Source of the DNA: Haloarcula salinisoli
GTDB lineage: Archaea; Halobacteriota; Halobacteria; Halobacteriales; Haloarculaceae
Length of the DNA stretch: 64,000 bases
NCBI RefSeq assembly: GCF_019599405.1
Contig: NZ_RKLQ01000001.1
Location: forward strand, 1,550,001 to 1,614,000
Direction of reading: 5' to 3'
Of this stretch, positions 1 to 64,000 are shown one piece after another (position 1 is the stretch's first letter; every line of letters begins with the position of its first letter). The notes under the pieces were generated by a model that had not been told where the DNA came from, did not search any database, and saw only the letters and a list, made by a program, of their open reading frames with translations. A program made the position numbers and the translations under genes.

Positions 1-1077
1 CAGGCTCCGCTCGCGCCGATACGGAACGCGTCCGCTCGTGTCTACCTCGCCGGCTACACGCTCACTTCGGAGCGGGTCGCCGACGCACTCATCGCCGCAC
101 AGCGGCGGGGCGCCGAGGTTCGGGTGCTGTTGGAGGGCGAGCCCGTTGGCGGGCGTACCCGCGTCGAGGCGAGCACGCTGGACCGACTCAGCGAGGCCGG
201 TATCGAGGTTCGGGTCCTCGCCGGCCCGCGGGCGCGCTATCGCTACCATCACGCGAAGTACGCCGTCGCCGACGACCACGCGGTCGTCCTGACCGAGAAC
301 TGGAAGCCAGCGGGAACGGGCGGGAAGAGCAGTCGCGGCTGGGGCGTGACGACGAACCAGTCCCGGGTCGTCTCGGGGCTAGCCGAGACCTTCCGGGCTG
401 ACGCCGGCTGGCGCGACGCCGTGGCGTGGGCGGACTACCGCGAGGGGCGGTCGTTCCAGCGCGGGGAGTCGGCAAACGGCAGCTACCGGTCACGGTTCGA
501 CGCGACGACGGTCCCGGTCGAGCGGACCGAACTACTGGTGACACCTGACAACGCCCAGCGCTCGCTCGTCGCCGAAATCGACGCCGCCGACGACTCAATC
601 GACGTGATTCAGCCGACCGTCGGCGGCTGGGAGGAACCCCTCATGCGGGCGCTCCGGCGGGCCGCGAAACGCGGTGTCGAGGTCCGGCTCCTCCTGAGTT
701 CGGCGTGGTACGTCCGCGAAGAGAACCGGAAGACGGTCGAGCGGTTCAACGCGTGGGCCGACCGGACGGACTCGCCCCTGACGGCGAAAGTGGCTGACTC
801 GGGGGACCGTTACGCGAAGATACACGCGAAGGGCGCGATAGTCGACGGCGACCGCGTCGTCCTGGGGAGCCTGAACTGGAACGAGCAGGCCGCGACGGTG
901 AACCGCGAGGTACTGGTCGTGTTACACGGCACCGCCGTCGCCGACTACTTCGGGCGCGTGTTCGAGCGGGACTGGAACGGTGGCAAGCCGTCCCTCCCGC
1001 TGGGCATCGCGGCCGCCGTTCTGGGGGCACTGGTGGTCGCCGGCCTGGCCGCTCGGCGGGTGCGATTCACGGCCTAA
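1..1077 (+). CDS. Phospholipase D-like (HKD) membrane-anchored protein, 5' end outside window
   Basis: The reading frame is open from base 1, so the gene starts before the window; 358 residues are visible. Two HxKxxxxD motifs (HAKYAVAD, codon H at 250-252, and HAKGAIVD, codon H at 823-825) are the paired catalytic motifs of the phospholipase D superfamily, whose two copies form one active site. Each is followed by the usual N-containing segment (TENW, GSLNW). The last 25 residues form one hydrophobic helix ending in RRVRF, so the protein is probably anchored by its C-terminus. Superfamily members act on phospholipids or nucleic acid phosphodiesters; the substrate cannot be told from sequence. 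The fold assignment is solid, the function open. Confidence 0.85.
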   Translation, partial: QAPLAPIRNASARVYLAGYTLTSERVADALIAAQRRGAEVRVLLEGEPVGGRTRVEASTLDRLSEAGIEVRVLAGPRARYRYHHAKYAVADDHAVVLTENWKPAGTGGKSSRGWGVTTNQSRVVSGLAETFRADAGWRDAVAWADYREGRSFQRGESANGSYRSRFDATTVPVERTELLVTPDNAQRSLVAEIDAADDSIDVIQPTVGGWEEPLMRALRRAAKRGVEVRLLLSSAWYVREENRKTVERFNAWADRTDSPLTAKVADSGDRYAKIHAKGAIVDGDRVVLGSLNWNEQAATVNREVLVVLHGTAVADYFGRVFERDWNGGKPSLPLGIAAAVLGALVVAGLAARRVRFTA

Positions 1078-1390
1078 GGTCCCGGGGTGTCCTGGGGGTT
1101 TCAGGCATGACAGTATAGCGATTGAAACGCAACAGACCTCGAATCCGTAGCGTTGTGTGAGTCCAAGTCACAAGGGGTACAGAGGTCCCAGCCTCGTCGA
1201 CATCCCTGGTCGGACTGACCGGTATCGATGTTCAACCGTTCGCGTTCCGGTCCGTCGCATCCGCTCTGCAGTTCCGACTACAACTGTCACCCCCTGACAG
1301 AGACGGGCAAATGATAGCAAACCCCCGTGTCTGCGTCGAAGAGATGGGATCGCGGGGATGTGGGTATTTGCCAGGAGTATCGGGCACGGG
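1078..1390. other. Intergenic, nothing recognised
   Basis: About 310 bases lie between the stop of the HKD gene and the convergent stop of the next gene. I see no convincing coding frame, repeat or RNA. A short minus-strand frame at 1287-1493 lacks protein-like composition and overlaps the neighbouring gene, so it was not called. Confidence 0.5.
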
Positions 1391-1984
1391 TCAATAATTC
1401 CGGCCGATACGCTTGGTCCTTCGATTTCGACGCCACAGAATGGTAGTTACTCTTCTGACGAGCAGGTCTATTCTTACGACCGTGTTTACCCATATCAGTC
1501 CAAGATAGAGTAAAATTCCGAAAGCTAACGCTACAGAGACCGCAAGCAGAATAAATTCTGTGCTGCTAGAGTTGATAAAGTATCGGTACGCCTGAATTTC
1601 AGGAAAGGCCCACTGGAGGAACAGCCTGGTACTTATCGAATAAAAGGCGTAGATACCACTGATGAACCCGACAGCGGTCGTCATAGCATCGACAAAGTTG
1701 ACACTTGAAGTCGTTCTAGTCGATGGCTTTCCGAGCGCTGCTAAGGCAACGTGAATTACTGCTGTTGCTCCGAAGAAGGTAATCAGGCATGGGAGCACAA
1801 CGCCGCTCTCGATGACAACACGCGTTTGATTGACGTAGGCAGCGAAGATACCTTCATGAAAGGAAAGGTACCCTCCTAGGAGTGTGGCACCAACAATTAT
1901 CAGAAGACCGGTCACGTAGAGCCACAGCGACTCGACGGTCTCTTCCGGCACGTTAGGCCTTGGTTCACGGGTATTAACGCTCAC
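1391..1984 (-). CDS. Hypothetical four-helix membrane protein
   Basis: The 197-residue protein has four clear hydrophobic segments (about residues 20-40, 58-85, 100-122 and 143-168) and a basic C-terminal tail rich in Arg, so the tail is probably cytoplasmic. The start is GTG at 1984, inside the GTGA overlap with the stop of the upstream gene, which implies translational coupling. I do not recognise the family. Composition is unusual for this window: parts near 1500-1560 are under 45 percent GC by eye, against roughly 65 percent around it, which suggests recent acquisition or weak codon adaptation. Confidence 0.65.
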   Translation of the reverse strand: MSVNTREPRPNVPEETVESLWLYVTGLLIIVGATLLGGYLSFHEGIFAAYVNQTRVVIESGVVLPCLITFFGATAVIHVALAALGKPSTRTTSSVNFVDAMTTAVGFISGIYAFYSISTRLFLQWAFPEIQAYRYFINSSSTEFILLAVSVALAFGILLYLGLIWVNTVVRIDLLVRRVTTILWRRNRRTKRIGRNY

Positions 1985-2349
1985 GTCTGTTCCTCCTCAC
2001 CTAGTTCCGCTGCTATGACATTCAGGTCAGTGGTACTCCCGAGTGGTCCAGACTCGAACCGCCGTTGTTCGACTGCATCTCGAAAAAGACCGGACGCGGC
2101 GCCGAGAGATGCCCCGACGACCAGGCCGACCGGTCCACCTAATAGGGTCCCAGCAGCACCACCGGCCAGTACTCCCGCAACCAGTCGTCCCTCAGAGATG
2201 CTATCGACTTTGACATCGTCCAGCGTGAATAGCTCGTCATCGATTGCGAACTCGGTGCCGAGTATCGATTGCACTTCCTCCCACGTTTCCGGTTGGTCTT
2301 CAAATTCCAAGTATACTCTTTCGTCCGAACCTTCGATGAACAGTTGCAT
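1981..2349 (-). CDS. Small protein with glycine-zipper hydrophobic segment
   Basis: I choose the ATG at 2349 (protein starting MQLFIEGSDERVYL) because a GAGG ribosome-binding motif lies a few bases upstream; an in-frame start at 2382 would add 11 residues. The 122-residue product has an acidic N-terminal half. It then has a Gly/Ala-rich stretch (VAGVLAGGAAGTLLGGPVG) typical of glycine-zipper membrane-inserting segments, and a short acidic tail. Its stop overlaps the GTG of the membrane protein downstream by four bases, so the two are one operon and probably work together at the membrane. The family is not recognised. Confidence 0.65.
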   Translation of the reverse strand: MQLFIEGSDERVYLEFEDQPETWEEVQSILGTEFAIDDELFTLDDVKVDSISEGRLVAGVLAGGAAGTLLGGPVGLVVGASLGAASGLFRDAVEQRRFESGPLGSTTDLNVIAAELGEEEQT

Positions 2350-2544
2350 GACGTCCTCTAAAGGCAGTACGCAACCGGACATGATATATTGGTAATACTA
2401 TATGGTTTTCAGGATCGTCGATTTTAAAGACGTTTACCCAGCACGTATCCCACGTTTTGGGACCCGTTTTCAAGACAGCAGGACTCAGAAGTGGGCCGCG
2501 GTGTTTGCCGAACTCAGCGAGGTTTAGGGGGCAGAACTACCGGT

Positions 2545-4458
2545 TCAGACGTCGTCGGGCAGCGCCGTCGAACTGGCCAGTTCCTCGTCGATTTCGGCGT
2601 CTGCCATCTTCTCGACCAGCGCGTCGATGACCTCGCCGCGCATCCCTTTGACGAACTTGATGGAGCCGACGACGAGGTGGCCGCCGCCGCTCACGCCGCC
2701 GCCGTCGACCTCCTCGGTCAGTTCCGTCACGTACTGTGGGATGTCGAGCCGGACGCCGTCAGACCGGAGGACCGCGAAGTCGGGGCCGTAGCCGATAGTG
2801 ATGACGGGGTCGCCGGTCTCGGCGACCTTCGCGTCGTGAATCTCACCGGTCGTCTTCCCGGGTGCGGGGTAGGTAAAGCGGTAGGCGTGGTTCTCGACGT
2901 CGATCTGGTAGAGGTGGGCGCCGTTGTCCAGGCGTTCGTGCTCTACGTGTTCCATCGCGGCGTCGAGTTGCTGGTCGACGTCGCGTTCGGCCTTCTGGGC
3001 CAGCTGGTCGACGAGCTCGGTGTGGCGCTGTCGGTCGTCACAGTCGACGTTGAGCACGTCGGTGATGAGCTGTTCGCCCGAGCTGTAGCGCAGCCAGTGG
3101 GTCGCATAGTCGAGCGCCTCACCGATGTCGCGCAGGTCGCCCTCGTCGTACCCCTGCTCCTCTGCCAGCGCGAGATAGTCCGGCATCGCCTCGCCCTCTG
3201 AGCGGTCCGAGAGCCCGGCGACGGCGGGGACGTGCTGGAGTTCCTCGGAGAGGTCGGGCGCGATCATCCGCGCCAGCTCGACACACATCATCCCGGTCGT
3301 GATGCGGTAGTCCTCGTCGTGGAGGTAGGGGTTGACGTGCTCGGTGATGAGCGGCTCGACGGCCTCGGGGTCCGGGTGGTGGTGGTCGACGACGACCACG
3401 GGGATGTCGTAGTGACGGAGGTTCCGGTAGGCCGGCGTGTCCTCCTCGGTGGAGCCGTTGTCAAGCATCAAGACCATCGGGAGCTTCTGGCCGTGCCGGG
3501 TGCGGTCCTCCAGCGCGAAGTTGAGGTCTCGGGTGACGTCCTCCATCTCGTAATAGGGTGCCTTGCTCGGCAGCCGCTTGAGGAGGTGCTGGGGCGCGTC
3601 GCCGTCCTCGTAGTGGTCCGCGATGAACCGTTCGAGGGCGACCTGCAGCGGCACGCTCGCACAGAGGCCGTCGCCGTCGGCGTGGTGGCGCATCCGGATG
3701 GGGCGGCCCTCGAGGACGGTCTTTCGGAGTTCAGTGGCGACTTCTCGGAGGTCCTCCCACAGCTTCTCGAAGGCAGGCCACTCCACGAGCGGCTCGATGT
3801 CGGCGGGCTCGGCCGCCGCCTCGAGGGCGTCGTCGAGGGTGGCTTCGACCGCGTCGGCCGCCTCGCCGTCCAGTCGCGTCAGCGCGTCCACTTCCACCTG
3901 AACGCCGCCGTTGCGTTCCTCGGCCCGGCCGGAGACCCGGACGATGTCGTCGATTTCCACGTCGGGGTGGGCACGGACGCCGGCCTCCTCGAAGGCGGCA
4001 CACGGGACGACGCCGGTGCCGTCGCGGACCTGGAAGATGGTCGGCCCGCCGGTCTGTTTAATCTGGACGACCTGTCCCTCGACGACGACGGTATCGCCCG
4101 TCGCGTCGGCGAGTCCGTCGACGTCGGCTGCGGTCCCGTGGGCGACGTGTTCGGTCTCGAACTCCGTCACGTCGACCTCCTCGAAGCTCATGTCGCCGTC
4201 CGAGCGGACCTCGCCCAGTTCGACGACGAGCTGGTCGCCCTCCTCGTAGGACCCCTGGAGGTTTGAGTCGTGGACGAGCCCGGAGACGGCGTCGGAGAGG
4301 TCGACGAAGACCCCGTAGTCGACGACCCCGTTGACCGTGGCCCGGTAGCGCGAGCCGACGTCGACGTCGTCAGCGGTACAGCCAGACGCTAAATCGTAGA
4401 CGATGGCTCCCCCCTCGGGAGCCTCGGCACCGTCGTCGGTGCCAGTTGGCGAAGACAT
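2545..4458 (-). CDS. DHH-family phosphoesterase with S1 and OB-fold domains (RecJ-like)
   Basis: The 637 residues read as an S1 RNA-binding domain (about 34-95), an OB-fold nucleic-acid-binding domain (about 120-196), a DHH catalytic domain (about 250-430) and a DHHA1 substrate domain near the C-terminus. Catalytic motifs are intact: HHADGDG at 258-264, LDNGS at 332-336, the DHHHPD signature at 358-363 and a late GGGVSGGGH motif. Intact DHH/DHHA1 proteins are Mn-dependent phosphodiesterases acting on single-stranded DNA, RNA or short oligonucleotides. The S1 and OB modules point to a nucleic acid substrate. This architecture is common in haloarchaea, where several RecJ-like paralogues coexist; which one this is I cannot say. 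Confidence 0.9.
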   Translation of the reverse strand: MSSPTGTDDGAEAPEGGAIVYDLASGCTADDVDVGSRYRATVNGVVDYGVFVDLSDAVSGLVHDSNLQGSYEEGDQLVVELGEVRSDGDMSFEEVDVTEFETEHVAHGTAADVDGLADATGDTVVVEGQVVQIKQTGGPTIFQVRDGTGVVPCAAFEEAGVRAHPDVEIDDIVRVSGRAEERNGGVQVEVDALTRLDGEAADAVEATLDDALEAAAEPADIEPLVEWPAFEKLWEDLREVATELRKTVLEGRPIRMRHHADGDGLCASVPLQVALERFIADHYEDGDAPQHLLKRLPSKAPYYEMEDVTRDLNFALEDRTRHGQKLPMVLMLDNGSTEEDTPAYRNLRHYDIPVVVVDHHHPDPEAVEPLITEHVNPYLHDEDYRITTGMMCVELARMIAPDLSEELQHVPAVAGLSDRSEGEAMPDYLALAEEQGYDEGDLRDIGEALDYATHWLRYSSGEQLITDVLNVDCDDRQRHTELVDQLAQKAERDVDQQLDAAMEHVEHERLDNGAHLYQIDVENHAYRFTYPAPGKTTGEIHDAKVAETGDPVITIGYGPDFAVLRSDGVRLDIPQYVTELTEEVDGGGVSGGGHLVVGSIKFVKGMRGEVIDALVEKMADAEIDEELASSTALPDDV

Positions 4459-4556
4459 TTGCCGTCACTTCGATACTCGCCGGTTTGTACTCTTCGAAAT
4501 CGCTGGCTAGCAAACGCCGGGTTCAGTACTGTCGAAACGGCCACTGTGGACGACAA

Positions 4557-4803
4557 CCGCCAGAAAGCCCCCGGACTCTCAGCTCCCGCGGCTCGCTGCG
4601 CGCCGTAGGTGCTTGCTTCGCCGGGGTTCGCTGAGAGTCCGGCCCCTTTCAGTCCCACCCGTAGCCGGTTGGTCAGCCGGCATGGGTGGGGCTGAAAGGG
4701 GCGGCGGGCTGAACGAAGGCGGACGACGCAAGCACCGGAACGAACGTAGTGAGTGAGGAGCGCAGCGAGTCCCCGATTTCAGCCCGCCGGGGCTTTCTGG
4801 CGG
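4557..4803. repeat. Nested inverted-repeat element
   Basis: Three nested arm pairs fold this 247-base intergenic block. The outer arms 4557-4574 and 4787-4803 match apart from one extra base. The inner arms 4642-4660 and 4684-4702 are 19 bases with one mismatch, and their loop has its own GCCGG/CCGGC pairing. A left-hand pair, 4573-4583 and 4630-4640, is a perfect 11-base inverted repeat. There is no open frame. It resembles an intergenic repeat family I recall from other haloarchaeal genomes; a genome-wide search would confirm that. Confidence 0.75.
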
Positions 4804-4892
4804 TCCAACGGCTGAGTGTGACTCGTGTCAGTAGTATTCCGTCCGAGTCCTAGAGCGGAACCCTTAGAACCGGTCCGAACTACCCACCGAAC

Positions 4893-5390
4893 ATGGGGCT
4901 GTTTCGCTCGGGCGAGATTCTCGGTATCGCCGAGTCGGCACTGGACTTCGCGCGGGCCGCGTCCGAGGACACGCATCCGAACGAGTACATGGGACTGCTT
5001 CGGGGCGACAAGGCCCGAAAAGTCGGCCTGGACCGGGATGGGACCGTCCTGACGGACGTCCTCGTGATTCCGGGTACCGAGTCGGACCCGGTCAGTGCGA
5101 CCCTCAAGACGAACATGGTGCCAAACGACATGCGCGCGGCGGGGTCGATTCACTCCCACCCCAACGGCGTCCTCCAGCCGAGCGACGCCGACCTGGCCAC
5201 CTTCGGCCGGGGCGACGTCCACATCATCGTGGGGTATCCGTACGGACCCGGGGACTGGCAGGCCTTCGACAACGACGGCGAGCCGGTCGACCTGCCCGTA
5301 CTGGACATCGACCCGCCCGAAGAGACGTTCTTCGACTTCGACCAGCACGACATCGACCAGGAACTGCGCGAGGAGGAGTGGGATTCGTGA
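4893..5390 (+). CDS. JAMM/MPN+ metalloprotease (desampylase-like)
   Basis: The 165-residue protein carries a complete JAMM zinc site: E31, then H87-S-H89, seven residues, S97 and D100, matching the HxHx7SxxD signature. JAMM proteins of archaea remove ubiquitin-like SAMP modifiers from target proteins, or act on other isopeptide or C-terminal bonds. The intact site supports an active enzyme, but the substrate is inference. The tail after about residue 140 is very acidic. The stop overlaps the GTG start of the FAD synthase gene (GTGA at 5387-5390), so both are translated from one message. Confidence 0.87.
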
Positions 5391-5818
5391 CCCCCGTCGT
5401 CGCGCAGGGCACCTTCGACCTGCTCCATCCCGGCCACGTCCACTATCTGCGGGACGCCGCCGAGATGGGCGAGGAGCTACACGTCATCATCGCCCGCTCT
5501 GAGAACGTCACGCACAAGGCGCCACCGGTGGTGCCCGACCAGCAGCGCCGGGAGATGGTGGCGGCGCTGAAACCCGTCGACGAGGCCCACCTGGGCCACC
5601 CCGAGGACATCTTCGTCCCCATCGAGCGCATCGACCCGGACGTCATCGCGCTGGGGTACGACCAGCACCACGACGAGGAGCGCCTGCAAGCGGCGCTCTC
5701 CGAGCGCGGTATCGACTGCGAGATTCGCCGGGCGAGCCCGCTGGACAGGGACGACCCCGAGCGGCTGCTCTCGACCGGGCGTATCATCGACCGGATTCTC
5801 GAAGAGCGGACCGACTAG
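5387..5818 (+). CDS. ribL: FAD synthase (cytidylyltransferase fold)
   Basis: The protein has the nucleotidyltransferase signature [10 protein letters not shown] at residues 8-17 and the length (143 residues) of the archaeal RibL family, which adenylates FMN to FAD. I prefer the GTG at 5387 to the GTG at 5378 because a GGAGG motif at 5372-5376 is ten bases before 5387 and would be one base before 5378. The start lies inside the stop of the JAMM gene. The related glycerol-phosphate cytidylyltransferases share the motif, so the exact substrate is family-level inference. Its stop codon shares CTAG with the convergent gene. Confidence 0.85.
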
Positions 5819-6348
5819 TCGGTCCCGCTGGGGGATTGCTGCTGTGGTGAGGGACTCCCCGTCGAATTCCGTGGCGATTGCGTCCCGGTCGGCTCCCGTT
5901 TCGTAGGCGTCTGCGTCGGTCCCTCGACGGTGATAACCGCCGTCGAGACGGTGGTCTGTCCCGAGTCACCGGCCCTGGCTTCGACGGGAAGCGAGTAGTC
6001 TCCGGGCGCGGCTTTCGGGCCTATTTCGACGATGAACGACCCCGTCACCGTGCCGATGGGGGGCTCCCACAGTAGTTCCGGCGGGTACATCTCCCGGACC
6101 GAGGTCGGTCCGGGGTCGAAATCCCCCTGTGTCACCTGCCAGCCCGATGGGAGGGCGTCGACGCGGTACGTGAGTACACCGAGGCCTCGGGCCGTCAGCT
6201 CGACGCCGACAGCCTGCCCGGGAACGCCCTCGGCCCCAGTAGTCGTCAGTCCGAAGTCTCGTTCCGTTCCCTCGGCAGACCCGCCACAACCGGCGAGTGC
6301 GAGTGTGCCACCGGCGACCAGCGACAGCACTGCACGTCTGCTTGGCAT
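5815..6348 (-). CDS. Haloarchaeal lipoprotein, function unknown
   Basis: From the ATG at 6348 the protein begins [20 protein letters not shown] followed by Cys: a twin-arginine-like SRRAVL motif, a hydrophobic stretch and an LALAGC lipobox, so it is exported and lipid-anchored outside the membrane. The 177-residue product continues with a beta-rich domain and ends in a Thr/Ser/Pro/Gln-rich low-complexity tail, possibly glycosylated. An in-frame upstream start at 6369 would push the signal inward and is less likely. No enzymatic motif is visible. It converges on ribL and shares CTAG stop bases with it. Confidence 0.8.
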
Positions 6349-6540
6349 ACCAACCGTTCCGTATCCCACGGCAAAAACAGTTAGCTTTCTAATATTATCC
6401 TGCTCGGACGCCGCGTTGCTGGCCGTGCTCTTCGTCTCGATACCGGTCCCGTTCTTCGGCGACTCCTATCGCTGTCATCGCTACCGGGCACTACGGTAAC
6501 ACGGCTTTTCGACCGGAATTTACTTTATTTGTCTTTTCGG

Positions 6541-7332
6541 ATGGCGAATTATATGCAAGACTGGGGGGGAACGTCGACGAAACGAGCCACCGTCGACGAC
6601 GTGGAGTCGAAGTCGTACCGGTACATGGAGTGGGCGCTGATGACGCCGATCGCGTTGCTCGTCTTCGTCTCCATACCGTTGTTATTGATGGGGGGTCTGA
6701 TCACGTTGGGGTACATCACCGGTTCAGATGTTTTGATAGGCGGTATATATATCGGATTTGGAACTATTTTGTTCTTCAGTTTATTTGTACTTCCCCTCCT
6801 CGCGATTGCACTGCTTGGGGCTGGGGCACTGACCACCGGTATTGCCGTCTACTCCGATGCCAAAACCCTCGAAACCGTGGACATCGACTGGCAACCAGAC
6901 CCGGCCGTGTTCGGGCTCGGTACATTTTTCTTTCCACCGCTTGCCTTCTACTACCTCTACAAGCGTCACGAACACGTCGCCGACTGGGTCGATACCGGAC
7001 GGTGGGGCGCTGTCGCCGCGGGGAGTCTGGTGCTGTCGACGCCGCTCATCGGTACTGGACTGGTCATCGAGATAGCAACTTACTGGTTTCCACACGCGCT
7101 GTTTCCAATCGCGCTGTTGCTTGCGAGCCTCGGTGTCATCCTATTGGCCCCGTTCCCGTACGCCATCTACCGCGACTCGACGTACGTTCGTCTGAACTCC
7201 AGCACGTGGCACCCGAACCCCGGCCTGACGCTCTCGCTGGCGTTTGCCTCCATGTTCCTCCTGCCCCCCACCTATCCCCTGTTTGGCGGGTGGTATCTGT
7301 ACAAACGGCGAGAAGCCCTTCGGGCGGCCTGA
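6541..7332 (+). CDS. Multi-pass membrane protein with internal duplication
   Basis: The 263-residue protein has about six hydrophobic segments. It contains two related blocks. One begins AVYSDAKTLETVDIDW (about residues 101-145) and ends YYLYKRHE. The other begins AIYRDSTYV (about 204-255) and ends WYLYKRRE. Each block has a Tyr-Asp motif, a W-x-P-x-P motif, a Phe/Pro-rich helix and a YLYKR ending, so the C-terminal half seems to repeat the middle. A TTTACTTTA box at 6520-6528 is about 18 bases before the ATG at 6541 and about 29 before a second in-frame ATG at 6553, so a leaderless start at 6553 is possible. The family is unknown to me. Confidence 0.75.
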   Translation: MANYMQDWGGTSTKRATVDDVESKSYRYMEWALMTPIALLVFVSIPLLLMGGLITLGYITGSDVLIGGIYIGFGTILFFSLFVLPLLAIALLGAGALTTGIAVYSDAKTLETVDIDWQPDPAVFGLGTFFFPPLAFYYLYKRHEHVADWVDTGRWGAVAAGSLVLSTPLIGTGLVIEIATYWFPHALFPIALLLASLGVILLAPFPYAIYRDSTYVRLNSSTWHPNPGLTLSLAFASMFLLPPTYPLFGGWYLYKRREALRAA

Positions 7333-7355
7333 CTCCGCCGAACAACGAGTCGGCG

Positions 7356-8516
7356 TTAGATAAGGTCGTGTTCGGCCAGCCGGTCGACTGCTTCTTCGAG
7401 TCGCTCCTTGCTGTTGGCATACGAGATGCGAGCGTAGCCGGGCGTGCCAAAGGCGGTGCCCGGGACGGTCGCGACCTGTGCCTCCGAGATGGCCTTGTCA
7501 CACCACTCGGTGTCGTCTCCATCCGGCGCTATTTCGGGCATCATGTAGAACGCGCCCTGGGGTTCCGGGACGTGGACGCCGTGGTCCTCGAACAGGCCCA
7601 TCAGGAACTCCCGTCGCTCGGCGAAGGCCTGGCGCATCTCCTCGACTGCCTCGTCGGTGTTCGTGATAGCCTCGACGCCGGCGTGCTGGACGAAGTTCAC
7701 CGCACAGGAGACCGAGTGCGAGTGGACCTTCCCGGCTTGGGAGACGAGCTCCTCGGGTCCGGCGAAGTAGCCGAGCCGCCAGCCGGTCATCGAGTAGGCC
7801 TTCGAGAAGCCGTTGAGCGTGACCGTTCGGTCTTCCATCCCATCCAGCGTCCCCAGCGAGACGGCTTCGACGCCGTCGTAAGTTATCTCCTTGTAAATCT
7901 CGTCGGAGATGACGGTGATATCGTGCTCGACGGCGAGGTCGCGGACCCCTTCGAGCGCGTCCTCGGAGTAGACCGCGCCGTGGGGGTTGCCCGGTGAGTT
8001 GACGACGAGCAGTTCCGTCTCGTCCGAGACGGCCTCGGCGAGGTCGTCGAGCGCTCCTTCGAGCTGGAAGTCGTGGGCCGCGGTGTCGACGCGAGTCAGG
8101 GTGCCGCCGGCGAGTTTCACCATCGCCTCGTAGGAGACCCACGCCGGGTCCAGCAGGGCGACCTCGTCACCGTCGTCGATGACGGTCTGGAATATCTCGT
8201 AGAGGGCCTGCTTGCCGCCGGGCGTGACGATGACGTTGTCAGCGTCGTACTGGGTCAGCCCGTCGTCGTGGAGCTTCGCCGCGATGGCCTCTTTGAGTTC
8301 CGGGATACCGTTCGAGGAGGTGTACCCGGTGTGGCCCGCATCGAGGGCGTCCTTGGCGGCGTCCTTGATGTTCTCGGGCGTGTCGAAGTCCGGTTCGCCG
8401 ACACTCAGGTCGACCACGTCCTTGCCCTCGGCCTCCAGCTCGGCGGCCTTGTTGCTTATCGCGAGTGTCGCACTCGGCTCTACACGTCCGACCCGTGAAG
8501 CGAAGTCCATAGTCAT
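7356..8516 (-). CDS. Class I pyridoxal-phosphate aminotransferase (aspartate aminotransferase-like)
   Basis: The 386-residue protein has the fold-type I transaminase hallmarks: a GEPDF motif near residue 40, NSPGNPHG at 173-180, SDEIY at 204-208 (the Asp pairs with the cofactor ring nitrogen) and the Schiff-base lysine K239 in GFSKAYSMTGWRLGY. Enzymes of this subgroup move amino groups between aspartate or other amino acids and 2-oxoglutarate; the substrate is not fixed by sequence alone. Its ATG overlaps the stop of ribH (ATGA at 8513-8516), so the pair is one operon. A second class I enzyme lies at 38904-40049. Confidence 0.92.
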   Translation of the reverse strand: MTMDFASRVGRVEPSATLAISNKAAELEAEGKDVVDLSVGEPDFDTPENIKDAAKDALDAGHTGYTSSNGIPELKEAIAAKLHDDGLTQYDADNVIVTPGGKQALYEIFQTVIDDGDEVALLDPAWVSYEAMVKLAGGTLTRVDTAAHDFQLEGALDDLAEAVSDETELLVVNSPGNPHGAVYSEDALEGVRDLAVEHDITVISDEIYKEITYDGVEAVSLGTLDGMEDRTVTLNGFSKAYSMTGWRLGYFAGPEELVSQAGKVHSHSVSCAVNFVQHAGVEAITNTDEAVEEMRQAFAERREFLMGLFEDHGVHVPEPQGAFYMMPEIAPDGDDTEWCDKAISEAQVATVPGTAFGTPGYARISYANSKERLEEAVDRLAEHDLI

Positions 8517-8917
8517 AGTTTTGCGAGTTCGATGGCGCTCGTGACGGCCGACCCACCTTTGTGGGTTCGGGCCTCGGCTTCGTCCTTGCTCATGCCCGGC
8601 CCGATGATGCCCAGCGTAACGGGAGTGTCCCGTTCGAGGGAGACGTCTGTCAGCCCCCCAGCGGCGGCCTCGGTGATGACCTTGTCGTGGTCCGTGTCGC
8701 CCTCGATGACGACGCCCAGCACCGCGACGGCGTCGATATCCTCACGCCGCGCTAGCCGGTCGGCCGGAAGCGGCGTGTCGTAGGCCCCGGGGACCGAGAG
8801 CGTCTCGGCGATGGTCGCGCCCGCGTCCTCGGCGGCCGCGCGTGCCGACTCGTGCATCGCGTCGATTACGTCCCCATGTTTGTCGTACTGAGCGACGACC
8901 AGTCCGAGCTGCACCAT
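8513..8917 (-). CDS. ribH: 6,7-dimethyl-8-ribityllumazine synthase
   Basis: The 134-residue protein matches the lumazine synthase family: VPGAYDTPL near residue 43, the VLGVVIEGDTDHDKVI block with the catalytic-loop His, and the closing GPGMSKDEAEART segment. It condenses the ribityl-amino-uracil intermediate with dihydroxybutanone phosphate in the penultimate step of riboflavin synthesis, in the cytoplasm as an icosahedral or pentameric assembly. With ribL 3 kb away, the window carries two flavin genes. The downstream aminotransferase is translationally coupled by ATGA. Confidence 0.95.
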   Translation of the reverse strand: MVQLGLVVAQYDKHGDVIDAMHESARAAAEDAGATIAETLSVPGAYDTPLPADRLARREDIDAVAVLGVVIEGDTDHDKVITEAAAGGLTDVSLERDTPVTLGIIGPGMSKDEAEARTHKGGSAVTSAIELAKL

Positions 8918-9008
8918 ACGCGGTGTGGGGACACTCGGGCGTAAAGAACTACCGTTCCGTGTCGGGAAACCAGAAAGATTCTAATCCTCGCTCGTCTTGC
9001 ACCCGGTA

Positions 9009-11000
9009 ATGTCTACGTCGTCCGGGGTGGTATCTGCCCTCCAGCAGTTCCGTCGCCGTGGCCAGTCCTGGCTCGACAGCGACGACCACGCGACGGTGAA
9101 ACTGGTCGTCGCGATTACGCTGCTCGGTCTCGCGCTTCGTGTCGTCTCGCTGGGCTACCGCGTGGCCCACTTCGACGAGGGCCGGGTCGCGTACTGGGCC
9201 TGGCACTACGGTGATACGGGTAACTTCGCCTACCGCTACATCATCCACGGCCCCTTTATCCAGCACGTCGACCGGTGGCTGTTCGGGCTCATCGGGCCCT
9301 CGGACTTCGCGATGCGGCTGCCCGTCGCCGTCGTGGGCGGCCTGCTCCCCCTGACGGCGCTGCTCCTGCGGGAGCACCTGAACCGGAGCGAAATCGTCGC
9401 CCTGGCACTCCTGTTCACCCTCGACCCCGTCATGCTGTACTACTCGCGGTTCATGCGCAGCGACGTCCTCGTCGCGGCCTTCATGTTCACCGCCTTCGCC
9501 TTCCTCGTTCGGCTCTACGACACGCGGAAGGCCCGCTATATGTACGCGGCCGGCGTCTTTCTCGCGCTGGGCTTTGCCTCGAAGGAGAACGCGCTGGTCT
9601 ACGTCGTGACGTGGCTCGGCGCGACCGGGCTCTTGCTGGCGAAGATTCTGGTCCTCCCAGACGGCTTTCGTGACGCGGCGACCTTCCTCGCCGAGGCACC
9701 CTCCCCGTCACGGGTACGCGACCGGCTCGTCGGTCGGGTGAAAGGCGACGTGGGCCGGGTCGTCGGCATCGTGCGGGGCTTCCGGGCGCGCCACGACGAC
9801 GCCTGGCTCACCGCCGGCGCCTACGTCGGCCACATCGTCCTCGCACTGGTGGCCTTTGGGTTCGTTTCGCTGTTCTTCTACGCACCCCGTGGCGCCGGCA
9901 TCGACGGTATCGAGAGCCACCCGGCTATCGCCGCGAGCGCGCCCGGCTACATCGGCTTCTGGGAGGGTATCACGAATCCGGCGCTGTTCCCGCAACTACT
10001 CGAAACCACTGTCGACCGCGTCGTAGACCAGTGGAGCAACTGGCTGCCCTCCGGCGAAGGGGGGTCTTCGGGGACGGGAGGGGAGTCTTTCTGGCCGTTT
10101 AGCGGTATGAAACCCTACGATACGTATATGAAGCACTTCTGGCCGTCGACCGCTGCGCTGGTGCAGGGGTCGCGTGCGGTGGCGGCACTGGCCGGCGTGG
10201 GCTACCTCCTCGACCGGCTGGGCATCACCACGCCTCGGCACCTGATTCCGTTCTGTTTCTACGCCGGTTTCGTCTCCATCTTCGGTTACCCGCTGGGGAC
10301 CGACATCGGCGCGCCGTGGCTCGCGGTCCACATGGTCGTCCCGCTGGCGGTCCCGGCAGCAGTCGCGCTGGCCGCCGTCGTCCGCTGGGGCAGCCAGTCG
10401 CTGGCGACGGATGACCTGCCCAGCTTCGGCAGCGCCACGCTCGTCCTCTTTGCACTCTCTGTACTGGTCGCACAGGCGGGTGTGGGCCAGGTGTACACCA
10501 ACACCACCGAGGACTCGAACCCGATGGTCCAGTACGCCCAGCCGAACGCGGAGCTCAAGGGTGAACTCCGCGAGATGGACCGGCTCGCGGCGGCCAACAA
10601 CGGTTCGACCGACGTGGTGGTCTACTACGGCGAGTCCGGCAGCCAGCACGACCGCTACAACGCCTACGTCGGCCCTGACCGGAACAGCTGGGACGAGTCC
10701 TACCGGAACAACAAGCCGACCTGCATGATGTGGTACAACTCCCTGCCGCTGCCGTGGTACTTCGCCGCGGGCGATATGGACGTCGACTGCGAGAACAGCG
10801 AGCGGAATCTCGAATCGCTGGCGGACCAGCGCACCTCGCCGGTCATCATCACCCAGAACTTCGACCCGACGGTGCCCGAAGAAGAGCTACGGGCCGCCGG
10901 CTACGAGGGTGAGAGCTACCGGCTGCGCACCACCGGCGACCGGAACGTGTTCACGGTCTGGACGAACGAGGACGCCGTCGACAACGGGACGGCGGACTGA
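9009..11000 (+). CDS. GT-C-type membrane glycosyltransferase-like protein (Agl23/TIGR03663-like)
   Basis: The 663-residue protein has about ten or more membrane segments and an early acidic motif after the first helix (YRVAHFDEGRVAYW), the position of the DE/DD motif in GT-C glycosyltransferases. Haloarchaeal proteins of this type are annotated as flippase-activity-associated Agl23 or TIGR03663 and are linked to N-glycosylation of surface proteins; that is family knowledge, not shown here. A soluble domain follows the last helices (about residues 500-663). ATG 9009 is chosen over TTG 8997. The last codons and stop form the first copy of a 32-base tandem repeat. Confidence 0.82.
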   Translation: MSTSSGVVSALQQFRRRGQSWLDSDDHATVKLVVAITLLGLALRVVSLGYRVAHFDEGRVAYWAWHYGDTGNFAYRYIIHGPFIQHVDRWLFGLIGPSDFAMRLPVAVVGGLLPLTALLLREHLNRSEIVALALLFTLDPVMLYYSRFMRSDVLVAAFMFTAFAFLVRLYDTRKARYMYAAGVFLALGFASKENALVYVVTWLGATGLLLAKILVLPDGFRDAATFLAEAPSPSRVRDRLVGRVKGDVGRVVGIVRGFRARHDDAWLTAGAYVGHIVLALVAFGFVSLFFYAPRGAGIDGIESHPAIAASAPGYIGFWEGITNPALFPQLLETTVDRVVDQWSNWLPSGEGGSSGTGGESFWPFSGMKPYDTYMKHFWPSTAALVQGSRAVAALAGVGYLLDRLGITTPRHLIPFCFYAGFVSIFGYPLGTDIGAPWLAVHMVVPLAVPAAVALAAVVRWGSQSLATDDLPSFGSATLVLFALSVLVAQAGVGQVYTNTTEDSNPMVQYAQPNAELKGELREMDRLAAANNGSTDVVVYYGESGSQHDRYNAYVGPDRNSWDESYRNNKPTCMMWYNSLPLPWYFAAGDMDVDCENSERNLESLADQRTSPVIITQNFDPTVPEEELRAAGYEGESYRLRTTGDRNVFTVWTNEDAVDNGTAD

Positions 11001-11089
11001 CAAGCGCCGTCGACAACGGGACGGCGGACTGACAAGCCCCGTCGACAACGGGACGGCGAACTGACAACCGCCGTCGACAACGGGACGGC
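10974..11089. repeat. 32-base tandem repeat, about 3.6 copies, copying a gene's stop region
   Basis: Units begin at 10974, 11006, 11038 and 11070 with exact 32-base spacing. The core GTCGACAACGGGACGGC is unchanged in all four. The first unit encodes the C-terminal VDNGTAD and stop of the membrane glycosyltransferase-like gene; units two and three each still contain a TGA, and the fourth ends in TAG. The period is not a multiple of three, so extra copies do not extend the protein. Confidence 0.9.
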
Positions 11090-11142
11090 ATAGTGCGAGC
11101 GGAACTCGAAGACTTAAGCGGGCCCCAGCGATAGAGCGTCGT

Positions 11143-12303
11143 ATGACACGAACGTCGCCCGGCCCGACCGTGGGCGTGGTTGGCGGGGGGCAGCTCGGAC
11201 GGATGCTCGGGGAAGCCGCGGCGCCGCTGGGCGTCGAGGTCGTCGTCGCCGACCCGACGCCTGACTGCCCGGCCGCACCGGTGGTGCGCGACCAGCTCGT
11301 CGGCGGGTTCGAGGACGAATCGACCTTCCGGGAACTGGCCGAGCGCGCCGACGTACTCACCTTCGAAATCGAACTGGCCGACCCGGACGTGCTCGAAGGG
11401 GTCGCCGAAGAGACCGACACGCCGGTCCATCCGGCGCCCGAGACCCTGCGGACCATCCAGGACAAGCTCGTCCAGAAGCGCCGGCTCGCCGAGGCCGGCG
11501 TGCCGGTCCCAGAGTTCCGCGGTGTCGACACGGCCGAGGAGCTTCGCGAGGCCTGCGACGAACTGGGCTATCCCGCCATGCTGAAGGCCCGCACCGGCGG
11601 CTACGACGGGCGGGGCAACGTCCCGGTCGGCGGTCCCGACGAGGTCGAGGCCGCGATGGCCGACATCGCCGGGCCGGCGATGGTCGAGGAGATGGTCGAC
11701 TTCGAGCGCGAACTCGCGGTCATGGGCTGTCTGGGTGACGGCGAACGGGACACGTTCCCCGTCACCGAGACCGTCCACCGCGAGGAGATTCTCAGGGAGA
11801 GCGTCGCGCCGGCGCGAGCGAGCGCCGAGGTCCGGGACCGGGCCCAATCGGTCGCGATGGACGTCCTCGACGTGATGGAGGGCCGGGGCGTCTTCGGTAT
11901 CGAGCTGTTCCAGACCAGCGACGACAGGATTCTGCTCAACGAGATAGCCCCCCGCCCCCACAACTCCGGGCACTGGACCATCGAGGGCTGTCACACCTCC
12001 CAGTTCGAACAGCACATCCGGGCGGTACTTGGCGACCCCCTCGGGACCACCGAAATTCGAGACCCAACGGTGTCGGCGAACATCCTCGGCGACGTCACCG
12101 AGCGCCAGGACGCGGTCATGCACGGCGAGGAGACGGCGCTCTCGACCGCGCGCGCCCACCTCCACTGGTACGGCAAGCGCGAGGTGTACGAGCTCCGGAA
12201 GATGGGCCATCTCACGCTGACCGGAGACGACAACGACGACCGCGCCACGCTGCTTGGGGACGTTCGGGACCTGCGCGACGGACTGACGTTTCAGAGCGAG
12301 TGA
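11143..12303 (+). CDS. purK: N5-carboxyaminoimidazole ribonucleotide synthase
   Basis: The 386-residue protein starts with the dinucleotide-like VGVVGGGQLGRMLGEAA motif of PurK. It continues with an ATP-grasp domain (LKARTGGYDGRGN near residue 150, and the metal-binding FGIELF and NEIAPRPHNSGHWT motifs near 255-285). PurK uses ATP and bicarbonate to carboxylate AIR in purine synthesis, feeding PurE. PurE is not visible here although the two are often adjacent, so it lies elsewhere. The gene stands alone on the plus strand. Confidence 0.95.
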   Translation: MTRTSPGPTVGVVGGGQLGRMLGEAAAPLGVEVVVADPTPDCPAAPVVRDQLVGGFEDESTFRELAERADVLTFEIELADPDVLEGVAEETDTPVHPAPETLRTIQDKLVQKRRLAEAGVPVPEFRGVDTAEELREACDELGYPAMLKARTGGYDGRGNVPVGGPDEVEAAMADIAGPAMVEEMVDFERELAVMGCLGDGERDTFPVTETVHREEILRESVAPARASAEVRDRAQSVAMDVLDVMEGRGVFGIELFQTSDDRILLNEIAPRPHNSGHWTIEGCHTSQFEQHIRAVLGDPLGTTEIRDPTVSANILGDVTERQDAVMHGEETALSTARAHLHWYGKREVYELRKMGHLTLTGDDNDDRATLLGDVRDLRDGLTFQSE

Positions 12304-12389
12304 GACGGGTCGTTCCTCGAGCGAGGACAACAGTATCAGCCCGCACCGCAGAGGCCTGGTGATGGCTTGACCAACAGTCGAACGGCCCC

Positions 12390-12446
12390 TGATTTATTTT
12401 CCCGGATGTGATTTATTTTTTCGCCAGAGGCGAAATTTTTAAATCG
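12390..12446 (+). promoter_or_regulatory. Promoter region of the H-NOX operon with direct repeats and a palindrome
   Basis: Two copies of TGATTTATTTT (12390-12400 and 12409-12419) are spaced 19 bases apart. They are followed by the perfect inverted repeat TCGCC-AGA-GGCGA (12421-12433) and a TATA-like TTTTAAAT (12437-12444) about 30 bases before the ATG at 12471. One of the T-rich repeats could itself be a basal element. The arrangement suggests regulator binding just upstream of the core promoter. Confidence 0.5.
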
Positions 12447-12470
12447 GCGGTCGTTTATGGGTGTATTCAG

Positions 12471-13019
12471 ATGCATGGAGTCGTGATGACAGGGCTGCGC
12501 TCGTTCGTTATCGAACAGCACGACCGCAGCACCTGGGAAGCAGTCAAAGACGCCGCGGGTATAGAGCGGAACCAGTTCACACGGATGGATGACTATCCCG
12601 ACGAAGAGTTTCTGGGCATATATCAGGTCCTTCTGGACGAATCAGAGGCGACTGGTACGGAGCTCCAGCGGGAGTTCGGCCAGTTCCTCTTCGCCGAGAT
12701 GGCGGAGATGTACGGCCGAATCTATTTCGACGACGAGTGGGGTGCGCTAGACCTGATAAACAACGTCGAGGAGACGATTCACCAGTCACTCAAGGCCCGC
12801 ACCGACAGCGGTTTCACACCGCCGGAACTCGAGACGGAGCCGATCGGTGACGGCGGGGTAGCCGTTCTCTATCGGTCCGACCGGCAGCTCTGTGAGTTCG
12901 GCAAGGGGCTGCTGATGGGGACCGGCACGCATTACGAGACAGAGCTGACAATCGAGGAGCCACAGTGTATGAAAGACGGTGACGATATCTGCCGAATCGA
13001 GGTGCATCAGAATGAGTAA
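12471..13019 (+). CDS. H-NOX (heme NO/oxygen-binding) sensor protein
   Basis: Counting from the ATG at 12471 (MHGVVMTGLRSFV), the 182-residue protein has H104 where the proximal heme ligand is expected and a YRSDR sequence at Y134-S136-R138, the YxSxR motif that holds the heme propionates. These positions closely match the canonical H-NOX numbering (about H102, Y131/S133/R135). The fold binds heme and senses NO or O2 through breakage or loading at the heme iron. It stands alone, without a fused kinase or cyclase, and overlaps by eight bases a HAMP/transducer-like gene, which is the likely signalling partner. An upstream in-frame start at 12408 lies in the promoter and is rejected. Confidence 0.9.
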   Translation: MHGVVMTGLRSFVIEQHDRSTWEAVKDAAGIERNQFTRMDDYPDEEFLGIYQVLLDESEATGTELQREFGQFLFAEMAEMYGRIYFDDEWGALDLINNVEETIHQSLKARTDSGFTPPELETEPIGDGGVAVLYRSDRQLCEFGKGLLMGTGTHYETELTIEEPQCMKDGDDICRIEVHQNE

Positions 13020-13797
13020 CGGGAGAGACACGAATTCGAACGTGGTGACTCGTGGACTCGGTGCGCTTCGCGACGCGTTCACGGGTGGATCCGACGACGC
13101 CGAACAGACACAGACAGACGAAGACACCGCTCGAACCGGAGGTGACGAGCCGACCGCTCCCTCCAAGCGGACAGCCGAGGAGTACGCCGACACCATGCAG
13201 CAGTGTGCGGACGGTGACCTCACTGTTCGCATGGAGGGGCGAGGCGAAGACGAGGCGATGGACAGAATGGCAGATGAGTTCAACGAGATGGTCAGCGAAC
13301 TGGAGAAGACGACGGACCATCTCAAATCGTACGTCGGCGAAGTCGAGGGAGCCGGTGTGGGCGTCGAGGAGAGCAGCGACACGGTCCGCAGGGCCAGCGA
13401 TAACGTCATCGACTCCATGCAGACTATCTCCGGCGATATCGGGGCCCAACGCGAGCAGCTGCAGGCGGCATCCGAGACCATAGACGGGGTCGTAGCGGCC
13501 CTCGAAGAGGTCGCTGCGAGCCACCCCGACGCGGACATCGAGCCCCAGATAGCCCGTCTCGAAGAACAGGCCAGCGAGATTCGGGACGCCGCCAATATCG
13601 GTGAGGGGGTCCAGACCGAGACCCAGGTCGTCGGCGCAACGGTAGCAGAGCAGTCAGCGGAGCTCAACGACGTCTCCAGACGAGCGAACGACCTCCAGCG
13701 GTACGCCACGCCGCTCAGTGCCATCCTCGACCGGTTCAAGACGAACTCGGAAAACGAATCGTCCCTGTCGAACGAGAGCGCGGCGGTCGAGGAGTAG
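13012..13797 (+). CDS. Cytoplasmic HAMP / methyl-accepting-transducer-like protein lacking the signalling tip
   Basis: The 261-residue protein begins at ATG 13012, overlapping the H-NOX stop by eight bases. Residues 58-107 look like the second half of a HAMP domain (CADGDLTVRMEG followed by an amphipathic helix). The rest is coiled coil ending in a segment like the C-terminal end of haloarchaeal transducers (AEQSAELNDVSRRANDLQRYA). There is no transmembrane helix, and the conserved hairpin tip that docks CheA and CheW is not visible. It may relay the H-NOX state to another partner, or act as an adaptor that dimerises with a full transducer. Partner identity is inference. Confidence 0.75.
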   Translation: MSNGRDTNSNVVTRGLGALRDAFTGGSDDAEQTQTDEDTARTGGDEPTAPSKRTAEEYADTMQQCADGDLTVRMEGRGEDEAMDRMADEFNEMVSELEKTTDHLKSYVGEVEGAGVGVEESSDTVRRASDNVIDSMQTISGDIGAQREQLQAASETIDGVVAALEEVAASHPDADIEPQIARLEEQASEIRDAANIGEGVQTETQVVGATVAEQSAELNDVSRRANDLQRYATPLSAILDRFKTNSENESSLSNESAAVEE

Positions 13798-14020
13798 AGA
13801 AGCTACTTGCGGTACCGGTCCGACGACCGAGTCACGAGAGGTGTCCTGCTGCGGTGTCGTACGATAGGCGAATCGTTCCGATGACGATTCGAATGCGGAG
13901 CCACGTGACCGGGCGATATCGCTGTTTGCTCGATAATTCCCACGGCGAGATATGTCACTCAGGGTGGACGGCACCGAGCAAGACCGAGCGGCATTTGTCC
14001 GTCCGGAACCGAGCGTGCGT

Positions 14021-14500
14021 ATGGAGCGACGGGCTTTCCTCCGGGCAGCGGTACCGACGGCAGCCGTCGGATTGGCTGGCTGTATCGGAGGCAGCACACC
14101 GACCGACTACGACGTGGGCATGGGTGCAAAGGAGTTCCGACCCGAGACCCTAGAGGTCACGGCCGGGACCACGGTCACCTGGCTCAACACGAACAAGCAG
14201 GGCCACTCGGTGACGGCCTACGAGAGCGAGCTCCCCGACGGCGCCGACTACTTCGCCTCGGGCGGATTCGACAGCGAGAAGGCCGCAGAGGACGCCTGGG
14301 GCAACAGCTCCGGCGGGACGCTGTTCGAGGGCCAGACGTTCGAACACACCTTCGAGGTGCCCGGGGAGTACCCCTACTTCTGTATCCCACACGAGCGGGG
14401 CGGGATGGTCGGCTCCGTCGTCGTGACCGGCGACCGGTCGACCACCGAGACGAGCAGCGCCACGAGGCCGACGGACGGCAACACGACCGCGCCGAACTGA
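14021..14500 (+). CDS. Halocyanin-like blue copper lipoprotein
   Basis: ATG 14021 gives MERRAFLRAAVPTAAVGLAG followed by Cys21: a twin-arginine motif (RRAFLR) and lipobox, so the protein is Tat-exported and lipid-anchored. The mature cupredoxin domain has the type 1 copper ligands H62 (GHSVTAY), C121 (YFCIPHERGGM), H124 and M129. Such proteins carry electrons at the outer face of the membrane, for example to terminal oxidases. The tail is Thr/Ser-rich. An in-frame start at 13952 would place the Tat signal at residue 24 and is unlikely. Total length is 159 residues. Confidence 0.9.
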   Translation: MERRAFLRAAVPTAAVGLAGCIGGSTPTDYDVGMGAKEFRPETLEVTAGTTVTWLNTNKQGHSVTAYESELPDGADYFASGGFDSEKAAEDAWGNSSGGTLFEGQTFEHTFEVPGEYPYFCIPHERGGMVGSVVVTGDRSTTETSSATRPTDGNTTAPN

Positions 14501-14564
14501 GGGGGTTCGACAGCGCGGCCGCTCAGCGCTCGACAATAAAAAGGAAACTATCCGTCCTGAGCGG

Positions 14565-15206
14565 TTAGGCTTCGACGTCGACGTCGTCTTCGTCGACATC
14601 GACGGCCGTCTCCTCTTCGGCGGCGACTTCCTCTGGTCGGGCTTCGAGCGTGGTCTTCTGGATTTCGACGCGTCGGAGCGGGTAGATGTCCTTGGCCTCA
14701 CCGTAGATGGCCGAGGAGAGGCGCCCCTCGACGACGCTGTCGATGACTTCCTCGAAGGTCCGGTCCTTGACCGTCTCTTCGACGAGGTCGATCATCGTGC
14801 GTCGGATGGCCTTCTCCTGGGAGGCGTCGGCCCGCTTCGTCGTGACGGCGACCGGCTGAATCTGGACGCGGTAGTCGTCCGTCGTCAGCACGGTGATGAA
14901 GGCCTCGACCTTCGAGGAGCCACGGCGGACGAGCGAGCGCAGGTAGTCCCGCGTCAGCTCGTGCTTGATGAACTCGGTGTAGGCCGTGTCGGATGCGACC
15001 TCGTTGATCTTGAACGTGAGTTTGGTGTTGTTCTCGCTGGCGTCGTTGTTCAGTTCGCCCAGCGTGGTCTCGATGGTGCGGCCGAGCACCTTGTCCGGTT
15101 CGTCTGCTGTGGTCTTACCGAGCGTCTCCCGGTCGAACTGCTCGGGAGCCTGCACGGTGTACCACCGTTTCTGCTGTTTGCGCTTGGAAACGCTTCGTTC
15201 ACTCAT
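14565..15206 (-). CDS. rps3ae: Ribosomal protein eS1 (S3Ae)
   Basis: The 213-residue protein starts MSERSVSKRKQQKRWYTVQA, followed by the conserved eS1 core (LGRTIETTLGEL, RRGSSKVEAFITVLTTDDYR, DIYPLRRVEIQK). It is a small-subunit protein at the mRNA exit/platform side, found in archaea and eukaryotes. The C-terminus has a very acidic tail (VDVDEDDVDVEA), a halophile trait. Its ATG lies within the last codons of pcc1 (eight-base overlap), so it is the last gene of the uS15-RecJ-Pcc1-eS1 operon. Confidence 0.95.
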   Translation of the reverse strand: MSERSVSKRKQQKRWYTVQAPEQFDRETLGKTTADEPDKVLGRTIETTLGELNNDASENNTKLTFKINEVASDTAYTEFIKHELTRDYLRSLVRRGSSKVEAFITVLTTDDYRVQIQPVAVTTKRADASQEKAIRRTMIDLVEETVKDRTFEEVIDSVVEGRLSSAIYGEAKDIYPLRRVEIQKTTLEARPEEVAAEEETAVDVDEDDVDVEA

Positions 15207-15438
15207 GGTTGGATTGTGTTGTGTCAGTCGTAAGCTGTGCTGCGACGCGGAGGTTGACGACGTAGTCGTCGACGGTCGACTGGAGGCCGCTCGTGTTGTC
15301 GCGCTCGATAGTGGTGACCACTGTCTCGCCTTCGACGCGGGTGGTCATCTCGGCGGTGTTGTCCGGGCGGACGGCCGCGGCGATACGGTCGGCGCGGTCG
15401 GGCGAGCCGAATTCGGTCTCGAGTTCGGCTCGTCTCAT
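15199..15438 (-). CDS. pcc1: KEOPS complex subunit Pcc1
   Basis: This 79-residue protein has the size and two-strand, two-helix pattern of archaeal Pcc1 and sits in its typical haloarchaeal position between a RecJ-like gene and the eS1 gene. KEOPS makes the t6A modification at position 37 of ANN-decoding tRNAs; Pcc1 dimerises and bridges two Kae1 units. The sequence shows the region SGLQSTVDDYVVNLRVA that ends the domain. It overlaps its upstream gene by ATGA and the downstream eS1 gene by eight bases. Confidence 0.85.
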   Translation of the reverse strand: MRRAELETEFGSPDRADRIAAAVRPDNTAEMTTRVEGETVVTTIERDNTSGLQSTVDDYVVNLRVAAQLTTDTTQSNHE

Positions 15439-16559
15439 ACTGCCTCCCGGAACGCTTCGATGAGTTCCGACGTCGGAACGTCGAACTGTGCGCGGGCGCG
15501 GTCGCCCTGTCCCACCGTCTCACCGGCGATGTCATCGGTCGCGGCCCGCATGGTCGCGGCGACATCCCGGCCGTCTGTGGCGCGGGCGGCCGCCTCACCG
15601 TCGGTGACGACGAGGGCGACCGGCTCGGGCGCTTGGAAGTCCGCAACGAGGCGTGCGACGGTGCCCACGGGCATCGCGTCGCCGCGGGCGACGAACAGGC
15701 CGTCGTACCGGCCCGTGGTCGCGTCGGCGACGGCCCTGTGAGCGTCGCTGGCGTGTGTTCGCCAGGCCGAGAGCGCGTTCTCGCGAACGCCCTCGTGGCC
15801 CAGGGCGAGCGCGATGCCCGTGCCTGGCGCCTCACGGGCGACCGCGTCGAGCACGTCGGCGTAGCCGCCGACCGTCTCGAAGGGGCCGCCGGCGTAGGGG
15901 TGGAGTCCCCGAGCGACGGCGTCGGTCGCCCGCTCGGGAGCGTCCTCGGTGACCGCAAGGGCGACCATCGACGCGACGCGCCGGTGGCCGTCGTCGGTCA
16001 GGTCCGCGCTCGTGGTGGACGGGAGGTCCAGTTCGGCGAGGGCGGTCCGTGCCGCCTCGGCGTCGCCGGAGAACGGCCCCGACAGCAGTGTCGAGTGGGC
16101 CAGTCCGTCGGCGATATCCGCGACCGGGACGGCGAGTCCCGGGCGGCGCTCGAGGCCAGACCGCTCGGCGGCGTCGGCCACGGTTCCGTCCACGTCGCCG
16201 CCGGCGATCGTGCCGGCCAGCGCGAGGACGGGGTCGGGGCTGGCGCCGAGCTCGCGGGCGACGGCGAAGGCCGTCGCGGCCGGCTGCGCCGAGAGCGTGT
16301 GGTCGGCTGTGGAGTGGCCGGCACCGAGCGCGACAGTCACGTCGGCCTCTGTGGTCCGGTCGGGGTTGGCGAAGGGGCCGACGACGCTCGCCTGGAAGGG
16401 CGTGTCGTCGGCCGTCAGTGCCCGCGCCAGCACGCCCGTGCCGGCCAGCGAATCGCCGGTCGCGTCGCTGACGAGCCGCACGAAGGCGGACTCGTTGAGC
16501 GCGGCGGCGAGGTCACTGGGCGAGGGGGCTGGCGCCTGGTCCCGACCGGTAGCCGACAT
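15435..16559 (-). CDS. RecJ-like protein with degenerate DHH motifs
   Basis: Position (directly after uS15 and before pcc1) and size (374 residues) are those of the haloarchaeal RecJ-like gene. The usual DHH triad and the preceding Asp-rich motifs are missing: only fragments such as VTVALGAGHSTADH can be seen, with no DHH or HxDxDG. The protein is very rich in Ala and Asp. If it is a RecJ relative it is probably catalytically inactive. It may serve as a structural partner, as inactive RecJ/Cdc45-type proteins do in archaeal and eukaryotic replisomes. That role is inference. It overlaps uS15 by one base (TAATG) and pcc1 by ATGA. Confidence 0.75.
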   Translation of the reverse strand: MSATGRDQAPAPSPSDLAAALNESAFVRLVSDATGDSLAGTGVLARALTADDTPFQASVVGPFANPDRTTEADVTVALGAGHSTADHTLSAQPAATAFAVARELGASPDPVLALAGTIAGGDVDGTVADAAERSGLERRPGLAVPVADIADGLAHSTLLSGPFSGDAEAARTALAELDLPSTTSADLTDDGHRRVASMVALAVTEDAPERATDAVARGLHPYAGGPFETVGGYADVLDAVAREAPGTGIALALGHEGVRENALSAWRTHASDAHRAVADATTGRYDGLFVARGDAMPVGTVARLVADFQAPEPVALVVTDGEAAARATDGRDVAATMRAATDDIAGETVGQGDRARAQFDVPTSELIEAFREAV

Positions 16560-17020
16560 TACAGGAGCTGGACAGCTTTCTCGTAGCTGTAGGTGAAGTC
16601 CTCGTCGAGCTCGTCACCGCGGTAGTAGTCGACGAGCCGGCGAATCTTCGACTGCGTGTTCTGGAGCGCACGCTTGTTCTGGTGGTCGCCGGGGTTCTCG
16701 TCCATGTGGTCGCGCAGTCGGACGGCGCGTTTCATCAGGTTGCGGAGGTCCTCGGGGAAGTCCGGTTCGGCGTCGTTGTCCTCGAGAATCTCGGTGACCT
16801 TCTTGCCGGTCGCGAGCTTGACGTTCGGCACCGGGGTGCCCTGGACGCCTTCGTCGCGCAGTTTCAGGCCGATCTCGCTTGGCGAGTGACCCTGTTCGGC
16901 GAGTTCGACGACGCGCTCCTCGATGGCGTCTTCCTCGACGTCGCTCCACTCCGGGGGTTCGTCTGCCGCCGGCTTGTCCGAGTCGGACGAGCCGCGACGG
17001 CGTGTGTGCATTCGTGCCAT
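16559..17020 (-). CDS. rps15: Ribosomal protein uS15
   Basis: The 153-residue protein begins MARMHTRRRGSSDSDKP, the standard start of archaeal uS15 with its N-terminal extension. It ends in the conserved helical core that binds the central domain of 16S rRNA (RLRDHMDENPGDHQNKRALQ and SKIRRLVDYYRG). It is the first gene of a four-gene operon with the RecJ-like gene, pcc1 and eS1, all joined by short overlaps, which should keep their stoichiometry linked. Confidence 0.96.
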   Translation of the reverse strand: MARMHTRRRGSSDSDKPAADEPPEWSDVEEDAIEERVVELAEQGHSPSEIGLKLRDEGVQGTPVPNVKLATGKKVTEILEDNDAEPDFPEDLRNLMKRAVRLRDHMDENPGDHQNKRALQNTQSKIRRLVDYYRGDELDEDFTYSYEKAVQLL

Positions 17021-17312
17021 AGTTTTCGTTGGAACCGCACGAACCGCTCGTCGCTGCCGGTAGCGAGGCGTATCGGCTGTAGGACGATTCCTACGATGCC
17101 AAACACGGCCGCAATCCCGAGCCGTGGAATCCCACGGCGTGTCAGATTTGCGGTCGTGCTGTTCCCATGGGATGGTCGTTGGTCCCGGGATTAAACCGTT
17201 TCCATCTCGATGTCGGACACCCGCCAGCGAGGCAGTATATATATCTACTGGCCATTATGCGTCTCGATAGAGAGTGTGTTTTTATACATAACCAACCTGA
17301 TTTATAATATTA
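17021..17312. promoter_or_regulatory. Divergent promoter region between uS15 and the pilin-like locus
   Basis: The 292 bases between divergent genes become AT-rich toward the right. A TATATATA tract lies at 17235-17243, TTTTTATAC at about 17279-17286 sits roughly 27-30 bases before the GTG at 17313, and TTTATAATAT is at 17301-17310. The middle element is the best core promoter for the plus-strand gene, which would then be leaderless. No distinct uS15 promoter stands out. Confidence 0.45.
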
Positions 17313-19034
17313 GTGCTACGTGGTGTGTCGGGTCGACGAGGGCAGAGCAGCCCGATAGCGCTGGTGCTAATCTTCGCACTGGTCATCGGTGCGACGACGG
17401 TGATGCTGGTGGTCGGCGGACTGGCCATAACGGACACGCAAGACCAACTGAACGCCCAGTCTGCCGAGAAAGCGATGACGCAACTGGATTCCCAGGCGTC
17501 ACTCGTCGCACTGGGCCAATCGCAGCGTCAGGTGGTCGAATTCGGCACGGCAGGAGACGGTGACTACCGTCTGAACGAGACCGCCGGGCAGATGACGATT
17601 ACGCACAGAACCCGGAGCGGCACCGATACCATACTGCAGAAAGACCTCGGCAAGGTCTACTACGAGGGCGGCGGCACCGAAATCGCGTATCAGGGCGGCG
17701 GCGTCTGGCGGTCGGACGGCGACGGGAACGCGGTGATGATCTCGCCACCGGAGTTCCACTACAGGGATGCGACCCTGACGCTTCCGGTCGTAACGGTCGA
17801 TGGAGAGAACTACCTCGGTGACAGCGCGGCCATCACCAACAACGACACCCAGAAAGCCTATCCCGTCGGTGACGACGTGAACCCGGTGGACTCCGGACTC
17901 GTCACCGTCAGCGTCCAGAGCGAGTTCTATCGCGCGTGGGGGAACTACTTCCACGAGCGAACCTCCGGCTCAGTCGACTACGACCACGCCAACAATACGG
18001 CTACGGTGGCTCTCACCGTTGAGACCGAGGAACAGACGGTCGACGCGGGGGTGATCTCCGGCGGAACGGGGACCACAATCACGTACAAGAATAAAGGTGA
18101 TTTCGATAGTTACAATTCCTCAGTAGGAGATTACGAGAGTTCAAACGGAGAGCGGGGCGCTATCTACACCGCAGGAAACATCGAGCTGAAAAATAAGGTG
18201 GATCTCCGGGGTAGTCTGATAGCAGAAGGCCAAATTACGTTTCAGGGGTCCAAGCAAACGATTACCGGAGACCTGGAGTACGTGGATGGAAACTTCGATG
18301 AAGCGAACGAAGGCGAACACGTCGAGGGGACAATATCGAAAGGGGCGGATGTTCCTGAGACCGTCGCGGTCGATGGTCTAATCGACGAGAAAGAAAGCGT
18401 TCTCACGTCCGACAACGACAACACCACCCATCCAAATACTATCGAGACTCTCAACACGGAATCGACCCGTACCTGTAACCCGTGTAATCTGACGGCAGGA
18501 GGATATTATCTGGAAAGTTTCGAACCTGGCTCCGGACAGACTGTGTACCTGAAACCGGAAGATGGAACGATCGATATGTATGTCGAGGGGGAGTTCGCTC
18601 CGGCAGATAACGTTCATATCGAGGTAATCGGAGACGGACGTGTCAACGTCTATCTCGACAAGGACCTGTCCCTCGGTAAGAACACGACGATAACGAACGA
18701 CGGGGACGACGCGTCACAGTTCTGGATATATATGAATCCGGACCGTGACGCAGAGCTTCAGGGCGGGAGCAACGACCCCGATAACGTCGATTACACTGGT
18801 GTTATATATGGCCCCGGCCGTGGCGACCAGGCTGGTGTCGATATCAGTATCGACAACAACGACGATATTTTTGGCGCTGTCGTCGGTAATCTCTACGACG
18901 TGGCCAACAAAGGGAATATACATTACGACGAAGCTCTCACCGACACTACCGCGATTGCGGGGGGCGAGACCACGCGCCCCTCCCTGACCTACCTTCACAT
19001 CTCGGAGAACAGCGTCAACGTCACGTCCGACTGA
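17313..19034 (+). CDS. Long pilin-like surface protein (DUF7289-like N-terminus, DUF7305-like C-terminus)
   Basis: The 573-residue protein starts with a short basic stretch (GRRGQ) and one hydrophobic helix (SSPIALVLIFALVIGATT), the layout of archaeal type IV pilin-like proteins. Residues about 50-230 share with the next gene a block containing AYQGGGVWRSDG and SPPEFHYRDATLTLP. The C-terminal half reads as beta-strand repeats (GTIDMYVEGEF, GRVNVYLDKDL, YTGVIYGPG) like the DUF7305/PilX-associated region; family names are from memory. A CNPC pair sits about residue 390. The start is GTG 17313 by promoter spacing; GTG 17325 is an alternative. The middle part is lower in GC than its neighbours. 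Confidence 0.75.
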   Translation: MLRGVSGRRGQSSPIALVLIFALVIGATTVMLVVGGLAITDTQDQLNAQSAEKAMTQLDSQASLVALGQSQRQVVEFGTAGDGDYRLNETAGQMTITHRTRSGTDTILQKDLGKVYYEGGGTEIAYQGGGVWRSDGDGNAVMISPPEFHYRDATLTLPVVTVDGENYLGDSAAITNNDTQKAYPVGDDVNPVDSGLVTVSVQSEFYRAWGNYFHERTSGSVDYDHANNTATVALTVETEEQTVDAGVISGGTGTTITYKNKGDFDSYNSSVGDYESSNGERGAIYTAGNIELKNKVDLRGSLIAEGQITFQGSKQTITGDLEYVDGNFDEANEGEHVEGTISKGADVPETVAVDGLIDEKESVLTSDNDNTTHPNTIETLNTESTRTCNPCNLTAGGYYLESFEPGSGQTVYLKPEDGTIDMYVEGEFAPADNVHIEVIGDGRVNVYLDKDLSLGKNTTITNDGDDASQFWIYMNPDRDAELQGGSNDPDNVDYTGVIYGPGRGDQAGVDISIDNNDDIFGAVVGNLYDVANKGNIHYDEALTDTTAIAGGETTRPSLTYLHISENSVNVTSD

Positions 19035-19143
19035 GGCCGGCGACACGCACGCCCAATCGGCGACGAACAGTTTCTCGACCCGGCTATCAGCGGTGGTAGT
19101 TCGGCCAGCGCGCTTATTATGCCCTATTTCGTTTACATACCTA

Positions 19144-20973
19144 ATGCTACTCTGTTCGGGTCAGGGTGACCAGCGCCAGCCACGGGCACAATCCGGCCCA
19201 CTCGGATTTCTGCTCGTCTTCGCGCTGGTCATCGCGGCGACGACGCTTATCGTAGCCCTCGGCGCGGGGGCCATCGGGGGGACACAGGAGACACTCGACG
19301 AGGAACGGGCCGAGAAGGCGATGACGCAATTCGACTCCCAGGCCGCGCTGGTCGCGCTCGGGAACTCTCAGGTCCAGCGGGTCGACCTCTCGTCGGGGCG
19401 AGCGAACTCCTACCAGGTCGAGGACGACGCCGGCCGGATGACGCTGTCGTACACGAACCAGACGAACGGGAACGAGACGACCATCTTCTCGAAACCGATG
19501 GGCCGAATCCGCTACCAGACCGACAACGGCGACAACATCGCCTACCAGGGCGGGGGTGTCTGGCGGTCCGACGGGAACGGCAACGCCGTCATGGTGTCAC
19601 CGCCCGAGTTCCACTACCGCGACGCCACGCTGACATTGCCGCTGGTCACGGTCGGGTCCTCCGGGACCATCGGTGACCGAGCCGTCATCTCGAACGCGAA
19701 AACGACGCGGTACTTCCCGAACGGGACCAGAAACAGCGCCTACAGGAATCCGCTGGAGAACGCCCGCGTCGAGGTCTCCGTCACGAGCGACTACTACCGC
19801 GCGTGGGGGGAGTACTTCGAGACGCGGACCGACGGCCAGGTGGAGTTCAATCACTCGGCGAACAAGGTGACCCTGGCGCTGGTGACACCGCTGGAGAACA
19901 CCAAGATCACCTCTGCGACGGCGAGCCTCTCCGCCAGCGGGACCTTCGAGATCAACGGTGCCGCCGGGAATCTCTGTGGCGCGAACGTCTACACCAATAG
20001 CTACAACTCCACCGGGACGGACAAGGGCTACTGCACCCAGGAGTCGGACGGCGACACGACCGGCGACGGGGACATCGTCTACGGGGGTGACGTGGATATC
20101 AGCGGTGGCGCCGGTGGCGGCTCCGGCGGCGACCTCCGTGGTGACGTGACCTCCGGTGGCAAAGTGTACGTCGGCAACGGCAACGGGAGCCCCGACATCG
20201 ACGGCAATATTAGCCACACTGATGGGTGCGATAAATGCGAGGAAAACGACAAGATCACGGGGGAGCTAAACCAGATCAGCGGAATCGACAAGGCGCCATC
20301 GATCAACGGCATCGTCCAGACGCAGGTCAACGAGAGCGAGAAGAGCAACGACAACGCGGGCGCACCGATTACTGACGATACGCTCAATTACACCGCCGGG
20401 AGCGTCGAACTCTCCGCGGGCAGGTACTACCTGGAGGACATCACCGTCGCGAACGAAGACACAGTGACGCTCAACACCACCGAGGGCAACATCTTCATCG
20501 GTGTCCGTGAGAACGTCGAGCTCGCCGAGAACGCCACCATCGAGGTAGTCGGCGACGGTACCGTAAGTGTCTACGTACTCGGAGACGGCGGCCACGCGAG
20601 CCAGTTATCGATGGCCGCTTACAGCGAGGTCACGAATGCAGGCGACGATGCGCCCCAGTTCCGCATGTTCGGGCAGGACGACTTCACCGCGCGTATCGGT
20701 GACGGTGGCGGCGGGACCAATGGCCTGGCGAAGTACGTCGGTGTCATCTACGCGCCCCCAGGGACCAGCGGGACCGGGACTGTTACGCTGGAGAAAGGGA
20801 CCATCTACGGGGGGGTACTCACCGGCACGACGACCATCGCCAACGGGAACGGCGGCTCCATCCACTACGACATGGCGCTGCGGACCACGCGTGTGCTGAC
20901 CCAGAGCGAATCGATCATCCGCGTGACCTACATCCACGCCTCGACGAACGAGATACAGGTCGAAGACGGGTGA
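19144..20973 (+). CDS. Second long pilin-like surface protein, paralogue of the preceding gene
   Basis: From ATG 19144 the 609-residue protein has one N-terminal helix (GPLGFLLVFALVIAATTLIV). It shares the AYQGGGVWRSDG and SPPEFHYRDATLTLP block with its neighbour and has the same C-terminal strand repeats (GNIFIGVRENV, GTVSVYVLGDG, YVGVIYAPPG). A Gly-rich insert (GGAGGGSGGDLRGD) and a CDKC pair lie mid-protein. TTATTATG at 19113-19120 is about 27 bases before the ATG, fitting a leaderless start; an in-frame start at 19093 is less likely. Many NxT/NxS sequons suggest surface glycosylation. The pair arose by duplication and then diverged. Confidence 0.78.
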   Translation: MLLCSGQGDQRQPRAQSGPLGFLLVFALVIAATTLIVALGAGAIGGTQETLDEERAEKAMTQFDSQAALVALGNSQVQRVDLSSGRANSYQVEDDAGRMTLSYTNQTNGNETTIFSKPMGRIRYQTDNGDNIAYQGGGVWRSDGNGNAVMVSPPEFHYRDATLTLPLVTVGSSGTIGDRAVISNAKTTRYFPNGTRNSAYRNPLENARVEVSVTSDYYRAWGEYFETRTDGQVEFNHSANKVTLALVTPLENTKITSATASLSASGTFEINGAAGNLCGANVYTNSYNSTGTDKGYCTQESDGDTTGDGDIVYGGDVDISGGAGGGSGGDLRGDVTSGGKVYVGNGNGSPDIDGNISHTDGCDKCEENDKITGELNQISGIDKAPSINGIVQTQVNESEKSNDNAGAPITDDTLNYTAGSVELSAGRYYLEDITVANEDTVTLNTTEGNIFIGVRENVELAENATIEVVGDGTVSVYVLGDGGHASQLSMAAYSEVTNAGDDAPQFRMFGQDDFTARIGDGGGGTNGLAKYVGVIYAPPGTSGTGTVTLEKGTIYGGVLTGTTTIANGNGGSIHYDMALRTTRVLTQSESIIRVTYIHASTNEIQVEDG

Positions 20974-21195
20974 CCCCGGCGGCTCTCTGTCGCCGTCCTC
21001 GCCGGACCAGCGCGCCACCATCCAGGTAGCGTCGACACACCTGACGCCGTCGTGGTCCCACAGCCCGTCGCTGGATGGGTTTCTGCGGCCAGGAGAGACT
21101 TAGCGGCCCTGGAACGCAAAGAGTCGAAGCGCAAAAGTGTGACAACGGGGCACCAGTCCGCAGGTAGCTGTCGTAGGAGCCGGCTGGTAGCGCCG

Positions 21196-21927
21196 TCAGG
21201 ACTCGATGTCGACCTCGATGTCGTGGTAGACCACGTACGTCTGGTCGATGTTCCCAGAGTCGGGCACGGTACACTCGACCCCGGACGCCTGACAGTCGAA
21301 GCCAACAGACTCGAAGTAATCCCGCCAGAGCCCTGGCTGGGCGGTGTTTTGCAGCTCGACGGTGACGTCCTCAGCCGTGCCGTCGTACGCTACCGACGTG
21401 TCCTCCTTCTTCGTGCGGATGAGCACCGTCGACCCGCTGTAGACCTGGCGGTCGGGCCGGTTGAGACCGACCACAGAGATGAGGACGCGGTCCTCGGTGA
21501 CGACGAACGGCGGGTCGGAGATTCGGAGCCCGCCGCCGTTGGAGGTGCGAAACACTGCCCCCGCTTCGTAGACGAGGTTTCTGCCCTCGTCACCGGTGTA
21601 GACGAGGGGGCGTATCTTCCACGACCGGTCCAGCACTGTGTCGGTCGAGTTGCGCACCGAGACGCGCATCGTGACGTTACTACCCGTTGCCAGCCTCGCC
21701 TGCCCGAGGCTGATCTCCGTGGCGCGGCTGGGCGCGTCGCGCCGGTGGACGTCGGCGACGTTGTCCGACAGCACGCTGAAGGCCTTCTGTGCGTTCGCCA
21801 TCTGCTCGTCGTTGCGCGTCTCCTGGAGCGTGCTCAGCCCGCTCACGGAGACGATACCAACGGCGGAGACGACGAGCGCGAACACCAGCACGTAGCTGAC
21901 CACCTCGCTGACAGCGCGCTCAGACAT
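21196..21927 (-). CDS. Pilin-like protein, DUF7289-like (cassette 1, gene 5)
   Basis: ATG 21927 gives MSERAVSEVVSYVLVFALVV, a charged start with Ser-Glu right before one helix, typical of haloarchaeal pilin-like N-termini. The 243-residue protein then has a YEAGAVFRTSNGGG segment and a beta-rich region, corresponding to AYESGAVFRSDGG in the paralogue at 29746-30621. The final region has a pair of Cys (FDCQASGVEC). It overlaps the previous gene by eight bases (ATGTCTGA). It is probably membrane-anchored with its bulk outside the cell. In-frame sequence upstream of 21927 belongs to the neighbouring gene. Confidence 0.78.
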   Translation of the reverse strand: MSERAVSEVVSYVLVFALVVSAVGIVSVSGLSTLQETRNDEQMANAQKAFSVLSDNVADVHRRDAPSRATEISLGQARLATGSNVTMRVSVRNSTDTVLDRSWKIRPLVYTGDEGRNLVYEAGAVFRTSNGGGLRISDPPFVVTEDRVLISVVGLNRPDRQVYSGSTVLIRTKKEDTSVAYDGTAEDVTVELQNTAQPGLWRDYFESVGFDCQASGVECTVPDSGNIDQTYVVYHDIEVDIES

Positions 21928-22366
21928 TGCGCACCTCCAGATGGTCGGCCCCTTGATCGTACCGAATCTGGATGTCACCACCCCTTGCTGAGGTCGCGCC
22001 GAGTGGGGTCTCGACTGTGAGACCGATTCGGACCGTCACGTCGGGCCGAGTTGTGTTCACCACGAGCGTCTGGTCGCTTGGCACCAGCGTGAGTTCGTAG
22101 CTCGCGCCGGTCACCCTGTTCGAGAGGGTCCGGTTCAGGGTGATTGTCGGGTCGTCCGAGTCAGCGGCCCTGACCAGCCGGTCCGAGCGTTCGACGTCAG
22201 CGGCGATTTGCTGGCCGACGACCCTGAGTTCGTCTCTGATGACCTGCTCGCGCTGGCTGTCGACGTAAGTCCCACCGGCGGTAATCAGCCCGGTGATGAG
22301 CAGCGTCGCGATAGCCAGGGCCAGCACGTAGCTCAGCGTCGTCGAGACCGCACGCACGTCAGACAT
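21920..22366 (-). CDS. Pilin-like protein, DUF7266-like (cassette 1, gene 4)
   Basis: The 148-residue product begins MSDVRAVSTTLSYVLALAIA, one helix ending near residue 32, then a coiled segment (VDSQREQVIRDELRVVGQQI) and a small beta-rich domain. The same plan (RAVS, helix, SQQERVARQQADEIGADV) is seen in the gene at 30623-31087, so the two are paralogues. The ATG at 22366 makes an eight-base ATGTCTGA overlap with the preceding gene, repeated at its own 3' end; ATG 22375 is an alternative. It is predicted to be a minor pseudopilin or assembly factor. Confidence 0.78.
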   Translation of the reverse strand: MSDVRAVSTTLSYVLALAIATLLITGLITAGGTYVDSQREQVIRDELRVVGQQIAADVERSDRLVRAADSDDPTITLNRTLSNRVTGASYELTLVPSDQTLVVNTTRPDVTVRIGLTVETPLGATSARGGDIQIRYDQGADHLEVRNV

Positions 22367-23378
22367 CTGGCTCACCCGGGGCGACCCGAACGTCTGTCTC
22401 GTAGCGCAGGTCGGTCGTGAGATACGTGTACTCGACCGTCACGTCGTAGAGGGCCGTACTCGACTTTGGACCGTCGGACGCATCCGGGAGCAACTCGAGG
22501 TCGCCCCCATCGTAGACGACCAGCGAGAACGTCCCCGTTATCCCGTCGGCTTTGTCGAAGGAGATGTCGTAGCTGTCGTCCGTGCCGGGGGTCACCCCAG
22601 TCCCGGCACCGAAGTGGAAGTTCTCGCCAGACGGTGCGGTCCGGAGTGCGTCACACTCCTCGCCGTCGATAGTCCCACCAGTCACGTCGATTGTAATGCC
22701 CGTTCCCGGACTGTCTCTGGTGACCTCGCAGTCTTCGACGACAGTGGTCCCGCTGTCGTTTTTGAGCGTCCGGACGTGGACGGTGTCGCCGCCTGCGTCC
22801 CAGATGCGGGCGCGCCAACTGTTCTCGTCCCCGCTAGCGGCGCTGTCTTGGACCCGTATCTCGAACGGGTCGCTGGCGTCCGCAGTGATGGTGGACGCTT
22901 CGATGACGAACGCTCGCGTCCCGTTGGCGTCGTCGACCCGAGAGACGTTCCCGACCAGCTGGTAGCGTTCGTCGCCCGCCGCGTTCGTGAAACTCGAGTC
23001 GTTCGCCCGGTAGATGCGTGCGCCCTCTTTTTGCGACCCCGACTGATATGCGACGTTGACGACCCGTCCCGAGCGCGCAGACTGTCGCCCGGTCTGCTGA
23101 GAGAGTTGCCTGACACTGGCCTCCACCGCGCCGGTGAGGTCGGATTGGGAGCTGTTATTGTTTCGGTTTGCCGCTTCGATGCCCTCACCGACGTTTTCAG
23201 TTACGTCTGCCCGCATCGAGAGCGCGCCCTCACTGCCCGCTGTCTCGCCCCGGGTCGCCAGATTCTCGGTGAAGATGGCCGAATTGACGATGAGCGCCAT
23301 CGCCACGAAGATGACCGCCAGCGCGAACGCGGCGATGAGGAGTATCTGCCCGCGGTCGTCCCGGCTCAGATTCGCCAT
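22359..23378 (-). CDS. Pilin-like protein, DUF7261-like (cassette 1, gene 3)
   Basis: The 339-residue protein starts MANLSRDDRGQILLIAAFAL: a DRGQ motif followed by one long helix, resembling TadE/TadG-type or PilX-type minor pilins. The body is rich in Asn, Ser, Asp and Gly with sequons, and holds a Cys pair (EDCEVT and EECDAL) that could form a disulfide outside the cell. The paralogue at 31084-32004 begins RSRGQMILIMSVLFA and has similar Cys spacing. It overlaps gene 2 by 13 bases and gene 4 by eight. Confidence 0.78.
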   Translation of the reverse strand: MANLSRDDRGQILLIAAFALAVIFVAMALIVNSAIFTENLATRGETAGSEGALSMRADVTENVGEGIEAANRNNNSSQSDLTGAVEASVRQLSQQTGRQSARSGRVVNVAYQSGSQKEGARIYRANDSSFTNAAGDERYQLVGNVSRVDDANGTRAFVIEASTITADASDPFEIRVQDSAASGDENSWRARIWDAGGDTVHVRTLKNDSGTTVVEDCEVTRDSPGTGITIDVTGGTIDGEECDALRTAPSGENFHFGAGTGVTPGTDDSYDISFDKADGITGTFSLVVYDGGDLELLPDASDGPKSSTALYDVTVEYTYLTTDLRYETDVRVAPGEPDV

Positions 23379-23950
23379 GCAACCACCTCCACGCGCACTG
23401 TGTTGTAGAGGTTGTCCCCGGTGTCGGGCATCGGGTAGGTCATGTTCTCCGTGTTGAGCCGGGTCGAACTCGGGGTGCCGTCTGCATTGTACAGCGGGTC
23501 ATCGTCCCACAGCGTCACGGTGTGTGTCGCCGTGACGGCGTTGTCCGTCGGAACACCGCTGTAGACGTACTGACGAGTGATGGGCCTGCCGTCGGCGTTC
23601 TGGAACCGGAAGTAGACGTTGTACGCGATACCGTTGCCGTTGAACGCCCGCTCCAGCATCGCCCCGAACCGGTTGTCGGGCGGACCACTCGTGTAGAACC
23701 GCTGGACGCCCGCGTTGTGGTAGCGCGACGAGCTATTGTTCCAGTAGAGGACTGCCGGTTTCAGTGCCCCCACCTCTGCCGCCGAAGCGAGAACCCCCTG
23801 GCCCGTTTCCCCCTGCTGATTCTCGATATGCTGGCTGGACGTACTCGCCGACAGCGGCGTCACGGCCGTCATCTGTAACGCGAAGATGAGACTCGACAAC
23901 ATGAGCAGTCCAGCGACCGTCGCCTCCAGTGTGTGTGCTTGCCCTCGCAT
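23366..23950 (-). CDS. Pilin-like protein, DUF7288-like (cassette 1, gene 2)
   Basis: The 194-residue product starts MRGQAHTLEATVAGLLMLSS, with a Glu five residues into a helix after RGQ, the closest of the set to a classical type IV prepilin (basic residue and Gly, then E at about +5). The paralogue at 31998-32603 begins TRGQAFTLEGVIGAIIVLSS, and both end in an NTVRVEVVAW or NAVRVKIIAW motif. Both also share a TVTLWDDDP / QVTLYNSDP segment. One base separates it from gene 1. Confidence 0.8.
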   Translation of the reverse strand: MRGQAHTLEATVAGLLMLSSLIFALQMTAVTPLSASTSSQHIENQQGETGQGVLASAAEVGALKPAVLYWNNSSSRYHNAGVQRFYTSGPPDNRFGAMLERAFNGNGIAYNVYFRFQNADGRPITRQYVYSGVPTDNAVTATHTVTLWDDDPLYNADGTPSSTRLNTENMTYPMPDTGDNLYNTVRVEVVAWRI

Positions 23951-23951
23951 C

Positions 23952-24569
23952 TTACCACATCTCCACGAACAGCGTCACGTCCTCGCCGTCGATTGTGACC
24001 ACCCGGACCGACGTGACCGACGGTTGTGACGTCGGAACTGGGTTACCCCGTTCCAGGACCGTATCGCACGACCCATCCGACGACTCGACGAGTCCAGTAT
24101 CGGGCTCGGTACTGTCCCAGCAGAGTGCTTCCTGGCCGTCCCCACCAGCCGTGAGATTCCCGCGGAGACTCACGTTGACCTGCTGGTACCCACTACTCAG
24201 ACCGAGCTGTGTTCTGAGTGACCCACTGGAGAACCGGCAGTCCGACGGGCTGGATCCATTGAAGAACGCCTCGGTGCAGTAACTGTCCAGCACGTACGGC
24301 TCTCCCGGCTCCGCCAGGGCACCCTTCGACAGCTGGTCAGCGACACGATTCGACGTGACTGTCTCGTCCTGTGCGCTCGCAGTGAAGGGCGCGAGGATAC
24401 CGGGGATAAACAGGAAAATGAACAGCAACACGGCTAGAAAGACGCTCACGCCGATTGCGAAATCGAGTGTGGTCTGTCCACGGTCGCTGGTCCGTCGGGA
24501 AGACCGACGGTCCTGTGGCTCGTCACCACACTGCGTACCCGTCTTTGTTGACCCGTTAGTACCCAACAA
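23952..24569 (-). CDS. Pilin-like protein, DUF7287-like (cassette 1, gene 1)
   Basis: The protein has a long polar N-terminus, then DRGQTTLDFAIGVSVFLAVL, a helix starting with a D at the Glu-equivalent position, then a globular part with four Cys. The start is uncertain: the first usable codon after an in-frame TAA at 24573-24575 is TTG 24569, and no ATG lies before the helix. A CTTTTTTTAAG tract (minus strand, about 24572-24582) looks like the operon's TATA element. The paralogue at 32603-33160 carries SRGQTPVDYLIGISLVLV. This is the first gene of a five-gene operon. Confidence 0.72.
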   Translation of the reverse strand: MLGTNGSTKTGTQCGDEPQDRRSSRRTSDRGQTTLDFAIGVSVFLAVLLFIFLFIPGILAPFTASAQDETVTSNRVADQLSKGALAEPGEPYVLDSYCTEAFFNGSSPSDCRFSSGSLRTQLGLSSGYQQVNVSLRGNLTAGGDGQEALCWDSTEPDTGLVESSDGSCDTVLERGNPVPTSQPSVTSVRVVTIDGEDVTLFVEMW

Positions 24570-24869
24570 CGCTTAAAAAAAGGACTGTCGTGTAGGTTAT
24601 TATCTGTTGTGGCCGACGCAGTGGCTGTCCCCGGCGTGAACCGCCACCCATCTTGGCGAGCGTTGGGCCTGACGCTATCGTCGCCCAGTCAAAATAGCGC
24701 CACAATCCGTCGGTACGCCACTACCGACAGCACAGTCTCTCACTGTGTTGTCTTCGTGGCTACCGGTCGATGGTAACCCACGAGATATAGCCCGGTTTTA
24801 CTTCCAGAGGACATATCGGAGACGTATCACGGAGGTTACGGAAGCAAAGTTACAGTTGCTGAGTGCTCC
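24570..24869. other. Intergenic between the adhesin gene and cassette 1
   Basis: The right-hand gene is transcribed away from and the left-hand gene... both run on the minus strand, so this 300-base gap lies upstream of cassette 1 and downstream of the large adhesin gene. Apart from the T-rich promoter element next to 24569, I see no coding frame, clear terminator hairpin or repeat. Confidence 0.45.
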
Positions 24870-27800
24870 TCAGGCCAGATCGAAGATATTGACACTGGTG
24901 TCGATCGGATTCGTGGTGGGATCGAGCTGTGGCTGCCAGATGTCGACGCTCCTGGTCTCGGAGTCGTCACGAGTGCTCACCTCGATCTCGTCGACCGTGG
25001 GATTGTTCGCCGGGTCCCACGTGAGCGAGAACTCTTTGCTATCGCCCGGCCCAAGTGTGATATCCTCGAGTGCCAGTATCTGGTCCGACCCGGACGGCAT
25101 GAGCGACACGAACTGGGTGTCCTCGACCGGGCCCCGATTGGTGATGTTCACCTGGACCGTCAACGGGCGTCCAGCGGCAACTCTATCACCCTGCCCGGTC
25201 GGGAACTCGATCGGCTCGACCTGGAAGTCGGGACCCTCGCTCTTGTTGACCGTGATATTGAACGAGCTCGCGTCGGCCACCGTCCGTAGCGTGATGTTTC
25301 TGTCGTCCGAGTCGGCGTCGCCGTAGGTCGTCTCCCAACGCAGGGTTATGTCTTCGCTCTGCTGCTCCCCGAGGTAGAGGTGGGTATAGTTGAGGATGGT
25401 TCCGTTCTCGTCTTGCAGGAACACGGTCTGGTTCGCCCCGATGCCGTCGTTCGTTATCGTCGCGGTGAACTCCACGTCGTCGAGTTCATCGACTTTCTTC
25501 GGGGCGGCTGAAGCGTCCTCTATCAGGAACTCCGAATCTTCGAGTTTCCGGACATCCAGCGGATCGGTCTTACCGAAGTCCTCTGTACTCACCGTGATTT
25601 CCGACTCGGTGAGATTGCTCGTGTTATCGCCCGGTCGGGTCTGCCAGTCCAGCTCGACGGTCGCATTTTCGTTGCCATCGAGGGCGAGTTCCGTGCTGTC
25701 TACGGGATTGCCCTCCGGGTCACGCAGGACGATGCGCTGTGTTTCGTCGATGTCCTGGGTGTTGTCGATCGTTGCGTTGACAGTGACCGAGTCGCCCTCG
25801 GTGACGTTGTCGGGCGCCTCTACCGATTCGACGATGAACCCACCCTCGGACTGCCAGGCGAAGATCGGGAAGCCCTCGTTGGTAATATTGCCTGTCTTCG
25901 GGTCGATGTCGTAGACCGGTTCCCAGATGTCCCAGTCGAGATTTGCCATCGTTCCCTCGGCGTCCTCTTTCGTGACGCCCGGATACTGGTCGTACCACGA
26001 TTCGGGCTTGTCGTCCGGGAGCACCTGTGGCCCGGTCATTTCGTCGGCGTCGAGGTCGATGCTGTTGTCGTTCACGTTGTCACCGCCGTCGCCGACCGTC
26101 GGGCCGTCGGAGTAGACACTATTGTAGATAGTGTCTTCGGTGCCACTCGTCTCCCCGATTCGGCCGGCGATGCCGCCGACCTGCAAGGGGACGGTGAACT
26201 GCTCCCGCCCAATATCGTCGTCGTCAAAGAGCGCTCCTATGTCACCCTCCAGCGAGAGGTCCCCGTCGGCCCAGTACATCTGGCTGAGGTCACTGGGGTT
26301 GTTCGATGTCCACCCGGCGATACCTCCGACAGAGGACGGGCCGCTGACGTTCGCTCTCGAATAGCCGACCGAGAACTCCGTGTCATAGCCCATGCCGCCC
26401 AGGATACCACCGATACCGAGGTTCGGGCTCCCCTCACTGTCCTGCCATGGGTGCTTATCGCTGTGGTCGCCGACGACAATCGGTTCGTTGCCGGTAACCG
26501 TCGCCGTCGAGACGAGCTGGTTCGTCAGGTCGGCGTCGTGGCCGTGTCCAACGATCCCGCCCACTTGCTGGTACTTCGATTCGACGTGGCCGCTGACCGA
26601 AATGTTCCTGAACGTCCCACCGCCCCCACCGGCAACCCCGCCGACGACGGTCATTCCACGGACGTCAACATCGACGAGTTCGACGCTCTCGACAGTCGAA
26701 CCCTCTCCGAGGTCGTCCGGGCCGGAGAACTTATCCGTAATCGCGAAGAGTCCGACGAACGCGGTGTTGTATCGGTCGATGGTCAGCCCCTCTATCTTGT
26801 AGCCCTGACCGTCGAAGGTCCCGCCGAAGGCATTGCCTCCAGCGCTACCGGCGCCCTCCTCGCCAATCGGGTCGAAGCCATCGCCCCCATTCCAGTGTTC
26901 CGTGCCGTAGGCGTCGATGTCGTTTTCCAGACGGTAATTCTTGTCGAGACCCTCCTGCTCGATACACTGGAGCTGGTCGACCGTCTCGATGAGGAGGTAA
27001 CCGTCACTGTCCGTGTCGTAATCGACGTCGCTACAGTCCGGCCCGTCACGGACGACGACGATTCGCTCGGTCGCCTCGTCGTCCCTCGTCGAGACGGCGA
27101 GTTCGCCCGTCAGCGACCCGTTCCGGACAGTTACGTCGAAGGTCACGTCCTCGCTCTCATTGCCGGCAATCGTCGCAGCGGTAACACTACTGTTCTCGAT
27201 ATCCAGGGCTGAATCCGCCGCTGGTTCGAGGTCGGCGGTCGGGGTTCCTGCGACGTCACCGGTGTTGTTGATCGTCGCAGTCACACTGACCTCCTTGTCG
27301 AGGTCGCCCTCGTCGATATCGTCCGGGGCATCGATATCGGTGACCTCGAATTTCGCCTGGGTGTCGAAGGGCGTGGTGTCACTGTCGTCTGGGCTCCGGA
27401 CTCGTACCTTGTTGTCGCCACGCTCAAGCTCGACCGGGCTGTCCCAGACCATCGTCACAGTAGTATCATTACCCTCGCCGACGAACACCTCTCTCGCATC
27501 GACGATCAGGCCGTCGGTCGTCTCCGTGTCCGCAACCAACAGGATTTGCTGTTTCCCGCCACCGTCACCACTGTTGGTCACGTCGACCGTCACGTTGAAC
27601 GGTTTGCCCTCGCCAGCGGCGTCGTCGGTCCCGGTGATGTCGACCTGGAACTCCGGTGTGCCCTCTGCTTTTATCCTGTGGGTGTCGTTGGCGTCGAGGG
27701 CCTGCACTTCGAGTTCCTCGTCGAAGTCGGAGACTGGCGCGATCCAGGATAGTGTCACGTCTGTCACGTTATCTGAACCCGGCCCGGCGGCGTCGAGTCG

Positions 27801-29624
27801 GTCGATTTCCACCACGTTGACCGGTACCCCGTCCCCATTGAGGAGCGAGACTTTGGTATCTAGTACCGGAGCGTTCCCGTTGTTGCTGATTGTCGCGTTC
27901 ACCTGGGCCTCGGTCCCGGGCGCCACCTCGTCAGGCGTCTCAGTTTCGTTGATATCGACGCTCAGATCGGTGTTACGGGCCTCTATCGAGAGGTTTGCCT
28001 CGTCGATGTCCTGGTTACCGACCCGTGCATAGAGCTTCGTTTCGTTCTCAGAGGCTGCGGTCCAGTTCATTGTCACCGAGACGGTCTCGCCCGTGTCGAT
28101 GTCGCCATTGCTGATCGACTCGTTGGTCCTGAAATCGGCGACCCGCACGTTTCCGTCATCGTCCTCGACGAACAGCCCGACAGCGTGACCCCTCGTCGAT
28201 TCGACCGCTCCGACGTTCTCGACCTCGACCTCGACGGTCTGGCGCTCCCCGACGACGGATTCGTAGTCGTCCTGCGTGAGGTTGATATCGAGGTCCGTCG
28301 GCATGTACCTCTCTGAGTTTTCGAGATTCGAGGCACACGTCTCGAGCTGTTCGAATACGCCGTCGACCTGTGAGCCGATGCGGTCGTCGGTGTATGCGAC
28401 CACACAAATGCGAGTGTCTGCGTACGAACTGTTGAACGTGTACTCCTCGCTATCACTCCCGGACTTCTTGTAGGACTCTATCTGTGGTGGGTCCTCGGAG
28501 TCGTCCCAGCGCGGGGCTGCCCTCGAGCTGGGACCGCCCTCGATGGAGTTAGATATCTCCGTGACGTTTTTCCACTCGCCGTTTCCGCTTGGCGGAGTAA
28601 GGTCGTTGTTGTTCTGGGTGTGGATGACCCACTCTTCCCTGGACTCGTCGTAGAAGGCCAGTTGCTGTCCCTGATTCGCGTTCACATCCTGTCCGGAGAT
28701 ATTGAACGAGTTCTCACCGGTCCGTTCGATGGAAGAGTTTGCGCGTGGGTCGAAGCCTCTGGGAGCCTCACTCGCTGGGCCCACGTAGACGATCGGGTCC
28801 GGATAGGTCAGGAAGTCGGTCGTCCCCGTATCCTCGAAGGTCAACGTGACCTCGGTATCGTCAGCATCCATATCAGCAGGTTTCGGACTGACGGTCACGT
28901 CGGACAGCTCTTCCTCGGCGTAGGTTGCCCAGCCGAGGGCGTACTTGCTCTCGATGGTGACGGTGATGTCGACCGGAACGGTATACTCCGTGTTTTTGAT
29001 ATTCCAGGCGGGTGAGAGTTCGTTTCGAATCTCTTCCGACCGTTGTGTCGAATCTGCGACGTTTCGTCGGGCGACGAGTTCGTTACCCTCGTTGATACCC
29101 CTATTGCCTTTGAGAGTGGCGAACTGGAACGTGAGGAACTCTCCAGCCCTAGAAAGCGGTGGATTCGACCGAACGACCGCGTACGATGGCGAGGGGTACT
29201 CCCAGAAACCCCCACCCTGATAGACGAGTTTCTCGCCGTCGCTACTCTTGTACACCACCGCACCCAAATCTTGTTCGTAGCGGGTGACGTTCTTCTCGGT
29301 CAGATTCCTATACTCGTCGACCGTTTCGACTGTTATCTCGACAGACCCCTCCGATTCGTTGAAAGAGAGGTCAGAACCCGACCCCTCCGGGAAGCGCAAA
29401 GTCGTTTCGGACGACACCTCCGAGTTGTAGAGCCCGGAGAGACGGTCGTCCATCTCGTGGAAGGAGTCCCTCGTCAGGCTGTCTTGAGATTCGTCACTGA
29501 TCGCCTGCAGGGCAGCACCCGCCAGTGCTACCGTCAAGACGGCACCGATAATAGTAATCGAGACCATGAGCACAGTCCCGACCAGCTCGGACTGTGCGCG
29601 ATCTCTATCTTCCCAGAGCCCCAT
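24870..29624 (-). CDS. Giant adhesin-like protein: pilin-type N-terminus, seven CARDB-like repeats, GLUG-like beta-helix
   Basis: From ATG 29624 (MGLWEDRDRAQSELVGTVLM) the 1584-residue protein has one N-terminal helix of pilin type, then a DUF7289-like region with AYQGGG-type YQGGGFWEYPSPS. CARDB-like Ig domains start near residues 441, 548, 658 and 760. A central region (about 863-1175) carries GLUG-like motifs (GTFDGQGYKIEGLTI, VGGVAGGGG, VGGIVGHG). Three further CARDB-like domains start near 1265, 1365 and 1466. CARDB and GLUG modules occur in cell-surface adhesins. It is very acidic with many sequons. It sits between two pilin-like cassettes on the same strand. Start 29654 is rejected because it would precede the charged pilin-like start. 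Confidence 0.82.
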   Translation of the reverse strand: MGLWEDRDRAQSELVGTVLMVSITIIGAVLTVALAGAALQAISDESQDSLTRDSFHEMDDRLSGLYNSEVSSETTLRFPEGSGSDLSFNESEGSVEITVETVDEYRNLTEKNVTRYEQDLGAVVYKSSDGEKLVYQGGGFWEYPSPSYAVVRSNPPLSRAGEFLTFQFATLKGNRGINEGNELVARRNVADSTQRSEEIRNELSPAWNIKNTEYTVPVDITVTIESKYALGWATYAEEELSDVTVSPKPADMDADDTEVTLTFEDTGTTDFLTYPDPIVYVGPASEAPRGFDPRANSSIERTGENSFNISGQDVNANQGQQLAFYDESREEWVIHTQNNNDLTPPSGNGEWKNVTEISNSIEGGPSSRAAPRWDDSEDPPQIESYKKSGSDSEEYTFNSSYADTRICVVAYTDDRIGSQVDGVFEQLETCASNLENSERYMPTDLDINLTQDDYESVVGERQTVEVEVENVGAVESTRGHAVGLFVEDDDGNVRVADFRTNESISNGDIDTGETVSVTMNWTAASENETKLYARVGNQDIDEANLSIEARNTDLSVDINETETPDEVAPGTEAQVNATISNNGNAPVLDTKVSLLNGDGVPVNVVEIDRLDAAGPGSDNVTDVTLSWIAPVSDFDEELEVQALDANDTHRIKAEGTPEFQVDITGTDDAAGEGKPFNVTVDVTNSGDGGGKQQILLVADTETTDGLIVDAREVFVGEGNDTTVTMVWDSPVELERGDNKVRVRSPDDSDTTPFDTQAKFEVTDIDAPDDIDEGDLDKEVSVTATINNTGDVAGTPTADLEPAADSALDIENSSVTAATIAGNESEDVTFDVTVRNGSLTGELAVSTRDDEATERIVVVRDGPDCSDVDYDTDSDGYLLIETVDQLQCIEQEGLDKNYRLENDIDAYGTEHWNGGDGFDPIGEEGAGSAGGNAFGGTFDGQGYKIEGLTIDRYNTAFVGLFAITDKFSGPDDLGEGSTVESVELVDVDVRGMTVVGGVAGGGGGTFRNISVSGHVESKYQQVGGIVGHGHDADLTNQLVSTATVTGNEPIVVGDHSDKHPWQDSEGSPNLGIGGILGGMGYDTEFSVGYSRANVSGPSSVGGIAGWTSNNPSDLSQMYWADGDLSLEGDIGALFDDDDIGREQFTVPLQVGGIAGRIGETSGTEDTIYNSVYSDGPTVGDGGDNVNDNSIDLDADEMTGPQVLPDDKPESWYDQYPGVTKEDAEGTMANLDWDIWEPVYDIDPKTGNITNEGFPIFAWQSEGGFIVESVEAPDNVTEGDSVTVNATIDNTQDIDETQRIVLRDPEGNPVDSTELALDGNENATVELDWQTRPGDNTSNLTESEITVSTEDFGKTDPLDVRKLEDSEFLIEDASAAPKKVDELDDVEFTATITNDGIGANQTVFLQDENGTILNYTHLYLGEQQSEDITLRWETTYGDADSDDRNITLRTVADASSFNITVNKSEGPDFQVEPIEFPTGQGDRVAAGRPLTVQVNITNRGPVEDTQFVSLMPSGSDQILALEDITLGPGDSKEFSLTWDPANNPTVDEIEVSTRDDSETRSVDIWQPQLDPTTNPIDTSVNIFDLA

Positions 29625-29745
29625 GATTAGGGTTAATAAAACACCGAAGCACATAATTATTACGGGTCGTTTTACATAATATAGAGCGCAGTCGAATACG
29701 GGACCGTATGGTCTCTGTGGCGGCTATCTACCACCATGTCTCACC

Positions 29746-30621
29746 TCAGGAGAGGTCGATGACGACGTGTCTTATGAGGAGCGACTCGTCGGCCTCCGCT
29801 TCGTATCTGTACGTACCGTTTTGCTCCCAGCCCGCCCGGTCCAGCGAGCGGGCCCACTGGTCTGGGTAGGCGGTCGCCGAAACATCGACCTGTACCGTGG
29901 CGCTGTCGCTCCCATCGAGGGAACCGTACCACTGTTGCTGTGCAGTGACGTTGGATTCGGCTACGATTCGGACTGTCTGGCCGGCATCTCTCGCGGGAGC
30001 GTCCTGTGGGACGTCGCCACGTGGATCTATCCCGTCTCCCTGTCTGGAACTACTACCACTGATGTCGATGGTGCCGCTTCGCTCACGGAGTGAGACGATA
30101 GTCACAATTACCGTCCCGTTGTTGGCGTACCATCGCGGTTCTCTCCGGAAGGTTCCGCCGTCGGACCGAAAGACAGCACCACTCTCGTACGCGAGCGTGA
30201 CGTCCCGGTTCCCTCGCGAGACCCTGTGTTGCAGTGAGTTGATCTGGTAGGTGTCGTTGATACTGTCGGTGTCGACTCCCGTCCCTGTTACGTTCACCTG
30301 CAGTGAAGACTCCGTGACCCCGATATTCCCGCCGTTGAGCGCGAACTCCAGTTGGGTTATCGGAGCACCCTCCTGCAGTTCACTGAGGTCCGCAGCCGCC
30401 ACCTCCATCGCCCGTTCGGAGGACTGGACCTGTTCGTAGTCGCGCAAATCGGTCAACTGGTCCAGCCCTGCTGTCGCGACCAGTGACCCCGACGCGATGA
30501 CCACGGCAAAGATGAGCACGAACGCGAGCACGTCCGAGATACCGCGATCGTGCAATGGCAGACGTTTCAGGCCCCGAGACGCCCCGCACACGGTCGATTG
30601 ATTACTGCGGTCACGTTTCAT
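29746..30621 (-). CDS. Pilin-like protein, DUF7289-like (cassette 2, gene 5)
   Basis: ATG 30621 follows the previous stop by one base and has a G-rich ribosome-binding stretch upstream. The 291-residue protein has a basic N-terminus, one helix (GISDVLAFVLIFAVVIASGS), then an AYESGAVFRSDGG segment and a beta-rich domain. It matches the protein at 21196-21927 in layout and in that segment. It is likely anchored with its bulk outside. The first residues are longer and more basic than in the paralogue. Confidence 0.78.
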   Translation of the reverse strand: MKRDRSNQSTVCGASRGLKRLPLHDRGISDVLAFVLIFAVVIASGSLVATAGLDQLTDLRDYEQVQSSERAMEVAAADLSELQEGAPITQLEFALNGGNIGVTESSLQVNVTGTGVDTDSINDTYQINSLQHRVSRGNRDVTLAYESGAVFRSDGGTFRREPRWYANNGTVIVTIVSLRERSGTIDISGSSSRQGDGIDPRGDVPQDAPARDAGQTVRIVAESNVTAQQQWYGSLDGSDSATVQVDVSATAYPDQWARSLDRAGWEQNGTYRYEAEADESLLIRHVVIDLS

Positions 30622-30622
30622 A

Positions 30623-31087
30623 TCAGCATCCCCCAAATTTGATCGTCCCGTTCTGGCACTTGCTCATTTCCGGACTCGTACCCCTGGCGCTCGATTCCGC
30701 GACGCTGATACTCTTGGGCACTGGGTATATCGCGTCCCCGGTCAGCGCCTGTGATTTTATCCGGAGCGTCCAGGAGAACGCGTCGAACCTGCCGGCCCGC
30801 TGCTGGAAGGAGATCGTGTAGGTACTGCCGACGAGTCTCGATGGGTACTCGAGCTGAACTGTCGTCTCGCTGCTGGCAGTGGATTCGTGGATACGGTCGA
30901 GTCTGTCAGCCTGTGAGAGGACGTCCGCCCCGATTTCGTCGGCCTGTTGTCTCGCCACGCGCTCCTGCTGGCTTTCCAGCAAGCCTCCGGCACCGATTAT
31001 CAATCCCGTCGTCAGAAGCGTCGTGATTCCGATCGCTATCGTGTAATTGAGCGTTATCGAGACGGCTCGGGAATCACTCCGGATCAT
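30623..31087 (-). CDS. Pilin-like protein, DUF7266-like (cassette 2, gene 4)
   Basis: The 154-residue protein begins MIRSDSRAVSITLNYTIAIG: RAVS, then one helix, then a coiled SQQERVARQQADEIGADV stretch and a small beta domain, paralogous to 21920-22366. Its C-terminus carries two Cys (KCQNGTIKFGGC), absent in the paralogue, so a disulfide or processing step is possible. Its ATG overlaps the preceding stop by ATGA. Confidence 0.78.
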   Translation of the reverse strand: MIRSDSRAVSITLNYTIAIGITTLLTTGLIIGAGGLLESQQERVARQQADEIGADVLSQADRLDRIHESTASSETTVQLEYPSRLVGSTYTISFQQRAGRFDAFSWTLRIKSQALTGDAIYPVPKSISVAESSARGTSPEMSKCQNGTIKFGGC

Positions 31088-32004
31088 GGGCTGGACTCCC
31101 CGTACAGGCGGAAGGTCGATCTGTGTGTGATGGATGGGTCGGTGTACTGCACGCGAAATGCCGGGTTGACGACAACGCCGTCGTACTGTTGTTGCCAGTC
31201 GAACGTATTCCCTTCTATATCAGTATCGATGGCCTCTACGCCCGAAATAGTGTACGTACCCTCGGCCTGGGAGCCGTTCTCGAACGTGAGGTTGAAAGTG
31301 TCCGGAACCCCGAGATCGAACTCGCCACAGATATCGGTGGCGTTCGACACCGTCCCGACGCCGCCAGTCGCATCGACTCGAATCGGGTACGCCAGGTCAC
31401 AGTCCACGCCGGCGCCTTCGACACCGTCGTCGTCGAAGGTCAGTTTACCCCCACCACCCTCTACAACGACTTCGAACGGGGGGTCGGAGGCGTCTGGTCC
31501 ATCGGTCACGTACATACTGAGTCGTGGGAGTCCATCGGCGGACTCGAGTACTGTCCAGTTCTGCTCACTCGGACTGTACCCCCTGTGCGTGAAATTCTGT
31601 GTACTGTTGTTCTGTCTGACCAGCATCCCCTCCTGGCTTCGACCCTCGACGTAGCTTACGCTGACAGCCGCCCCCGATTCGGAGGCAGACAGCGCGGCGT
31701 TGAGCTCACTGGTGTTGTTGACAACGTCGCCAAACGGGTCGTCGGGACCGCCGCTCTCCGCTGCGTAGGGCAACGCTTCGCCGGTCCGGTTCATCGACGT
31801 GTGGACCTGGAACAGTCGTTCCATATCGTCGGCGGCCTGCCCCTCGACACGCTCGATGTCACCGAGATTCGACGCCTGTCTCTCGGTGTTTACGTTCGCC
31901 GGGGCGTGCAGTGTGTTCAGCAGGACGACTGTCGTCAACACGGTGACCGCAAAGAGCACCGACATTATGAGGATCATCTGCCCCCGAGAACGTGTCGTCA
32001 CCAT
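31084..32004 (-). CDS. Pilin-like protein, DUF7261-like (cassette 2, gene 3)
   Basis: The 306-residue protein starts MVTTRSRGQMILIMSVLFAV, the RGQ-then-helix layout of TadE/PilX-like minor pilins. The extracellular part is rich in Asn, Gly and Ser with several NxT sequons, and has a Cys pair (VDCDLAY and DICGEF). It corresponds in order, size and Cys arrangement to 22359-23378. Overlaps are seven bases with gene 2 and four with gene 4. Confidence 0.78.
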   Translation of the reverse strand: MVTTRSRGQMILIMSVLFAVTVLTTVVLLNTLHAPANVNTERQASNLGDIERVEGQAADDMERLFQVHTSMNRTGEALPYAAESGGPDDPFGDVVNNTSELNAALSASESGAAVSVSYVEGRSQEGMLVRQNNSTQNFTHRGYSPSEQNWTVLESADGLPRLSMYVTDGPDASDPPFEVVVEGGGGKLTFDDDGVEGAGVDCDLAYPIRVDATGGVGTVSNATDICGEFDLGVPDTFNLTFENGSQAEGTYTISGVEAIDTDIEGNTFDWQQQYDGVVVNPAFRVQYTDPSITHRSTFRLYGESSP

Positions 32005-32603
32005 GCGATTATCTTGACCCTCACTGCGTTGTAGACGTTGCTTACACCGTCGAAATCGGGATGACGGTCGATGTAGAACTGGTCATCTTCGGCGAGCGTC
32101 TGTCTGTCGGGGCCCCCAACGCATCTGTCACCACTCGTCCGACGGACCGGGTCGCTATTGTAGAGGGTGACCTGGCGGGACGCCGAGACGGCCCCACTTG
32201 GCGGACTGATCTCACCGGCGGGGTAGAGCCGGTTACGCACCAGGCTGTCGCCGTCCCGGTACTCGGCGAGGACGACGAACTCGTTGTTCTGTGCGAGCGT
32301 CTGATTCAACAGCACGCCAAACCCTGTGAGTGGATCGTTCGGGTTGGCGAGGCCGGGATCCGGCTCACCGGTCGGCGTCGCACAAGTAACAGTCGTCCGG
32401 AGTGCGTCACGGTCTGCGGCGGTCGCCAGAAGGTCCGAGACCTCTGTTTCGAGTCGGTCGGCCTGGGCGTCGTCGCCCCCCGTGGCGAGCGGTGCGATGT
32501 CGACGGCTTGCAGCGCCAGCACCACGGACGACAGAACGATTATTGCCCCGATGACCCCTTCGAGCGTGAACGCCTGGCCGCGCGTCTGACCGTCCCCAGT
32601 CAT
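31998..32603 (-). CDS. Pilin-like protein, DUF7288-like (cassette 2, gene 2)
   Basis: ATG 32603 forms a TGATG overlap with the preceding stop. The 201-residue protein begins MTGDGQTRGQAFTLEGVIGA, with Glu after RGQ as in classical prepilins, and ends in YNAVRVKIIAW, matching the end of its paralogue 23366-23950. Two Cys in the body (VTCATP and DRCVGG) may pair. It is predicted to be processed by a PibD-type prepilin peptidase, which is not encoded in this window. Confidence 0.8.
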   Translation of the reverse strand: MTGDGQTRGQAFTLEGVIGAIIVLSSVVLALQAVDIAPLATGGDDAQADRLETEVSDLLATAADRDALRTTVTCATPTGEPDPGLANPNDPLTGFGVLLNQTLAQNNEFVVLAEYRDGDSLVRNRLYPAGEISPPSGAVSASRQVTLYNSDPVRRTSGDRCVGGPDRQTLAEDDQFYIDRHPDFDGVSNVYNAVRVKIIAW

Positions 32604-33160
32604 CAGCTCCACACCCTCACGATGATTCGGCAGCCCACCGCGCAGGCTGGCTCGCGTGTCGCGACCGTCCGGACACTCGTCGCCGTCCCGCCGGTCCCGG
32701 CGAAAGTATCCCCACCAGTAGTGACCTGCACACCCGAGCCAGTCTGTACGGTTACGTTGACCCGTTCACCGTCCGGTATCCCGGCGTTAGCTCTGAGCGT
32801 CCCGAAATCGTTTTGCAGTGACGCCTCCAGTTTAGTGCGATCGAGGATCCGTTCCTCGCCAGCGTAGGTGTGATTCGTGACGATGTTTTCTGCCAGCCGA
32901 TCGGCCATCGACTGTTCGTCCGGACTTACCGCCGGCTCGAACGGGTCGAAGACCGCTGGAACGAGGGCGAACGTCCCCAAAATTGTAACGAGCACGAGGC
33001 TGATTCCGATCAGATAATCGACCGGCGTCTGTCCCCGCGAACTGCCGGTCTCGCTCCGGTTGCGTCTGTCCCTTCCAGACCGGGACGGTAATCGACCGCT
33101 CACCCAGGATCGGGCCGCAACACAGAGTTTGCCTCCGTTCGATGGTAAATTATCTATCAT
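32603..33160 (-). CDS. Pilin-like protein, DUF7287-like (cassette 2, gene 1)
   Basis: The 185-residue protein has a basic polar leader of about 42 residues, then SRGQTPVDYLIGISLVLV and a small domain ending with a Cys pair (EPACAVGC). It is paralogous to 23952-24569 in order and in the RGQTxxD helix start. ATG 33160 comes two bases after the stop of a small hypothetical gene, which suggests coupled translation. Confidence 0.78.
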   Translation of the reverse strand: MIDNLPSNGGKLCVAARSWVSGRLPSRSGRDRRNRSETGSSRGQTPVDYLIGISLVLVTILGTFALVPAVFDPFEPAVSPDEQSMADRLAENIVTNHTYAGEERILDRTKLEASLQNDFGTLRANAGIPDGERVNVTVQTGSGVQVTTGGDTFAGTGGTATSVRTVATREPACAVGCRIIVRVWS

Positions 33161-33162
33161 AT

Positions 33163-33498
33163 TCAGTATCGCTGGAAACCGAGGATAAGCCGTCTCGAGG
33201 AGCCAACCCGCGAGCGAATTTCCGAACCCAGATGCTGATATCGCGTTCTCGCCGTAGCGGGTGCTGGCTGGATATCGACGGAGAAGCGGTGGCTCTCGTC
33301 GCTGGAAACTGCTATCGACCGGCCGGACGAATCGTCGCTCTCGCCACCGTCTACAGTGATTCTGTCCCGCTGGACGGGAGTCTTCAAATGGCCCCCTTTT
33401 GCCACCCCAGTATCTCGGAAGATGCCAGAACTGCCACCGGTGGCATTGATCAAACCCACACCGGTGTACCCAGCAATCCCAGCTCTGCTGTTCGACAT
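33163..33498 (-). CDS. Small hypothetical protein at the head of cassette 2
   Basis: ATG 33498 opens a 111-residue frame whose stop lies two bases before the next gene. A TATA-like element (33522-33529) is centred about 27 bases upstream, and AGGTG lies six bases before the ATG. The start MSNSRAGIAGYTGVGLI looks faintly like a pilin leader but no helix follows; the rest is polar and basic with Ser/Arg runs. It may be a real leader gene, a decayed pilin-like gene, or an untranslated leader of the operon. Cassette 1 has no equivalent. Confidence 0.45.
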   Translation of the reverse strand: MSNSRAGIAGYTGVGLINATGGSSGIFRDTGVAKGGHLKTPVQRDRITVDGGESDDSSGRSIAVSSDESHRFSVDIQPAPATARTRYQHLGSEIRSRVGSSRRLILGFQRY

Positions 33499-33521
33499 AG
33501 TTTTCACCTATTTTCTATGGG

Positions 33522-33529
33522 ATATAAAT
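33522..33529 (-). promoter_or_regulatory. TATA-like promoter of cassette 2
   Basis: The minus strand reads ATTTATAT here, centred 27 bases before the ATG at 33498, the usual spacing for leaderless haloarchaeal transcripts. It is the only strong AT-rich core element upstream of the cassette. Confidence 0.55.
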
Positions 33530-33728
33530 CTTTGGTAGAAAATATTACAATACGGAGAGTGGCTGATTCTACTTGCAGGGCGGTGGTGAACGGATAAACG
33601 CATGCTGCTTGCACCACTCTATTCCTGATGTCGTGAACGGAGCAAATCCGGTCAAGTGGATACGGACTCACCATCCATACCTGGGAAAGTTTGGGTCGCC
33701 GTCCCGCGGTCACCGAAGCTTCGATGGG

Positions 33729-33737
33729 TTTAATAAA
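33729..33737 (+). promoter_or_regulatory. TATA-like promoter of tRNA-Ala
   Basis: TTTAATAAA is about 33 bases before the first base of the mature tRNA, placing transcription start a few bases before the tRNA 5' end. Confidence 0.6.
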
Positions 33738-33765
33738 GGCCGTCGGATATCCACTATTGCAAAGC

Positions 33766-33837
33766 GGGCTCGTAGATCAGGGGTAGATCACTCCCTTGGC
33801 ATGGGAGAGGCCCCGGGTTCAAATCCCGGCGAGTCCA
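33766..33837 (+). tRNA. tRNA-Ala (anticodon GGC)
   Basis: The 72-base sequence folds as a cloverleaf. The acceptor stem is GGGCTCG/CGAGTCC with one G-U pair, and the D arm has GATC repeats. The anticodon stem is CTCCC (33791-33795) with GGGAG, loop TTGGCAT, anticodon GGC at 33798-33800. The T arm has loop TTCAAAT with CCGGG/CCCGG pairing, and the discriminator is A at 33837. CCA is not encoded. It reads GCC/GCU codons. Confidence 0.96.
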
Positions 33838-33907
33838 TTTCCTTCGCTCACACCGTTCGCTCAGTCATGGGCTCGCCGACCATCGCCAACGCTTCGCGTT
33901 CGCTCAG

Positions 33908-33921
33908 TCCCGGCGAGTCCA
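33908..33921 (+). repeat. Copy of the tRNA-Ala 3' end
   Basis: The 14 bases TCCCGGCGAGTCCA repeat exactly the tRNA 3' end at 33824-33837, 84 bases downstream in the same orientation. tRNA 3' ends are common integration sites, so this could be a leftover attachment repeat; the 70 bases between hold no gene. The wider gap 33838-34112 otherwise shows nothing I recognise. Confidence 0.6.
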
Positions 33922-34112
33922 CTCGTATTGCGCCGCGAGCAAACTAGCGAGCGGCGCGAATCGTCCTCTCCGCCCGGATTTGAACACCTGGAACTCACAG
34001 CGCCAAGCGGAGCGAGTCGCCAGCGCCGCTGAAATCGCGGCCCCTAGCGGCTGGGCTCTCGGTCAGTTGGAACTTCGAACAGGCGAGGTGAAAACGGCCC
34101 GGTGTGGCTATC

Positions 34113-36173
34113 TCACCCGACAGCCATCCAGACGACCAGCGCAATCGTCGAGAGGATGACGGCGAATTTCACGCCCGCCAGCAGCTTCACTTCGCGGATA
34201 TAGCCGGCGATGAACGACGACAGCAGCGCCTGTAGCGTGACCGCGTGGAAGAACAGCATCGACAGCGCGTTGGTGTCGATGGCCCCGCCGAACTGGCCAC
34301 CGCCAGCGCCCGACCCTCCGGCACCGCTGGCCTGCTGGGTCAGCCCAGACATCACGTCGAGGAACTGCGTCTTCAGCAGTGCCATGACTCCGAGCAAGGT
34401 GAGGTAGGTCATGATGATGATGACCGTCTGCATCCGGGTTCGGGACTTGCGCGAGCGGTCGATGTCGTCCTGGTTTTCGGCGGCCTGGGCCGCCGTCGAG
34501 AGCACGTCCTGAATCTGACTGGAGGCCTCCTGGGCCTCCGCGATGAGCTTGACCGTTCGGGCCATCCGCGGGACGTGGTACTTGTTGTTGAACTCCCGCA
34601 GGGCGTCTTTGAGGCTGGTCCCGTAGTTCACCTTCGCGTGCATCGTCTCGAACTCGTCGGAGAGCTTGCCCGCAGAGGTCTCGGAGACGACCTTGATAGA
34701 TTCGAGTAGGGTCATCCCGGTGTCGTTCGCGGAGGCGAGCTTCCGGAGGTTCTCCGAGAGGTTCCCGATGATGGCCTTCCGCGAGCGCTGGTTCCACTCG
34801 TAGAATACCGCGAGCGGGATGAAGTTGATGTACATCGGGACGTAGACCCAGAAGAACGTGCCGCTGACGGGGTTGGCTTCCATCCCGCTGATACTGAGCG
34901 GCGCTTCGCCAGCGACGATGCTCACGACCAGTGCCAGCACCGAGAGCGGAATCGTCAGTCCCAGCACCAGCATCGGGTGGTCGCGGAAGAACAGGTGGGG
35001 CTTCTTGAGTATCTGGACGAGTTCGTAGGTCCCCTCCCGGCCCTTGATGCGGTCGAAGACGCTGTAGGTCCCGGTGTAGGACTCGATGAGGCCGAGGTTG
35101 AACACCGCGATACCCTCGTCGACGACGACGTCTTCCTCGTCGGAGTTGGGTCGGAGGTAGCCGTCGCCGATGGCGTCCTGGGTCACCGTCGAGACCAGGA
35201 CGAGGAAGGCGATGCCCGTCAGCGGGATGAGTCCGTAGACGGTGCCGTAGATGAGCATCTGCTGGGCGTTACCCATCATCGTCATGATGACGAGGATGAT
35301 GATGAGCAAGAGCGGGAACAGCGAGAGGGTCATGTACATCTCGCCGAACAGCTCCAGGGTCTCCAGCATCTTCTCCTGTTCCTGCTTGGTCGTCCGCATG
35401 TGCTTTTCCTTCTGGTCTTCCAGGAAGGAGGTCATGTCCCCACCGGAGTTGATGATAGAGAGCATATCGGTGAGGAACTGCGACAGCTCGCCAGAGGGGG
35501 TCTGGATAGCCTGGTTGCGCACCGCAGTCCGGTAGTCGGTATCGAAATACTCAGTCTCCAGCACGATGGATTTGAACTCCTGGGCGACCTCACCGTAGGT
35601 GTCTTCGGCTTCGCCCATCGCCTCGAGGATTTCGAGCTGGTTCAGCCCACCGACGGAGAGGGCGTACATGAACGAGATAGCGTCCGAAAGGAGGATGTTG
35701 ATTTCGCGTTCACGCGCACTGGCACGGAAGTAGGGTATCGAGACGAGCGAGCCAAAGCCCACGCCGAAGCCGATGGCTCCGAAGACCACACCGGTCACGA
35801 GGATAATGAAGGGGAGTTTCAGCGTGTCGATAATCGTCAGCAGCGTCTCGTTCTGTATCGTGATACCGATGAACGTCGGCGCGCCGCTGCCCGCGAAAAA
35901 GAGGCTCACCGCGATAAAGCCAAGCAGGCTCCCGACGAGCCAGAGCGCGACCCCGGCGATGATACCGACCGCGAGGGCTCGGGCGAGGAACATCTCGACG
36001 TTGTCGGCCATCCGGGCCTGGGCGAGTTTGTCCTCGACGCTATTGACGAACTCCCCTTCCTCGTCGAACAGCCGCTGGTAGGCCGGGTAGAAGGCATCGC
36101 CCAGGGCGCCACCGCTTGCGAGCTCCTTCTGGCGCTTCGTGTTCTGTCGCTTGCTCTGCGTGTCCAGACTCAT
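34113..36173 (-). CDS. Type II/IV secretion platform protein (TadC/FlaJ/PilC-like, two T2SSF domains)
   Basis: The 686-residue protein has eight or more membrane helices and two cytoplasmic regions of the T2SSF type (about 130-320 and 470-620), each followed by a helix pair (LFPLLLIIILVIMT and MQTVIIIMTYLTLLGV). Archaeal FlaJ/PilC proteins have the same double arrangement and anchor the assembly ATPase. It overlaps the ATPase gene by ATGA. With the pilin-like cassettes upstream it is the obvious inner-membrane core of their assembly machine. I leave the symbol open because several paralogues exist per haloarchaeal genome. Confidence 0.9.
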   Translation of the reverse strand: MSLDTQSKRQNTKRQKELASGGALGDAFYPAYQRLFDEEGEFVNSVEDKLAQARMADNVEMFLARALAVGIIAGVALWLVGSLLGFIAVSLFFAGSGAPTFIGITIQNETLLTIIDTLKLPFIILVTGVVFGAIGFGVGFGSLVSIPYFRASAREREINILLSDAISFMYALSVGGLNQLEILEAMGEAEDTYGEVAQEFKSIVLETEYFDTDYRTAVRNQAIQTPSGELSQFLTDMLSIINSGGDMTSFLEDQKEKHMRTTKQEQEKMLETLELFGEMYMTLSLFPLLLIIILVIMTMMGNAQQMLIYGTVYGLIPLTGIAFLVLVSTVTQDAIGDGYLRPNSDEEDVVVDEGIAVFNLGLIESYTGTYSVFDRIKGREGTYELVQILKKPHLFFRDHPMLVLGLTIPLSVLALVVSIVAGEAPLSISGMEANPVSGTFFWVYVPMYINFIPLAVFYEWNQRSRKAIIGNLSENLRKLASANDTGMTLLESIKVVSETSAGKLSDEFETMHAKVNYGTSLKDALREFNNKYHVPRMARTVKLIAEAQEASSQIQDVLSTAAQAAENQDDIDRSRKSRTRMQTVIIIMTYLTLLGVMALLKTQFLDVMSGLTQQASGAGGSGAGGGQFGGAIDTNALSMLFFHAVTLQALLSSFIAGYIREVKLLAGVKFAVILSTIALVVWMAVG

Positions 36174-38704
36174 CCACTATCGGCCTCCTTGCCGGCCTTC
36201 GGGACGAACTGGCCGAACTCCGTCACGTCGTCCTCGGTGTCGGTGTCTTCCAGCGCGTTGCCGTCCATCAGCGCGGAGACGATGTCCGGGGTGTCGCCGC
36301 TCTTGAACTTCCTGAACAGCGGCCCGGCGTTGTCCAGGACCTGTTTGGTCTCCTCGACCATCTCGGGCGGCGCGTCCGGTCGCGGGACCATCTCCTCTTT
36401 CTCGGGGTCGATATCTATCTTGACCGACTCCATCTCCCGGAGGTCCTCCAGGGAGCGCTCAAGCTGGTCGTTGGCGATGAGCGTCAGGATGGTCTCGGGG
36501 TCGTTGATAAAGGCCTGGATGGTCGCAGCGACCTCCGTGTAGGAGTTGAGCCCCTGCTCGATGAGATGGGCCAGGACGACTTTCCGCTTGAACAGTTCCT
36601 CGTCGAGTTTCTCCTGGGTCCACCCGCGGTCGAACTTGATCTCTTCTAAGGTGTTGGAGTTACCCATCTGGATGTACTCGTCCGTCTCTGCACGCCACTC
36701 GTAGACGTCCCGAACGTTGATCTCGTCGTTCTCGGCGGAGTACTCGTTGATCTCCGTGAGCGATTTGTTCCGGCGGACCTTGCTCCCGTCGACACGGGTC
36801 TGGGTCTGGATTGAGACGAGGTCAAGCGCCGTAAACAGCGTCTTCGAGACGTTGATGGGCTCTGTCGTGAACCGCTTGATGACCTCGCCGACGGAGTCGG
36901 CGTGGAAGGTGGTGTAGGTGGTGTGGCCGGTCGACATGACCTGGAACAGCGTCCGACCCTCCTCACCACGAATCTCACCCATGACGATGTAGTCTGGACG
37001 CTGGCGGAGCGCGGCCTCCAGCAGGTCGAACTCGTCGACGTCACCCTGGTCGTCGTCACCGAAGGATGGGCGAGTGACGCTTGCGACCCAGTTACGCTGG
37101 GGCAGTTCGACCTCGCGGGTGTCCTCGATGGAGACAATCTTGGAGTTCGACGGGATAAACAGCGAGACTGCGTTCAGGCTCGTCGTCTTCCCGGATGCCG
37201 TACCACCGGCGAAGATGAGGCTCTTGTTGTTCTCGATACAGAGCCAGAGGAACGCCATCTCGTCCAGCGAGAAGGTGTTCCAGTTGATGAGGTCGATCGG
37301 GGTGAACGGGACGTCCTTGAACTGACGGATGGTGTAGTTGGTCCCGTGGTCGGAAACCTCACGACCCAGCGTCAGCTGGGCACGCGAGCCGTCCGGGAGC
37401 GTGGCGTCGATCTGTGGCTGACGCTTGGAGATACCCTTCCCGGACCGCTGGGCGAGTTTGACGACGAAGTCGTCGAGCTCGGTCTCACCGTGTTCGACGT
37501 TCGAGATAATCTGCTCGTAGTCGGTGTGGTAGACGAACACCCGCGAGTTGTACCCGTCACAGGAGATGTCCTCGACGTTGATGTCGTGTTTGATGCCGTC
37601 GATGAGCCCGTAGCCGATGAAGTCCCGTTTGAGCGTGTACAGTAGCTTCTCGACCTGGTACTCGTTGAGCGTCGACGGGTCGTCCGCGAGGATAGCTGGT
37701 TCGGGCCGCACCGCGAGCCCGTCGAGCTGTCCAGTCACCTCCGGCACAGTCGTCTCGGTGTCGTTGAACATCTCCTTGAGCCCGTCGAGGAACCCGCCGC
37801 CGCCCGAGCTCGTCCCGGCGCCCGCACTGATGGAGTCCTTGTAGAGATCGTACCGCGAGAGGAGCTGTTCGGCTTCGCGCTGGATGACCTGTGCCCGGTC
37901 GGCGTTGGACCCTTTGACGATGACGTCGTCTTCGGAGTACTTGATGGCCGTCCTGAGTTTGCCCGAGAGGAAGCCCTGCAGGTCCTCTTCGATGGGGTTG
38001 AGATACGGTTCGATTACGTAGTACTTCTTCTCGTTTTCCTTCCGGGACTGGAAGATGATGGCGCAGGCGTACGGTTTGTTGACCCAGTACCGCTCCAGTT
38101 CTTTGAAGTGTGACTTCTTCGAGAGCGGCACGGCCTTCTCGAGGTCGTACCGGTTGACGACCGTCGTGTGGCCCTCCTGCGTGGAGAAGAACTCGTCTTC
38201 GTCTAGCTCGGGGTTGACGTCGACGGTGCGTTCGTCGACGAGTTCGTCCAGCTCGGAGGCCAAGTCCTCGGCTAGGGAGAGCCGGTTCTCCGTCTGCTCC
38301 GGCTCGAAACCGAGATACGACTCGCCCTCGAACGGGACGACGTTCCCCTGGTTGTCCCGGGGCTGGTCGCCGTTGTTCCACGGCTTGGCGCCGTCCTCGT
38401 AGTAGTACTCCTGTTTGAAGTGCTCCCAGGTGTACTCCCCCTTGGCGACGGGTGTCGTCTCCGGGTCGATGTACTCGGCGAACGGTTGGTTGACGCCCTT
38501 TGCGAGGCCGGCCGCGTCCTCGAGCTTGTCCGTGATGGTCTCGGGGTCGAACCCGAGATAGTCGGCTCGGTCGAACGGACCACCATCGTGGAGTTCACGT
38601 CGGAGGTCCTCCCACGTGTACTCCCCCACTGTCGCAGTCCGGTCGGGTGATGCGACCCCGTCATCGGTCCCGTCCGCACCTGATTTAGTATCCTCTATTG
38701 CCAT
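36170..38704 (-). CDS. Type II/IV secretion system assembly ATPase (PilB/FlaI-like)
   Basis: The 844-residue protein has a Walker A motif GGTASGKT near residue 500, an acidic Walker B/ASP region (RQRPDYIVMGEIRGEEG), a His box (STGHTTYTTFHAD) and a C-terminal helical part, all typical of GspE/VirB11-type pilus ATPases. The N-terminal 130 residues contain two copies of a GEYTWE ... YLGF(D/E)PE unit, which is unusual. It powers pilin extraction or secretion through the platform protein encoded downstream (ATGA overlap). An AAAAAA tract about 28 bases upstream of the ATG fits a leaderless promoter. Confidence 0.93.
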   Translation of the reverse strand: MAIEDTKSGADGTDDGVASPDRTATVGEYTWEDLRRELHDGGPFDRADYLGFDPETITDKLEDAAGLAKGVNQPFAEYIDPETTPVAKGEYTWEHFKQEYYYEDGAKPWNNGDQPRDNQGNVVPFEGESYLGFEPEQTENRLSLAEDLASELDELVDERTVDVNPELDEDEFFSTQEGHTTVVNRYDLEKAVPLSKKSHFKELERYWVNKPYACAIIFQSRKENEKKYYVIEPYLNPIEEDLQGFLSGKLRTAIKYSEDDVIVKGSNADRAQVIQREAEQLLSRYDLYKDSISAGAGTSSGGGGFLDGLKEMFNDTETTVPEVTGQLDGLAVRPEPAILADDPSTLNEYQVEKLLYTLKRDFIGYGLIDGIKHDINVEDISCDGYNSRVFVYHTDYEQIISNVEHGETELDDFVVKLAQRSGKGISKRQPQIDATLPDGSRAQLTLGREVSDHGTNYTIRQFKDVPFTPIDLINWNTFSLDEMAFLWLCIENNKSLIFAGGTASGKTTSLNAVSLFIPSNSKIVSIEDTREVELPQRNWVASVTRPSFGDDDQGDVDEFDLLEAALRQRPDYIVMGEIRGEEGRTLFQVMSTGHTTYTTFHADSVGEVIKRFTTEPINVSKTLFTALDLVSIQTQTRVDGSKVRRNKSLTEINEYSAENDEINVRDVYEWRAETDEYIQMGNSNTLEEIKFDRGWTQEKLDEELFKRKVVLAHLIEQGLNSYTEVAATIQAFINDPETILTLIANDQLERSLEDLREMESVKIDIDPEKEEMVPRPDAPPEMVEETKQVLDNAGPLFRKFKSGDTPDIVSALMDGNALEDTDTEDDVTEFGQFVPKAGKEADSG

Positions 38705-38727
38705 TGTTGTTCACTTCACGCCCTGTG

Positions 38728-38735
38728 TAAAAAAG
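38728..38735 (-). promoter_or_regulatory. TATA-like element of the secretion ATPase operon
   Basis: The minus strand reads CTTTTTTA here, about 28 bases before the ATG at 38704. There is no other AT-rich element between it and the start. The remaining part of the 199-base gap to 38904 holds another AT-rich stretch near 38815-38845 whose role is unclear. Confidence 0.45.
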
Positions 38736-38903
38736 CTACTCGCCGGTTCGGCGCTGTCGTCCACACCGGTCAGTACGGAGTAGTGAGACACAGTATGCCC
38801 GTGTATCAACAGCAATCTTACTTAAACTTTCGCCACATATATTGCAGATGATAACTGACTGGGTCCGAGTTACGTTGCCAGTGGCTGTAGCGTGGTTACC
38901 AGA

Positions 38904-40049
38904 TTAGGAGATGAACGACTCGATGCGGTTCATCGCGGTCTTGAGGTCGTCCAGCCCGGTCGCATACGAGACCCGGAGGTGGCCGTCACCGCCCTCCCCG
39001 AAGGCCGTACCGGGGACCACAGCCACTTTCTCTTCCTGCAGGAGCGCCTCGGCGAACTCGTCGGCGTCGTCCCACGGACACTCCGGGAAGGCATAGAAGG
39101 CACCCGAAGCGGGGAAACAGGAAATACCCATGTCCTCGAACCGCGAGAGGACGTAGTTACGACGGCGGTCGTACTGGGCGGTCATCTCCTGAACCTCGTC
39201 GAGGCAGCTGTCCAGCGCCTCGATGGCGGCGTGCTGGGCGGTCGTCGGTGCCGACAGCATCGTGTACTGGTGGATTCGGTTCATCGCCGTGATGGCGTCC
39301 TCGGGCCCCATCGCATAGCCCAGGCGAAAGCCCGTCATCGCGAAGGCCTTCGAGAAGCCGTTGAACACGATGGTCCGCTCGCGCATCCCGGGCAGTGTCG
39401 CGATCGAGGTGTGGTCGTGTTCGTAGGTCAGATCGGCGTATATCTCGTCGGCGAAGACGGCCAGATCGTGCTCCCGACAGAACGCCGCCACCTCGCGGAG
39501 CTCGTCGCCCGTCATCGTCGCCCCGGTGGGGTTGTTCGGGTAGCAGTAGACGAGCGCGTCGGCCTCGGCCGCGCCGGACTGTTCGAGGACCTCGCGGGTC
39601 AGCTTGAACTCGTCCTCGACGCGGGTGGGCACGTCGACGACGTCGACGCTCGCGAAGGTCGCTCCGGGGACGTAGGAGACGTAGCAGGGCTGGGCCACGG
39701 CCAGTTTGTCGCCGGGGTTCAACAGCGCGCGAAAGGCGAGGTCGAGCCCCTCGCTCGCACCCGCGGTGACGACCATCTCCTCGTCGGGGTCGTAGTCGAG
39801 GTCGTGCTGTGCCGACTCGAAGCGTGAGATGCGCTCGCGAAGCTCGCGTTTCCCCTTGTTGGCCGTATAGGAGGTCTGGCCACGTTCCAGCGACGTAATC
39901 GCGGCTTCACGGGCCGCCCACGGCGCGGAGAAGTCCGGCTCACCCACACCGAGCGAGATGATGTCGTCCATCTCTTCGGCCAGCTCGAAGAACCGGCGGA
40001 TGCCCGACGGCGGCACGGCGTCGACCCGGTCGGCTGGCTCCAGTGTCAT
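38904..40049 (-). CDS. Class I pyridoxal-phosphate aminotransferase
   Basis: From ATG 40049 the 381-residue enzyme has GEPDF near 37, YPNNPTG at 170-176, DEIYADLTYE from 201, the Schiff-base lysine K234 in FSKAFAMTGFRLGY and a late RVSYA. This is the aspartate/aromatic aminotransferase fold-type I group; it is a more distant relative of the enzyme at 7356-8516. It is translated from the ATGA overlap with an upstream Lrp-type regulator, so the two are an operon and the regulator may respond to an amino acid the enzyme handles. The longer in-frame start at 40607 is an artefact running through the regulator gene. Confidence 0.93.
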   Translation of the reverse strand: MTLEPADRVDAVPPSGIRRFFELAEEMDDIISLGVGEPDFSAPWAAREAAITSLERGQTSYTANKGKRELRERISRFESAQHDLDYDPDEEMVVTAGASEGLDLAFRALLNPGDKLAVAQPCYVSYVPGATFASVDVVDVPTRVEDEFKLTREVLEQSGAAEADALVYCYPNNPTGATMTGDELREVAAFCREHDLAVFADEIYADLTYEHDHTSIATLPGMRERTIVFNGFSKAFAMTGFRLGYAMGPEDAITAMNRIHQYTMLSAPTTAQHAAIEALDSCLDEVQEMTAQYDRRRNYVLSRFEDMGISCFPASGAFYAFPECPWDDADEFAEALLQEEKVAVVPGTAFGEGGDGHLRVSYATGLDDLKTAMNRIESFIS

Positions 40050-40540
40050 GGTGAGACCGACAGCCTGTCGTCGTCGTCGTGGTCGTCGAACTCCATGCCC
40101 TGCTCCTTGTAGGACTCCATGATGTAGTGGGTTACCGTCTGGGTGATTTCCGGGATGGGCGCTATCTTGTCGCTGATGAAGTGTGAGACCTCCCGCATCG
40201 AGTCGCCCTCGACGGTGAGGTCGAAGTCGTAGTCGCCGCTGACGAGCCGCAGCGAGGTCACCTCGGGGAACTTGGCGATGCGGTCGGCGATGTCGCCGTA
40301 GTTTGTCTCGCGGTCGAGTGCGACGTTGAGTTCGACGGTCGCCCGGACCCGCTCGCCGTCGGTCTTCAGGGCGTCCCAGTTGACGACGGCCTGATAGCCC
40401 GTGATGACACCGGCCTCTTCGAGCTCTGTGACGATGTCCTCGACCTCGCTCTCGGTGAACTCGGTCATGTGGGCGAGGTCCTCGGTAGTGTAGCGGGCAT
40501 TTTCCTCCAGCAGGTCCAGAATCTCGCGTGGGCTGCTCAT
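40046..40540 (-). CDS. Lrp/AsnC-family transcriptional regulator
   Basis: ATG 40540 opens MSSPREILDLLEENARYTTE, an N-terminal winged helix-turn-helix (about 1-60), followed by the RAM ligand-binding domain (about 70-150) with the LRLVSGDYDFDLTV segment. Length 164 residues. The acidic tail after 150 is a halophile feature. It leads an operon with an aminotransferase (ATGA overlap) and faces a divergent winged-helix gene 114 bases away, so it may control both. The ligand is unknown. Confidence 0.9.
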   Translation of the reverse strand: MSSPREILDLLEENARYTTEDLAHMTEFTESEVEDIVTELEEAGVITGYQAVVNWDALKTDGERVRATVELNVALDRETNYGDIADRIAKFPEVTSLRLVSGDYDFDLTVEGDSMREVSHFISDKIAPIPEITQTVTHYIMESYKEQGMEFDDHDDDDRLSVSP

Positions 40541-40620
40541 ACAGAGGAGCGGGTAGTATCCGACAAAAGCCTTGCTCAACGCTGGCAAACAGTAACAGTG
40601 TGGGCAATCGAAACGGACGC

Positions 40621-40653
40621 GAGTTTTAATTGGGAGTAGTCCAACGAGTGGAC
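40621..40653 (+). promoter_or_regulatory. Promoter with palindromic operator before the winged-helix gene
   Basis: GTTTTAATT (40622-40630) forms a TATA-like box about 28 bases before the ATG at 40655. Between them lies the perfect inverted repeat GTCCA-ACGAG-TGGAC (40639-40653), ending one base before the start codon. A regulator bound here would cover the transcription start, so repression, possibly by the gene's own product, is likely. Confidence 0.55.
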
Positions 40654-40654
40654 A

Positions 40655-40975
40655 ATGTTCGACGACGCGAACGACGAGCCCGAGACCGGCTGGGGCCACG
40701 TCGCTTCTCACGACGACGCGCCGGCCGTCATCGACACGCTCCTGCGGCTGGACCCGGAGACCACGTACACGAAGACCGAACTCAGCGACGAGGCCGGGGT
40801 CGCCCTGAAGTCCCTCTATCTCGACGGCACCCTCGACCACCTCGTCGAGATGGGCTTTCTGGAGAAACACGCCGACGAGGGCGAAGAGGCGCTGTTCAGC
40901 GTCGACACCGGGACCGATGTCTTCGAGGCCGCGGTCGCGTTCGACGACGCAGTCGCGGCCCGGCTGGACGAGTAG
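40655..40975 (+). CDS. Small winged-helix DNA-binding protein
   Basis: The 106-residue protein has a helix-turn-helix pattern at about 37-70 (TYTKTELSDEAGVALKSLYL then a turn to DHLVEMGFLEKH), the layout of archaeal winged-helix regulators. No ligand domain is present; the rest is an acidic C-terminal helix that may dimerise. Its start is leaderless by spacing to the TATA box, and a palindrome covers the start region, suggesting autoregulation. Targets other than its own promoter and the divergent Lrp operon cannot be guessed. Confidence 0.7.
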   Translation: MFDDANDEPETGWGHVASHDDAPAVIDTLLRLDPETTYTKTELSDEAGVALKSLYLDGTLDHLVEMGFLEKHADEGEEALFSVDTGTDVFEAAVAFDDAVAARLDE

Positions 40976-41053
40976 CAGCGAGCCCAGCCGGCTGCCCGCG
41001 CCGACGACGGAATCCGACCGTTCTTTGTCGGGGCCGTCTAACCACCGCCAACA

Positions 41054-42316
41054 GTGGTCTCGCAGTCCCGACTCGTCGTCGGCCTCGTCGGCGGCTCCCA
41101 CCTGGTCAACCACGCCTATTTCATGCTGTTGCCGCCGATTTTCGGTCCGCTACGGGCAGACCTCGGTCTGACGGACGCCCAGCTTGGCATCGCGCTCGGG
41201 GTCGTCGGCGTCGTCGTGACGGCCCTGCAGCTACCCCTGGGGTCACTCTCGGACTCCCGGGGCCGGACGCCGGTGCTGGCAATCTCGCTTTCCTTCGGCG
41301 CGCTGGGAGCGCTCCTGACTGCCACCGCACAGAGCTACGCGTGGCTGCTCGGGGCGAGCGTCGTCACCGGGATTGGTATCGCGGGCCACCACCCGGCACA
41401 CTACCCGCTCATCGGCGCGGCGACGACGGCCGAGACGCGGGGACGGGCCTACAGCGTGCACGGCTTTACCGGGGCGCTGGGCTTTGCCGCGCCGCCGGCC
41501 ATCGTCGCGGCGACGGCGACGCTGGGTCTGGACTGGCGGCTGGCCATCGGTGCCATCGCCGCCGTCGGCACCCTCTATGCGGTCGCCTGCCTGCTGGCAT
41601 TTGCCCGCTACGTGGACCGGGATATCACGCATCCGTCGAGCGAAGCGACGCCCTCCACAGCGGAGTCTCCGACAGCCAGTGACCCGCCTTTCACAACACG
41701 CGTTCGTCGGGAACTCCACCGGCTGCTTGCCTCGCCGCCCATCGTCGCACTCACGGTCCTGTGGTTTTGCACGTCGGCCGCGGGATGGGGTATCAAGCAG
41801 TACACCGCGACGCTGCTGTCGACGGGCTACGCGATTCCGGACTCGACTGCGAACTTCGCCGTCTCGGCGATGCTCACCGTCGGCGCGGTGCTCATCTTCG
41901 GGGGCGGCTGGCTCACCGACCGCCACGCGCCGGGCCCGGTGCTCGTCGGGGGCTACGCCGCACTCGCCGCCGTCGCCGGGCTGCTGGCGATTGGGTCGCT
42001 TCCGGTCCTCGGAGCGCTCGCGCTGGTGCTCGTCCTCTCGGCAACTGTCGACGGCAGCCGCCCCGCGAGAGCCGCCCTCGCCGACGCGCTTTCCGCCGAG
42101 GACTCCGCGGGCAAGAACTTCGGGCTGCTGACAATCGGTATCTCCGGCGGCGCTGCCGTCGCCCCGCCAGTGCTTTCGGTGGTCGTGGGCCGCTTCGGCG
42201 TCGGGGCGGCCTTCTGGGCCATCGCCGGGCTCGGCGTCGTCGCCATCGGACTGACCGGAGTGGTGCTATCGGTAGGCGGGCGGGCCGTCGCGAGGGACCC
42301 ACAGCCCGGCGATTGA
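41054..42316 (+). CDS. Major facilitator superfamily transporter
   Basis: The 420-residue protein has about twelve membrane helices in two halves. It has the MFS motif A-like loop after helix 2 (GSLSDSRGRTPVLA) and an equivalent loop in the second half (GGGWLTDRHAPGPVL). A polar loop near residue 200 separates the halves. The start is the GTG at 41054. The substrate is unknown; the family includes drug, sugar-phosphate and organic acid carriers. It has no obvious operon partner. Confidence 0.88.
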   Translation: MVSQSRLVVGLVGGSHLVNHAYFMLLPPIFGPLRADLGLTDAQLGIALGVVGVVVTALQLPLGSLSDSRGRTPVLAISLSFGALGALLTATAQSYAWLLGASVVTGIGIAGHHPAHYPLIGAATTAETRGRAYSVHGFTGALGFAAPPAIVAATATLGLDWRLAIGAIAAVGTLYAVACLLAFARYVDRDITHPSSEATPSTAESPTASDPPFTTRVRRELHRLLASPPIVALTVLWFCTSAAGWGIKQYTATLLSTGYAIPDSTANFAVSAMLTVGAVLIFGGGWLTDRHAPGPVLVGGYAALAAVAGLLAIGSLPVLGALALVLVLSATVDGSRPARAALADALSAEDSAGKNFGLLTIGISGGAAVAPPVLSVVVGRFGVGAAFWAIAGLGVVAIGLTGVVLSVGGRAVARDPQPGD

Positions 42317-42474
42317 ACGGGCCGGCCTCACCGTTTCGGTGTCGTGTTTGGTCACGAAAATCGAGTGCTAACAGCCAGAATGCCCCGACTGGCTCTGTGA
42401 GTCGATAGCTACTAGACTACCCACTGGCTGGCAGCCACGGACTTTTACAAGCCGACCGTGTAGGTTCACACACC

Positions 42475-43065
42475 ATGGTCTCACTCGACTCCGAATCCGA
42501 CGTGCTACAGCGCGGTGACAGCGCGCCGGCCTTCGAACTGGCGGGGGCCGACGGCGAGCTGTACGCGTTAGAGGACTTCGCCGTCTACGAGGCGCTGCTC
42601 GTCGTGTTCACCTGCAACCATTGCCCGTACGCCAAGGCCAAGATACCGGAGCTGAATCGGTTGGCCGAGGAGTACGACGACCTCGCCGTCGTCGGCATAA
42701 ACTCGAACGACCCACAGGAGTACCCCGACGATTCCTTCGAACGGATGCAGGAGATCGTGGCCGACGGCACCGTGGACTACGACGCCTACCTCCACGACGC
42801 AGACCAGTCGGTCGCGGCCGCCTACGGCGCCCGCTGTACGCCCGACCCGTTCCTCTTCGACAACGACGACGGCGACTTCCGACTGGCCTACCACGGCCGC
42901 CTCGACGACGCCCCCAGCCCCGACGACGACCCAAGCGTTCGGGAGATGGCCGCCCACGTCGAGACGCTACTGTCCGGCGACGAGATAACCGCCGCGGAGA
43001 AGCCCTCGCGGGGCTGTTCCATCAAGTGGATGGACGGCAACGAGCCCGAGTACTGGGAGCTATAG
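42475..43065 (+). CDS. Thioredoxin-fold AhpC/TlpA-like redox protein
   Basis: The 196-residue protein has the redox-active CNHC pair in VFTCNHCPYAKAKIPELNRL (about residues 44-63), the thioredoxin-fold GINSNDPQEYPDDSF loop and a cis-Pro-like region (ARCTPDPFLF). Proteins of this class are annotated as thiol-disulfide oxidoreductases or peroxiredoxin-like; without a typical peroxidatic PxxxTxxC motif, disulfide exchange is more likely. It lacks a signal peptide, so it is cytoplasmic. A CTTTTACA element lies about 30 bases before the ATG. Confidence 0.85.
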   Translation: MVSLDSESDVLQRGDSAPAFELAGADGELYALEDFAVYEALLVVFTCNHCPYAKAKIPELNRLAEEYDDLAVVGINSNDPQEYPDDSFERMQEIVADGTVDYDAYLHDADQSVAAAYGARCTPDPFLFDNDDGDFRLAYHGRLDDAPSPDDDPSVREMAAHVETLLSGDEITAAEKPSRGCSIKWMDGNEPEYWEL

Positions 43066-43109
43066 CACGGCGGTTATGTCTGCCCTTCTGAAAAGTATTC
43101 TAAACGGAA

Positions 43110-43146
43110 ACAACGACCGTTGTAATTTGCTGGGCAGGTTTATGTA
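43110..43146 (+). promoter_or_regulatory. Candidate operator and TATA box of the dhaKLM operon
   Basis: ACAACG-AC-CGTTGT (43110-43123) is a perfect 14-base palindrome. The TATA-like TTTATGTAT (about 43139-43147) follows, about 30 bases before the ATG of dhaK at 43174. The palindrome is just upstream of the core promoter, where an activator would bind. Confidence 0.5.
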
Positions 43147-43173
43147 TCAGCCCATCGTCTATAATCATGGACT

Positions 43174-44172
43174 ATGAAGAAACTCATCAACGACCCGGAC
43201 GACGTGGTCGACGAGATGCTGGACGGAATGGTGGCCGCCTACCCGGACCAGGTGCGTCGACTTCCTGACACGAAGGTGCTTGTACGGGACGACGCCCCTG
43301 TTGACGGGAAAGTGGGCATCGTCAGCGGTGGTGGGAGCGGCCACGAGCCGACCCACGCGGGCTACCTCGGCGAGGGGATGCTCGACGGTGCGGCGGCCGG
43401 CGAAGTGTTCACGTCCCCGACAGCGGACGAACTCGAGGAGCTGGTGGGGGCGGCCGACAGCGGCGAGGGCGTCCTCATGGTCATCAAGAACTACGAGGGC
43501 GACGTGATGAACTTCGAGACCGCCGGCGAGATGGTCGAGATGGAGGGGACCGACGTGGCACAGGTCGTCGTCGACGACGACGTGGCCGTCGAGGACTCCC
43601 TGTACACCTCGGGCCGCCGTGGTGTCTGTGGGACCATCCTCGTCCACAAGGCCGCCGGCGCGAAGGCCGCCGAGGGCGCGGACCTCGACGAGGTCCAGCG
43701 GGTCGCCCAGAAGGTAATCGACAACGTCGGCACGATGGGGATGGCGCTCACGTCGTGTATCACACCGGAGAAGGGCGAGGCGACGTTCGACCTCCCCGAA
43801 GACGAGATCGAACTGGGCATCGGTATCCACGGCGAACCCGGCGTCGAGCGCACCGACGTCATGAGCGCCGACGAGATCACCGAGGAACTGACCCAGAACG
43901 TCCTGGAGGACCTCGACCTCGACGATGGCCAGGAAGTGATGACCATCGTCAACGGGATGGGCGGTACCCCGCAGATGGAGCTGTTCGTCGTCAACCGCAA
44001 GCTCCAGCAGATTCTGGGCGACCACGGCCTGGAGACCTGGGACGCCTGGGTGGGCGACTACATGACCTCCCTGGACATGGAGGGATGCTCTATCACGGTC
44101 TGTGCGGTCGACGAGGAGCTAAAGGAACTGCTCGGTGCGCCGGCCGAGACGCCGGCGCTGACGGTGAAATGA
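43174..44172 (+). CDS. dhaK: PTS-dependent dihydroxyacetone kinase, DhaK subunit
   Basis: The 332-residue subunit carries the DHA-binding GGGSGHEPTHAGYLGEGML region and the covalent substrate His, H219, in GIGIHGEPGVER. DhaK holds dihydroxyacetone as a hemiaminal for phosphorylation by ADP/ATP-bound DhaL. In the PTS type, DhaL is re-phosphorylated by DhaM and HPr rather than using free ATP. The dhaKLM genes follow each other with ATGA and TGATG overlaps, and HPr lies next door on the other strand. The product is dihydroxyacetone phosphate entering glycolysis. Confidence 0.95.
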   Translation: MKKLINDPDDVVDEMLDGMVAAYPDQVRRLPDTKVLVRDDAPVDGKVGIVSGGGSGHEPTHAGYLGEGMLDGAAAGEVFTSPTADELEELVGAADSGEGVLMVIKNYEGDVMNFETAGEMVEMEGTDVAQVVVDDDVAVEDSLYTSGRRGVCGTILVHKAAGAKAAEGADLDEVQRVAQKVIDNVGTMGMALTSCITPEKGEATFDLPEDEIELGIGIHGEPGVERTDVMSADEITEELTQNVLEDLDLDDGQEVMTIVNGMGGTPQMELFVVNRKLQQILGDHGLETWDAWVGDYMTSLDMEGCSITVCAVDEELKELLGAPAETPALTVK

Positions 44173-44873
44173 GCGACGAGGGCGAGGCGGTCGTCGCCGC
44201 GGTCGCGGCGGTCGCGGACCGACTGGAGACCGAGCGGTCCCACCTGACGGACCTCGACTCGGCTATCGGTGACGCGGACCACGGTGGGAACATGGCCCGC
44301 GGGTGGGCCGCCGCCGCGGAGGCCGTCGCCGAGCTCGACGACCCCGAGCCGATGGCCGTCGTCAAGACCGCCGGCAAGACACTCCTCTCGGAGGTCGGCG
44401 GCGCGTCGGGCCCGCTGTATGGCGGTTCGCTGGTCTTTGCCAGCCCCGAACTCGAAGACGGGCTCACGGCCGAGAGTAGCGTCGCGTTCGCGGAGACCTA
44501 TCTGGAGAAAGTACAGGACCGCGGCGACGCCCGCGTCGGCGACAAGACGATGGTCGACGCGCTGGTGCCGGCGGTCCACACGTTCAAGAAGTCGGTCGAA
44601 GTCGACGATATGGAACCGGTCGCGGCGCTTTCGAAGGCCGTCGCCGCCGCCCAGCGCGGCGTGGACTTCACCGTCCCCATCCGGGCCTCGAAGGGCCGGG
44701 CCTCGTACCTTGGCTGGCGCTCGGTGGGCCACCAGGACCCCGGCGCCACCAGTACGCTGTACATCATGGAGGAGTTGCTCGACGTGGCCACGGCGTACGG
44801 CGAGGCCCCCGAGGAGCTACCTGACCACGCCGAGTCGCCGACCATCCCGGACGGCGAGGTGACCGAGGACTGA
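44169..44873 (+). CDS. dhaL: Dihydroxyacetone kinase, DhaL (nucleotide-binding) subunit
   Basis: ATG 44169 sits in the ATGA overlap with dhaK. The 234-residue protein has the metal- and nucleotide-binding DSAIGDADHGGNMARG (about residues 28-43), the GGASGPLYGG loop and GDKTMVDAL (about 119-127), as in DhaL proteins that keep a tightly bound ADP as coenzyme. It transfers phosphate to DHA on DhaK. A longer frame reaching back into dhaK is a shadow. Confidence 0.94.
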   Translation: MSDEGEAVVAAVAAVADRLETERSHLTDLDSAIGDADHGGNMARGWAAAAEAVAELDDPEPMAVVKTAGKTLLSEVGGASGPLYGGSLVFASPELEDGLTAESSVAFAETYLEKVQDRGDARVGDKTMVDALVPAVHTFKKSVEVDDMEPVAALSKAVAAAQRGVDFTVPIRASKGRASYLGWRSVGHQDPGATSTLYIMEELLDVATAYGEAPEELPDHAESPTIPDGEVTED

Positions 44874-45253
44874 TGGTCGGACTCGTCGTCGTCTCACACA
44901 GCCAGACGGCCGCCGACGGCATCGCCGAGGTGGCCGGCGAGATGGGTGGGGAGACGCGTATCGAGGCGGTCGGCGGTGACGGACAGGGCGGCTTCGGTAC
45001 GGTCGCCGACAACATCGAGGCCGCTATCGAAGCGGCAGATGACGGGGACGGCGTCGTGGTGCTGGTCGACCTCGGAAGCGCCGTGATGAACGCGGAGGTC
45101 GCTATCGAGACGAGCGACGTCGAGGCGGTCATCGCCGACGCGCCGGTACTGGAGGGGACGGTCAACGCCGCCGTCACCGCGACCAGCCCGAAAGCCACCG
45201 TCGAGTCGGTCCGCGAGCAGGCCGAGGCGGCCCGCGGTGTCGAGAAGCTCTAG
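44873..45253 (+). CDS. dhaM: PTS phosphotransferase subunit DhaM
   Basis: The 126-residue protein is the EIIA-mannose-like domain: VGLVVVSHSQTAADG with the phosphorylated H9, then the VVVLVDLGSAVMN strand. It accepts phosphate from HPr and passes it to the DhaL-bound ADP. It has only the EIIA domain, without fused HPr or EI as in some bacteria, so the separate HPr gene next door is needed. The start overlaps the dhaL stop (TGATG), and its stop shares CTAG with HPr. Confidence 0.92.
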   Translation: MVGLVVVSHSQTAADGIAEVAGEMGGETRIEAVGGDGQGGFGTVADNIEAAIEAADDGDGVVVLVDLGSAVMNAEVAIETSDVEAVIADAPVLEGTVNAAVTATSPKATVESVREQAEAARGVEKL

Positions 45254-45522
45254 GTCTCCCCGTCTTCCGGCGTCGAAAGGACCGCTTCCAGCGCGTCCAG
45301 CGCCGCTTCCGCGTCGTCGCCCTCGGCGACGAGCCGGACCACCTCGCCGTGTTTCGCACCCAGTCCGGTCACCGAGAGCATACTGTTCGCGGGCACGAGT
45401 GTCCCGCTGTCGGCGAGTCCAACCTCGACCGTCGCGTCGTACTCGTTGACCGTCTGGACGAACTTCGATGCGGGTCGGGCGTGTAGCCCTGCCTCCGGGA
45501 CGATTTCGACGTCTCGCTCCAT
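45250..45522 (-). CDS. ptsH: Phosphocarrier protein HPr
   Basis: ATG 45522 gives a 90-residue HPr with the active-site His H14 in AGLHARPA and a Ser region (NSMLSVTGLGAKHGE) at the place of the regulatory Ser46 of bacterial HPr. No HPr kinase is seen here. HPr takes phosphate from enzyme I (not in this window) and delivers it to DhaM and possibly to other PTS permeases. It is convergent with dhaM; the stop codons share the palindrome CTAG (45250-45253). Confidence 0.93.
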   Translation of the reverse strand: MERDVEIVPEAGLHARPASKFVQTVNEYDATVEVGLADSGTLVPANSMLSVTGLGAKHGEVVRLVAEGDDAEAALDALEAVLSTPEDGET

Positions 45523-45602
45523 TGTGTGACCTAAGGGCCGGGCGACCATTACTATAGGGGGGTCGCCAAACCGTTTAGTGGCCAGGTCGTCTGTAGTGTG
45601 TC

Positions 45603-46559
45603 GTGAGTCGGCCACTGGGATATCTGTCGGTCGTGCTGTCGCTGAGCTGTGCACTCGGCTACGTCGTCGTCCAGCAGTTCAGGGTCGACGCCGTCCTCCA
45701 GGGGGTCGGCCCCGGGCTCACCCTCGTTCTGAGCGAGGGGCTGTCGCTCGCGGCCATCGGCTTCGCGACGTATGGCTGTTACCGGCTCGTTCTCGCGGCG
45801 TTCGACCGGCGGACCCCCGACAAGCGCCGTCGCCACGACGCGCGCAACATCTTCCGGCTGGCCTTCGGCGTGGCGGGGACCATCGCCGTCCTCGGCGTCA
45901 TCACCCAGCAATGGGTCGGCGTGCTGTTCTCGCTGGGTGTGGTCGGGTTCGCGGTGACGTTCGCGCTCCAGCAGCCGCTGTTCTCGCTCATCGGCTGGCT
46001 CTACATCATGGTCAAACGGCCCTACCAGGTCGGCGACCGGGTCGCCATCGAGGACTCGAAGGGCGACGTCGTCGAGGTCTCCTTCCTCGTGACGACACTG
46101 TGGGAGATAAACGGCGGGCTCGTCTCCTCGAACCAGCCCTCCGGCCGCATCGTCACCCTCCCCAACAGCGTCGTCCTCTCCTCACACGTCATGAACTACA
46201 CCCGCGAGGACTTCCCGTTCGTCTGGAACGAGCTGTCGGTACAGGTGGCCTACGAGACCGACCTCGACTACGCGACCGAGCTGATGGCGACTATCGCGGA
46301 CGACTACATGGGCGACGAGATGGCCGCTCGCATCGGCCGGTATCGCGAGCGGCTCTCGGAGACGCCGGTCGAACTCGAAGTGCAGGACCGCCCGTCGGTC
46401 AACGTCGTCCAGCAGGAGTCGTGGGTGGAGTTCCGTCTCAGGTACCTGGTCCACCCCCGCCGGGGCCAGCGGGTCCGCAACGAGCTGTACAAGCGGATTC
46501 TCACGGCGTTCAACGAGGAGCCCGACCGGGTGAAGTTCCCCGTGAGTCGGAACCGGTGA
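45603..46559 (+). CDS. Mechanosensitive channel, MscS family
   Basis: The 318-residue protein has three to four N-terminal helices. The last holds the Gly/Ala-rich pore pattern (VLFSLGVVGFAVTFALQQP), followed by the MscS beta domain with KRPYQVGDRVAIEDSKGDVV and the ITLPNS-type motif VTLPNSVVLSS. MscS channels open on hypo-osmotic shock, relevant to a halophile. The start GTG 45603 gives a short N-terminus before helix 1. The acidic, charged C-terminal cage region is present. Confidence 0.9.
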   Translation: MSRPLGYLSVVLSLSCALGYVVVQQFRVDAVLQGVGPGLTLVLSEGLSLAAIGFATYGCYRLVLAAFDRRTPDKRRRHDARNIFRLAFGVAGTIAVLGVITQQWVGVLFSLGVVGFAVTFALQQPLFSLIGWLYIMVKRPYQVGDRVAIEDSKGDVVEVSFLVTTLWEINGGLVSSNQPSGRIVTLPNSVVLSSHVMNYTREDFPFVWNELSVQVAYETDLDYATELMATIADDYMGDEMAARIGRYRERLSETPVELEVQDRPSVNVVQQESWVEFRLRYLVHPRRGQRVRNELYKRILTAFNEEPDRVKFPVSRNR

Positions 46560-46595
46560 CCGAGGATTTACCCGCCGACCGGTCACACGGCCGGT

Positions 46596-47264
46596 ATGGA
46601 CGAGACGCCACTCCCCGACGTGACCGAGCAGTTCGCCCGCACGCTCGCGCCGGAGCCCGACGAGATTATCGCTGAGATGGACGAGCGAGCCGACCGCGGT
46701 GGCTTTCCCACGGTGGGCCCGGCCGTCGGCGCGTGGCTCCGCCTGCTCGCCCGCCTGACCGACGCCGAGCGGGTCTTCGAGTTCGGCTCTGGCTTCGGGT
46801 ACTCGGCGTACTGGATGGCGCCAGCGGTCGCTGCGGACGGCGAGATCGTGCTCACCGAAATCGACGCCGACGAACTCGACGACGCCCGCGAGTACTTCGA
46901 GCGGGGCGGCTACGCCGACCGCGCAGTCTTCGAACACGGGGACGCCATCGACATCGTCGACCGCTACGACGGCCCCTTCGACGTGGTCCTCGTCGACAAT
47001 GAGAAAGGACGCTACACCGAGGCGTTCGAGGCCGTCCGCGAGAAGGTCCCCGTCGGGGGTGTCGTCGCCGCGGACAACGCCGTCGAGGCGGGGCCGCTGG
47101 AGTTTGCCGACATCCGGGCGTTGCTCGCCGGCGAGTCAGTGGAGACGAGCGACGCGAGCCGCGGTATCGCCGATTATCTCGACCACGTCCGGACTGACCC
47201 GGCCTTCGAGACCGGCTTGCTGCCACTCGGCGAGGGCGTCGCCGTCAGTGTTCGCGTGGACTGA
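46596..47264 (+). CDS. SAM-dependent O-methyltransferase (catechol-OMT-like)
   Basis: The 222-residue protein has the SAM-binding motif VFEFGSGFGYSAYWMA (about 67-82), the acidic TEIDADEL after strand 2 and the DVVLVDNEK metal/catalytic region (about 131-139). This is the class I O-methyltransferase pattern used on catechols and caffeoyl-type substrates; the archaeal substrate is unknown. It stands between the channel gene and an unrelated hypothetical. Confidence 0.87.
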   Translation: MDETPLPDVTEQFARTLAPEPDEIIAEMDERADRGGFPTVGPAVGAWLRLLARLTDAERVFEFGSGFGYSAYWMAPAVAADGEIVLTEIDADELDDAREYFERGGYADRAVFEHGDAIDIVDRYDGPFDVVLVDNEKGRYTEAFEAVREKVPVGGVVAADNAVEAGPLEFADIRALLAGESVETSDASRGIADYLDHVRTDPAFETGLLPLGEGVAVSVRVD

Positions 47265-47311
47265 GCGGCGCCACCGGAAGACCCAACCCGCTCTGTGCCC
47301 ATAGTTGACAT

Positions 47312-47701
47312 ATGCCACCAGACTCCGAGACGGCGGCCGACAGATTCGGACTGGACGGGGCTGTCATCGAGCGCACGGCGAAAACGGCCGAGATGGACAT
47401 CGAACGGCTGGTCGGGGTGCTAGACGTGCTACACGCCGAACTCATCGGCTGGCACTCGAATCTCGAACGGACCACGGAGTACGTCACCGTCGACGGCGTG
47501 CGAGCCTACCGCGTCGAGGCGGCCGTGTGGGACGAGTTCCTGTCGGCGTTCGACCTCGACTCCGACACCGAAGCGGCCGTCCGGTACGCCCACACCGAGC
47601 AGGCGAAGCTCATGTTCGCGAAGTCGGTCACCGGCGACGACAACTTCGACAGCGACGAGGCGGGCGTCGTCATCGGTATCGACACCGCCGAACAGTTCTG
47701 A
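47312..47701 (+). CDS. Hypothetical acidic protein
   Basis: The 129-residue protein has no membrane segment or signal. It is acidic, with predicted helices around 20-45 and 75-115, and the sequence TTEYVTVDGVRAYRVEAAVW in the middle. I do not recognise the family. ATG 47312 is the only good start, and composition and codon use fit the genome, so it is probably real. Its neighbours (methyltransferase, CheC) give no clear link. Confidence 0.7.
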   Translation: MPPDSETAADRFGLDGAVIERTAKTAEMDIERLVGVLDVLHAELIGWHSNLERTTEYVTVDGVRAYRVEAAVWDEFLSAFDLDSDTEAAVRYAHTEQAKLMFAKSVTGDDNFDSDEAGVVIGIDTAEQF

Positions 47702-47803
47702 ACGGGGCGACGGATAGCCCACCGCGGCGACTCCGATTCTCGGCATCGAAAATGGGGGTGTATAGCTTATGTGGCAGGCCTCGCAACTTCGGGCCAACTG
47801 ACC

Positions 47804-48403
47804 ATGAGTTTGATGATAGATATACGGAAGCTCGGGCTCTTCAACAAGATGGCCAAGGAGGGGGGCAACACCGTCGCCAACCATCTGAGCCAGATGACAG
47901 GGATGGAGACGGAGATGGAGATTACGAAGATAAACTTCATCGACATCCCCGATATCAAGACCCACATCGGCGACGAGAAACAGATCGGCATCAGCATCGA
48001 GATGGTCGAGAAACCCCACGGCTACATCCTCTTTCTGTTCAACGCAAGGAGCGCGAAGGACCTCGCCCACGGCATGATCGGCGACATGGGCGAGACCAGC
48101 GACGAGGGGGGCTTTACGGATATGGAGCGCTCTGCGATTCAGGAGATTGGGAACATCATGACCAGCGGGTTCATCGACGGCTGGGCGAACGTGCTGGACA
48201 CGACCATCGACATCTCGACGCCGAACTTCACCTTCGGCCCGGGGAGCGGGATGGTCGACCAGCTCGTCGGCGACCGCGACAACGACATGGCGCTGATGTT
48301 CGACTCCCGTGTCCACGCGCTCGACTCCGACATCAACGTCAAGGTGTACACGTTCCCCGAACTGGAGGAACTGGTCGGCCTGATGCAGGAAATCGAGGTC
48401 TGA
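47804..48403 (+). CDS. cheC: CheC-type chemotaxis phosphatase
   Basis: From ATG 47804 the 199-residue protein has two ExxN motifs: E19-G-G-N22 (KEGGNT) and E114-I-G-N117 (EIGNIM), near the positions of the two active-site pairs of CheC. CheC removes phosphate from CheY and, in many species, binds CheD. No other chemotaxis gene is in the window, so it is an isolated copy; haloarchaea often have several CheC paralogues. An in-frame start at 47771 is unlikely. The H-NOX/transducer pair 34 kb away is not clearly linked. Confidence 0.9.
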   Translation: MSLMIDIRKLGLFNKMAKEGGNTVANHLSQMTGMETEMEITKINFIDIPDIKTHIGDEKQIGISIEMVEKPHGYILFLFNARSAKDLAHGMIGDMGETSDEGGFTDMERSAIQEIGNIMTSGFIDGWANVLDTTIDISTPNFTFGPGSGMVDQLVGDRDNDMALMFDSRVHALDSDINVKVYTFPELEELVGLMQEIEV

Positions 48404-48475
48404 AGAGCGGAACAACTCCGTTTCCCTCATTATTAATTTGCGGACTTTCTTGTGGGGCGGGCACTAGTATCATGT

Positions 48476-50125
48476 ATGCCAGGAGGTTCCCCCCAGACGC
48501 TCCGACCGTTCCTGTGGCGTGCCCGTCAGCTGTACGCCGACACCGAGGTCGTCTCCCGAACCCACGAGGGCATCGTCAGGTACGACTACGACGGCTACGG
48601 CGACCGCGTCGCACAGCTGGCGAACGCGCTCGAAGCAGCAGGGTACGGTAACGGTGAGCGTATCGCCACGTTCTGCTGGAACCACCATCGCCACTTCGAG
48701 ACGTACTTCGGCGTCCCGGGGATGGGCGCGCAACCGCACACCATCAATCCGCTGTTGCCCGATAAACACGTCCAGTACATCGTCGAGAACGCGGCCGACC
48801 GGACCGTCTTCGTCGACCAGTCGCTCCTGCCCAAACTAGAAGGGGCCGTCGCCGACGACCCCGACCCGTTCGAGACGGTCGAGCGCTACGTGGTGATGGG
48901 TGACTCGGTTCCCGAGACCGACTTAGAGACCGTCGCCTACGAGTCCTTTATCGGCGACCAGCCGACGACGTACGACTGGCCCGAGCTCGCCGAGGACCGG
49001 CCCGCGGGACTCTGTTACACCTCCGGTACGACCGGGCAGCCAAAGGGCGTCGAGTACACCCAGCAGATGCTCTGGTCGCACACGATGGGTATCCAGTCGC
49101 CACAGGGCATCCCGCTCGCGGACGACGACGTCGTCATGCCCGTCGTACCGATGTTCCACGTCAACGCGTGGGGGCTGCCGTTCTCGGCGACCGCCGGCGG
49201 CGCGAAACACGTCTACCCCGGACCCAAGCCGTCGCCGGAGGACCTCGCCGGCCTCATCGAGGACGAGGGCGTCACCGTCACCGCCGGGGTCCCGACGGTG
49301 TGGCTCGGGTTGATGGAGTACGTCGAGGAGCACGACGTCGACCTCTCCTCGCTCGACCGACTGGTGGTCGGGGGCAGCGCCGCGCCCGAAGCGATGATAC
49401 GCTTCTTCGACGACCGCGGGGTCGAACTCGTCCACGCGTGGGGGATGACCGAGACGGCGCCGGTCGGGGCTGTCTCCCACGTCAAACACGGCCTCGCTGA
49501 CACCGATTACGACACCAGACTGGAGAAGCGGCGCAAGCAGGGGCTGGTAGTGCCGGGCCTGGAGTTCAGGGTCGTCGACGACGAGGGCGAGGCGGTCCCC
49601 CACGACGGGGAGGCCTTCGGCGAACTCCACGTCCGCGGGCCCTGGGTCACCACGGAGTACTTCGCCCGGCCGGAGGCCACCGAAGCGGAGTTCGCCGACG
49701 GCTACCTCAAGACCGGCGACGTGGTGACGGTCGACCCCGACGGCTACATCGACATCGTCGACCGCGCCAAGGACGTCATCAAGAGCGGCGGCGAGTGGAT
49801 ATCCTCACAGGAACTGGAGAACGAACTGCTGGGCCACGACGCCGTCGCCGAGGCGGCAGTCATCGGCGTCCCCCACGAGCGCTGGCAGGAACGGCCGCTC
49901 GCGCTGGTCGTGCCGAGCGGGGCCGAGGAGGACTCGCTGTCCGACACGCTGCGGGAGTACATCCGTCAGAACTACCCGAACTGGTGGGTGCCGGACAACG
50001 TCGTCACCGTCGAGGAGATACCCAAGACCGCGACGGGGAAATTCGACAAGAAGGTGCTCCGAGACGAGTACGCCGACGAGTCGCTGGTCGAGGGGCGTGT
50101 CCCAGACGAGGCAGCCCCGGAGTAG
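48476..50125 (+). CDS. Acyl-CoA synthetase (AMP-forming ligase)
   Basis: ATG 48476 gives a 549-residue adenylate-forming enzyme with the P-loop [11 protein letters not shown] (about 178-188), the [10 protein letters not shown] motif, a [21 protein letters not shown] region and the C-terminal catalytic lysine area ([13 protein letters not shown]). It activates a carboxylic acid to an acyl adenylate and then to acyl-CoA; medium or long chain fatty acid is likely by family. The acyl-CoA dehydrogenase follows 125 bases downstream on the same strand, so the pair may serve fatty acid breakdown. The start at 48452 is rejected. Confidence 0.92.
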
Positions 50126-50250
50126 GCGTCTCGGGGCTCGAAGGGCGGATCGCCAGCAGTCAACCCTCCGTGACCGAGGGCAGAAACAACTGCTGGGTGG
50201 TTTCCCCCAGTTTCACGAGGTATATGGTGACACCGCACATGGATAGGAGT

Positions 50251-51405
50251 ATGGAGTTACTTTCGGAGTATCCGGTGCCGGAACACGCCCGCGACGTGAA
50301 AGCCGAGGCCCGCGAGTTCGCCAAGGAACACATCGAACCAGTGGCCGCCGACTACTACGAGTCCGGCGAGTACCCCTGGGAGGTCCTCGAAGCCGGGATG
50401 GACGCCGGCCTCGTCGCGCAGGACCTCGGCGAGGAGGTCGGTGGCAAGGGGTACGACCTCCAGCAGGTGCTGGCCATCGCGGAGGAGATGTATCGGGCCG
50501 ACGCCGGCATCGCGCTGACGCTGCAGCTCGCGAGCTTCGGCGCCGAGATTGTCGAGGACCACGGCAGCGAGGCCCAGGCCGAGGAGTATCTCCGGCCCGT
50601 CGCCGAGAACGAACAGATAACCGGCCTCGCAGTGTCGGAACCCGAGACCGGCAGCGACCTCGCGGGGATGACCACCAGTGCCGAGAAGGACGGCGACGAG
50701 TGGGTCCTCAACGGCGAGAAGTACTGGATCGGCAACGGCGTCGAGGCCGACTGGGTCACGCTCTACGCGAAGACTGATGACGACCCGAACAACCGCTATG
50801 GCAACTACTCGATGTTCATCGTCCCGACGGACGTGGCAGGCTACGACGCCGAACACATCCCCGAGAAGATGGGCTTTCGGGCCTCGAAGCAGGCCCACAT
50901 CGTCCTGGACGACTGTCGCATCCCCGAGGACCACCTGATAGGTGCCGAGGGTGCCGGCTTCTACATGCTCGCGGAGTTCTTCAACCACGGCCGAATCATC
51001 GTCGCCGGCCACGGCATCGGCCTCGCCGCCGCGGCCATCGAGGAAGCCTGGGAGTTCGTCCACGACCGTGAGGCCTTCGGCCGCACCGTCGACGAGTTCC
51101 AGGCCGTCCAGCACAAGCTCGCCGACATGCAACTGTCCTTCCAGTCGGCCCGCTCGCTCTCGTGGGACGCCGCCGAGCGCGTCGCCAATCAGGAGGATGC
51201 CGGCTACTGGGCCGCACTGGCGAAGACGGCCGGTACCGAGGCCGCGACGGAGTGTTCCCAGAAGGGAATGCAGCTCCACGGCGGTCGGTCGGTGCTCCTG
51301 GAGAACCGTATCTCGCGGGTGTTCCGTGACGCGCGGATTCCGGTTATCTACGAGGGCGCCAACGACATCCAGCGCAACCTCATCTATCGGCAGACGCCAC
51401 AGTAA
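50251..51405 (+). CDS. Acyl-CoA dehydrogenase
   Basis: The 384-residue protein from ATG 50251 has the FAD- and substrate-contact segments of the family: TGLAVSEPETGSDLAGM, KYWIGNGVEADW and a C-terminal YEGANDIQRNLI loop. The catalytic Glu is expected in this last region. GGTATATGG (50216-50224) is about 27 bases before 50251, which favours that ATG over 50239 or 50224. It performs the first step of beta-oxidation and passes electrons to ETF. The gene abuts the convergent toxin gene without a gap. Confidence 0.92.
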   Translation: MELLSEYPVPEHARDVKAEAREFAKEHIEPVAADYYESGEYPWEVLEAGMDAGLVAQDLGEEVGGKGYDLQQVLAIAEEMYRADAGIALTLQLASFGAEIVEDHGSEAQAEEYLRPVAENEQITGLAVSEPETGSDLAGMTTSAEKDGDEWVLNGEKYWIGNGVEADWVTLYAKTDDDPNNRYGNYSMFIVPTDVAGYDAEHIPEKMGFRASKQAHIVLDDCRIPEDHLIGAEGAGFYMLAEFFNHGRIIVAGHGIGLAAAAIEEAWEFVHDREAFGRTVDEFQAVQHKLADMQLSFQSARSLSWDAAERVANQEDAGYWAALAKTAGTEAATECSQKGMQLHGGRSVLLENRISRVFRDARIPVIYEGANDIQRNLIYRQTPQ

Positions 51406-51807
51406 TCAGCCCGTCAGTACGACATCTATATCCGCAAGGTCCCGCACCGGACCACGGTCGAAATTGTTCTTGTTGTGTGTGATGAACCTTCCACCTGCTT
51501 CCTGCGCTGTTGCCAGATTCAGGAGGTCGATTGGGTCGAGGGTTACACCCTGGGACTGCAGCTTCTCGTCGAGATACGCGGCTTCGAGGGCAGTGTCGAC
51601 TGTGAACGGAAGGATTCTGTCGAAGCTAGACCGTAGATGCTGCAGTTCCTGCACCATATCGGTCCGACTGCCGTGGTACTGAAATGATTCCCACGCGACG
51701 TGGGCCGGAATTGTCCACTCGTCGGTACGGTACTGCTTGAGGTGCTGGACCACCGTTTGGTCCGAGTTGCGGAGCTTCACCAGGACGTCCCTGTCGAGGA
51801 CGATCAT
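51406..51807 (-). CDS. PIN-domain protein, VapC-type toxin
   Basis: The 133-residue protein starts MIVLDRDVLVKL with the N-terminal Asp of the PIN metal site (D5, D7). It continues with an acidic residue in WESFQYHG, and has Asp and Asn in LDPIDLLNLATA and THNKNNF near the C-terminus. PIN proteins are metal-dependent RNases; VapC toxins cleave tRNA or rRNA. The ATG follows immediately after the stop of the small gene upstream, the standard VapBC order. It is an intact pair, so likely active. Confidence 0.85.
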   Translation of the reverse strand: MIVLDRDVLVKLRNSDQTVVQHLKQYRTDEWTIPAHVAWESFQYHGSRTDMVQELQHLRSSFDRILPFTVDTALEAAYLDEKLQSQGVTLDPIDLLNLATAQEAGGRFITHNKNNFDRGPVRDLADIDVVLTG

Positions 51808-52023
51808 CTACCGGCGGTTCTCCAGCGAGTTGTTCAATCGGTCACGGGCGTTGTCCATCCGCTCGACGTCGCTCTCGTCGACTGATGGCAGGGACTGTGC
51901 GATGGCTTCGACGTCTTTCTCGGTCCGGCTGAGACGGTCCAGCAGGTCGTTGAAGCTCTCGTCGTCCCGTTTGAGGTCCCGGAGCCGCTCTTTCACCTCG
52001 TCGCTGACGCGTATCGTGCTCAT
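51808..52023 (-). CDS. VapB-type antitoxin (ribbon-helix-helix-like)
   Basis: ATG 52023 gives 71 residues starting MSTIRVSDEVKERLRDLKRD, an N-terminal strand and helix pattern of ribbon-helix-helix antitoxins, then an acidic C-terminal stretch that would wrap the toxin. A longer frame starting at 52068 lies in the promoter and is rejected. A 16-base palindrome (52028-52043) sits just upstream of the ATG, where the complex is expected to repress its own operon. Confidence 0.82.
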   Translation of the reverse strand: MSTIRVSDEVKERLRDLKRDDESFNDLLDRLSRTEKDVEAIAQSLPSVDESDVERMDNARDRLNNSLENRR

Positions 52024-52027
52024 GTGT

Positions 52028-52043
52028 ATACAGCCGCCTGTAT
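52028..52043. promoter_or_regulatory. Palindromic operator of the VapBC-like pair
   Basis: ATACAG-CCGC-CTGTAT is a perfect inverted repeat of 16 bases, four bases before the antitoxin start codon. Ribbon-helix-helix antitoxins typically bind such sites to autorepress. Confidence 0.6.
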
Positions 52044-52118
52044 GAGTTACGGTGACACGGCTGACCATACCAACTAGTTCGGACCCACCCTTTTCTTTTC
52101 AGCCAGTCTACACCCGGT

Positions 52119-52904
52119 ATGGTACCTCCCGAAGTCACCGTCCTCGACCGCGGGCGCGTCATGGCCGACCGGAGCTTCGTCGTCGACGGGACGAGCGTCG
52201 CGACGGCCTCGAACCGCGAGCCCGACCACGAGTACGAGGAGTACGTCGTCTGGAACCTCCTCATCGAGACGCCCGAGCGCACGATACTGTGGGACACCGG
52301 CTCACATCCCGAGGCGGGCGAGGGCTACTGGCCCGCGCCGCTGTACGAGGCCTTCGCCCACGTCGACGCGGCCGACCATACCCTGGAGGGTGACCTCGCC
52401 GCGGCCGGTTACGCGCTCGACGACATCGACGCCGTAGTGATGAGCCACCTCCACCTGGACCACGCCGGCGGCCTCGTTAACTTCGCCGGGACGGACGTGC
52501 CTATCTACGTCCATCGCGAGGAACTCCCCTACGCCTACTACAGCGCCAGGACGACGGAGGGCTCTATCGCCTACCTGGCCAGCGACTTCGACCACGACCT
52601 CGACTGGGAGATAGTCCACGGTGACAGTTACCACCTCGCCGAGGGCGTCGAACTGCTGCACCTGCCCGGCCACACCCCAGGCCTCATGGGCGCGCTCATC
52701 GAGCGGGCGGGCGACCCGCTGCTCGTGGTGGGCGACGAGGCCTACGTCGAGGCCAACTACGCGGGCCAGTCGATGGCGACGAGCCTGCTGTGGAGCAACG
52801 CCGCCTGGCGCGAGAGCCTGGCGCGCTGTCGGGATATCGAACGGGAGACGGGCGCGGAGATTCTACTGGGCCACGACCTGTCGGTGTTCGAGTCAGTAGT
52901 CTAG
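52119..52904 (+). CDS. Metallo-beta-lactamase-fold hydrolase (acyl-homoserine-lactonase-like)
   Basis: The 261-residue protein has the zinc motif SHLHLDHAGG (HxHxDH), followed by HLPGHTPG, VGDEAYV and LGHD, the usual ligand order of a two-zinc MBL enzyme. The IDAVVMSHLHLDH and YVHREELPYAY region resembles AiiA/AttM lactonases, which open homoserine lactones or other lactones. The true substrate is not known. Its TAG stop overlaps the convergent small gene's stop over CTAG (52901-52904). Confidence 0.85.
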   Translation: MVPPEVTVLDRGRVMADRSFVVDGTSVATASNREPDHEYEEYVVWNLLIETPERTILWDTGSHPEAGEGYWPAPLYEAFAHVDAADHTLEGDLAAAGYALDDIDAVVMSHLHLDHAGGLVNFAGTDVPIYVHREELPYAYYSARTTEGSIAYLASDFDHDLDWEIVHGDSYHLAEGVELLHLPGHTPGLMGALIERAGDPLLVVGDEAYVEANYAGQSMATSLLWSNAAWRESLARCRDIERETGAEILLGHDLSVFESVV

Positions 52905-53080
52905 ACCGGCCGTATCGTCAATCGCTCGCCGTCGCGATTTCGGACCACCCACCGGTCCTCGTCGTGGTCCACGACGGTCCAGAGTCCGAACTGGAAGTGG
53001 AGTTCGAACTCGACGGCGTTGATACGCTGGTCGGTCTCGGCAATTCGGTACGCTGTCGCCGTGGCGACGGGACTGTTCAC
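52901..53080 (-). CDS. Small hypothetical protein
   Basis: A GTG at 53080 overlaps the stop of the DICT-domain gene (GTGA), opening a 59-residue frame beginning VNSPVATATAYRIAETDQ. It has a beta-rich segment (NAVEFELHFQFGLWTVVDHD) and ends in RLTIRPV. Its composition suits a real haloarchaeal protein. The overlap suggests coupling to the upstream sensor. The rest of the longer in-frame stretch to 53251 lies inside the sensor gene and is ignored. The family is not recognised. Confidence 0.6.
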   Translation of the reverse strand: MNSPVATATAYRIAETDQRINAVEFELHFQFGLWTVVDHDEDRWVVRNRDGERLTIRPV

Positions 53081-53799
53081 TGTTCGACCGTTCCGTACCG
53101 GGACACCAGATGGTCGACGATGTAGTCGACCGTAGCAGGGTCGTACGTCCAGAAGCCGTAGAACTCGCGGGGCTCGCGCTCCTCGGCCAGCAGCGCGCAT
53201 TTCTGTGTGGTTGCCTCGTCGTCGGTCCCGTCGTCGAAGACGACGAACCACGACGTCGCTATCTCCTCGCTGCGGTCCAGATGGAGCTGGAACGTGCTGT
53301 GGGCCGGCGGGTCGATATCGGGCACCGCGTAGGCGTGGACGTCGACGGCCGAGTCGCCGAGTCGCTCGTACAGGTCCAGTTCGCCCTGTAGCGTCGAAAG
53401 CGTCTGGAAACCGGCGTACAGCGACCCCTCACCGACCCGCCAGGCGCGGTCCTCTATCTCACGGGAGGCCGCGACCATCCGTTCGATGGACCAGGAAGTA
53501 AACAGGGTCTCGTCCAGATGGTCGAGGAGACCGTGACCGGCGTCCTCGCCCAGCACGCGCTCGCGGTCGTCGAGTGAGTCGTAGAACGAGTCGATATCCG
53601 TCGCCGCGTAGACGCCGTCGCCGTCCGAGAGTGTGAGGAACTCGCCGGGGCGGCCGCTACCGGTCGTCTCCCGAACGACCCGGACGTTCCGGTCCGCAAA
53701 GCGGCCCCGGAGGTCGTCGGTGACCGACCCGTCGGCGTTGAACACCGTCAGGGTCTGCTCGTGGGCTTCAACGCCGGCGATGAGTTCGCTGAGCGACAT
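53077..53799 (-). CDS. DICT-domain sensory protein
   Basis: The 240-residue protein begins MSLSELIAGVEAHEQTLTVF and has a segment (SIERMVAASREIEDRAWRVG) and a final region with WFVVFDDGTDD ... GFWTYDPATVD that resemble DICT sensory domains. DICT domains occur in haloarchaeal proteins and next to two-component or cyclic-nucleotide systems in bacteria. No enzymatic output domain is visible, so it may bind a ligand or partner. Recognition is by pattern; a profile search would settle it. It is coupled by GTGA to the small gene downstream. Confidence 0.65.
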   Translation of the reverse strand: MSLSELIAGVEAHEQTLTVFNADGSVTDDLRGRFADRNVRVVRETTGSGRPGEFLTLSDGDGVYAATDIDSFYDSLDDRERVLGEDAGHGLLDHLDETLFTSWSIERMVAASREIEDRAWRVGEGSLYAGFQTLSTLQGELDLYERLGDSAVDVHAYAVPDIDPPAHSTFQLHLDRSEEIATSWFVVFDDGTDDEATTQKCALLAEEREPREFYGFWTYDPATVDYIVDHLVSRYGTVEQ

Positions 53800-54123
53800 T
53801 CACGTGGGCCGAGGCCCGGTACGGCATTAGGCCTTCCGACGAGTGCGACCGCGGTATCCACTGCCCAGCTGGCCAGTGAGATGCCACGCGGTCGCCAGTG
53901 TGACCGACCGCTTTCTCGAACCAGATCCGGAGCGATAACTGTCTGTACTCCAACTGTTTGGACGGTGCCGAAAACCCCGGAGATTAATCATCGTAGTTTA
54001 CCCAGAATAGGGTGCCTTCGCCCGAATAATAACGATTAATAGGACTTGATGTAGTGGAAAATCTTTAGTCGTGGCCCCCCAACCTTCCGGTACGGCACCA
54101 GAGCTGGGGCCGAGGATTTCACA
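53800..54123. promoter_or_regulatory. Divergent promoter region, DICT gene and porA
   Basis: The 324-base gap between divergent genes contains an AT-rich stretch (about 53980-54070, with AATAATAACGATTAATAGG) that probably holds the porA promoter and regulator sites. No perfect palindrome longer than a few bases stands out, and no small gene or RNA is evident. Confidence 0.4.
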
Positions 54124-56022
54124 ATGACAGACAACGAACTAATCTGGCGAATCGCTGGCGGTTCCGGTGACGGAATCGACTCGACCAGTCAGAACTTCGC
54201 GAAGGCCCTGATGCGTTCGGGACTTCACGTTTTCACACACCGGCATTACCCGTCTCGTATCCGCGGTGGCCACACGTACGTCGAAGTACGCGCGAAGGAC
54301 GAGGATGTACAGTCACGCGGTGACGGCTACAACTTCCTGCTCGCCCTGGGTGACTCCTTCGCCCGGAACCCACAAGACGAGGCCTACTACGGCAAGGAAG
54401 AGCTGAAACCGCTGTACGAGAACTTCGACGACCTCCGCGAGGGCGGCGTCCTGCTGTACGACGAGGGGCTGCTCGACGAGGAAGACGTCGAGGAGATAGA
54501 GCTCGAAGAGGCCGCCGAGGAGAACGGCTGGCACGTGGTCCCGATGGACCTGCGTGGCATCGCCAAAGAGCACGGCCGAGAGATTATGCGCAACACGGCC
54601 GGTATCGGCGCGACCGCCGCCATCCTCGACATCGGCACCGAAGAGTTCGAGACGCTCATCGAGCAGAACATGGCCGGCGATATGCAGGAGGCCAACCTCG
54701 CAGTGCTCGAAGATGCCTACGAGGCCGCCTCCGAACTCGATATCGACCACGATATCGAGGTTCCGGAAGGCTCTCACGACGAAGAGCAGGTCATTCTCTC
54801 GGGTTCTAACGCTATCTCCTATGGCGCGCTCGACGAAGGCTGTCGGTTCATCTCGGGATACCCGATGACCCCGTGGACCGACGTCTTCACCATCATGTCC
54901 CAGCACCTGCCCGAGTTCGGCGGTATCTCCGAGCAGGTCGAGGACGAGATCGCTGCAGCCGCGCTCGCCCTCGGAGCCTCCCACATGGGAGTCAAGTCCA
55001 TGTCCGGCTCCTCGGGCGGTGGGTTCGCCCTGATGTCCGAGCCGCTCGGACTGGCCGAGATGACCGAGACGCCGGTCGTCCTGGTCGAAGCGATGCGTGC
55101 CGGCCCCTCGACCGGGATGCCGACCAAGCCCGAACAGGCGGACCTGGAACACGTCCTGTACACGTCACAGGGCGACTCCGCACGGGTCGTGTTCGCGCCC
55201 GCGAACATCCGCGAGTGTTACACCCAGACACGCTCGGCGTTCCGCATCGCCTACGAGTACCAGATTCCGTCCATCGTCATCTACGACCAGAAGATTCAGG
55301 GCGAGCTCCGGAACCTGCCGGCGAGCCACTTCGACGAGGAGCCAAACGCCGACCCCGGCTCCGTCCTTACGGAGGAGGAGATTCAGGACGCCGCCCACCA
55401 CGCGTCGGGCAAGTTCCAGCGGTTCCTCCACGAGCCCGAAGACGGCTCGAACGTGAGTCCACGCTCGGTGCCCGGCCAGAAGGACGGGCGTTACCTTGCG
55501 ACCGGGAACGAGCACAACCCGTCGGGCCACATCAGCGAGGACCCCGACAACCGCATCGCCCAGATGGAGCGCCGTCTGAACAAGCTCGACGACATCCGCG
55601 CCGACCTCGACGAGAACACCTCTCACCAGACCTACTACGGCCCCGAAGACGCCGAGCACGGCGTCCTCGTCTGGGGGAGCCAGCAGGACACGGCCTTCGA
55701 GGCCGTCGACCGGCTCAACGAGAACGGCCACAGCGTGAAGGCCCTGGGCGTCTCCGACATGGCCCCGTACCCGGTCGAAGAGGTCTCCGAGTGGCTCGAG
55801 TCCGTCGACCAGGCGCTGGTCGTCGAGATGAACGCCACGGCCCAGTTCCGCGGGCTGACCCAGAAGGAGATCGGCAAGTACGGCGACAAGATGTCGAGCC
55901 TCCTGAAGTACAACGGCAACCCCTTCGAGCCCGCCGAGATCGTCGACGGGTTCGAGTCCAGCATCAACGGCGAGGAGCTCGCCGCGACCAACATGAAGTA
56001 CCTGCCAGCGGCAGGTGACTAA
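54124..56022 (+). CDS. porA: 2-oxoacid:ferredoxin oxidoreductase, fused gamma-alpha subunit (probably pyruvate)
   Basis: The 632-residue protein joins an N-terminal gamma domain (about 1-195, with GGSGDGIDSTSQNFAKAL) to an alpha (pyrimidine-binding) domain starting with NAISYGALDEGCRFISGYPMTP, then STGMPTKPEQADLEHVL. Haloarchaea have two such enzymes; this length paired with a 312-residue beta subunit is, from memory, that of the pyruvate enzyme rather than the shorter 2-oxoglutarate one. It decarboxylates the oxoacid to acyl-CoA and reduces ferredoxin. Four bases separate it from porB. Confidence 0.85.
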   Translation: MTDNELIWRIAGGSGDGIDSTSQNFAKALMRSGLHVFTHRHYPSRIRGGHTYVEVRAKDEDVQSRGDGYNFLLALGDSFARNPQDEAYYGKEELKPLYENFDDLREGGVLLYDEGLLDEEDVEEIELEEAAEENGWHVVPMDLRGIAKEHGREIMRNTAGIGATAAILDIGTEEFETLIEQNMAGDMQEANLAVLEDAYEAASELDIDHDIEVPEGSHDEEQVILSGSNAISYGALDEGCRFISGYPMTPWTDVFTIMSQHLPEFGGISEQVEDEIAAAALALGASHMGVKSMSGSSGGGFALMSEPLGLAEMTETPVVLVEAMRAGPSTGMPTKPEQADLEHVLYTSQGDSARVVFAPANIRECYTQTRSAFRIAYEYQIPSIVIYDQKIQGELRNLPASHFDEEPNADPGSVLTEEEIQDAAHHASGKFQRFLHEPEDGSNVSPRSVPGQKDGRYLATGNEHNPSGHISEDPDNRIAQMERRLNKLDDIRADLDENTSHQTYYGPEDAEHGVLVWGSQQDTAFEAVDRLNENGHSVKALGVSDMAPYPVEEVSEWLESVDQALVVEMNATAQFRGLTQKEIGKYGDKMSSLLKYNGNPFEPAEIVDGFESSINGEELAATNMKYLPAAGD

Positions 56023-56025
56023 CCT

Positions 56026-56964
56026 ATGAGTGCATTCAGCGCAATCGGAGAGGACCGAGAGATAGAGCGAGACGAGTTCACGCCAGGCATCGAGCCACAG
56101 GCCACCTGGTGCCCCGGCTGTGGGGACTTCGGTGTCCTGAAGGCGTTGAAACAGGCCATGCCCGAAGTGGGCAAGAACCCCGACGAGGTCGCCCTCTTTA
56201 CGGGTATCGGCTGTTCCGGGAAGCTAAACAGCTACTTCAACAGCTACGGCTTCCACACCATCCACGGCCGCTCGCTGCCCGTCGCCCGGGCCGCGAAGCT
56301 GGCCAACCCCAAGATCGAGGTCATCGCCGCCGGCGGCGACGGTGACGGCTACGGTATCGGTGGCAACCACACCATCCACACCGCTCGTGAGAACCACGAT
56401 ATGACCTACATCGTGTTCAACAACGAGATCTTCGGGCTCACGAAGGGCCAGACCTCGCCGACCTCGCCGAAGGGTCACAAGTCCAAGACCCAGCCCCACG
56501 GCTCGGCGAAGTCGCCGATTCGACCCCTCAGCCAGCAGTTGAACGCCGGCGCGACCTACATCGCCCGCACCGCTGCTGTCAATCCGAACCAGGCCAAGGA
56601 GATCATCGCCGAGGCCATCGAGCACGACGGGTTCGCGCACATCGACTTCCTGACCCAGTGTCCGACCTGGAACAAGGACGCGAAACACTACGTCCCGTAC
56701 ACGGACGTCCAGCAGTCCGACGAGTTCGACTTCGACGTCTCGGACCGGGCGGAAGCCGCCGAGATGATGCGAAAGACCGAGGAGCGACTCTACGAGGGCG
56801 AAGTGCTGACCGGTCGGATGTACATCGAGGACGAGCGCCCGTCCTACGGGGCCGAGAAGCGTGCTATCGGCGAGATGCCCGAGGAACCGCTCGCAGAGCG
56901 GTACTTCGACGAGGACGCCGAGTGGGAGCGGACCTACGACAACCTCCTCCAGCACCACAAGTAA
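56026..56964 (+). CDS. porB: 2-oxoacid:ferredoxin oxidoreductase beta subunit (probably pyruvate)
   Basis: The 312-residue beta subunit holds the thiamine diphosphate site: WCPGCGDFGVL, GIGCSGKLNSYF and the GGDGDGYGIGGNH ... FNNEIFGLTKGQ motif binding the Mg-pyrophosphate. It works with PorA in oxidative decarboxylation to acyl-CoA, using ferredoxin instead of NAD. No delta (iron-sulfur) subunit is present, as is normal in haloarchaea. An Lrp-type regulator follows 160 bases downstream and may govern the operon. Confidence 0.88.
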   Translation: MSAFSAIGEDREIERDEFTPGIEPQATWCPGCGDFGVLKALKQAMPEVGKNPDEVALFTGIGCSGKLNSYFNSYGFHTIHGRSLPVARAAKLANPKIEVIAAGGDGDGYGIGGNHTIHTARENHDMTYIVFNNEIFGLTKGQTSPTSPKGHKSKTQPHGSAKSPIRPLSQQLNAGATYIARTAAVNPNQAKEIIAEAIEHDGFAHIDFLTQCPTWNKDAKHYVPYTDVQQSDEFDFDVSDRAEAAEMMRKTEERLYEGEVLTGRMYIEDERPSYGAEKRAIGEMPEEPLAERYFDEDAEWERTYDNLLQHHK

Positions 56965-57125
56965 CCCAGCCACCGCTGTGACCACGCAGTCGTCGGGACG
57001 CCCGCTGGCCCCACGTTTCGCGAAGTGAACGTGGGCCACGAGGACAGGCCGTGCGAGTTCTCGGCGGCCCGAAAGTGGGTTACTGATTCGGAACATATTT
57101 TTTCACCCACGGTAAATATCCATCT

Positions 57126-57554
57126 ATGAGTGTCGAGTCTACGGAGCGTCGTATCCTGTCAGTCCTCGAAGAGGACGCGCAGGCATCATACGCCGAGATA
57201 GCCGACCGGGCAGAAGTCTCCAAGCCCACGGTCCGCAAATATATCAAGAAATTAGAGGAAGAAGGCGTCATCGTCGGCTACTCGGCCGATATCGACCCGA
57301 AGAAGCTCTCGGGGCAGTCTATCGCCATGGTCGGCATCGACGTGGCCAGCGAGCGCTACGTCGAGGCGACCCGCCAGCTCTCCGATATCGATGCCGTCGA
57401 GTCGCTTTACACCTCCAGTGGCGACCATATGTTGATGGCGGAGGTGCGTGCGACCGACGGGAACTCCCTTGCCGCCGTCATCGAGGACGAGATACTCGAA
57501 CTCGACGGCGTGACGGCCGCCCACCCCTCTTTCTTGCAGGAACGGCTGAAGTAA
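57126..57554 (+). CDS. Lrp/AsnC-family transcriptional regulator
   Basis: The 142-residue protein has an N-terminal helix-turn-helix (about 5-60, with ASYAEIADRAEVSKPTVRKY) and a RAM domain (about 68-140) with the SLYTSSGDHMLMAEV strand. CATATTTTT (57094-57102) is centred about 28 bases before the ATG, a leaderless promoter. It follows porAB on the same strand, so oxoacid or amino acid control of that pair is plausible but unproven. Confidence 0.9.
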   Translation: MSVESTERRILSVLEEDAQASYAEIADRAEVSKPTVRKYIKKLEEEGVIVGYSADIDPKKLSGQSIAMVGIDVASERYVEATRQLSDIDAVESLYTSSGDHMLMAEVRATDGNSLAAVIEDEILELDGVTAAHPSFLQERLK

Positions 57555-57588
57555 CGGGTTTTTAGACGCTCCGGACCAGAGAGGGCCT

Positions 57589-59097
57589 ATGCCGTCTCGG
57601 TTGGTTGTTGGCGCCGGTTCGACAGCGAGAGCGATAATCCACGCAGTGAGCGGCGACCACAAGCAGCTACGCGTTCTCACGGACGACGGGCACCGCGCCG
57701 AGACGCTCCGCGAGGACGGTATCGCTGTCACCGTCACGGACGACATCGACCGGGCGGGGATGGCCGGGCTGGACATCACCCCGGCGACGGTGGTCGTCGC
57801 CACCGACGACCCGGCCGTCGCTGTCGACGCCGTGGAGACTGCTGCCGAGCTGTTCCCCGAGGCTTTCCTGCTGTGTTACAGCGGCTACGGGGCCAGCGAC
57901 GCCCAGCGCAGTCGCCTCGACGCTGTCGCCGACCGGGTGGTCGACCCCGAAGCCGTCCTCACCGAGCGACTGCAACGGTGTGTTGGTGAGCCGGGCGCGC
58001 GCACCCGACAGCTCCAGCAGGTGCTTCGCGACATCGACGGCCACCTCGCTGTCGTCACACACGACAACCCCGACCCCGACGCTATCGCGAGCGCCGTCGC
58101 GCTTGGCGAACTCGCCGCCAGAGCCGGCTGTTCGGTGTCGCTGTGTTACTACGGCGATATCTCCCACCAGGAGAACCGCGCGTTCGTGAACCTGCTGGAG
58201 TACGACCTGGTGAACCTAGAGCCCGGCGACGACGCCGCGCTCGATGCCTACGACGGGTTCGCCCTGGTGGACCACTCACGACCCGGCGTCAACGACCAGC
58301 TCCCCCAGGACCTCCCGATAGACATCGTCATCGACCACCACCCGCCGCGACTCCCTGTCGAGGCGCGCTACGTCGACCTGCGCAGCGGCGTCGGCGCGAC
58401 GAGTACGCTCCTGGTGGATTACTTCCAGCGGCTGGAGGTCGAACTGTCCGAGTCCATCGCGACCGGGCTGCTCTTTGGCATCCGTGTCGACACGAAGGAC
58501 TTCCGCCGGGAGGTGTCGGCCGAAGACTTCGAAGCTGCCGCCCAGCTCGTCCAGCGAGCGGACATGGACGCTCTTCAGCGCATCGAGGACCCGAGCGTCA
58601 GCGGCGAGACGCTCGCTATCATCGGCCGCGCCATCGACAACCGGGATGAGGAGGGGTCAGTGTTGCTCTCCTGTGTCGGCGAGCTTTCGGACCGCGACGC
58701 GCTGGCACAGGCCGCCGACAAGCTGCTCGACCTCGAGGGAATCCACGCGACGATGGTGTACGGCGTTCTCGACGGGACGATTTACGTCTCGGCGCGGGCC
58801 CGCGGCGCCGATATCGACCTCGGCGAGGCCCTGCGGGACGCGTTCGGCCAGATAGGCTCCGCGGGCGGCCACGCTGATATGGCCGGCGCCCAGATAACCC
58901 TGGGCGTGCTCGACAGCGTCGACGACCGGGAGGAGTCGCTGCACAGTATCGTCAAATCTGTCGTCAACGACCGGTTCCTCGATGCGGTCCAGTCCCGGTC
59001 TCACCGGCTGCTGGGGCTGAACGGGCGCACGGAGTACGCGCCGGACGACTACGCCGGGCTGGCCCAACCCCAACCCGACGAACACGACAGCGGGTAG
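57589..59097 (+). CDS. TrkA-N-like domain fused to DHH/DHHA1 phosphoesterase
   Basis: The 502-residue protein begins with a Rossmann-like nucleotide-binding half (RLVVGAGSTARAI, about 4-125, resembling RCK/TrkA-N). It continues with a full DHH domain: HDNPDPDA at 158-165, DHSRPG at 228-233, DHHPP at 249-253, and a DHHA1 GGHADMAGAQ near 425. DHH/DHHA1 enzymes without an S1 domain degrade nanoRNA, pAp or cyclic dinucleotides. The RCK-like half suggests NAD(H) or cyclic-di-AMP control, which is inference. All motif residues are present, so it should be active. Confidence 0.88.
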   Translation: MPSRLVVGAGSTARAIIHAVSGDHKQLRVLTDDGHRAETLREDGIAVTVTDDIDRAGMAGLDITPATVVVATDDPAVAVDAVETAAELFPEAFLLCYSGYGASDAQRSRLDAVADRVVDPEAVLTERLQRCVGEPGARTRQLQQVLRDIDGHLAVVTHDNPDPDAIASAVALGELAARAGCSVSLCYYGDISHQENRAFVNLLEYDLVNLEPGDDAALDAYDGFALVDHSRPGVNDQLPQDLPIDIVIDHHPPRLPVEARYVDLRSGVGATSTLLVDYFQRLEVELSESIATGLLFGIRVDTKDFRREVSAEDFEAAAQLVQRADMDALQRIEDPSVSGETLAIIGRAIDNRDEEGSVLLSCVGELSDRDALAQAADKLLDLEGIHATMVYGVLDGTIYVSARARGADIDLGEALRDAFGQIGSAGGHADMAGAQITLGVLDSVDDREESLHSIVKSVVNDRFLDAVQSRSHRLLGLNGRTEYAPDDYAGLAQPQPDEHDSG

Positions 59098-59134
59098 GCG
59101 AGTCTTTTTGCCACTCGCTGGGCAAGGGTCGGTG

Positions 59135-59926
59135 ATGGAAGACTCGGGTCGACCGACGGTCGGGGAGTATATGACGCGCGACGTCGCGACCGTCGACCTC
59201 GACGACACCGTCGCGGAGGTGGCCAAACGCATCGCCGAGAGCGACGACTTCAGTGGCTTTCCCGTCACCGACGGGCGACACGTCGAGGGCTTTGTCAGCG
59301 CCAGAGACCTCCTGCTCGCCGAGGGCCACGAACCGATGTTCCGGGTGATGACCGAGGACATCATCGTCGCCGCCCCCGAGATGGCCGTCCAGGACGCCGC
59401 CCGCGTCATCCTCCGGTCGGGCATCCAGAAACTCCCGGTCGTCGACGACGCCGGCAACCTCGTGGGCATCATCTCCAACGCCGACGTCATCCGCTCACAG
59501 ATAGAGCGTGCGACACCCGACAAGGTCGAGAAACTCTCGCGCACCCTCGCGAACATCCACGATATCACCACCCACGACGAGCGCCGGATGGTCGACCTCG
59601 CCGCGCTCACGCCGACCCAGCCGACGGTGTACGCCGACGAGCTGGAGGGGCGGGTGTACGAACTCGAACGCGGGCTGGCCGAGCCCCTGGTCGTCATCGA
59701 CAACGACGGCCACCTCTATCTGGCCGACGGCCACCACCGGGTGAAGGCCGCCGAACGGCTCGACATCCGGGCGATGGAGGCCAACGTCATCGTGCTCGAC
59801 GAGACCGTCGAACTGGGGATGGCCAAGACGGCCACCGAGGCCGGACTGGAGTGTATCGGCGACATCGAGGTCGTCGACTACGCCCGCCACCCGCTGGTGC
59901 AGACGACGGAGCGACTGCAAGAGTAG
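59135..59926 (+). CDS. CBS-pair protein with ParB-like C-terminal domain
   Basis: From ATG 59135 the 263-residue protein has two CBS motifs (about 8-55, GEYMTRDVATV ... GFPVTDG; about 65-125, VMTEDIIVAAPEM ... LPVVDDAGNLVGIIS). It then has a ParB/Srx-like domain with YLADGHHRVKAAERL near residue 205. CBS pairs bind adenine nucleotides, so the ParB-like domain may be controlled by energy charge. The true target is unknown; a plasmid-type ParB partner (ParA, parS) is not nearby. It lies 37 bases after the DHH fusion gene on the same strand. Confidence 0.82.
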   Translation: MEDSGRPTVGEYMTRDVATVDLDDTVAEVAKRIAESDDFSGFPVTDGRHVEGFVSARDLLLAEGHEPMFRVMTEDIIVAAPEMAVQDAARVILRSGIQKLPVVDDAGNLVGIISNADVIRSQIERATPDKVEKLSRTLANIHDITTHDERRMVDLAALTPTQPTVYADELEGRVYELERGLAEPLVVIDNDGHLYLADGHHRVKAAERLDIRAMEANVIVLDETVELGMAKTATEAGLECIGDIEVVDYARHPLVQTTERLQE

Positions 59927-59937
59927 GGAGACGTCGA

Positions 59938-60032
59938 CCGGCGGGAGACGTCTCCAAGACCGACGCGGCGACCATCGGGAGCCGCGGAGGTGCGGTGCTG
60001 TCCAGCCCGGCGCGAGACGTCTCCAAGACCGA
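59938..60032. repeat. Two 26-base direct repeats around a GAGACGTCTC palindrome
   Basis: CCGGCG(G/C)GAGACGTCTCCAAGACCGA occurs at 59938-59963 and 60007-60032, one mismatch apart, 69 bases period. GAGACGTCTC inside each is a perfect palindrome, and a third partial GGAGACGTCGACCGG lies just before the first copy. The repeats lie between the CBS gene and the mutase start. Confidence 0.75.
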
Positions 60033-60082
60033 AAGAAACCGTGGGCAGAACACACTTGTCAACAGCTACCGTACCACATGGT

Positions 60083-61777
60083 ATGTACGACGACGAGGAA
60101 CTCCGGGCGATACGGGAGGCAAAAGCCGACTGGGAAGAAGAGACCCTCGGCCCGGCCATGGACGCTTACGGGGAGCGGGGCGACCGATTCGCCACCGTCT
60201 CGAACCTCGACGTCGACCGTCTCTACACGCCGCTGGACGTCGCCGACACCGACTACGAGCGGGACCTTGGCTTTCCCGGCGAGGAACCGTACACGCGGGG
60301 CGTCTACCCGACGATGTACCGCGGGCGCCAGTGGACGATGCGGCAGTTCGCGGGCTTTGGCACCGCCGAGGAGACCAACGAGCGCTTTCACTACCTCGTC
60401 GACGAGGGCCAGACCGGCCTCTCGACCGCCTTCGATATGCCGACGCTGATGGGGCTGGACTCGGACGACCCGATGGCCGACGGCGAGGTCGGCAAGGAGG
60501 GCGTCGCGGTCGATACCCTCGACGACATGGACCGCCTGTTCGACGACATCGACCTCGCCGACGTCTCGACATCTTTCACCATCAACCCGAGCGCGCCCGT
60601 CGTCTACGCGATGTATCTGGCCCTGGCCGACCGGCGCGGCGTCCCACGCGAGCAGTTGCGGGGCACCCTCCAGAACGACATGTTCAAGGAGTTCATCGCA
60701 CAGAAGGAGTGGGTCGTCGGCCCGGAGCCCTCCCTGAAGCTCGTCACCGACGTCATCGAGTTCGCCAGCCGGGAGACCCCGTCGTTCAAGCCGGTCTCGG
60801 TGTCGGGCTACCACATCCGCGAGGCGGGCGCGACCGCCGTCGAGGAACTGGCTTTCACGCTGGCCGACGGCTTCGCCTACGTCGAGGACTGCCTCGCGCG
60901 CGGGCTGGACGTGGACGACTTTGCCCCACAGCTGTCCTTTTTCTTCAACTCGCACAACGCCATCTTCGAGGAGGTAGCGAAGTTCCGGGCGGCCCGGCGT
61001 ATCTACGCCCGCGCCATGGCCGAGTGGTACGACGCCGAGGCGGCGGCGAGCAAGCAACTGAAGTTCCACACACAGACCGCCGGGCAGTCACTGACCGCCC
61101 AGCAGCCCCTGAACAACGTCGTCCGTGTGACCATCCAGGCGCTTGCGGGCGTGTTGGGCGGGACCCAGAGTTTGCATACCAACAGCTTCGACGAGGCGCT
61201 GGCCCTGCCCTCCGAGCAGGCCGTCCGGGTCGCCCTGCGGACCCAGCAGATTATCGCCGAGGAGTCCGGCGCGGCCGACATCGTCGACCCGCTGGGCGGG
61301 AGCTTCGCCGTCGAGTCACTCACCGACGAGATAGAACGGAAGGCGATGGACCACATCGAACACATCCGCGACGAACTGGGCGACGGCTCGATGCGCGACG
61401 GTGTGCTCGCGGGTATCGAGCAGGGGTACTTCCAGCGGGCGATTCAGGATTCGGCCTACGAGTACCAGCAACGGGTCGAACGCGACGAGGAACTGGTCGT
61501 CGGCGTCAACGCCTACACGGTCGAGGAGGACCCCGAACCGGACGTGTTGACCGTCGACGAGGACGTACAGGAACGCCAACGCGAGCGGCTGGCAGCGGTC
61601 AGAGCCGGGCGAGACGACGACGCAGTGGCTGGGGCGCTTGCCGACGTAGCGGACGCCGTCGACGCCGACGAGAACGTGCTCCCGTCCGTCGTCGAGGCGG
61701 TGAAATCCCAGGCCACGATGGGCGAGATAATGGACGTGTTCAGGGAGCAGTTCGGCGAGTACCGCGAGACGCCGTGA
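60083..61777 (+). CDS. mcmA: Methylmalonyl-CoA mutase, large catalytic subunit
   Basis: From ATG 60083 the 564-residue protein has the TIM-barrel signature of the mutase: YPTMYRGRQWTMRQFAGFGT, STAFDMPTLMGLDSDDP, and the late LAGVLGGTQSLHTNSFDEALALPS. It lacks the C-terminal cobalamin-binding domain, so it needs a separate small B12 subunit, not found in this window. It converts methylmalonyl-CoA and succinyl-CoA, for propionate and odd-chain fatty acids or the methylaspartate cycle in haloarchaea. Codons from 59990 to 60082 in frame are not believed to be coding. Confidence 0.95.
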   Translation: MYDDEELRAIREAKADWEEETLGPAMDAYGERGDRFATVSNLDVDRLYTPLDVADTDYERDLGFPGEEPYTRGVYPTMYRGRQWTMRQFAGFGTAEETNERFHYLVDEGQTGLSTAFDMPTLMGLDSDDPMADGEVGKEGVAVDTLDDMDRLFDDIDLADVSTSFTINPSAPVVYAMYLALADRRGVPREQLRGTLQNDMFKEFIAQKEWVVGPEPSLKLVTDVIEFASRETPSFKPVSVSGYHIREAGATAVEELAFTLADGFAYVEDCLARGLDVDDFAPQLSFFFNSHNAIFEEVAKFRAARRIYARAMAEWYDAEAAASKQLKFHTQTAGQSLTAQQPLNNVVRVTIQALAGVLGGTQSLHTNSFDEALALPSEQAVRVALRTQQIIAEESGAADIVDPLGGSFAVESLTDEIERKAMDHIEHIRDELGDGSMRDGVLAGIEQGYFQRAIQDSAYEYQQRVERDEELVVGVNAYTVEEDPEPDVLTVDEDVQERQRERLAAVRAGRDDDAVAGALADVADAVDADENVLPSVVEAVKSQATMGEIMDVFREQFGEYRETP

Positions 61778-62059
61778 TTACTCCGGGTTCCGACGGCCGG
61801 CCGCGTCGTCGGTCCGGCGCGAGACGTAGATGACCAGCCCCAGCAGGACACCGAGCCCGACGCCGATAGTCACCATCCCGTACAGGGCCACGCCGAAGGG
61901 CGTTGGCGGCAAGGCGATGACGCCAAACAGTGCCGGCTCGAGGTCGGCGGGTCGAATCGACCCCAGGACAAAGCCCATCACCCCCGCCAGCGCGACGATG
62001 ATGACGTATATCTGGACGACGACTTTCTCGCCGGGCGTCTCGCCGACCTCTTGACTCAT
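61778..62059 (-). CDS. Two-helix small membrane protein of the cox cluster
   Basis: The 93-residue protein has two helices (about 15-36 and 48-80) and a basic tail (RRTDDAAGRRNPE). Its stop directly abuts the convergent mutase stop (TGATTA). Haloarchaeal genes of this type next to cytochrome oxidase are often called cox-cluster proteins (a DUF7520-like label from memory). It may be a small accessory of the oxidase, but that rests on position only. Confidence 0.7.
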   Translation of the reverse strand: MSQEVGETPGEKVVVQIYVIIVALAGVMGFVLGSIRPADLEPALFGVIALPPTPFGVALYGMVTIGVGLGVLLGLVIYVSRRTDDAAGRRNPE

Positions 62060-62117
62060 AGGTTGGTTTGGGACGCGAGACGATTAGCCTTTTTCACTTC
62101 CGGCCCCAAGGCCGCGT

Positions 62118-62210
62118 ATGTCACAGAAGGAACTCCTGTTTATCGTGCTTTCGGGCATCGCTATCATGATGTTCATCACCGCTATCGTGCTGGTCTCGGG
62201 TGCGAGCTGA
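62118..62210 (+). CDS. 30-residue single-helix membrane microprotein
   Basis: ATG 62118 opens MSQKELLFIVLSGIAIMMF followed by ITAIVLVSGAS and TGA at 62208-62210. It is one continuous hydrophobic helix with a short charged N-terminus, too small for most gene callers. CCTTTTTCAC (62089-62098) sits about 25 bases before the ATG, the spacing of a leaderless promoter. It lies between two other small membrane genes of the cox region and may be a tiny oxidase accessory subunit. Confidence 0.6.
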   Translation: MSQKELLFIVLSGIAIMMFITAIVLVSGAS

Positions 62211-62260
62211 GCCGCCCCAAACCTTATTTTCGCACCCACTGTCTGTGAAAGACAGTTCAG

Positions 62261-62449
62261 ATGACAGCCGCCCCGCTCGACCTCCACAAGCGCGTCCGGC
62301 TCCCGCTGTTTGTCCTCCTCGGATTCGCGACCACCGGTGCGGCCTACTACACCGGAACGACCGGAGAATCGTTGCCGCTACTGGTCGCGGCCTCGGGGCT
62401 GGGGACGCTGCTGGTGCTCACGACCGATTACGAGCAACTCGAAGAGTAA
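62261..62449 (+). CDS. Small two-helix membrane protein of the cox cluster
   Basis: The 62-residue protein begins MTAAPLDLHKRVRLPLFVLL with a basic pre-helix stretch, two helices (about 14-32 and 38-54) and an acidic end (DYEQLEE). It runs convergently toward coxA and shares the cluster with two other small membrane proteins. The function is unknown. Confidence 0.65.
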   Translation: MTAAPLDLHKRVRLPLFVLLGFATTGAAYYTGTTGESLPLLVAASGLGTLLVLTTDYEQLEE

Positions 62450-62480
62450 CGAAAAACGGCGTCGTCAGTTGTCGGCTTTC

Positions 62481-62568
62481 GGCTCACCGCCGTCGGAGCG
62501 GGGCTCCGACGAGGTTCGGTTCGCTTCGCTCACCTCACTGCCGTCAGAACGAGGTTCTGACGTAGTTC
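62481..62568. repeat. Pair of covarying hairpins between convergent genes
   Basis: GTCGGAGC-GGG-GCTCCGAC (62492-62510) and GTCAGAAC-GAG-GTTCTGAC (62543-62561) are two hairpins of the same design, eight-base stem and three-base loop. Their flanks repeat too (CTCAC(C/T)GCCGTC before, ACG(A/T)(G/A)GTTCG after). The bases that differ in the stems change on both sides. They may be a bidirectional terminator. Confidence 0.75.
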
Positions 62569-62571
62569 GCC

Positions 62572-64000
62572 TCAATCGTCCGATTTCGGCTCACCGCCGT
62601 CGGTCAGCGCAGATTTCTCGTCGTCCTCGCCGCCGTCGGTGATAGCCGTCTCCAGCTTGCGGTCGTACCACTCCCACTCCTTGTCGAGCATTCCGTCGCG
62701 CTCGAGGTTCCACGGGTCGCCGTCCTCTACCTTCGGCCCTTCGAGCCAGGACTGCAGCAGGTTCCAGACGAAGATGAGCTGGCCGACCAGCAGGATAAAG
62801 GCGCCAACCGTGGCCAGCAGGTGGTACGTGCTTACCTGTGCCAGCGGCGCGATGGCGCCGTCGAACTGGTAGGTCGCGTAGCGGCGCGGCATACCCAGAT
62901 ACCCCAGCGCCAGCATCGCGAAGAACGTGAGGTTGGTCCCGATCATCGAGAGCCAGAAGTGGGCCTTCCCGAGCGTGCGCTGGTACATCCGACCGGTGAA
63001 GACGGGGAACCAGTAGTAGATGCCCGCGAAGACGGCAAAGCCGATAGCGCCCATGACGATGTAGTGGAAGTGACCCACGACGTAGTAGGTGTCGTGCAGC
63101 ACCAGGTCGACGGGGATTGCAGCGAGGAAGACGCCGGTGACACCGCCGATGATGAAGTTCGAGATGAAGCCGATACAGAACAGCATCGGGGTGGTCAGGC
63201 GCAGGCGGCCGTTCCACATCGTCGTAATCCAGTTGAACGTCTTGACGGCGCTGGGTATCGCGATAGCCAGCGAGACCGCCATAAAGGAGGCCCGCAGTCG
63301 CGGGTCCATCCCCGTCGAGAACATGTGGTGGGCCCACACGCCGAAGGAGAGCACGCCGATAGCCAGCGTGGAGTAGACGACGAACTTGAAGCCAAACAGC
63401 TTCCGGCCGGAGAACTTCGGCAGGATGAGACTGACCAGGCCCATCGGCGGGAGCACGAGGATGTACACCTCGGGGTGGCCGAAGAACCAGAACAGATGTT
63501 GCCACAGCAGCGGGCCGCCACCCTCCACGGCGAAGAACGTCGTCTGGAGGTTACGGTCCAGCAGCAACATCACGATAGCGCTGCCCAGCAGCGGGAAGGC
63601 AAAGAGGATGAGCGCCGACTGGGTGAGGATGGTCCACGAGAAGATATCGAGGTTCGCCCAGCTGACGTCCTCACCGCGCTCGGTGAAGACGGTCGCGATG
63701 AAGTTGATGGCACCCATCGTCGCGGCGACCCCCGAGAGGTGCAGCCCCAGCAGCATCAGGTCGACGCCGGGGTTGGCCTGCTCGACCGACAGGGGCGTGT
63801 ACATCGTCCAGGCCGTCTGTGCCGGCTCGATCATGTTCTCGGTGACCGGCGCCAGGAAGAACCCGGCCCAGATGAGGAGGGCGGCGGGCGGGAGCAGCCA
63901 GAACGCGATGGCGTTGATACGCGGGAACGCCATGTCGTCGGCACCGATGAGCAGCGGGATGAAGTAGTTCGCAAAGGCCGCGATGATTGGCGTTCCGAAC
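62572..64000 (-). CDS. coxA: Cytochrome c oxidase subunit I (heme-copper oxidase), N-terminal part outside window
   Basis: The frame is open to the right edge; the codons before 63933 encode NYFIPLLIGADD, standard subunit I sequence, so the gene starts beyond the window. Visible motifs are the CuB/Tyr site FGHPEVYILVLPPMG (His and cross-linked Tyr), the CuB histidine pair WAHHMF, and the heme ligands in VGHFHYIVMG. It is the proton-pumping O2-reducing subunit in the membrane. The C-terminal 30 residues are acidic (DGGEDDEKSALTDGG), a halophile extension. Subunits II and III are expected outside or beyond this edge. Confidence 0.97.
   Translation of the reverse strand, partial: FGTPIIAAFANYFIPLLIGADDMAFPRINAIAFWLLPPAALLIWAGFFLAPVTENMIEPAQTAWTMYTPLSVEQANPGVDLMLLGLHLSGVAATMGAINFIATVFTERGEDVSWANLDIFSWTILTQSALILFAFPLLGSAIVMLLLDRNLQTTFFAVEGGGPLLWQHLFWFFGHPEVYILVLPPMGLVSLILPKFSGRKLFGFKFVVYSTLAIGVLSFGVWAHHMFSTGMDPRLRASFMAVSLAIAIPSAVKTFNWITTMWNGRLRLTTPMLFCIGFISNFIIGGVTGVFLAAIPVDLVLHDTYYVVGHFHYIVMGAIGFAVFAGIYYWFPVFTGRMYQRTLGKAHFWLSMIGTNLTFFAMLALGYLGMPRRYATYQFDGAIAPLAQVSTYHLLATVGAFILLVGQLIFVWNLLQSWLEGPKVEDGDPWNLERDGMLDKEWEWYDRKLETAITDGGEDDEKSALTDGGEPKSDD

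Follow-up and report, generated by a model that had tools for sequence, protein, structure and literature searches.

A soluble, tip-less chemoreceptor relative paired with an H-NOX sensor in Haloarcula salinisoli, a candidate NO- or redox-gated modulator of taxis

We analyzed a window of 64,000 nucleotides of Haloarcula salinisoli (contig NZ_RKLQ01000001.1, positions 1,550,001 to 1,614,000) and found in it an H-NOX gene overlapping a gene for a soluble, transducer-like protein that lacks the tip with which chemoreceptors dock CheA. Related genes without this tip, nearly all of them for membrane receptors, occur in dozens in the Haloarculaceae. We propose, with a probability of roughly 45% and largely by analogy, that the pair is a NO-gated, possibly redox-gated, modulator of taxis that acts without CheA docking.

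The H-NOX gene and the conservation of the pair

The H-NOX (HNOB) gene lies at 12471..13019 of the window on the forward strand (ATG 12471, stop 13019) and encodes 182 residues. The Pfam profile PF07700 (HNOB) matched the protein at 1.5e-28 over positions 1-162 of 163, i.e., the whole domain, and an H-NOX fold was also predicted. The single-chain AF2 model aligned with the structure 4u99 of Shewanella oneidensis (So) H-NOX with a TM of 0.90 and an E of 3.9e-13 (Foldseek), and So H-NOX was also the best PDB sequence match. A residue check found H104, P118, Y134, S136 and R138, which confirms the heme histidine and the Y134/S136/R138 motif named in a preliminary description of this DNA; judged from these residues, the heme-pocket signature is complete. 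So H-NOX (2kii, 4u99) is its nearest solved relative; when the structures are aligned, the two proteins are about 22% identical, and they share the fold, the proximal histidine, the proline, the YxSxR motif and three zinc-site cysteines. These are Cys141, Cys166 and Cys174, aligned with So Cys139, Cys164 and Cys172, which are among the zinc ligands of So H-NOX (PMC7108781). The fourth ligand in So is His161, and relatives have His or Gln there; its equivalent in H. salinisoli, as placed by counting, would be Glu163. Another difference from the setting of the solved relative is that the partner of the H. salinisoli H-NOX is neither a kinase nor a cyclase. Position 143, counted from the YxSxR motif, is a Phe. 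We take this position, again by counting, to be the equivalent of Tyr140, the residue that stabilises O2 in T. tengcongensis H-NOX; since it is not a Tyr here, the protein is predicted to prefer NO over O2. The H-NOX tree places it within the histidine-bearing clade. Its nearest relatives by tree, L006 and L084, are both solitary and give no hint of an output.

We located no study of haloarchaeal H-NOX in the open-access literature. HNOB was found in 85 of the 391 Halobacteria genomes, and many of these genes have directly 3' a full transducer (recognised by HMM and by reading of the sequences) without an extracellular sensor. Some of these transducers are soluble (L093, L095). In such operons (L075, L082, L093, L095 and others) the two genes are adjacent, often very close, and the transducers retain the MCP tip, whereas the H. 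salinisoli partner does not. The heme histidine (H104) is kept in 33 of 33 MCP-linked and 3 of 3 tip-less-linked H-NOX rows, against 10 of 34 unlinked ones; the latter include one duplicate of the H. salinisoli locus and one contig-edge row, and the contrast is independent of both. Heme competence thus accompanies transducer coupling, and most of the other haloarchaeal H-NOX genes that retain the histidine adjoin a full transducer. From this pattern and the standard pairing of H-NOX with transducers, we regard the H. salinisoli pair as a tip-less version of the standard pair.

Two other groups of H-NOX genes are worth describing. When HNOB has no transducer neighbour, the heme histidine is lost in 24 of 34 cases (to Tyr, Thr, Ala, Val and others) and the three cysteines are conserved; this group (L079, L083, L086, L089, L091, L092, L094, L096-L112) is likely heme-free and perhaps senses metals or redox state. 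At L076, L077 and L080, H-NOX genes stand in tandem and are followed by one full transducer, possibly as a two-sensor input into one receptor.

When we searched haloarchaeal genomes for the pair, as had been suggested, we found it in three Haloarcula species, H. salinisoli, H. rara (G391) and the species of genome G393; 29 of the 32 Haloarcula genomes searched lack it. The H. rara H-NOX is 97% identical to that of H. salinisoli and was the sole match in a scan of genome contigs with the H-NOX as query. The eight-base overlap ATGAGTAA (13012..13019, forward strand), already noted in the preliminary description, is real and also occurs in H. rara. It is not required, since a 251-bp gap separates the two genes in G393. 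A TATA-box-like ATTTTTAAAT lies at 12435..12444 on the forward strand, about 27-36 nt upstream of the H-NOX start, and the TATA-like AATTTTTAA is found at equal distance in H. salinisoli, H. rara and G393. Given the spacing generally known between archaeal TATA boxes and starts, this position suggests a near-leaderless transcript spanning both genes. The gene downstream of the pair is plastocyanin-like, also in G393, and none of the locus neighbours adjoining the pair is a che gene. Between H. salinisoli and H. rara, dN/dS is 0.10 for the H-NOX and 0.17-0.22 for the partner, values that show purifying selection on both genes. Being common to three species and having low dN/dS, the pair is more than a chance association.

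Anatomy of the partner protein

The partner gene (13012..13797, forward strand; ATG 13012, stop 13797) encodes a soluble, transducer-like protein of 261 residues. Its mean hydrophobicity over any 19 residues peaks at 0.33 on the Eisenberg scale; it is therefore without a membrane helix, as had been claimed. Near the N-terminus, residues 10-25 (13039..13086, forward strand) form a putative amphipathic helix, NVVTRGLGALRDAFTG, with a hydrophobic moment of 0.49, and AF2 predicts a helix at 10-24 with low confidence. The helix is conserved in G393, where it reads NVLTRSFASIRDAFTG, while the acidic linker behind it diverges. It may be a docking site for the H-NOX or for the membrane.

A HAMP domain spans residues ~51-98 (13162..13305, forward strand), as indicated by Pfam, the alignment and AF2. 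The Pfam match (9.8e-4; 19.8 bits, below the curated cut-off of 25) pairs HAMP positions 15-52 of 53 with partner residues 60-98, and the single-chain AF2 model has two HAMP helices (51-66 and from 78 on) with a connector. Hence, the domain appears near-complete and in single copy, and not the HAMP half that had been described. By alignment, its counterpart in di-HAMP receptors is the second of the two HAMP domains.

The rest of the protein is mostly a shortened antiparallel hairpin (13243..13728, forward strand), which AF2 models as a helix at 78-170, a turn SHPDAD and a helix at 177-239, with pLDDT ~80-93 across most of its length. A Foldseek search with the partner model gave chemoreceptors as best matches, weak ones (E of at least 4e-3), together with generic coiled-coil matches. 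Both arms of the hairpin align with the methylation-helix arms of transducers. Set against two full transducers from haloarchaea, the N arm lacks 80-82 residues and the C arm 83; in the alignment ~165 residues including the entire tip are missing from the partner, and the AF2 model has a six-residue turn in their place. MCPsignal (PF00015) had no match in the partner in Pfam, and neither the Pfam profile, nor the alignment, nor the AF2 model has a CheA/CheW-binding tip. These results support the main point of the preliminary description, in which the partner coupled to the H-NOX resembles transducers and lacks the CheA tip: the profile search found no intact signalling tip, and the relationship of the second gene to transducers is clear. 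Since the loss is symmetric, the register of the hairpin is kept. Chemoreceptor hairpins normally vary in length with their register kept, which gives the MCP length classes. Unlike this usual change, the loss here runs through the tip itself.

The C-terminal arm carries TVAEQSAEL (13639..13665, forward strand), a putative methylation-helix site that aligns with the AAEEQ-type site of full transducers. Its E213-Q214 pair is unvaried in alignment A1; the first methylation-helix site is eroded. Further on lies the family-specific motif RYATPLSAILDRF (13699..13737, forward strand). In this tail, the H. salinisoli and H. rara copies retain RYATPL and are without EHEF, and G393 has EHELVF. The partner thus looks like a chemoreceptor relative that was cut short.

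Tip-less receptors of the Haloarculaceae

Beyond the H-NOX-linked trio, the nearest relatives of the partner are membrane receptors of ~640 residues, in which the sensor region is extracellular and is combined with HAMP domains and an equally tip-less end. We made a profile of this end (HAMP, short hairpin and RYxxPL; 205 positions, 11 rows, one of them the H. salinisoli partner) and searched it in 391 Halobacteria genomes. This gave 73 full-length matches with E <= 1e-69 in 49 genomes, all of them Haloarculaceae. Partial matches begin at 1e-42 and are mostly to longer proteins; those that were read are full transducers. The open frames of the 73 matches have 600-810 codons, the sole exception being that of H. 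salinisoli, with 274; gene calls in the genomes compared are heuristic. When the search within the family was extended to 109 genomes of at least 90% completeness, more members were found, none of them soluble beyond the trio. The partner matches the profile with an E of 2.2e-89 over positions 1-200 of 205, a score that is not independent because the partner is one of the rows; as the only query of phmmer, it matched many membrane members with E <= 1e-40. In the transducer tree (midpoint root only, outgroup rows with the tip excised), a split with support 100/100 separates full from tip-less transducers; among the latter, the soluble trio forms a clade, likewise at 100/100. One tip-less receptor open frame, at L064:3744-7019, has 1074 aa and far exceeds all other members in length.

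With the membrane tip-less Cache-type/HAMP receptors of the Haloarculaceae, the partner has in common the HAMP, the shortened hairpin, RYxxPL and the absence of the tip. These receptors, of ~640 aa, have TM helices and an extracellular sensor, whereas the H. salinisoli member is soluble and paired with H-NOX; anchor and sensor are absent only from the trio. The partner is a soluble derivative within a coherent group of tip-less membrane receptors, a family confined to the Haloarculaceae in the genomes sampled. We located no name for this family in the open-access literature, and it is apparently undescribed. The genome of H. salinisoli has seven full MCP genes and two tip-less genes. In the family, the methylation-type site reads AAEEQAAEL in 40 of 47 members, and nearly all members end in the motif RYxxPLxxxLxRFxT...EHEFxF, found in six genomes in tip-less genes only. 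Since this motif is conserved and absent from full transducers, the family may have a binding partner of its own.

Ten tip-less membrane receptor genes are directly downstream of a gene for a substrate-binding protein, of SBP_bac_1 type in five cases and of Peripla_BP_6 type in the other five (L053, L054, L055, L056, L059; L061, L063, L066, L069, L071). BasB/BasT and CosB/CosT of Halobacterium salinarum similarly combine a separate sensor protein with a transducer (PMC3579733), except that BasT and CosT are full transducers (PMC3579733) and the H. salinisoli partner is tip-less. No kinase or regulator was consistently linked to tip-less genes in 20 neighbourhoods. Among tip-less-positive genomes of at least 90% completeness, all 58 have CheA; the two that lack it are 88-89% complete. 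Of the 43 tip-less-negative Haloarculaceae, 22 have CheA, a few of the 22 being marginal matches. The corresponding Fisher test (4e-10) treats genomes as independent and overstates the evidence, because the genomes are related and the co-occurrence is confounded by phylogeny.

Possible outputs of the pair

A precedent for a sensor with a HAMP-only transducer that has no tip is SRM-HtrM of Haloarcula marismortui (PMC6450946). When the pair was expressed in H. salinarum, phototaxis through SRI and phototaxis through SRII were both attenuated; the authors suggested competition for CheB or CheR (PMC6450946). They described the structure of the tip-less HtrM as unique among haloarchaea (PMC6450946). 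The likeness to our pair is that of a sensor gene with a transducer lacking the CheA/CheW tip, in the same genus (PMC6450946). HtrM differs from the partner in having 2 TM, in stopping after the HAMP, without hairpin, and in having a rhodopsin as sensor. Similarity between the two is at the level of the HAMP only (E 0.007), hence we consider HtrM an analogue. This restricted similarity rules out HtrM as a member of the hairpin family, and, together with the solubility of the partner, it rules out the partner as a protein of HtrM type (2 TM, HAMP end, homology). In genome G154, an HtrM-like HAMP-terminated transducer (L183:3220-3774, reverse strand) adjoins a sensory rhodopsin and resembles the partner in the HAMP only. 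The findings on the tip-less family suggest that tip-less transducers are common within the Haloarculaceae.

It is by analogy with SRM-HtrM that we propose a modulation of taxis by NO or redox state. The proposal starts from observed domain identities, residues, tip loss, family membership, conservation and co-occurrence; we infer heme and NO binding, a contact between H-NOX and partner, and an effect on taxis. NO binding, or oxidation of the zinc-type cysteines, would shift the H-NOX, which would dock on the HAMP/hairpin of the partner and change its state. The tip being absent, the partner would not recruit CheA. It would most likely act on the chemosensory system from the side: either its HAMP and methylation helices would pair it with full transducers, or it would compete for CheR/CheB. 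Taxis would then be attenuated or biased by NO, in the way that SRM-HtrM acts with light. Put tentatively, the pair would be a cytoplasmic gas or redox sensor module with a tip-less receptor as its output protein.

This modulator reading, somewhat short of even odds, draws on the heme-pocket residues, the association of H104 with transducer coupling and the standard arrangement of H-NOX with full transducers. It also draws on the nesting of the partner in the tip-less family, the tip loss that keeps the register and the EQ pair, and further on the co-occurrence with CheA, the pairs with substrate-binding proteins and the attenuation of phototaxis by SRM-HtrM. Against it stand the C-terminal motif of the family, the eroded first methylation site, the lack of an adjoining che gene, the confounding of the CheA co-occurrence by phylogeny and the status of HtrM as an analogue. 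The different output anticipated in the preliminary description, e.g., an adaptor working with full transducers, is thus plausible, with indirect support from CheA co-occurrence and SRM-HtrM.

The tail motif, which nearly all members have and which six genomes contain in tip-less genes only, could also mean that tip-less receptors are a signalling class of their own, in which the hairpin and the RYxxPL...RF.TE.EHEF.F tail dock a histidine kinase or a regulator independently of chemotaxis. The H-NOX version would then feed NO or redox information into a route outside chemotaxis. Such a class fits the strong coherence of the family and the sensor domains and substrate-binding proteins that its membrane members possess. 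We hold it to be rather unlikely, though it is the main competitor: CheA is always co-present in near-complete genomes, a kinase or regulator with consistent linkage is absent from the 20 neighbourhoods, and in H. salinisoli and H. rara the tail no longer has its EHEF part. A shade more doubtful is the fuller claim of a Haloarculaceae tip-less class with a C-terminal docking module and an output bypassing CheA, of which the H-NOX-linked soluble member would be the first cytoplasmic example driven by NO or redox state.

The conserved amphipathic N-terminal helix, next to a divergent linker, would fit a partner that is mainly a scaffold or tether, with this helix or the hairpin localising the H-NOX and another protein reading its state. 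The retention of the HAMP and of the hairpin register, which are features of signal relay, makes this improbable. Still less credit goes to the second gene being a functionless remnant of a decaying transducer. The pair is indeed missing in 29 of 32 genus genomes, and the membrane part and tail part were lost; but the frame is intact in three species with dN/dS of 0.17-0.22 for the partner, and the tip loss is common to a family of dozens of genes. Both dN/dS and conservation speak against a decaying pseudogene. Full MCPs are paired with other haloarchaeal H-NOX genes, so one might think of a normal H-NOX/MCP pair whose CheA-docking tip has escaped recognition, an idea that is very hard to reconcile with the absent MCPsignal match, the ~165 missing residues and the six-residue turn. 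The DNA- or RNA-side effector once suggested is the least credible of all, with no convincing nucleic-acid-binding domain in Pfam/NCBIfam, no such neighbour, and membrane receptors as relatives.

Chemoreceptors are usually held to signal only via their nearly invariant tip. Here, dozens of receptor genes are without it, yet their hairpins are still in register, and they retain dedicated sensors as well as a methylation-type site. The partner of the H-NOX is the smallest member of this tip-less family, one that is soluble and chemically switchable, and the role of tip-less receptors is therefore directly testable with it.

Follow-up and report, generated by a model that had tools for sequence, protein, structure and literature searches.

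Gene organization of the locus

The window analyzed in this study is a 64-kb stretch of the Haloarcula salinisoli genome. It contains a PilB/VirB11-type ATPase gene adjoining a PilC/TadC platform gene, together with two sets of pilin-like genes, A and B. The features are listed below by window position and strand, with the evidence (E values for Pfam families) in brackets.

36170..38704, minus: PilB-type assembly ATPase, 844 aa (T2SSE, 2e-31)
34113..36173, minus: PilC/TadC-type membrane platform, 686 aa (T2SSF, 7.8e-27)
33766..33837, plus: tRNA-Ala (GGC), adjoining the 9.1-kb insert (ARAGORN; syntenic in related loci)
24618..33719, no strand: 9.1-kb segment with the entire set-B module, missing from Haloarcula rara (collinearity break)
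32603..33160, minus: set B gene 1, DUF7287 pilin-like (1.8e-28)
31998..32612, minus: set B gene 2, DUF7288 pilin-like (1.5e-38)
31084..32004, minus: set B gene 3, DUF7261-like pilin (9.9e-5, below the curated cut-off; position; N-terminus)
30623..31087, minus: set B gene 4, DUF7266 pilin-like (2.3e-17)
29746..30636, minus: set B gene 5, short DUF7289 pilin (3.8e-31; short-head clade)
24870..29654, minus: set B gene 6, giant modular pilin with a DUF7289 head and CARDB repeats (DUF7289, 9.4e-16; CARDB, 2.6e-21; long-head clade)
23952..24569, minus: set A gene 1, DUF7287 pilin-like (1.3e-43)
23366..23950, minus: set A gene 2, DUF7288 pilin-like (7.2e-65; model pLDDT 90)
22359..23378, minus: set A gene 3, DUF7261 pilin-like (8.8e-11)
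21920..22375, minus: set A gene 4, DUF7266 pilin-like (6.5e-24)
21196..21981, minus: set A gene 5, short DUF7289 pilin, true start likely within the ORF (6.5e-62)
19093..20973, plus: set A gene 6, first copy, DUF7289 head and DUF7305 (1.1e-26 and 3.2e-44)
17313..19034, plus: set A gene 6, second copy, DUF7289 head and DUF7305 (6.4e-26 and 3.4e-31; model pLDDT 86, top PDB match ComZ)

The five small pilin genes of set A (24569 to 21196) and of set B (33160 to 29746) are on the minus strand and overlap or abut. The Pfam order is the same in both sets: DUF7287, DUF7288, DUF7261, DUF7266, and DUF7289. All small pilins passed the Pfam curated cut-offs except the set-B DUF7261 protein (23.0 bits vs. 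27). The N-terminal motifs from gene 1 to gene 5 were RGQTxxD, RGQxxTLE, RGQ, RAVS, and R[AG][VI]S. Coordinates, Pfam families, and motifs confirmed the original prediction of two five-gene runs alike in order, strand, overlap, and N-terminal signatures.

The five-gene order was searched for in other archaea, as had been proposed. It was found across haloarchaea, including named haloarchaea where it also stands beside PilB-PilC, and in other families of the phylum. At least one DUF7288 gene is present in Haloferax volcanii. Of the 76 DUF7288 genes inspected across 57 genomes of the family, 74 lay in a complete five-gene run of the same order, so the arrangement is far beyond chance. A class III signal peptide and a hydrophobic N-terminal helix were predicted in 72–74 of 74 proteins in each of the five families, and a class III N-terminus was also predicted for 77/78 of the long pilins described below; the background of this simple test was 25% among unselected ORFs. 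A literature search found no paper naming the six DUF families of the pilin module.

Motor, peptidase, and major pilins

The PilB protein has its ATPase domain at residues 425–645 and linked DUF7289 genes, and its N-terminal extension is kept across the family. The neighborhood of PilB and PilC is conserved in other genomes. Together with the Pfam families, these conserved neighbors bore out the predicted link between the pilin-like sets and a PilB/PilC motor. The prediction had been staked on the five genes occurring with a secretion ATPase, and co-occurrence with PilB was clearly found. Most family genomes had one orthologue of the window PilB type. A single matching PilB was present in 26 of the 29 family genomes with at least two sets, and the remaining three had two PilB genes of this type. 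The single PilB supports a common motor, and both modules are probably driven by one PilB-PilC pair, as anticipated.

The window has no prepilin peptidase gene. A Peptidase_A24 gene lies elsewhere in the genome (C2:113810-114205), in agreement with the expectation that processing depends on another locus. No Pilin_N major pilin gene scored above cut-off in the window, and 13 Pilin_N genes were found outside it in the same genome. With neither gene type in the window, the description of the locus as a complete system did not hold.

The sixth gene of each module

The true unit is six genes: five small pilins and one long DUF7289-headed pilin with a large extra domain, the passenger. The unit is kept across haloarchaea and recurs in other families of the phylum, often doubled (abcde+E units). 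DUF7289 heads formed a short and a long clade (97% SH-aLRT), both of which also contain proteins of other families in the phylum; SH-aLRT was the sole support measure in this tree and in the tree of the set A and B clades.

The giant ORF (24870-29654) encodes 1594 aa counted from the first ATG, with a DUF7289 head (E 9e-16) at the N-terminus and CARDB domains after it. This protein is set B's long pilin; set A has two, of ~600 residues each. The giant had been regarded as an adhesin bracketed by the two sets. It does lie between them, but a stand-alone adhesin was ruled out by its pilin head of the long-head clade, and it belongs to set B as gene 6. Similarly, the two long pilin-like genes are on one side, as described, but they are sixth members of set A rather than genes set apart from the cassettes. 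Residues 870–1300, in the middle of the giant, had no Pfam or PDB match, and a Pfam scan of the giant showed neither DUF2341 nor a PilY domain.

Distances among genes 1–4 and among long-pilin heads were correlated (r = 0.871, 0/2000 permutations), and the within-genome swap test of partner matching also gave 0/2000. Within a module, the long pilin and the small pilins are matched, showing partner co-evolution. CARDB giants paired with clade-II sets only (11/11 unambiguous pairs). Several clade-II sets in congeners had no adjoining long pilin. The last strand after the passenger was conserved in 54/64 non-CARDB long pilins and in 19/20 long pilins from outside the family; the giant C-terminus had no TYLH-type last strand. 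Passenger type varied among long pilins (DUF7305, other, and CARDB), with sizes up to 2267 aa.

Structure models

The set-A long pilin at 17313-19034 was modeled and compared with the PDB by Foldseek. The sole match at E ≤ 0.001 was Thermus ComZ (E 1.2e-4, probability 0.97), but the global TM was only 0.19/0.21 and the model was built from 30 sequences. The next matches were ice-binding-protein solenoids, which agrees with the described architecture of ComZ, in which an ice-binding-protein-like solenoid interrupts the pilin fold ahead of its last strand and a tip position is proposed (PMC6561018). By sequence, ComZ was not matched up to E 0.1 in a profile search of PDB sequences, and such searches found no relative. 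The DUF7288 model (pLDDT 90) had no PDB match at E ≤ 0.001, including GspH/I/J/K-type pseudopilins, which leaves homology with minor pilins of the GspI/J/K or PilV/W/X kind unsupported.

Two ancient types and the origin of set B

Sets A and B fell in separate deep clades, and both clades also contained sets from other genera. As judged from these trees, the sets are two ancient types and not the product of a recent duplication. Tandem duplication in this lineage would explain why adjacent blocks are alike in order, strand, and motifs. It is, however, extremely improbable: besides the two deep clades, H. rara has set A only, and set B clusters in the tree with sets from other genera. A recent event is refuted by the trees, barring a strong long-branch artifact. 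The original term "duplicated" for the minor-pilin sets is unsupported, since the two clades are ancient and set B appears to be horizontal.

Collinearity with H. rara NZ_CP119785.1 was limited to window positions 13954-24617 and 33720-43151. In H. rara, set B and the giant are missing as 9.1 kb adjoining tRNA-Ala. No other 9.1-kb stretch of the window has a GC content as low as this segment (0.597 vs. 0.642). In the tree, set B lay outside the genus' own type-II sets and was grouped, with support, with other genera; the AU test (p 4e-99) was counted for a foreign origin. The insert relative to H. rara and this phylogeny suggested that set B was probably acquired horizontally, as one unit. The insert junctions were compared, and no direct or inverted repeats of at least 11 bases were found.

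Alternatively, module B may be ancestral, with losses in H. rara and the remaining congeners, and its odd tree position may reflect fast evolution. The long branch of the window set B (1.14) fits this explanation, as does the two-module locus being the common layout in the genus. In congeners, however, the type-II module is found to the PilC side of the tRNA and its giant is convergent, whereas module B is on the opposite side with a co-directional giant. Taken with the AU test and the supported grouping with other genera, these differences make an ancestral module B very improbable. Under horizontal acquisition, the lineage's older type-II module would have been lost first, and module B would then have been gained beside tRNA-Ala.

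tRNA-Ala is a landmark adjoining set-A-type modules in many genera. Upstream of the sets, 126 bp are conserved; a regulatory element was considered, but the conserved sequence proved to be tRNA-Ala with its promoter side. The idea that congeners lack any giant was dropped after locus inspection, in which several congeners carried CARDB giants of another subclade.

Proposed function and alternatives

The locus can be interpreted, with moderate confidence, as one PilB-PilC type IV pilus motor with two six-gene pilus-tip modules. The five small pilins of each module would form a priming or tip complex of a pilus, and the long DUF7289-headed pilin would cap it and display the passenger. We infer that the pilins are assembled into a pilus and that the passenger is inserted in the pilin fold and mediates binding and adhesion. 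The passenger would be a ComZ-like solenoid (DUF7305) in module A and the CARDB-repeat giant in module B. With a motor probably common to both modules, one cell could make two kinds of tip.

The small pilins could instead be shaft subunits of a heteropolymeric pilus, with long pilins scattered as decorations and no dedicated tip complex. Makarova et al. 2016 (PMC4858521) proposed all extra pilins of the PilB4-type system as structural filament components, which fits a shaft role, as does the window having no canonical Pilin_N gene above cut-off. The 13 Pilin_N genes elsewhere in the genome argue otherwise, five distinct single-copy families in fixed order with a long pilin resemble an ordered complex, and a 1594-residue subunit would be hard to pack in a shaft, as was argued for ComZ (PMC6561018). 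The shaft role is rather unlikely. It is improbable that the locus encodes a type II-like pseudopilus secretion system exporting or anchoring the giant, with no surface pilus. The machine is made of T2SSE/T2SSF families, and several pseudopilins per set, which are typical of type II secretion, also count for this explanation. To our knowledge, however, haloarchaea have neither an outer membrane nor a secretin on which a piston could act. The giant carries a pilin head and a class III N-terminus, which argues that it is a pilin and not the passenger of a piston, and PilB-PilC paralogues of Haloferax are required for adhesion (PMC6491452).

A broader extension of the pilus-tip interpretation is offered tentatively. 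Haloarchaea and their relatives might trade entire six-pilin "tip cartridges" among themselves, each fitting the one pilus motor resident in the cell and bringing a matched ComZ-like or CARDB tip protein. Because each cartridge has its own matched tip protein, a gain alone could alter or double what the pilus binds, with the motor untouched. If the pilus-tip interpretation is true, six uncharacterized archaeal DUF families would share a concrete role, the bacterial ComZ tip-pilin design would be suggested in archaea too, and archaeal pili could switch target with an unchanged motor. Experiments could then directly ask which of the pilins make up an archaeal tip and if a single motor can build two.

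Comparison with known systems

The closest archaeal systems are the PilB4-type clade-2 pili of Haloferax volcanii, which also have an extra PilB N-terminal region, PilC/TadC, and their own linked pilins (PMC4858521). In the PilB4-type systems described by Makarova et al. 2016, the ATPase has additional N- and C-terminal domains specific to halobacteria, and arCOG02911, a minor pilin family that is duplication-prone and variable in length, is among the linked pilins. arCOG02911 probably corresponds to DUF7289. That paper's main text does not settle what the extra pilins do, and the six-gene unit, two DUF7289 subunits, passenger matching, CARDB giants, and module exchange are absent from it.

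The ComZ/PilA1-4 locus of Thermus thermophilus likewise has small pilins beside one large pilin (PMC6561018). The ComZ system is a bacterial competence pilus with DNA binding shown. In the haloarchaeal modules, the passenger varies (DUF7305, other, or CARDB), and the modules are of two ancient types. Bacterial bimodular tip pilins, such as Streptococcus sanguinis PilB (PMC8179133), are single proteins, whereas the archaeal module has six pilins with a matched passenger. PilY1-type tip adhesins and the DUF2341 tip proteins of archaeal clade-1 pili are large and proposed at the tip, like the giant, but the giant has its own pilin head.

Organization of the locus

The window (C1:1550001-1614000 of genome G000) came from a haloarchaeon; among named relatives, the closest found was Haloarcula rara. 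The original prediction of two five-gene runs was borne out. Both had the identical Pfam order DUF7287, DUF7288, DUF7261, DUF7266, and DUF7289 (genes a–e), with the DUF7261 score in set B under the curated cut-off, and every N-terminal motif claimed for them was present. Genes were assumed to start where the longest ORF does, which often makes them too long. The features were as follows:

17313-19034 and 19093-20973, two long pilins of set A
21196-24569, minus strand, set A
24870-29654, minus strand, giant long pilin of set B
29746-33160, minus strand, set B
33766-33837, tRNA-Ala(GGC), left neighbour of the 9.1-kb segment carrying set B and the giant

PilB (T2SSE) and PilC (T2SSF) were encoded upstream of the sets. 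According to Pfam, the giant and both long pilins started with a DUF7289 domain, followed by CARDB domains in the giant and by DUF7305 in the long pilins. Residues 870-1300 of the giant, its middle region (25755-27047, minus strand), were glycine-rich and repeat-like, with short matches in three congeners and no match in Pfam or PDB sequence searches. The tRNA and set B were separated by ~550 bp (33163-33700), which had a TATA-like TTTATATCCC near 33520 and a 114-aa open frame with no family match.

Six-gene unit and its distribution

The family HMMs applied to the loci were built from the window's own proteins, then iterated. With one genome per species, DUF7288 was present in 51 of the 57 genomes sampled in the family; across the phylum it was present in 82/120, many distant ones being weak. 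Complete one-strand abcde runs accounted for 74 of the 76 family copies; in most cases PilB-PilC lay upstream, and a gene for a long DUF7289 protein (E) lay within ~6 kb. Among named genomes, the same arrangement was found in Haloarcula, Halosimplex, Halapricum, Natronomonas, Halobellus, and others. In other families of the phylum, the unit had the order a b c d e E, and in some cases two units stood in tandem (L127-L132). The real unit is six genes, a–e and E.

In a tree of 198 DUF7289 heads, short heads (fifth gene) and long heads (passenger-bearing) were split with 97% SH-aLRT, the single support method. Because these halves separate, and each includes members from outside the family, the tree indicates that both e and E are ancient and distinct subunits, rather than E having arisen as an ad hoc fusion of e.

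Layouts varied among loci. In L130, L131 (G173), and L133 (G065), the doubled modules were adjoined by a third a-b-c-d-e run, which was shorter and divergent and lacked a long pilin of its own. In Halobellus, Halogeometricum, and Halopenitus (L169, L171, L180, L187, L189, L196, L197), a ~500-aa DUF7289 pilin was on the operon strand and a ~260-aa one on the opposite strand, which inverts the arrangement seen in Haloarcula. In Natrinema, Natrialba, Halobiforma, and Natribaculum (L208, L210, L212, L215, L217, L218, L221-L226), the set adjoined a PilB of ~1090-1420 aa, with no long DUF7289 pilin within the fetched flank. L100 (G047:C7) was a complete set without adjoining PilB-PilC; no PilB of the window's type was found in genome G047, and its sister genome G035 has one.

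Two set types and partner matching

In concatenated trees, with single-method support, set A belonged to clade I, which comprised 49 sets, and set B to clade II, which comprised 25. Genes a–d and the neighbouring E head co-evolve: their distance correlation was 0.871, and 0/2000 permutations were as high. Swapping partners within genomes, which preserves species relatedness, gave a null mean of 0.363 and a maximum of 0.778, with 0/2000 reaching 0.871. Passenger class tracks set type. CARDB giants were paired with clade-II sets only (11/11 unambiguous pairs) and DUF7305 passengers with clade I only (22/22); the remaining unclassified passengers were paired with sets of both clades.

One PilB of the window's type was found in 26/29 genomes having at least two sets; thus, having two sets for one motor is the usual condition. 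The pattern supports, without proving, that both sets here share one PilB motor. A second motor may serve one set, since the genome encodes eight T2SSE-family proteins in total.

Origin of set B

Collinearity with H. rara (G189, L237) covered 13954-24617 and 33720-43151 of the window. The 9.1-kb stretch separating these blocks contained exactly abcde and the giant, and was absent from H. rara. It was the lowest-GC stretch of that length in the window (0.597); no integrase or transposase was found among the ORFs read in it, and no repeats at its junctions. The genus layout (L227-L229, L231) was PilB-PilC, type-II set, convergent CARDB giant, tRNA-Ala, and type-I set, with the type-II set missing from that position in three members including H. 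rara. In contrast, the window's type-II set lay across tRNA-Ala from the genus position, with the giant co-directional. In a tree including the genus' own sets, set B clustered with other genera (100/98), and the genus' type-II sets formed a separate clade (100/100). A tree constrained to place set B in that clade was rejected, with a log-likelihood difference of 152 (p 4e-99). Most likely, an old type-II module was lost and a divergent one gained.

Predicted structure and function

The DUF7288 model was confident (pLDDT 90) and predicted a pilin-like plan, in which a long, broken helix at the N-terminus is combined with a beta sheet, with no match among PDB structures. The model of the 573-residue set-A E (pLDDT 86) had a single PDB match at E<=0.001, Thermus thermophilus ComZ (1.2e-4, probability 0.97), with ice-binding proteins ranking next. 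In ComZ, a solenoid of the ice-binding-protein type interrupts the pilin fold ahead of its final strand, and the locus also encodes four small pilins (PMC6561018). As a further likeness, a short conserved strand-like motif lay C-terminal to the passenger in 54/64 non-CARDB long pilins, and in 19/20 from outside the family. Because global TM-scores were low, the modelled relationship to ComZ is a good lead, not proof.

Each module would build a pilus tip, made of five small pilins and a matched display pilin, on a shared motor; we consider this reading probable. The main rival, with the small pilins serving as shaft subunits, seems rather unlikely. As originally stated, the window had no prepilin peptidase, and one was encoded elsewhere in the genome. 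The claim of a complete system failed, because the Pilin_N genes are likewise elsewhere: none passed the cut-off in the window and 13 were found outside it. Six Pilin_N (PilA-type) genes clustered in ~4 kb at C1:769639-773727 are candidate major pilins in trans.

Makarova et al. 2016 (PMC4858521) predicted this system class, along with its linked pilins and a minor pilin prone to duplication. Adhesion phenotypes were reported for Haloferax PilB-PilC paralogues (PMC6491452). Our literature search turned up no account of the six-gene unit, the two types, partner matching, giant CARDB members, or module gain.

Elsewhere, the genome had one more type IV pilus locus, unlike that in the window (L011, C1:180000-199900, at ~184577-190300). 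The run of DUF7261-, DUF7266-, and DUF7289-like genes there was shorter (the last of 497 aa) and adjoined another PilC and PilB; its DUF7289 head was on a long branch.
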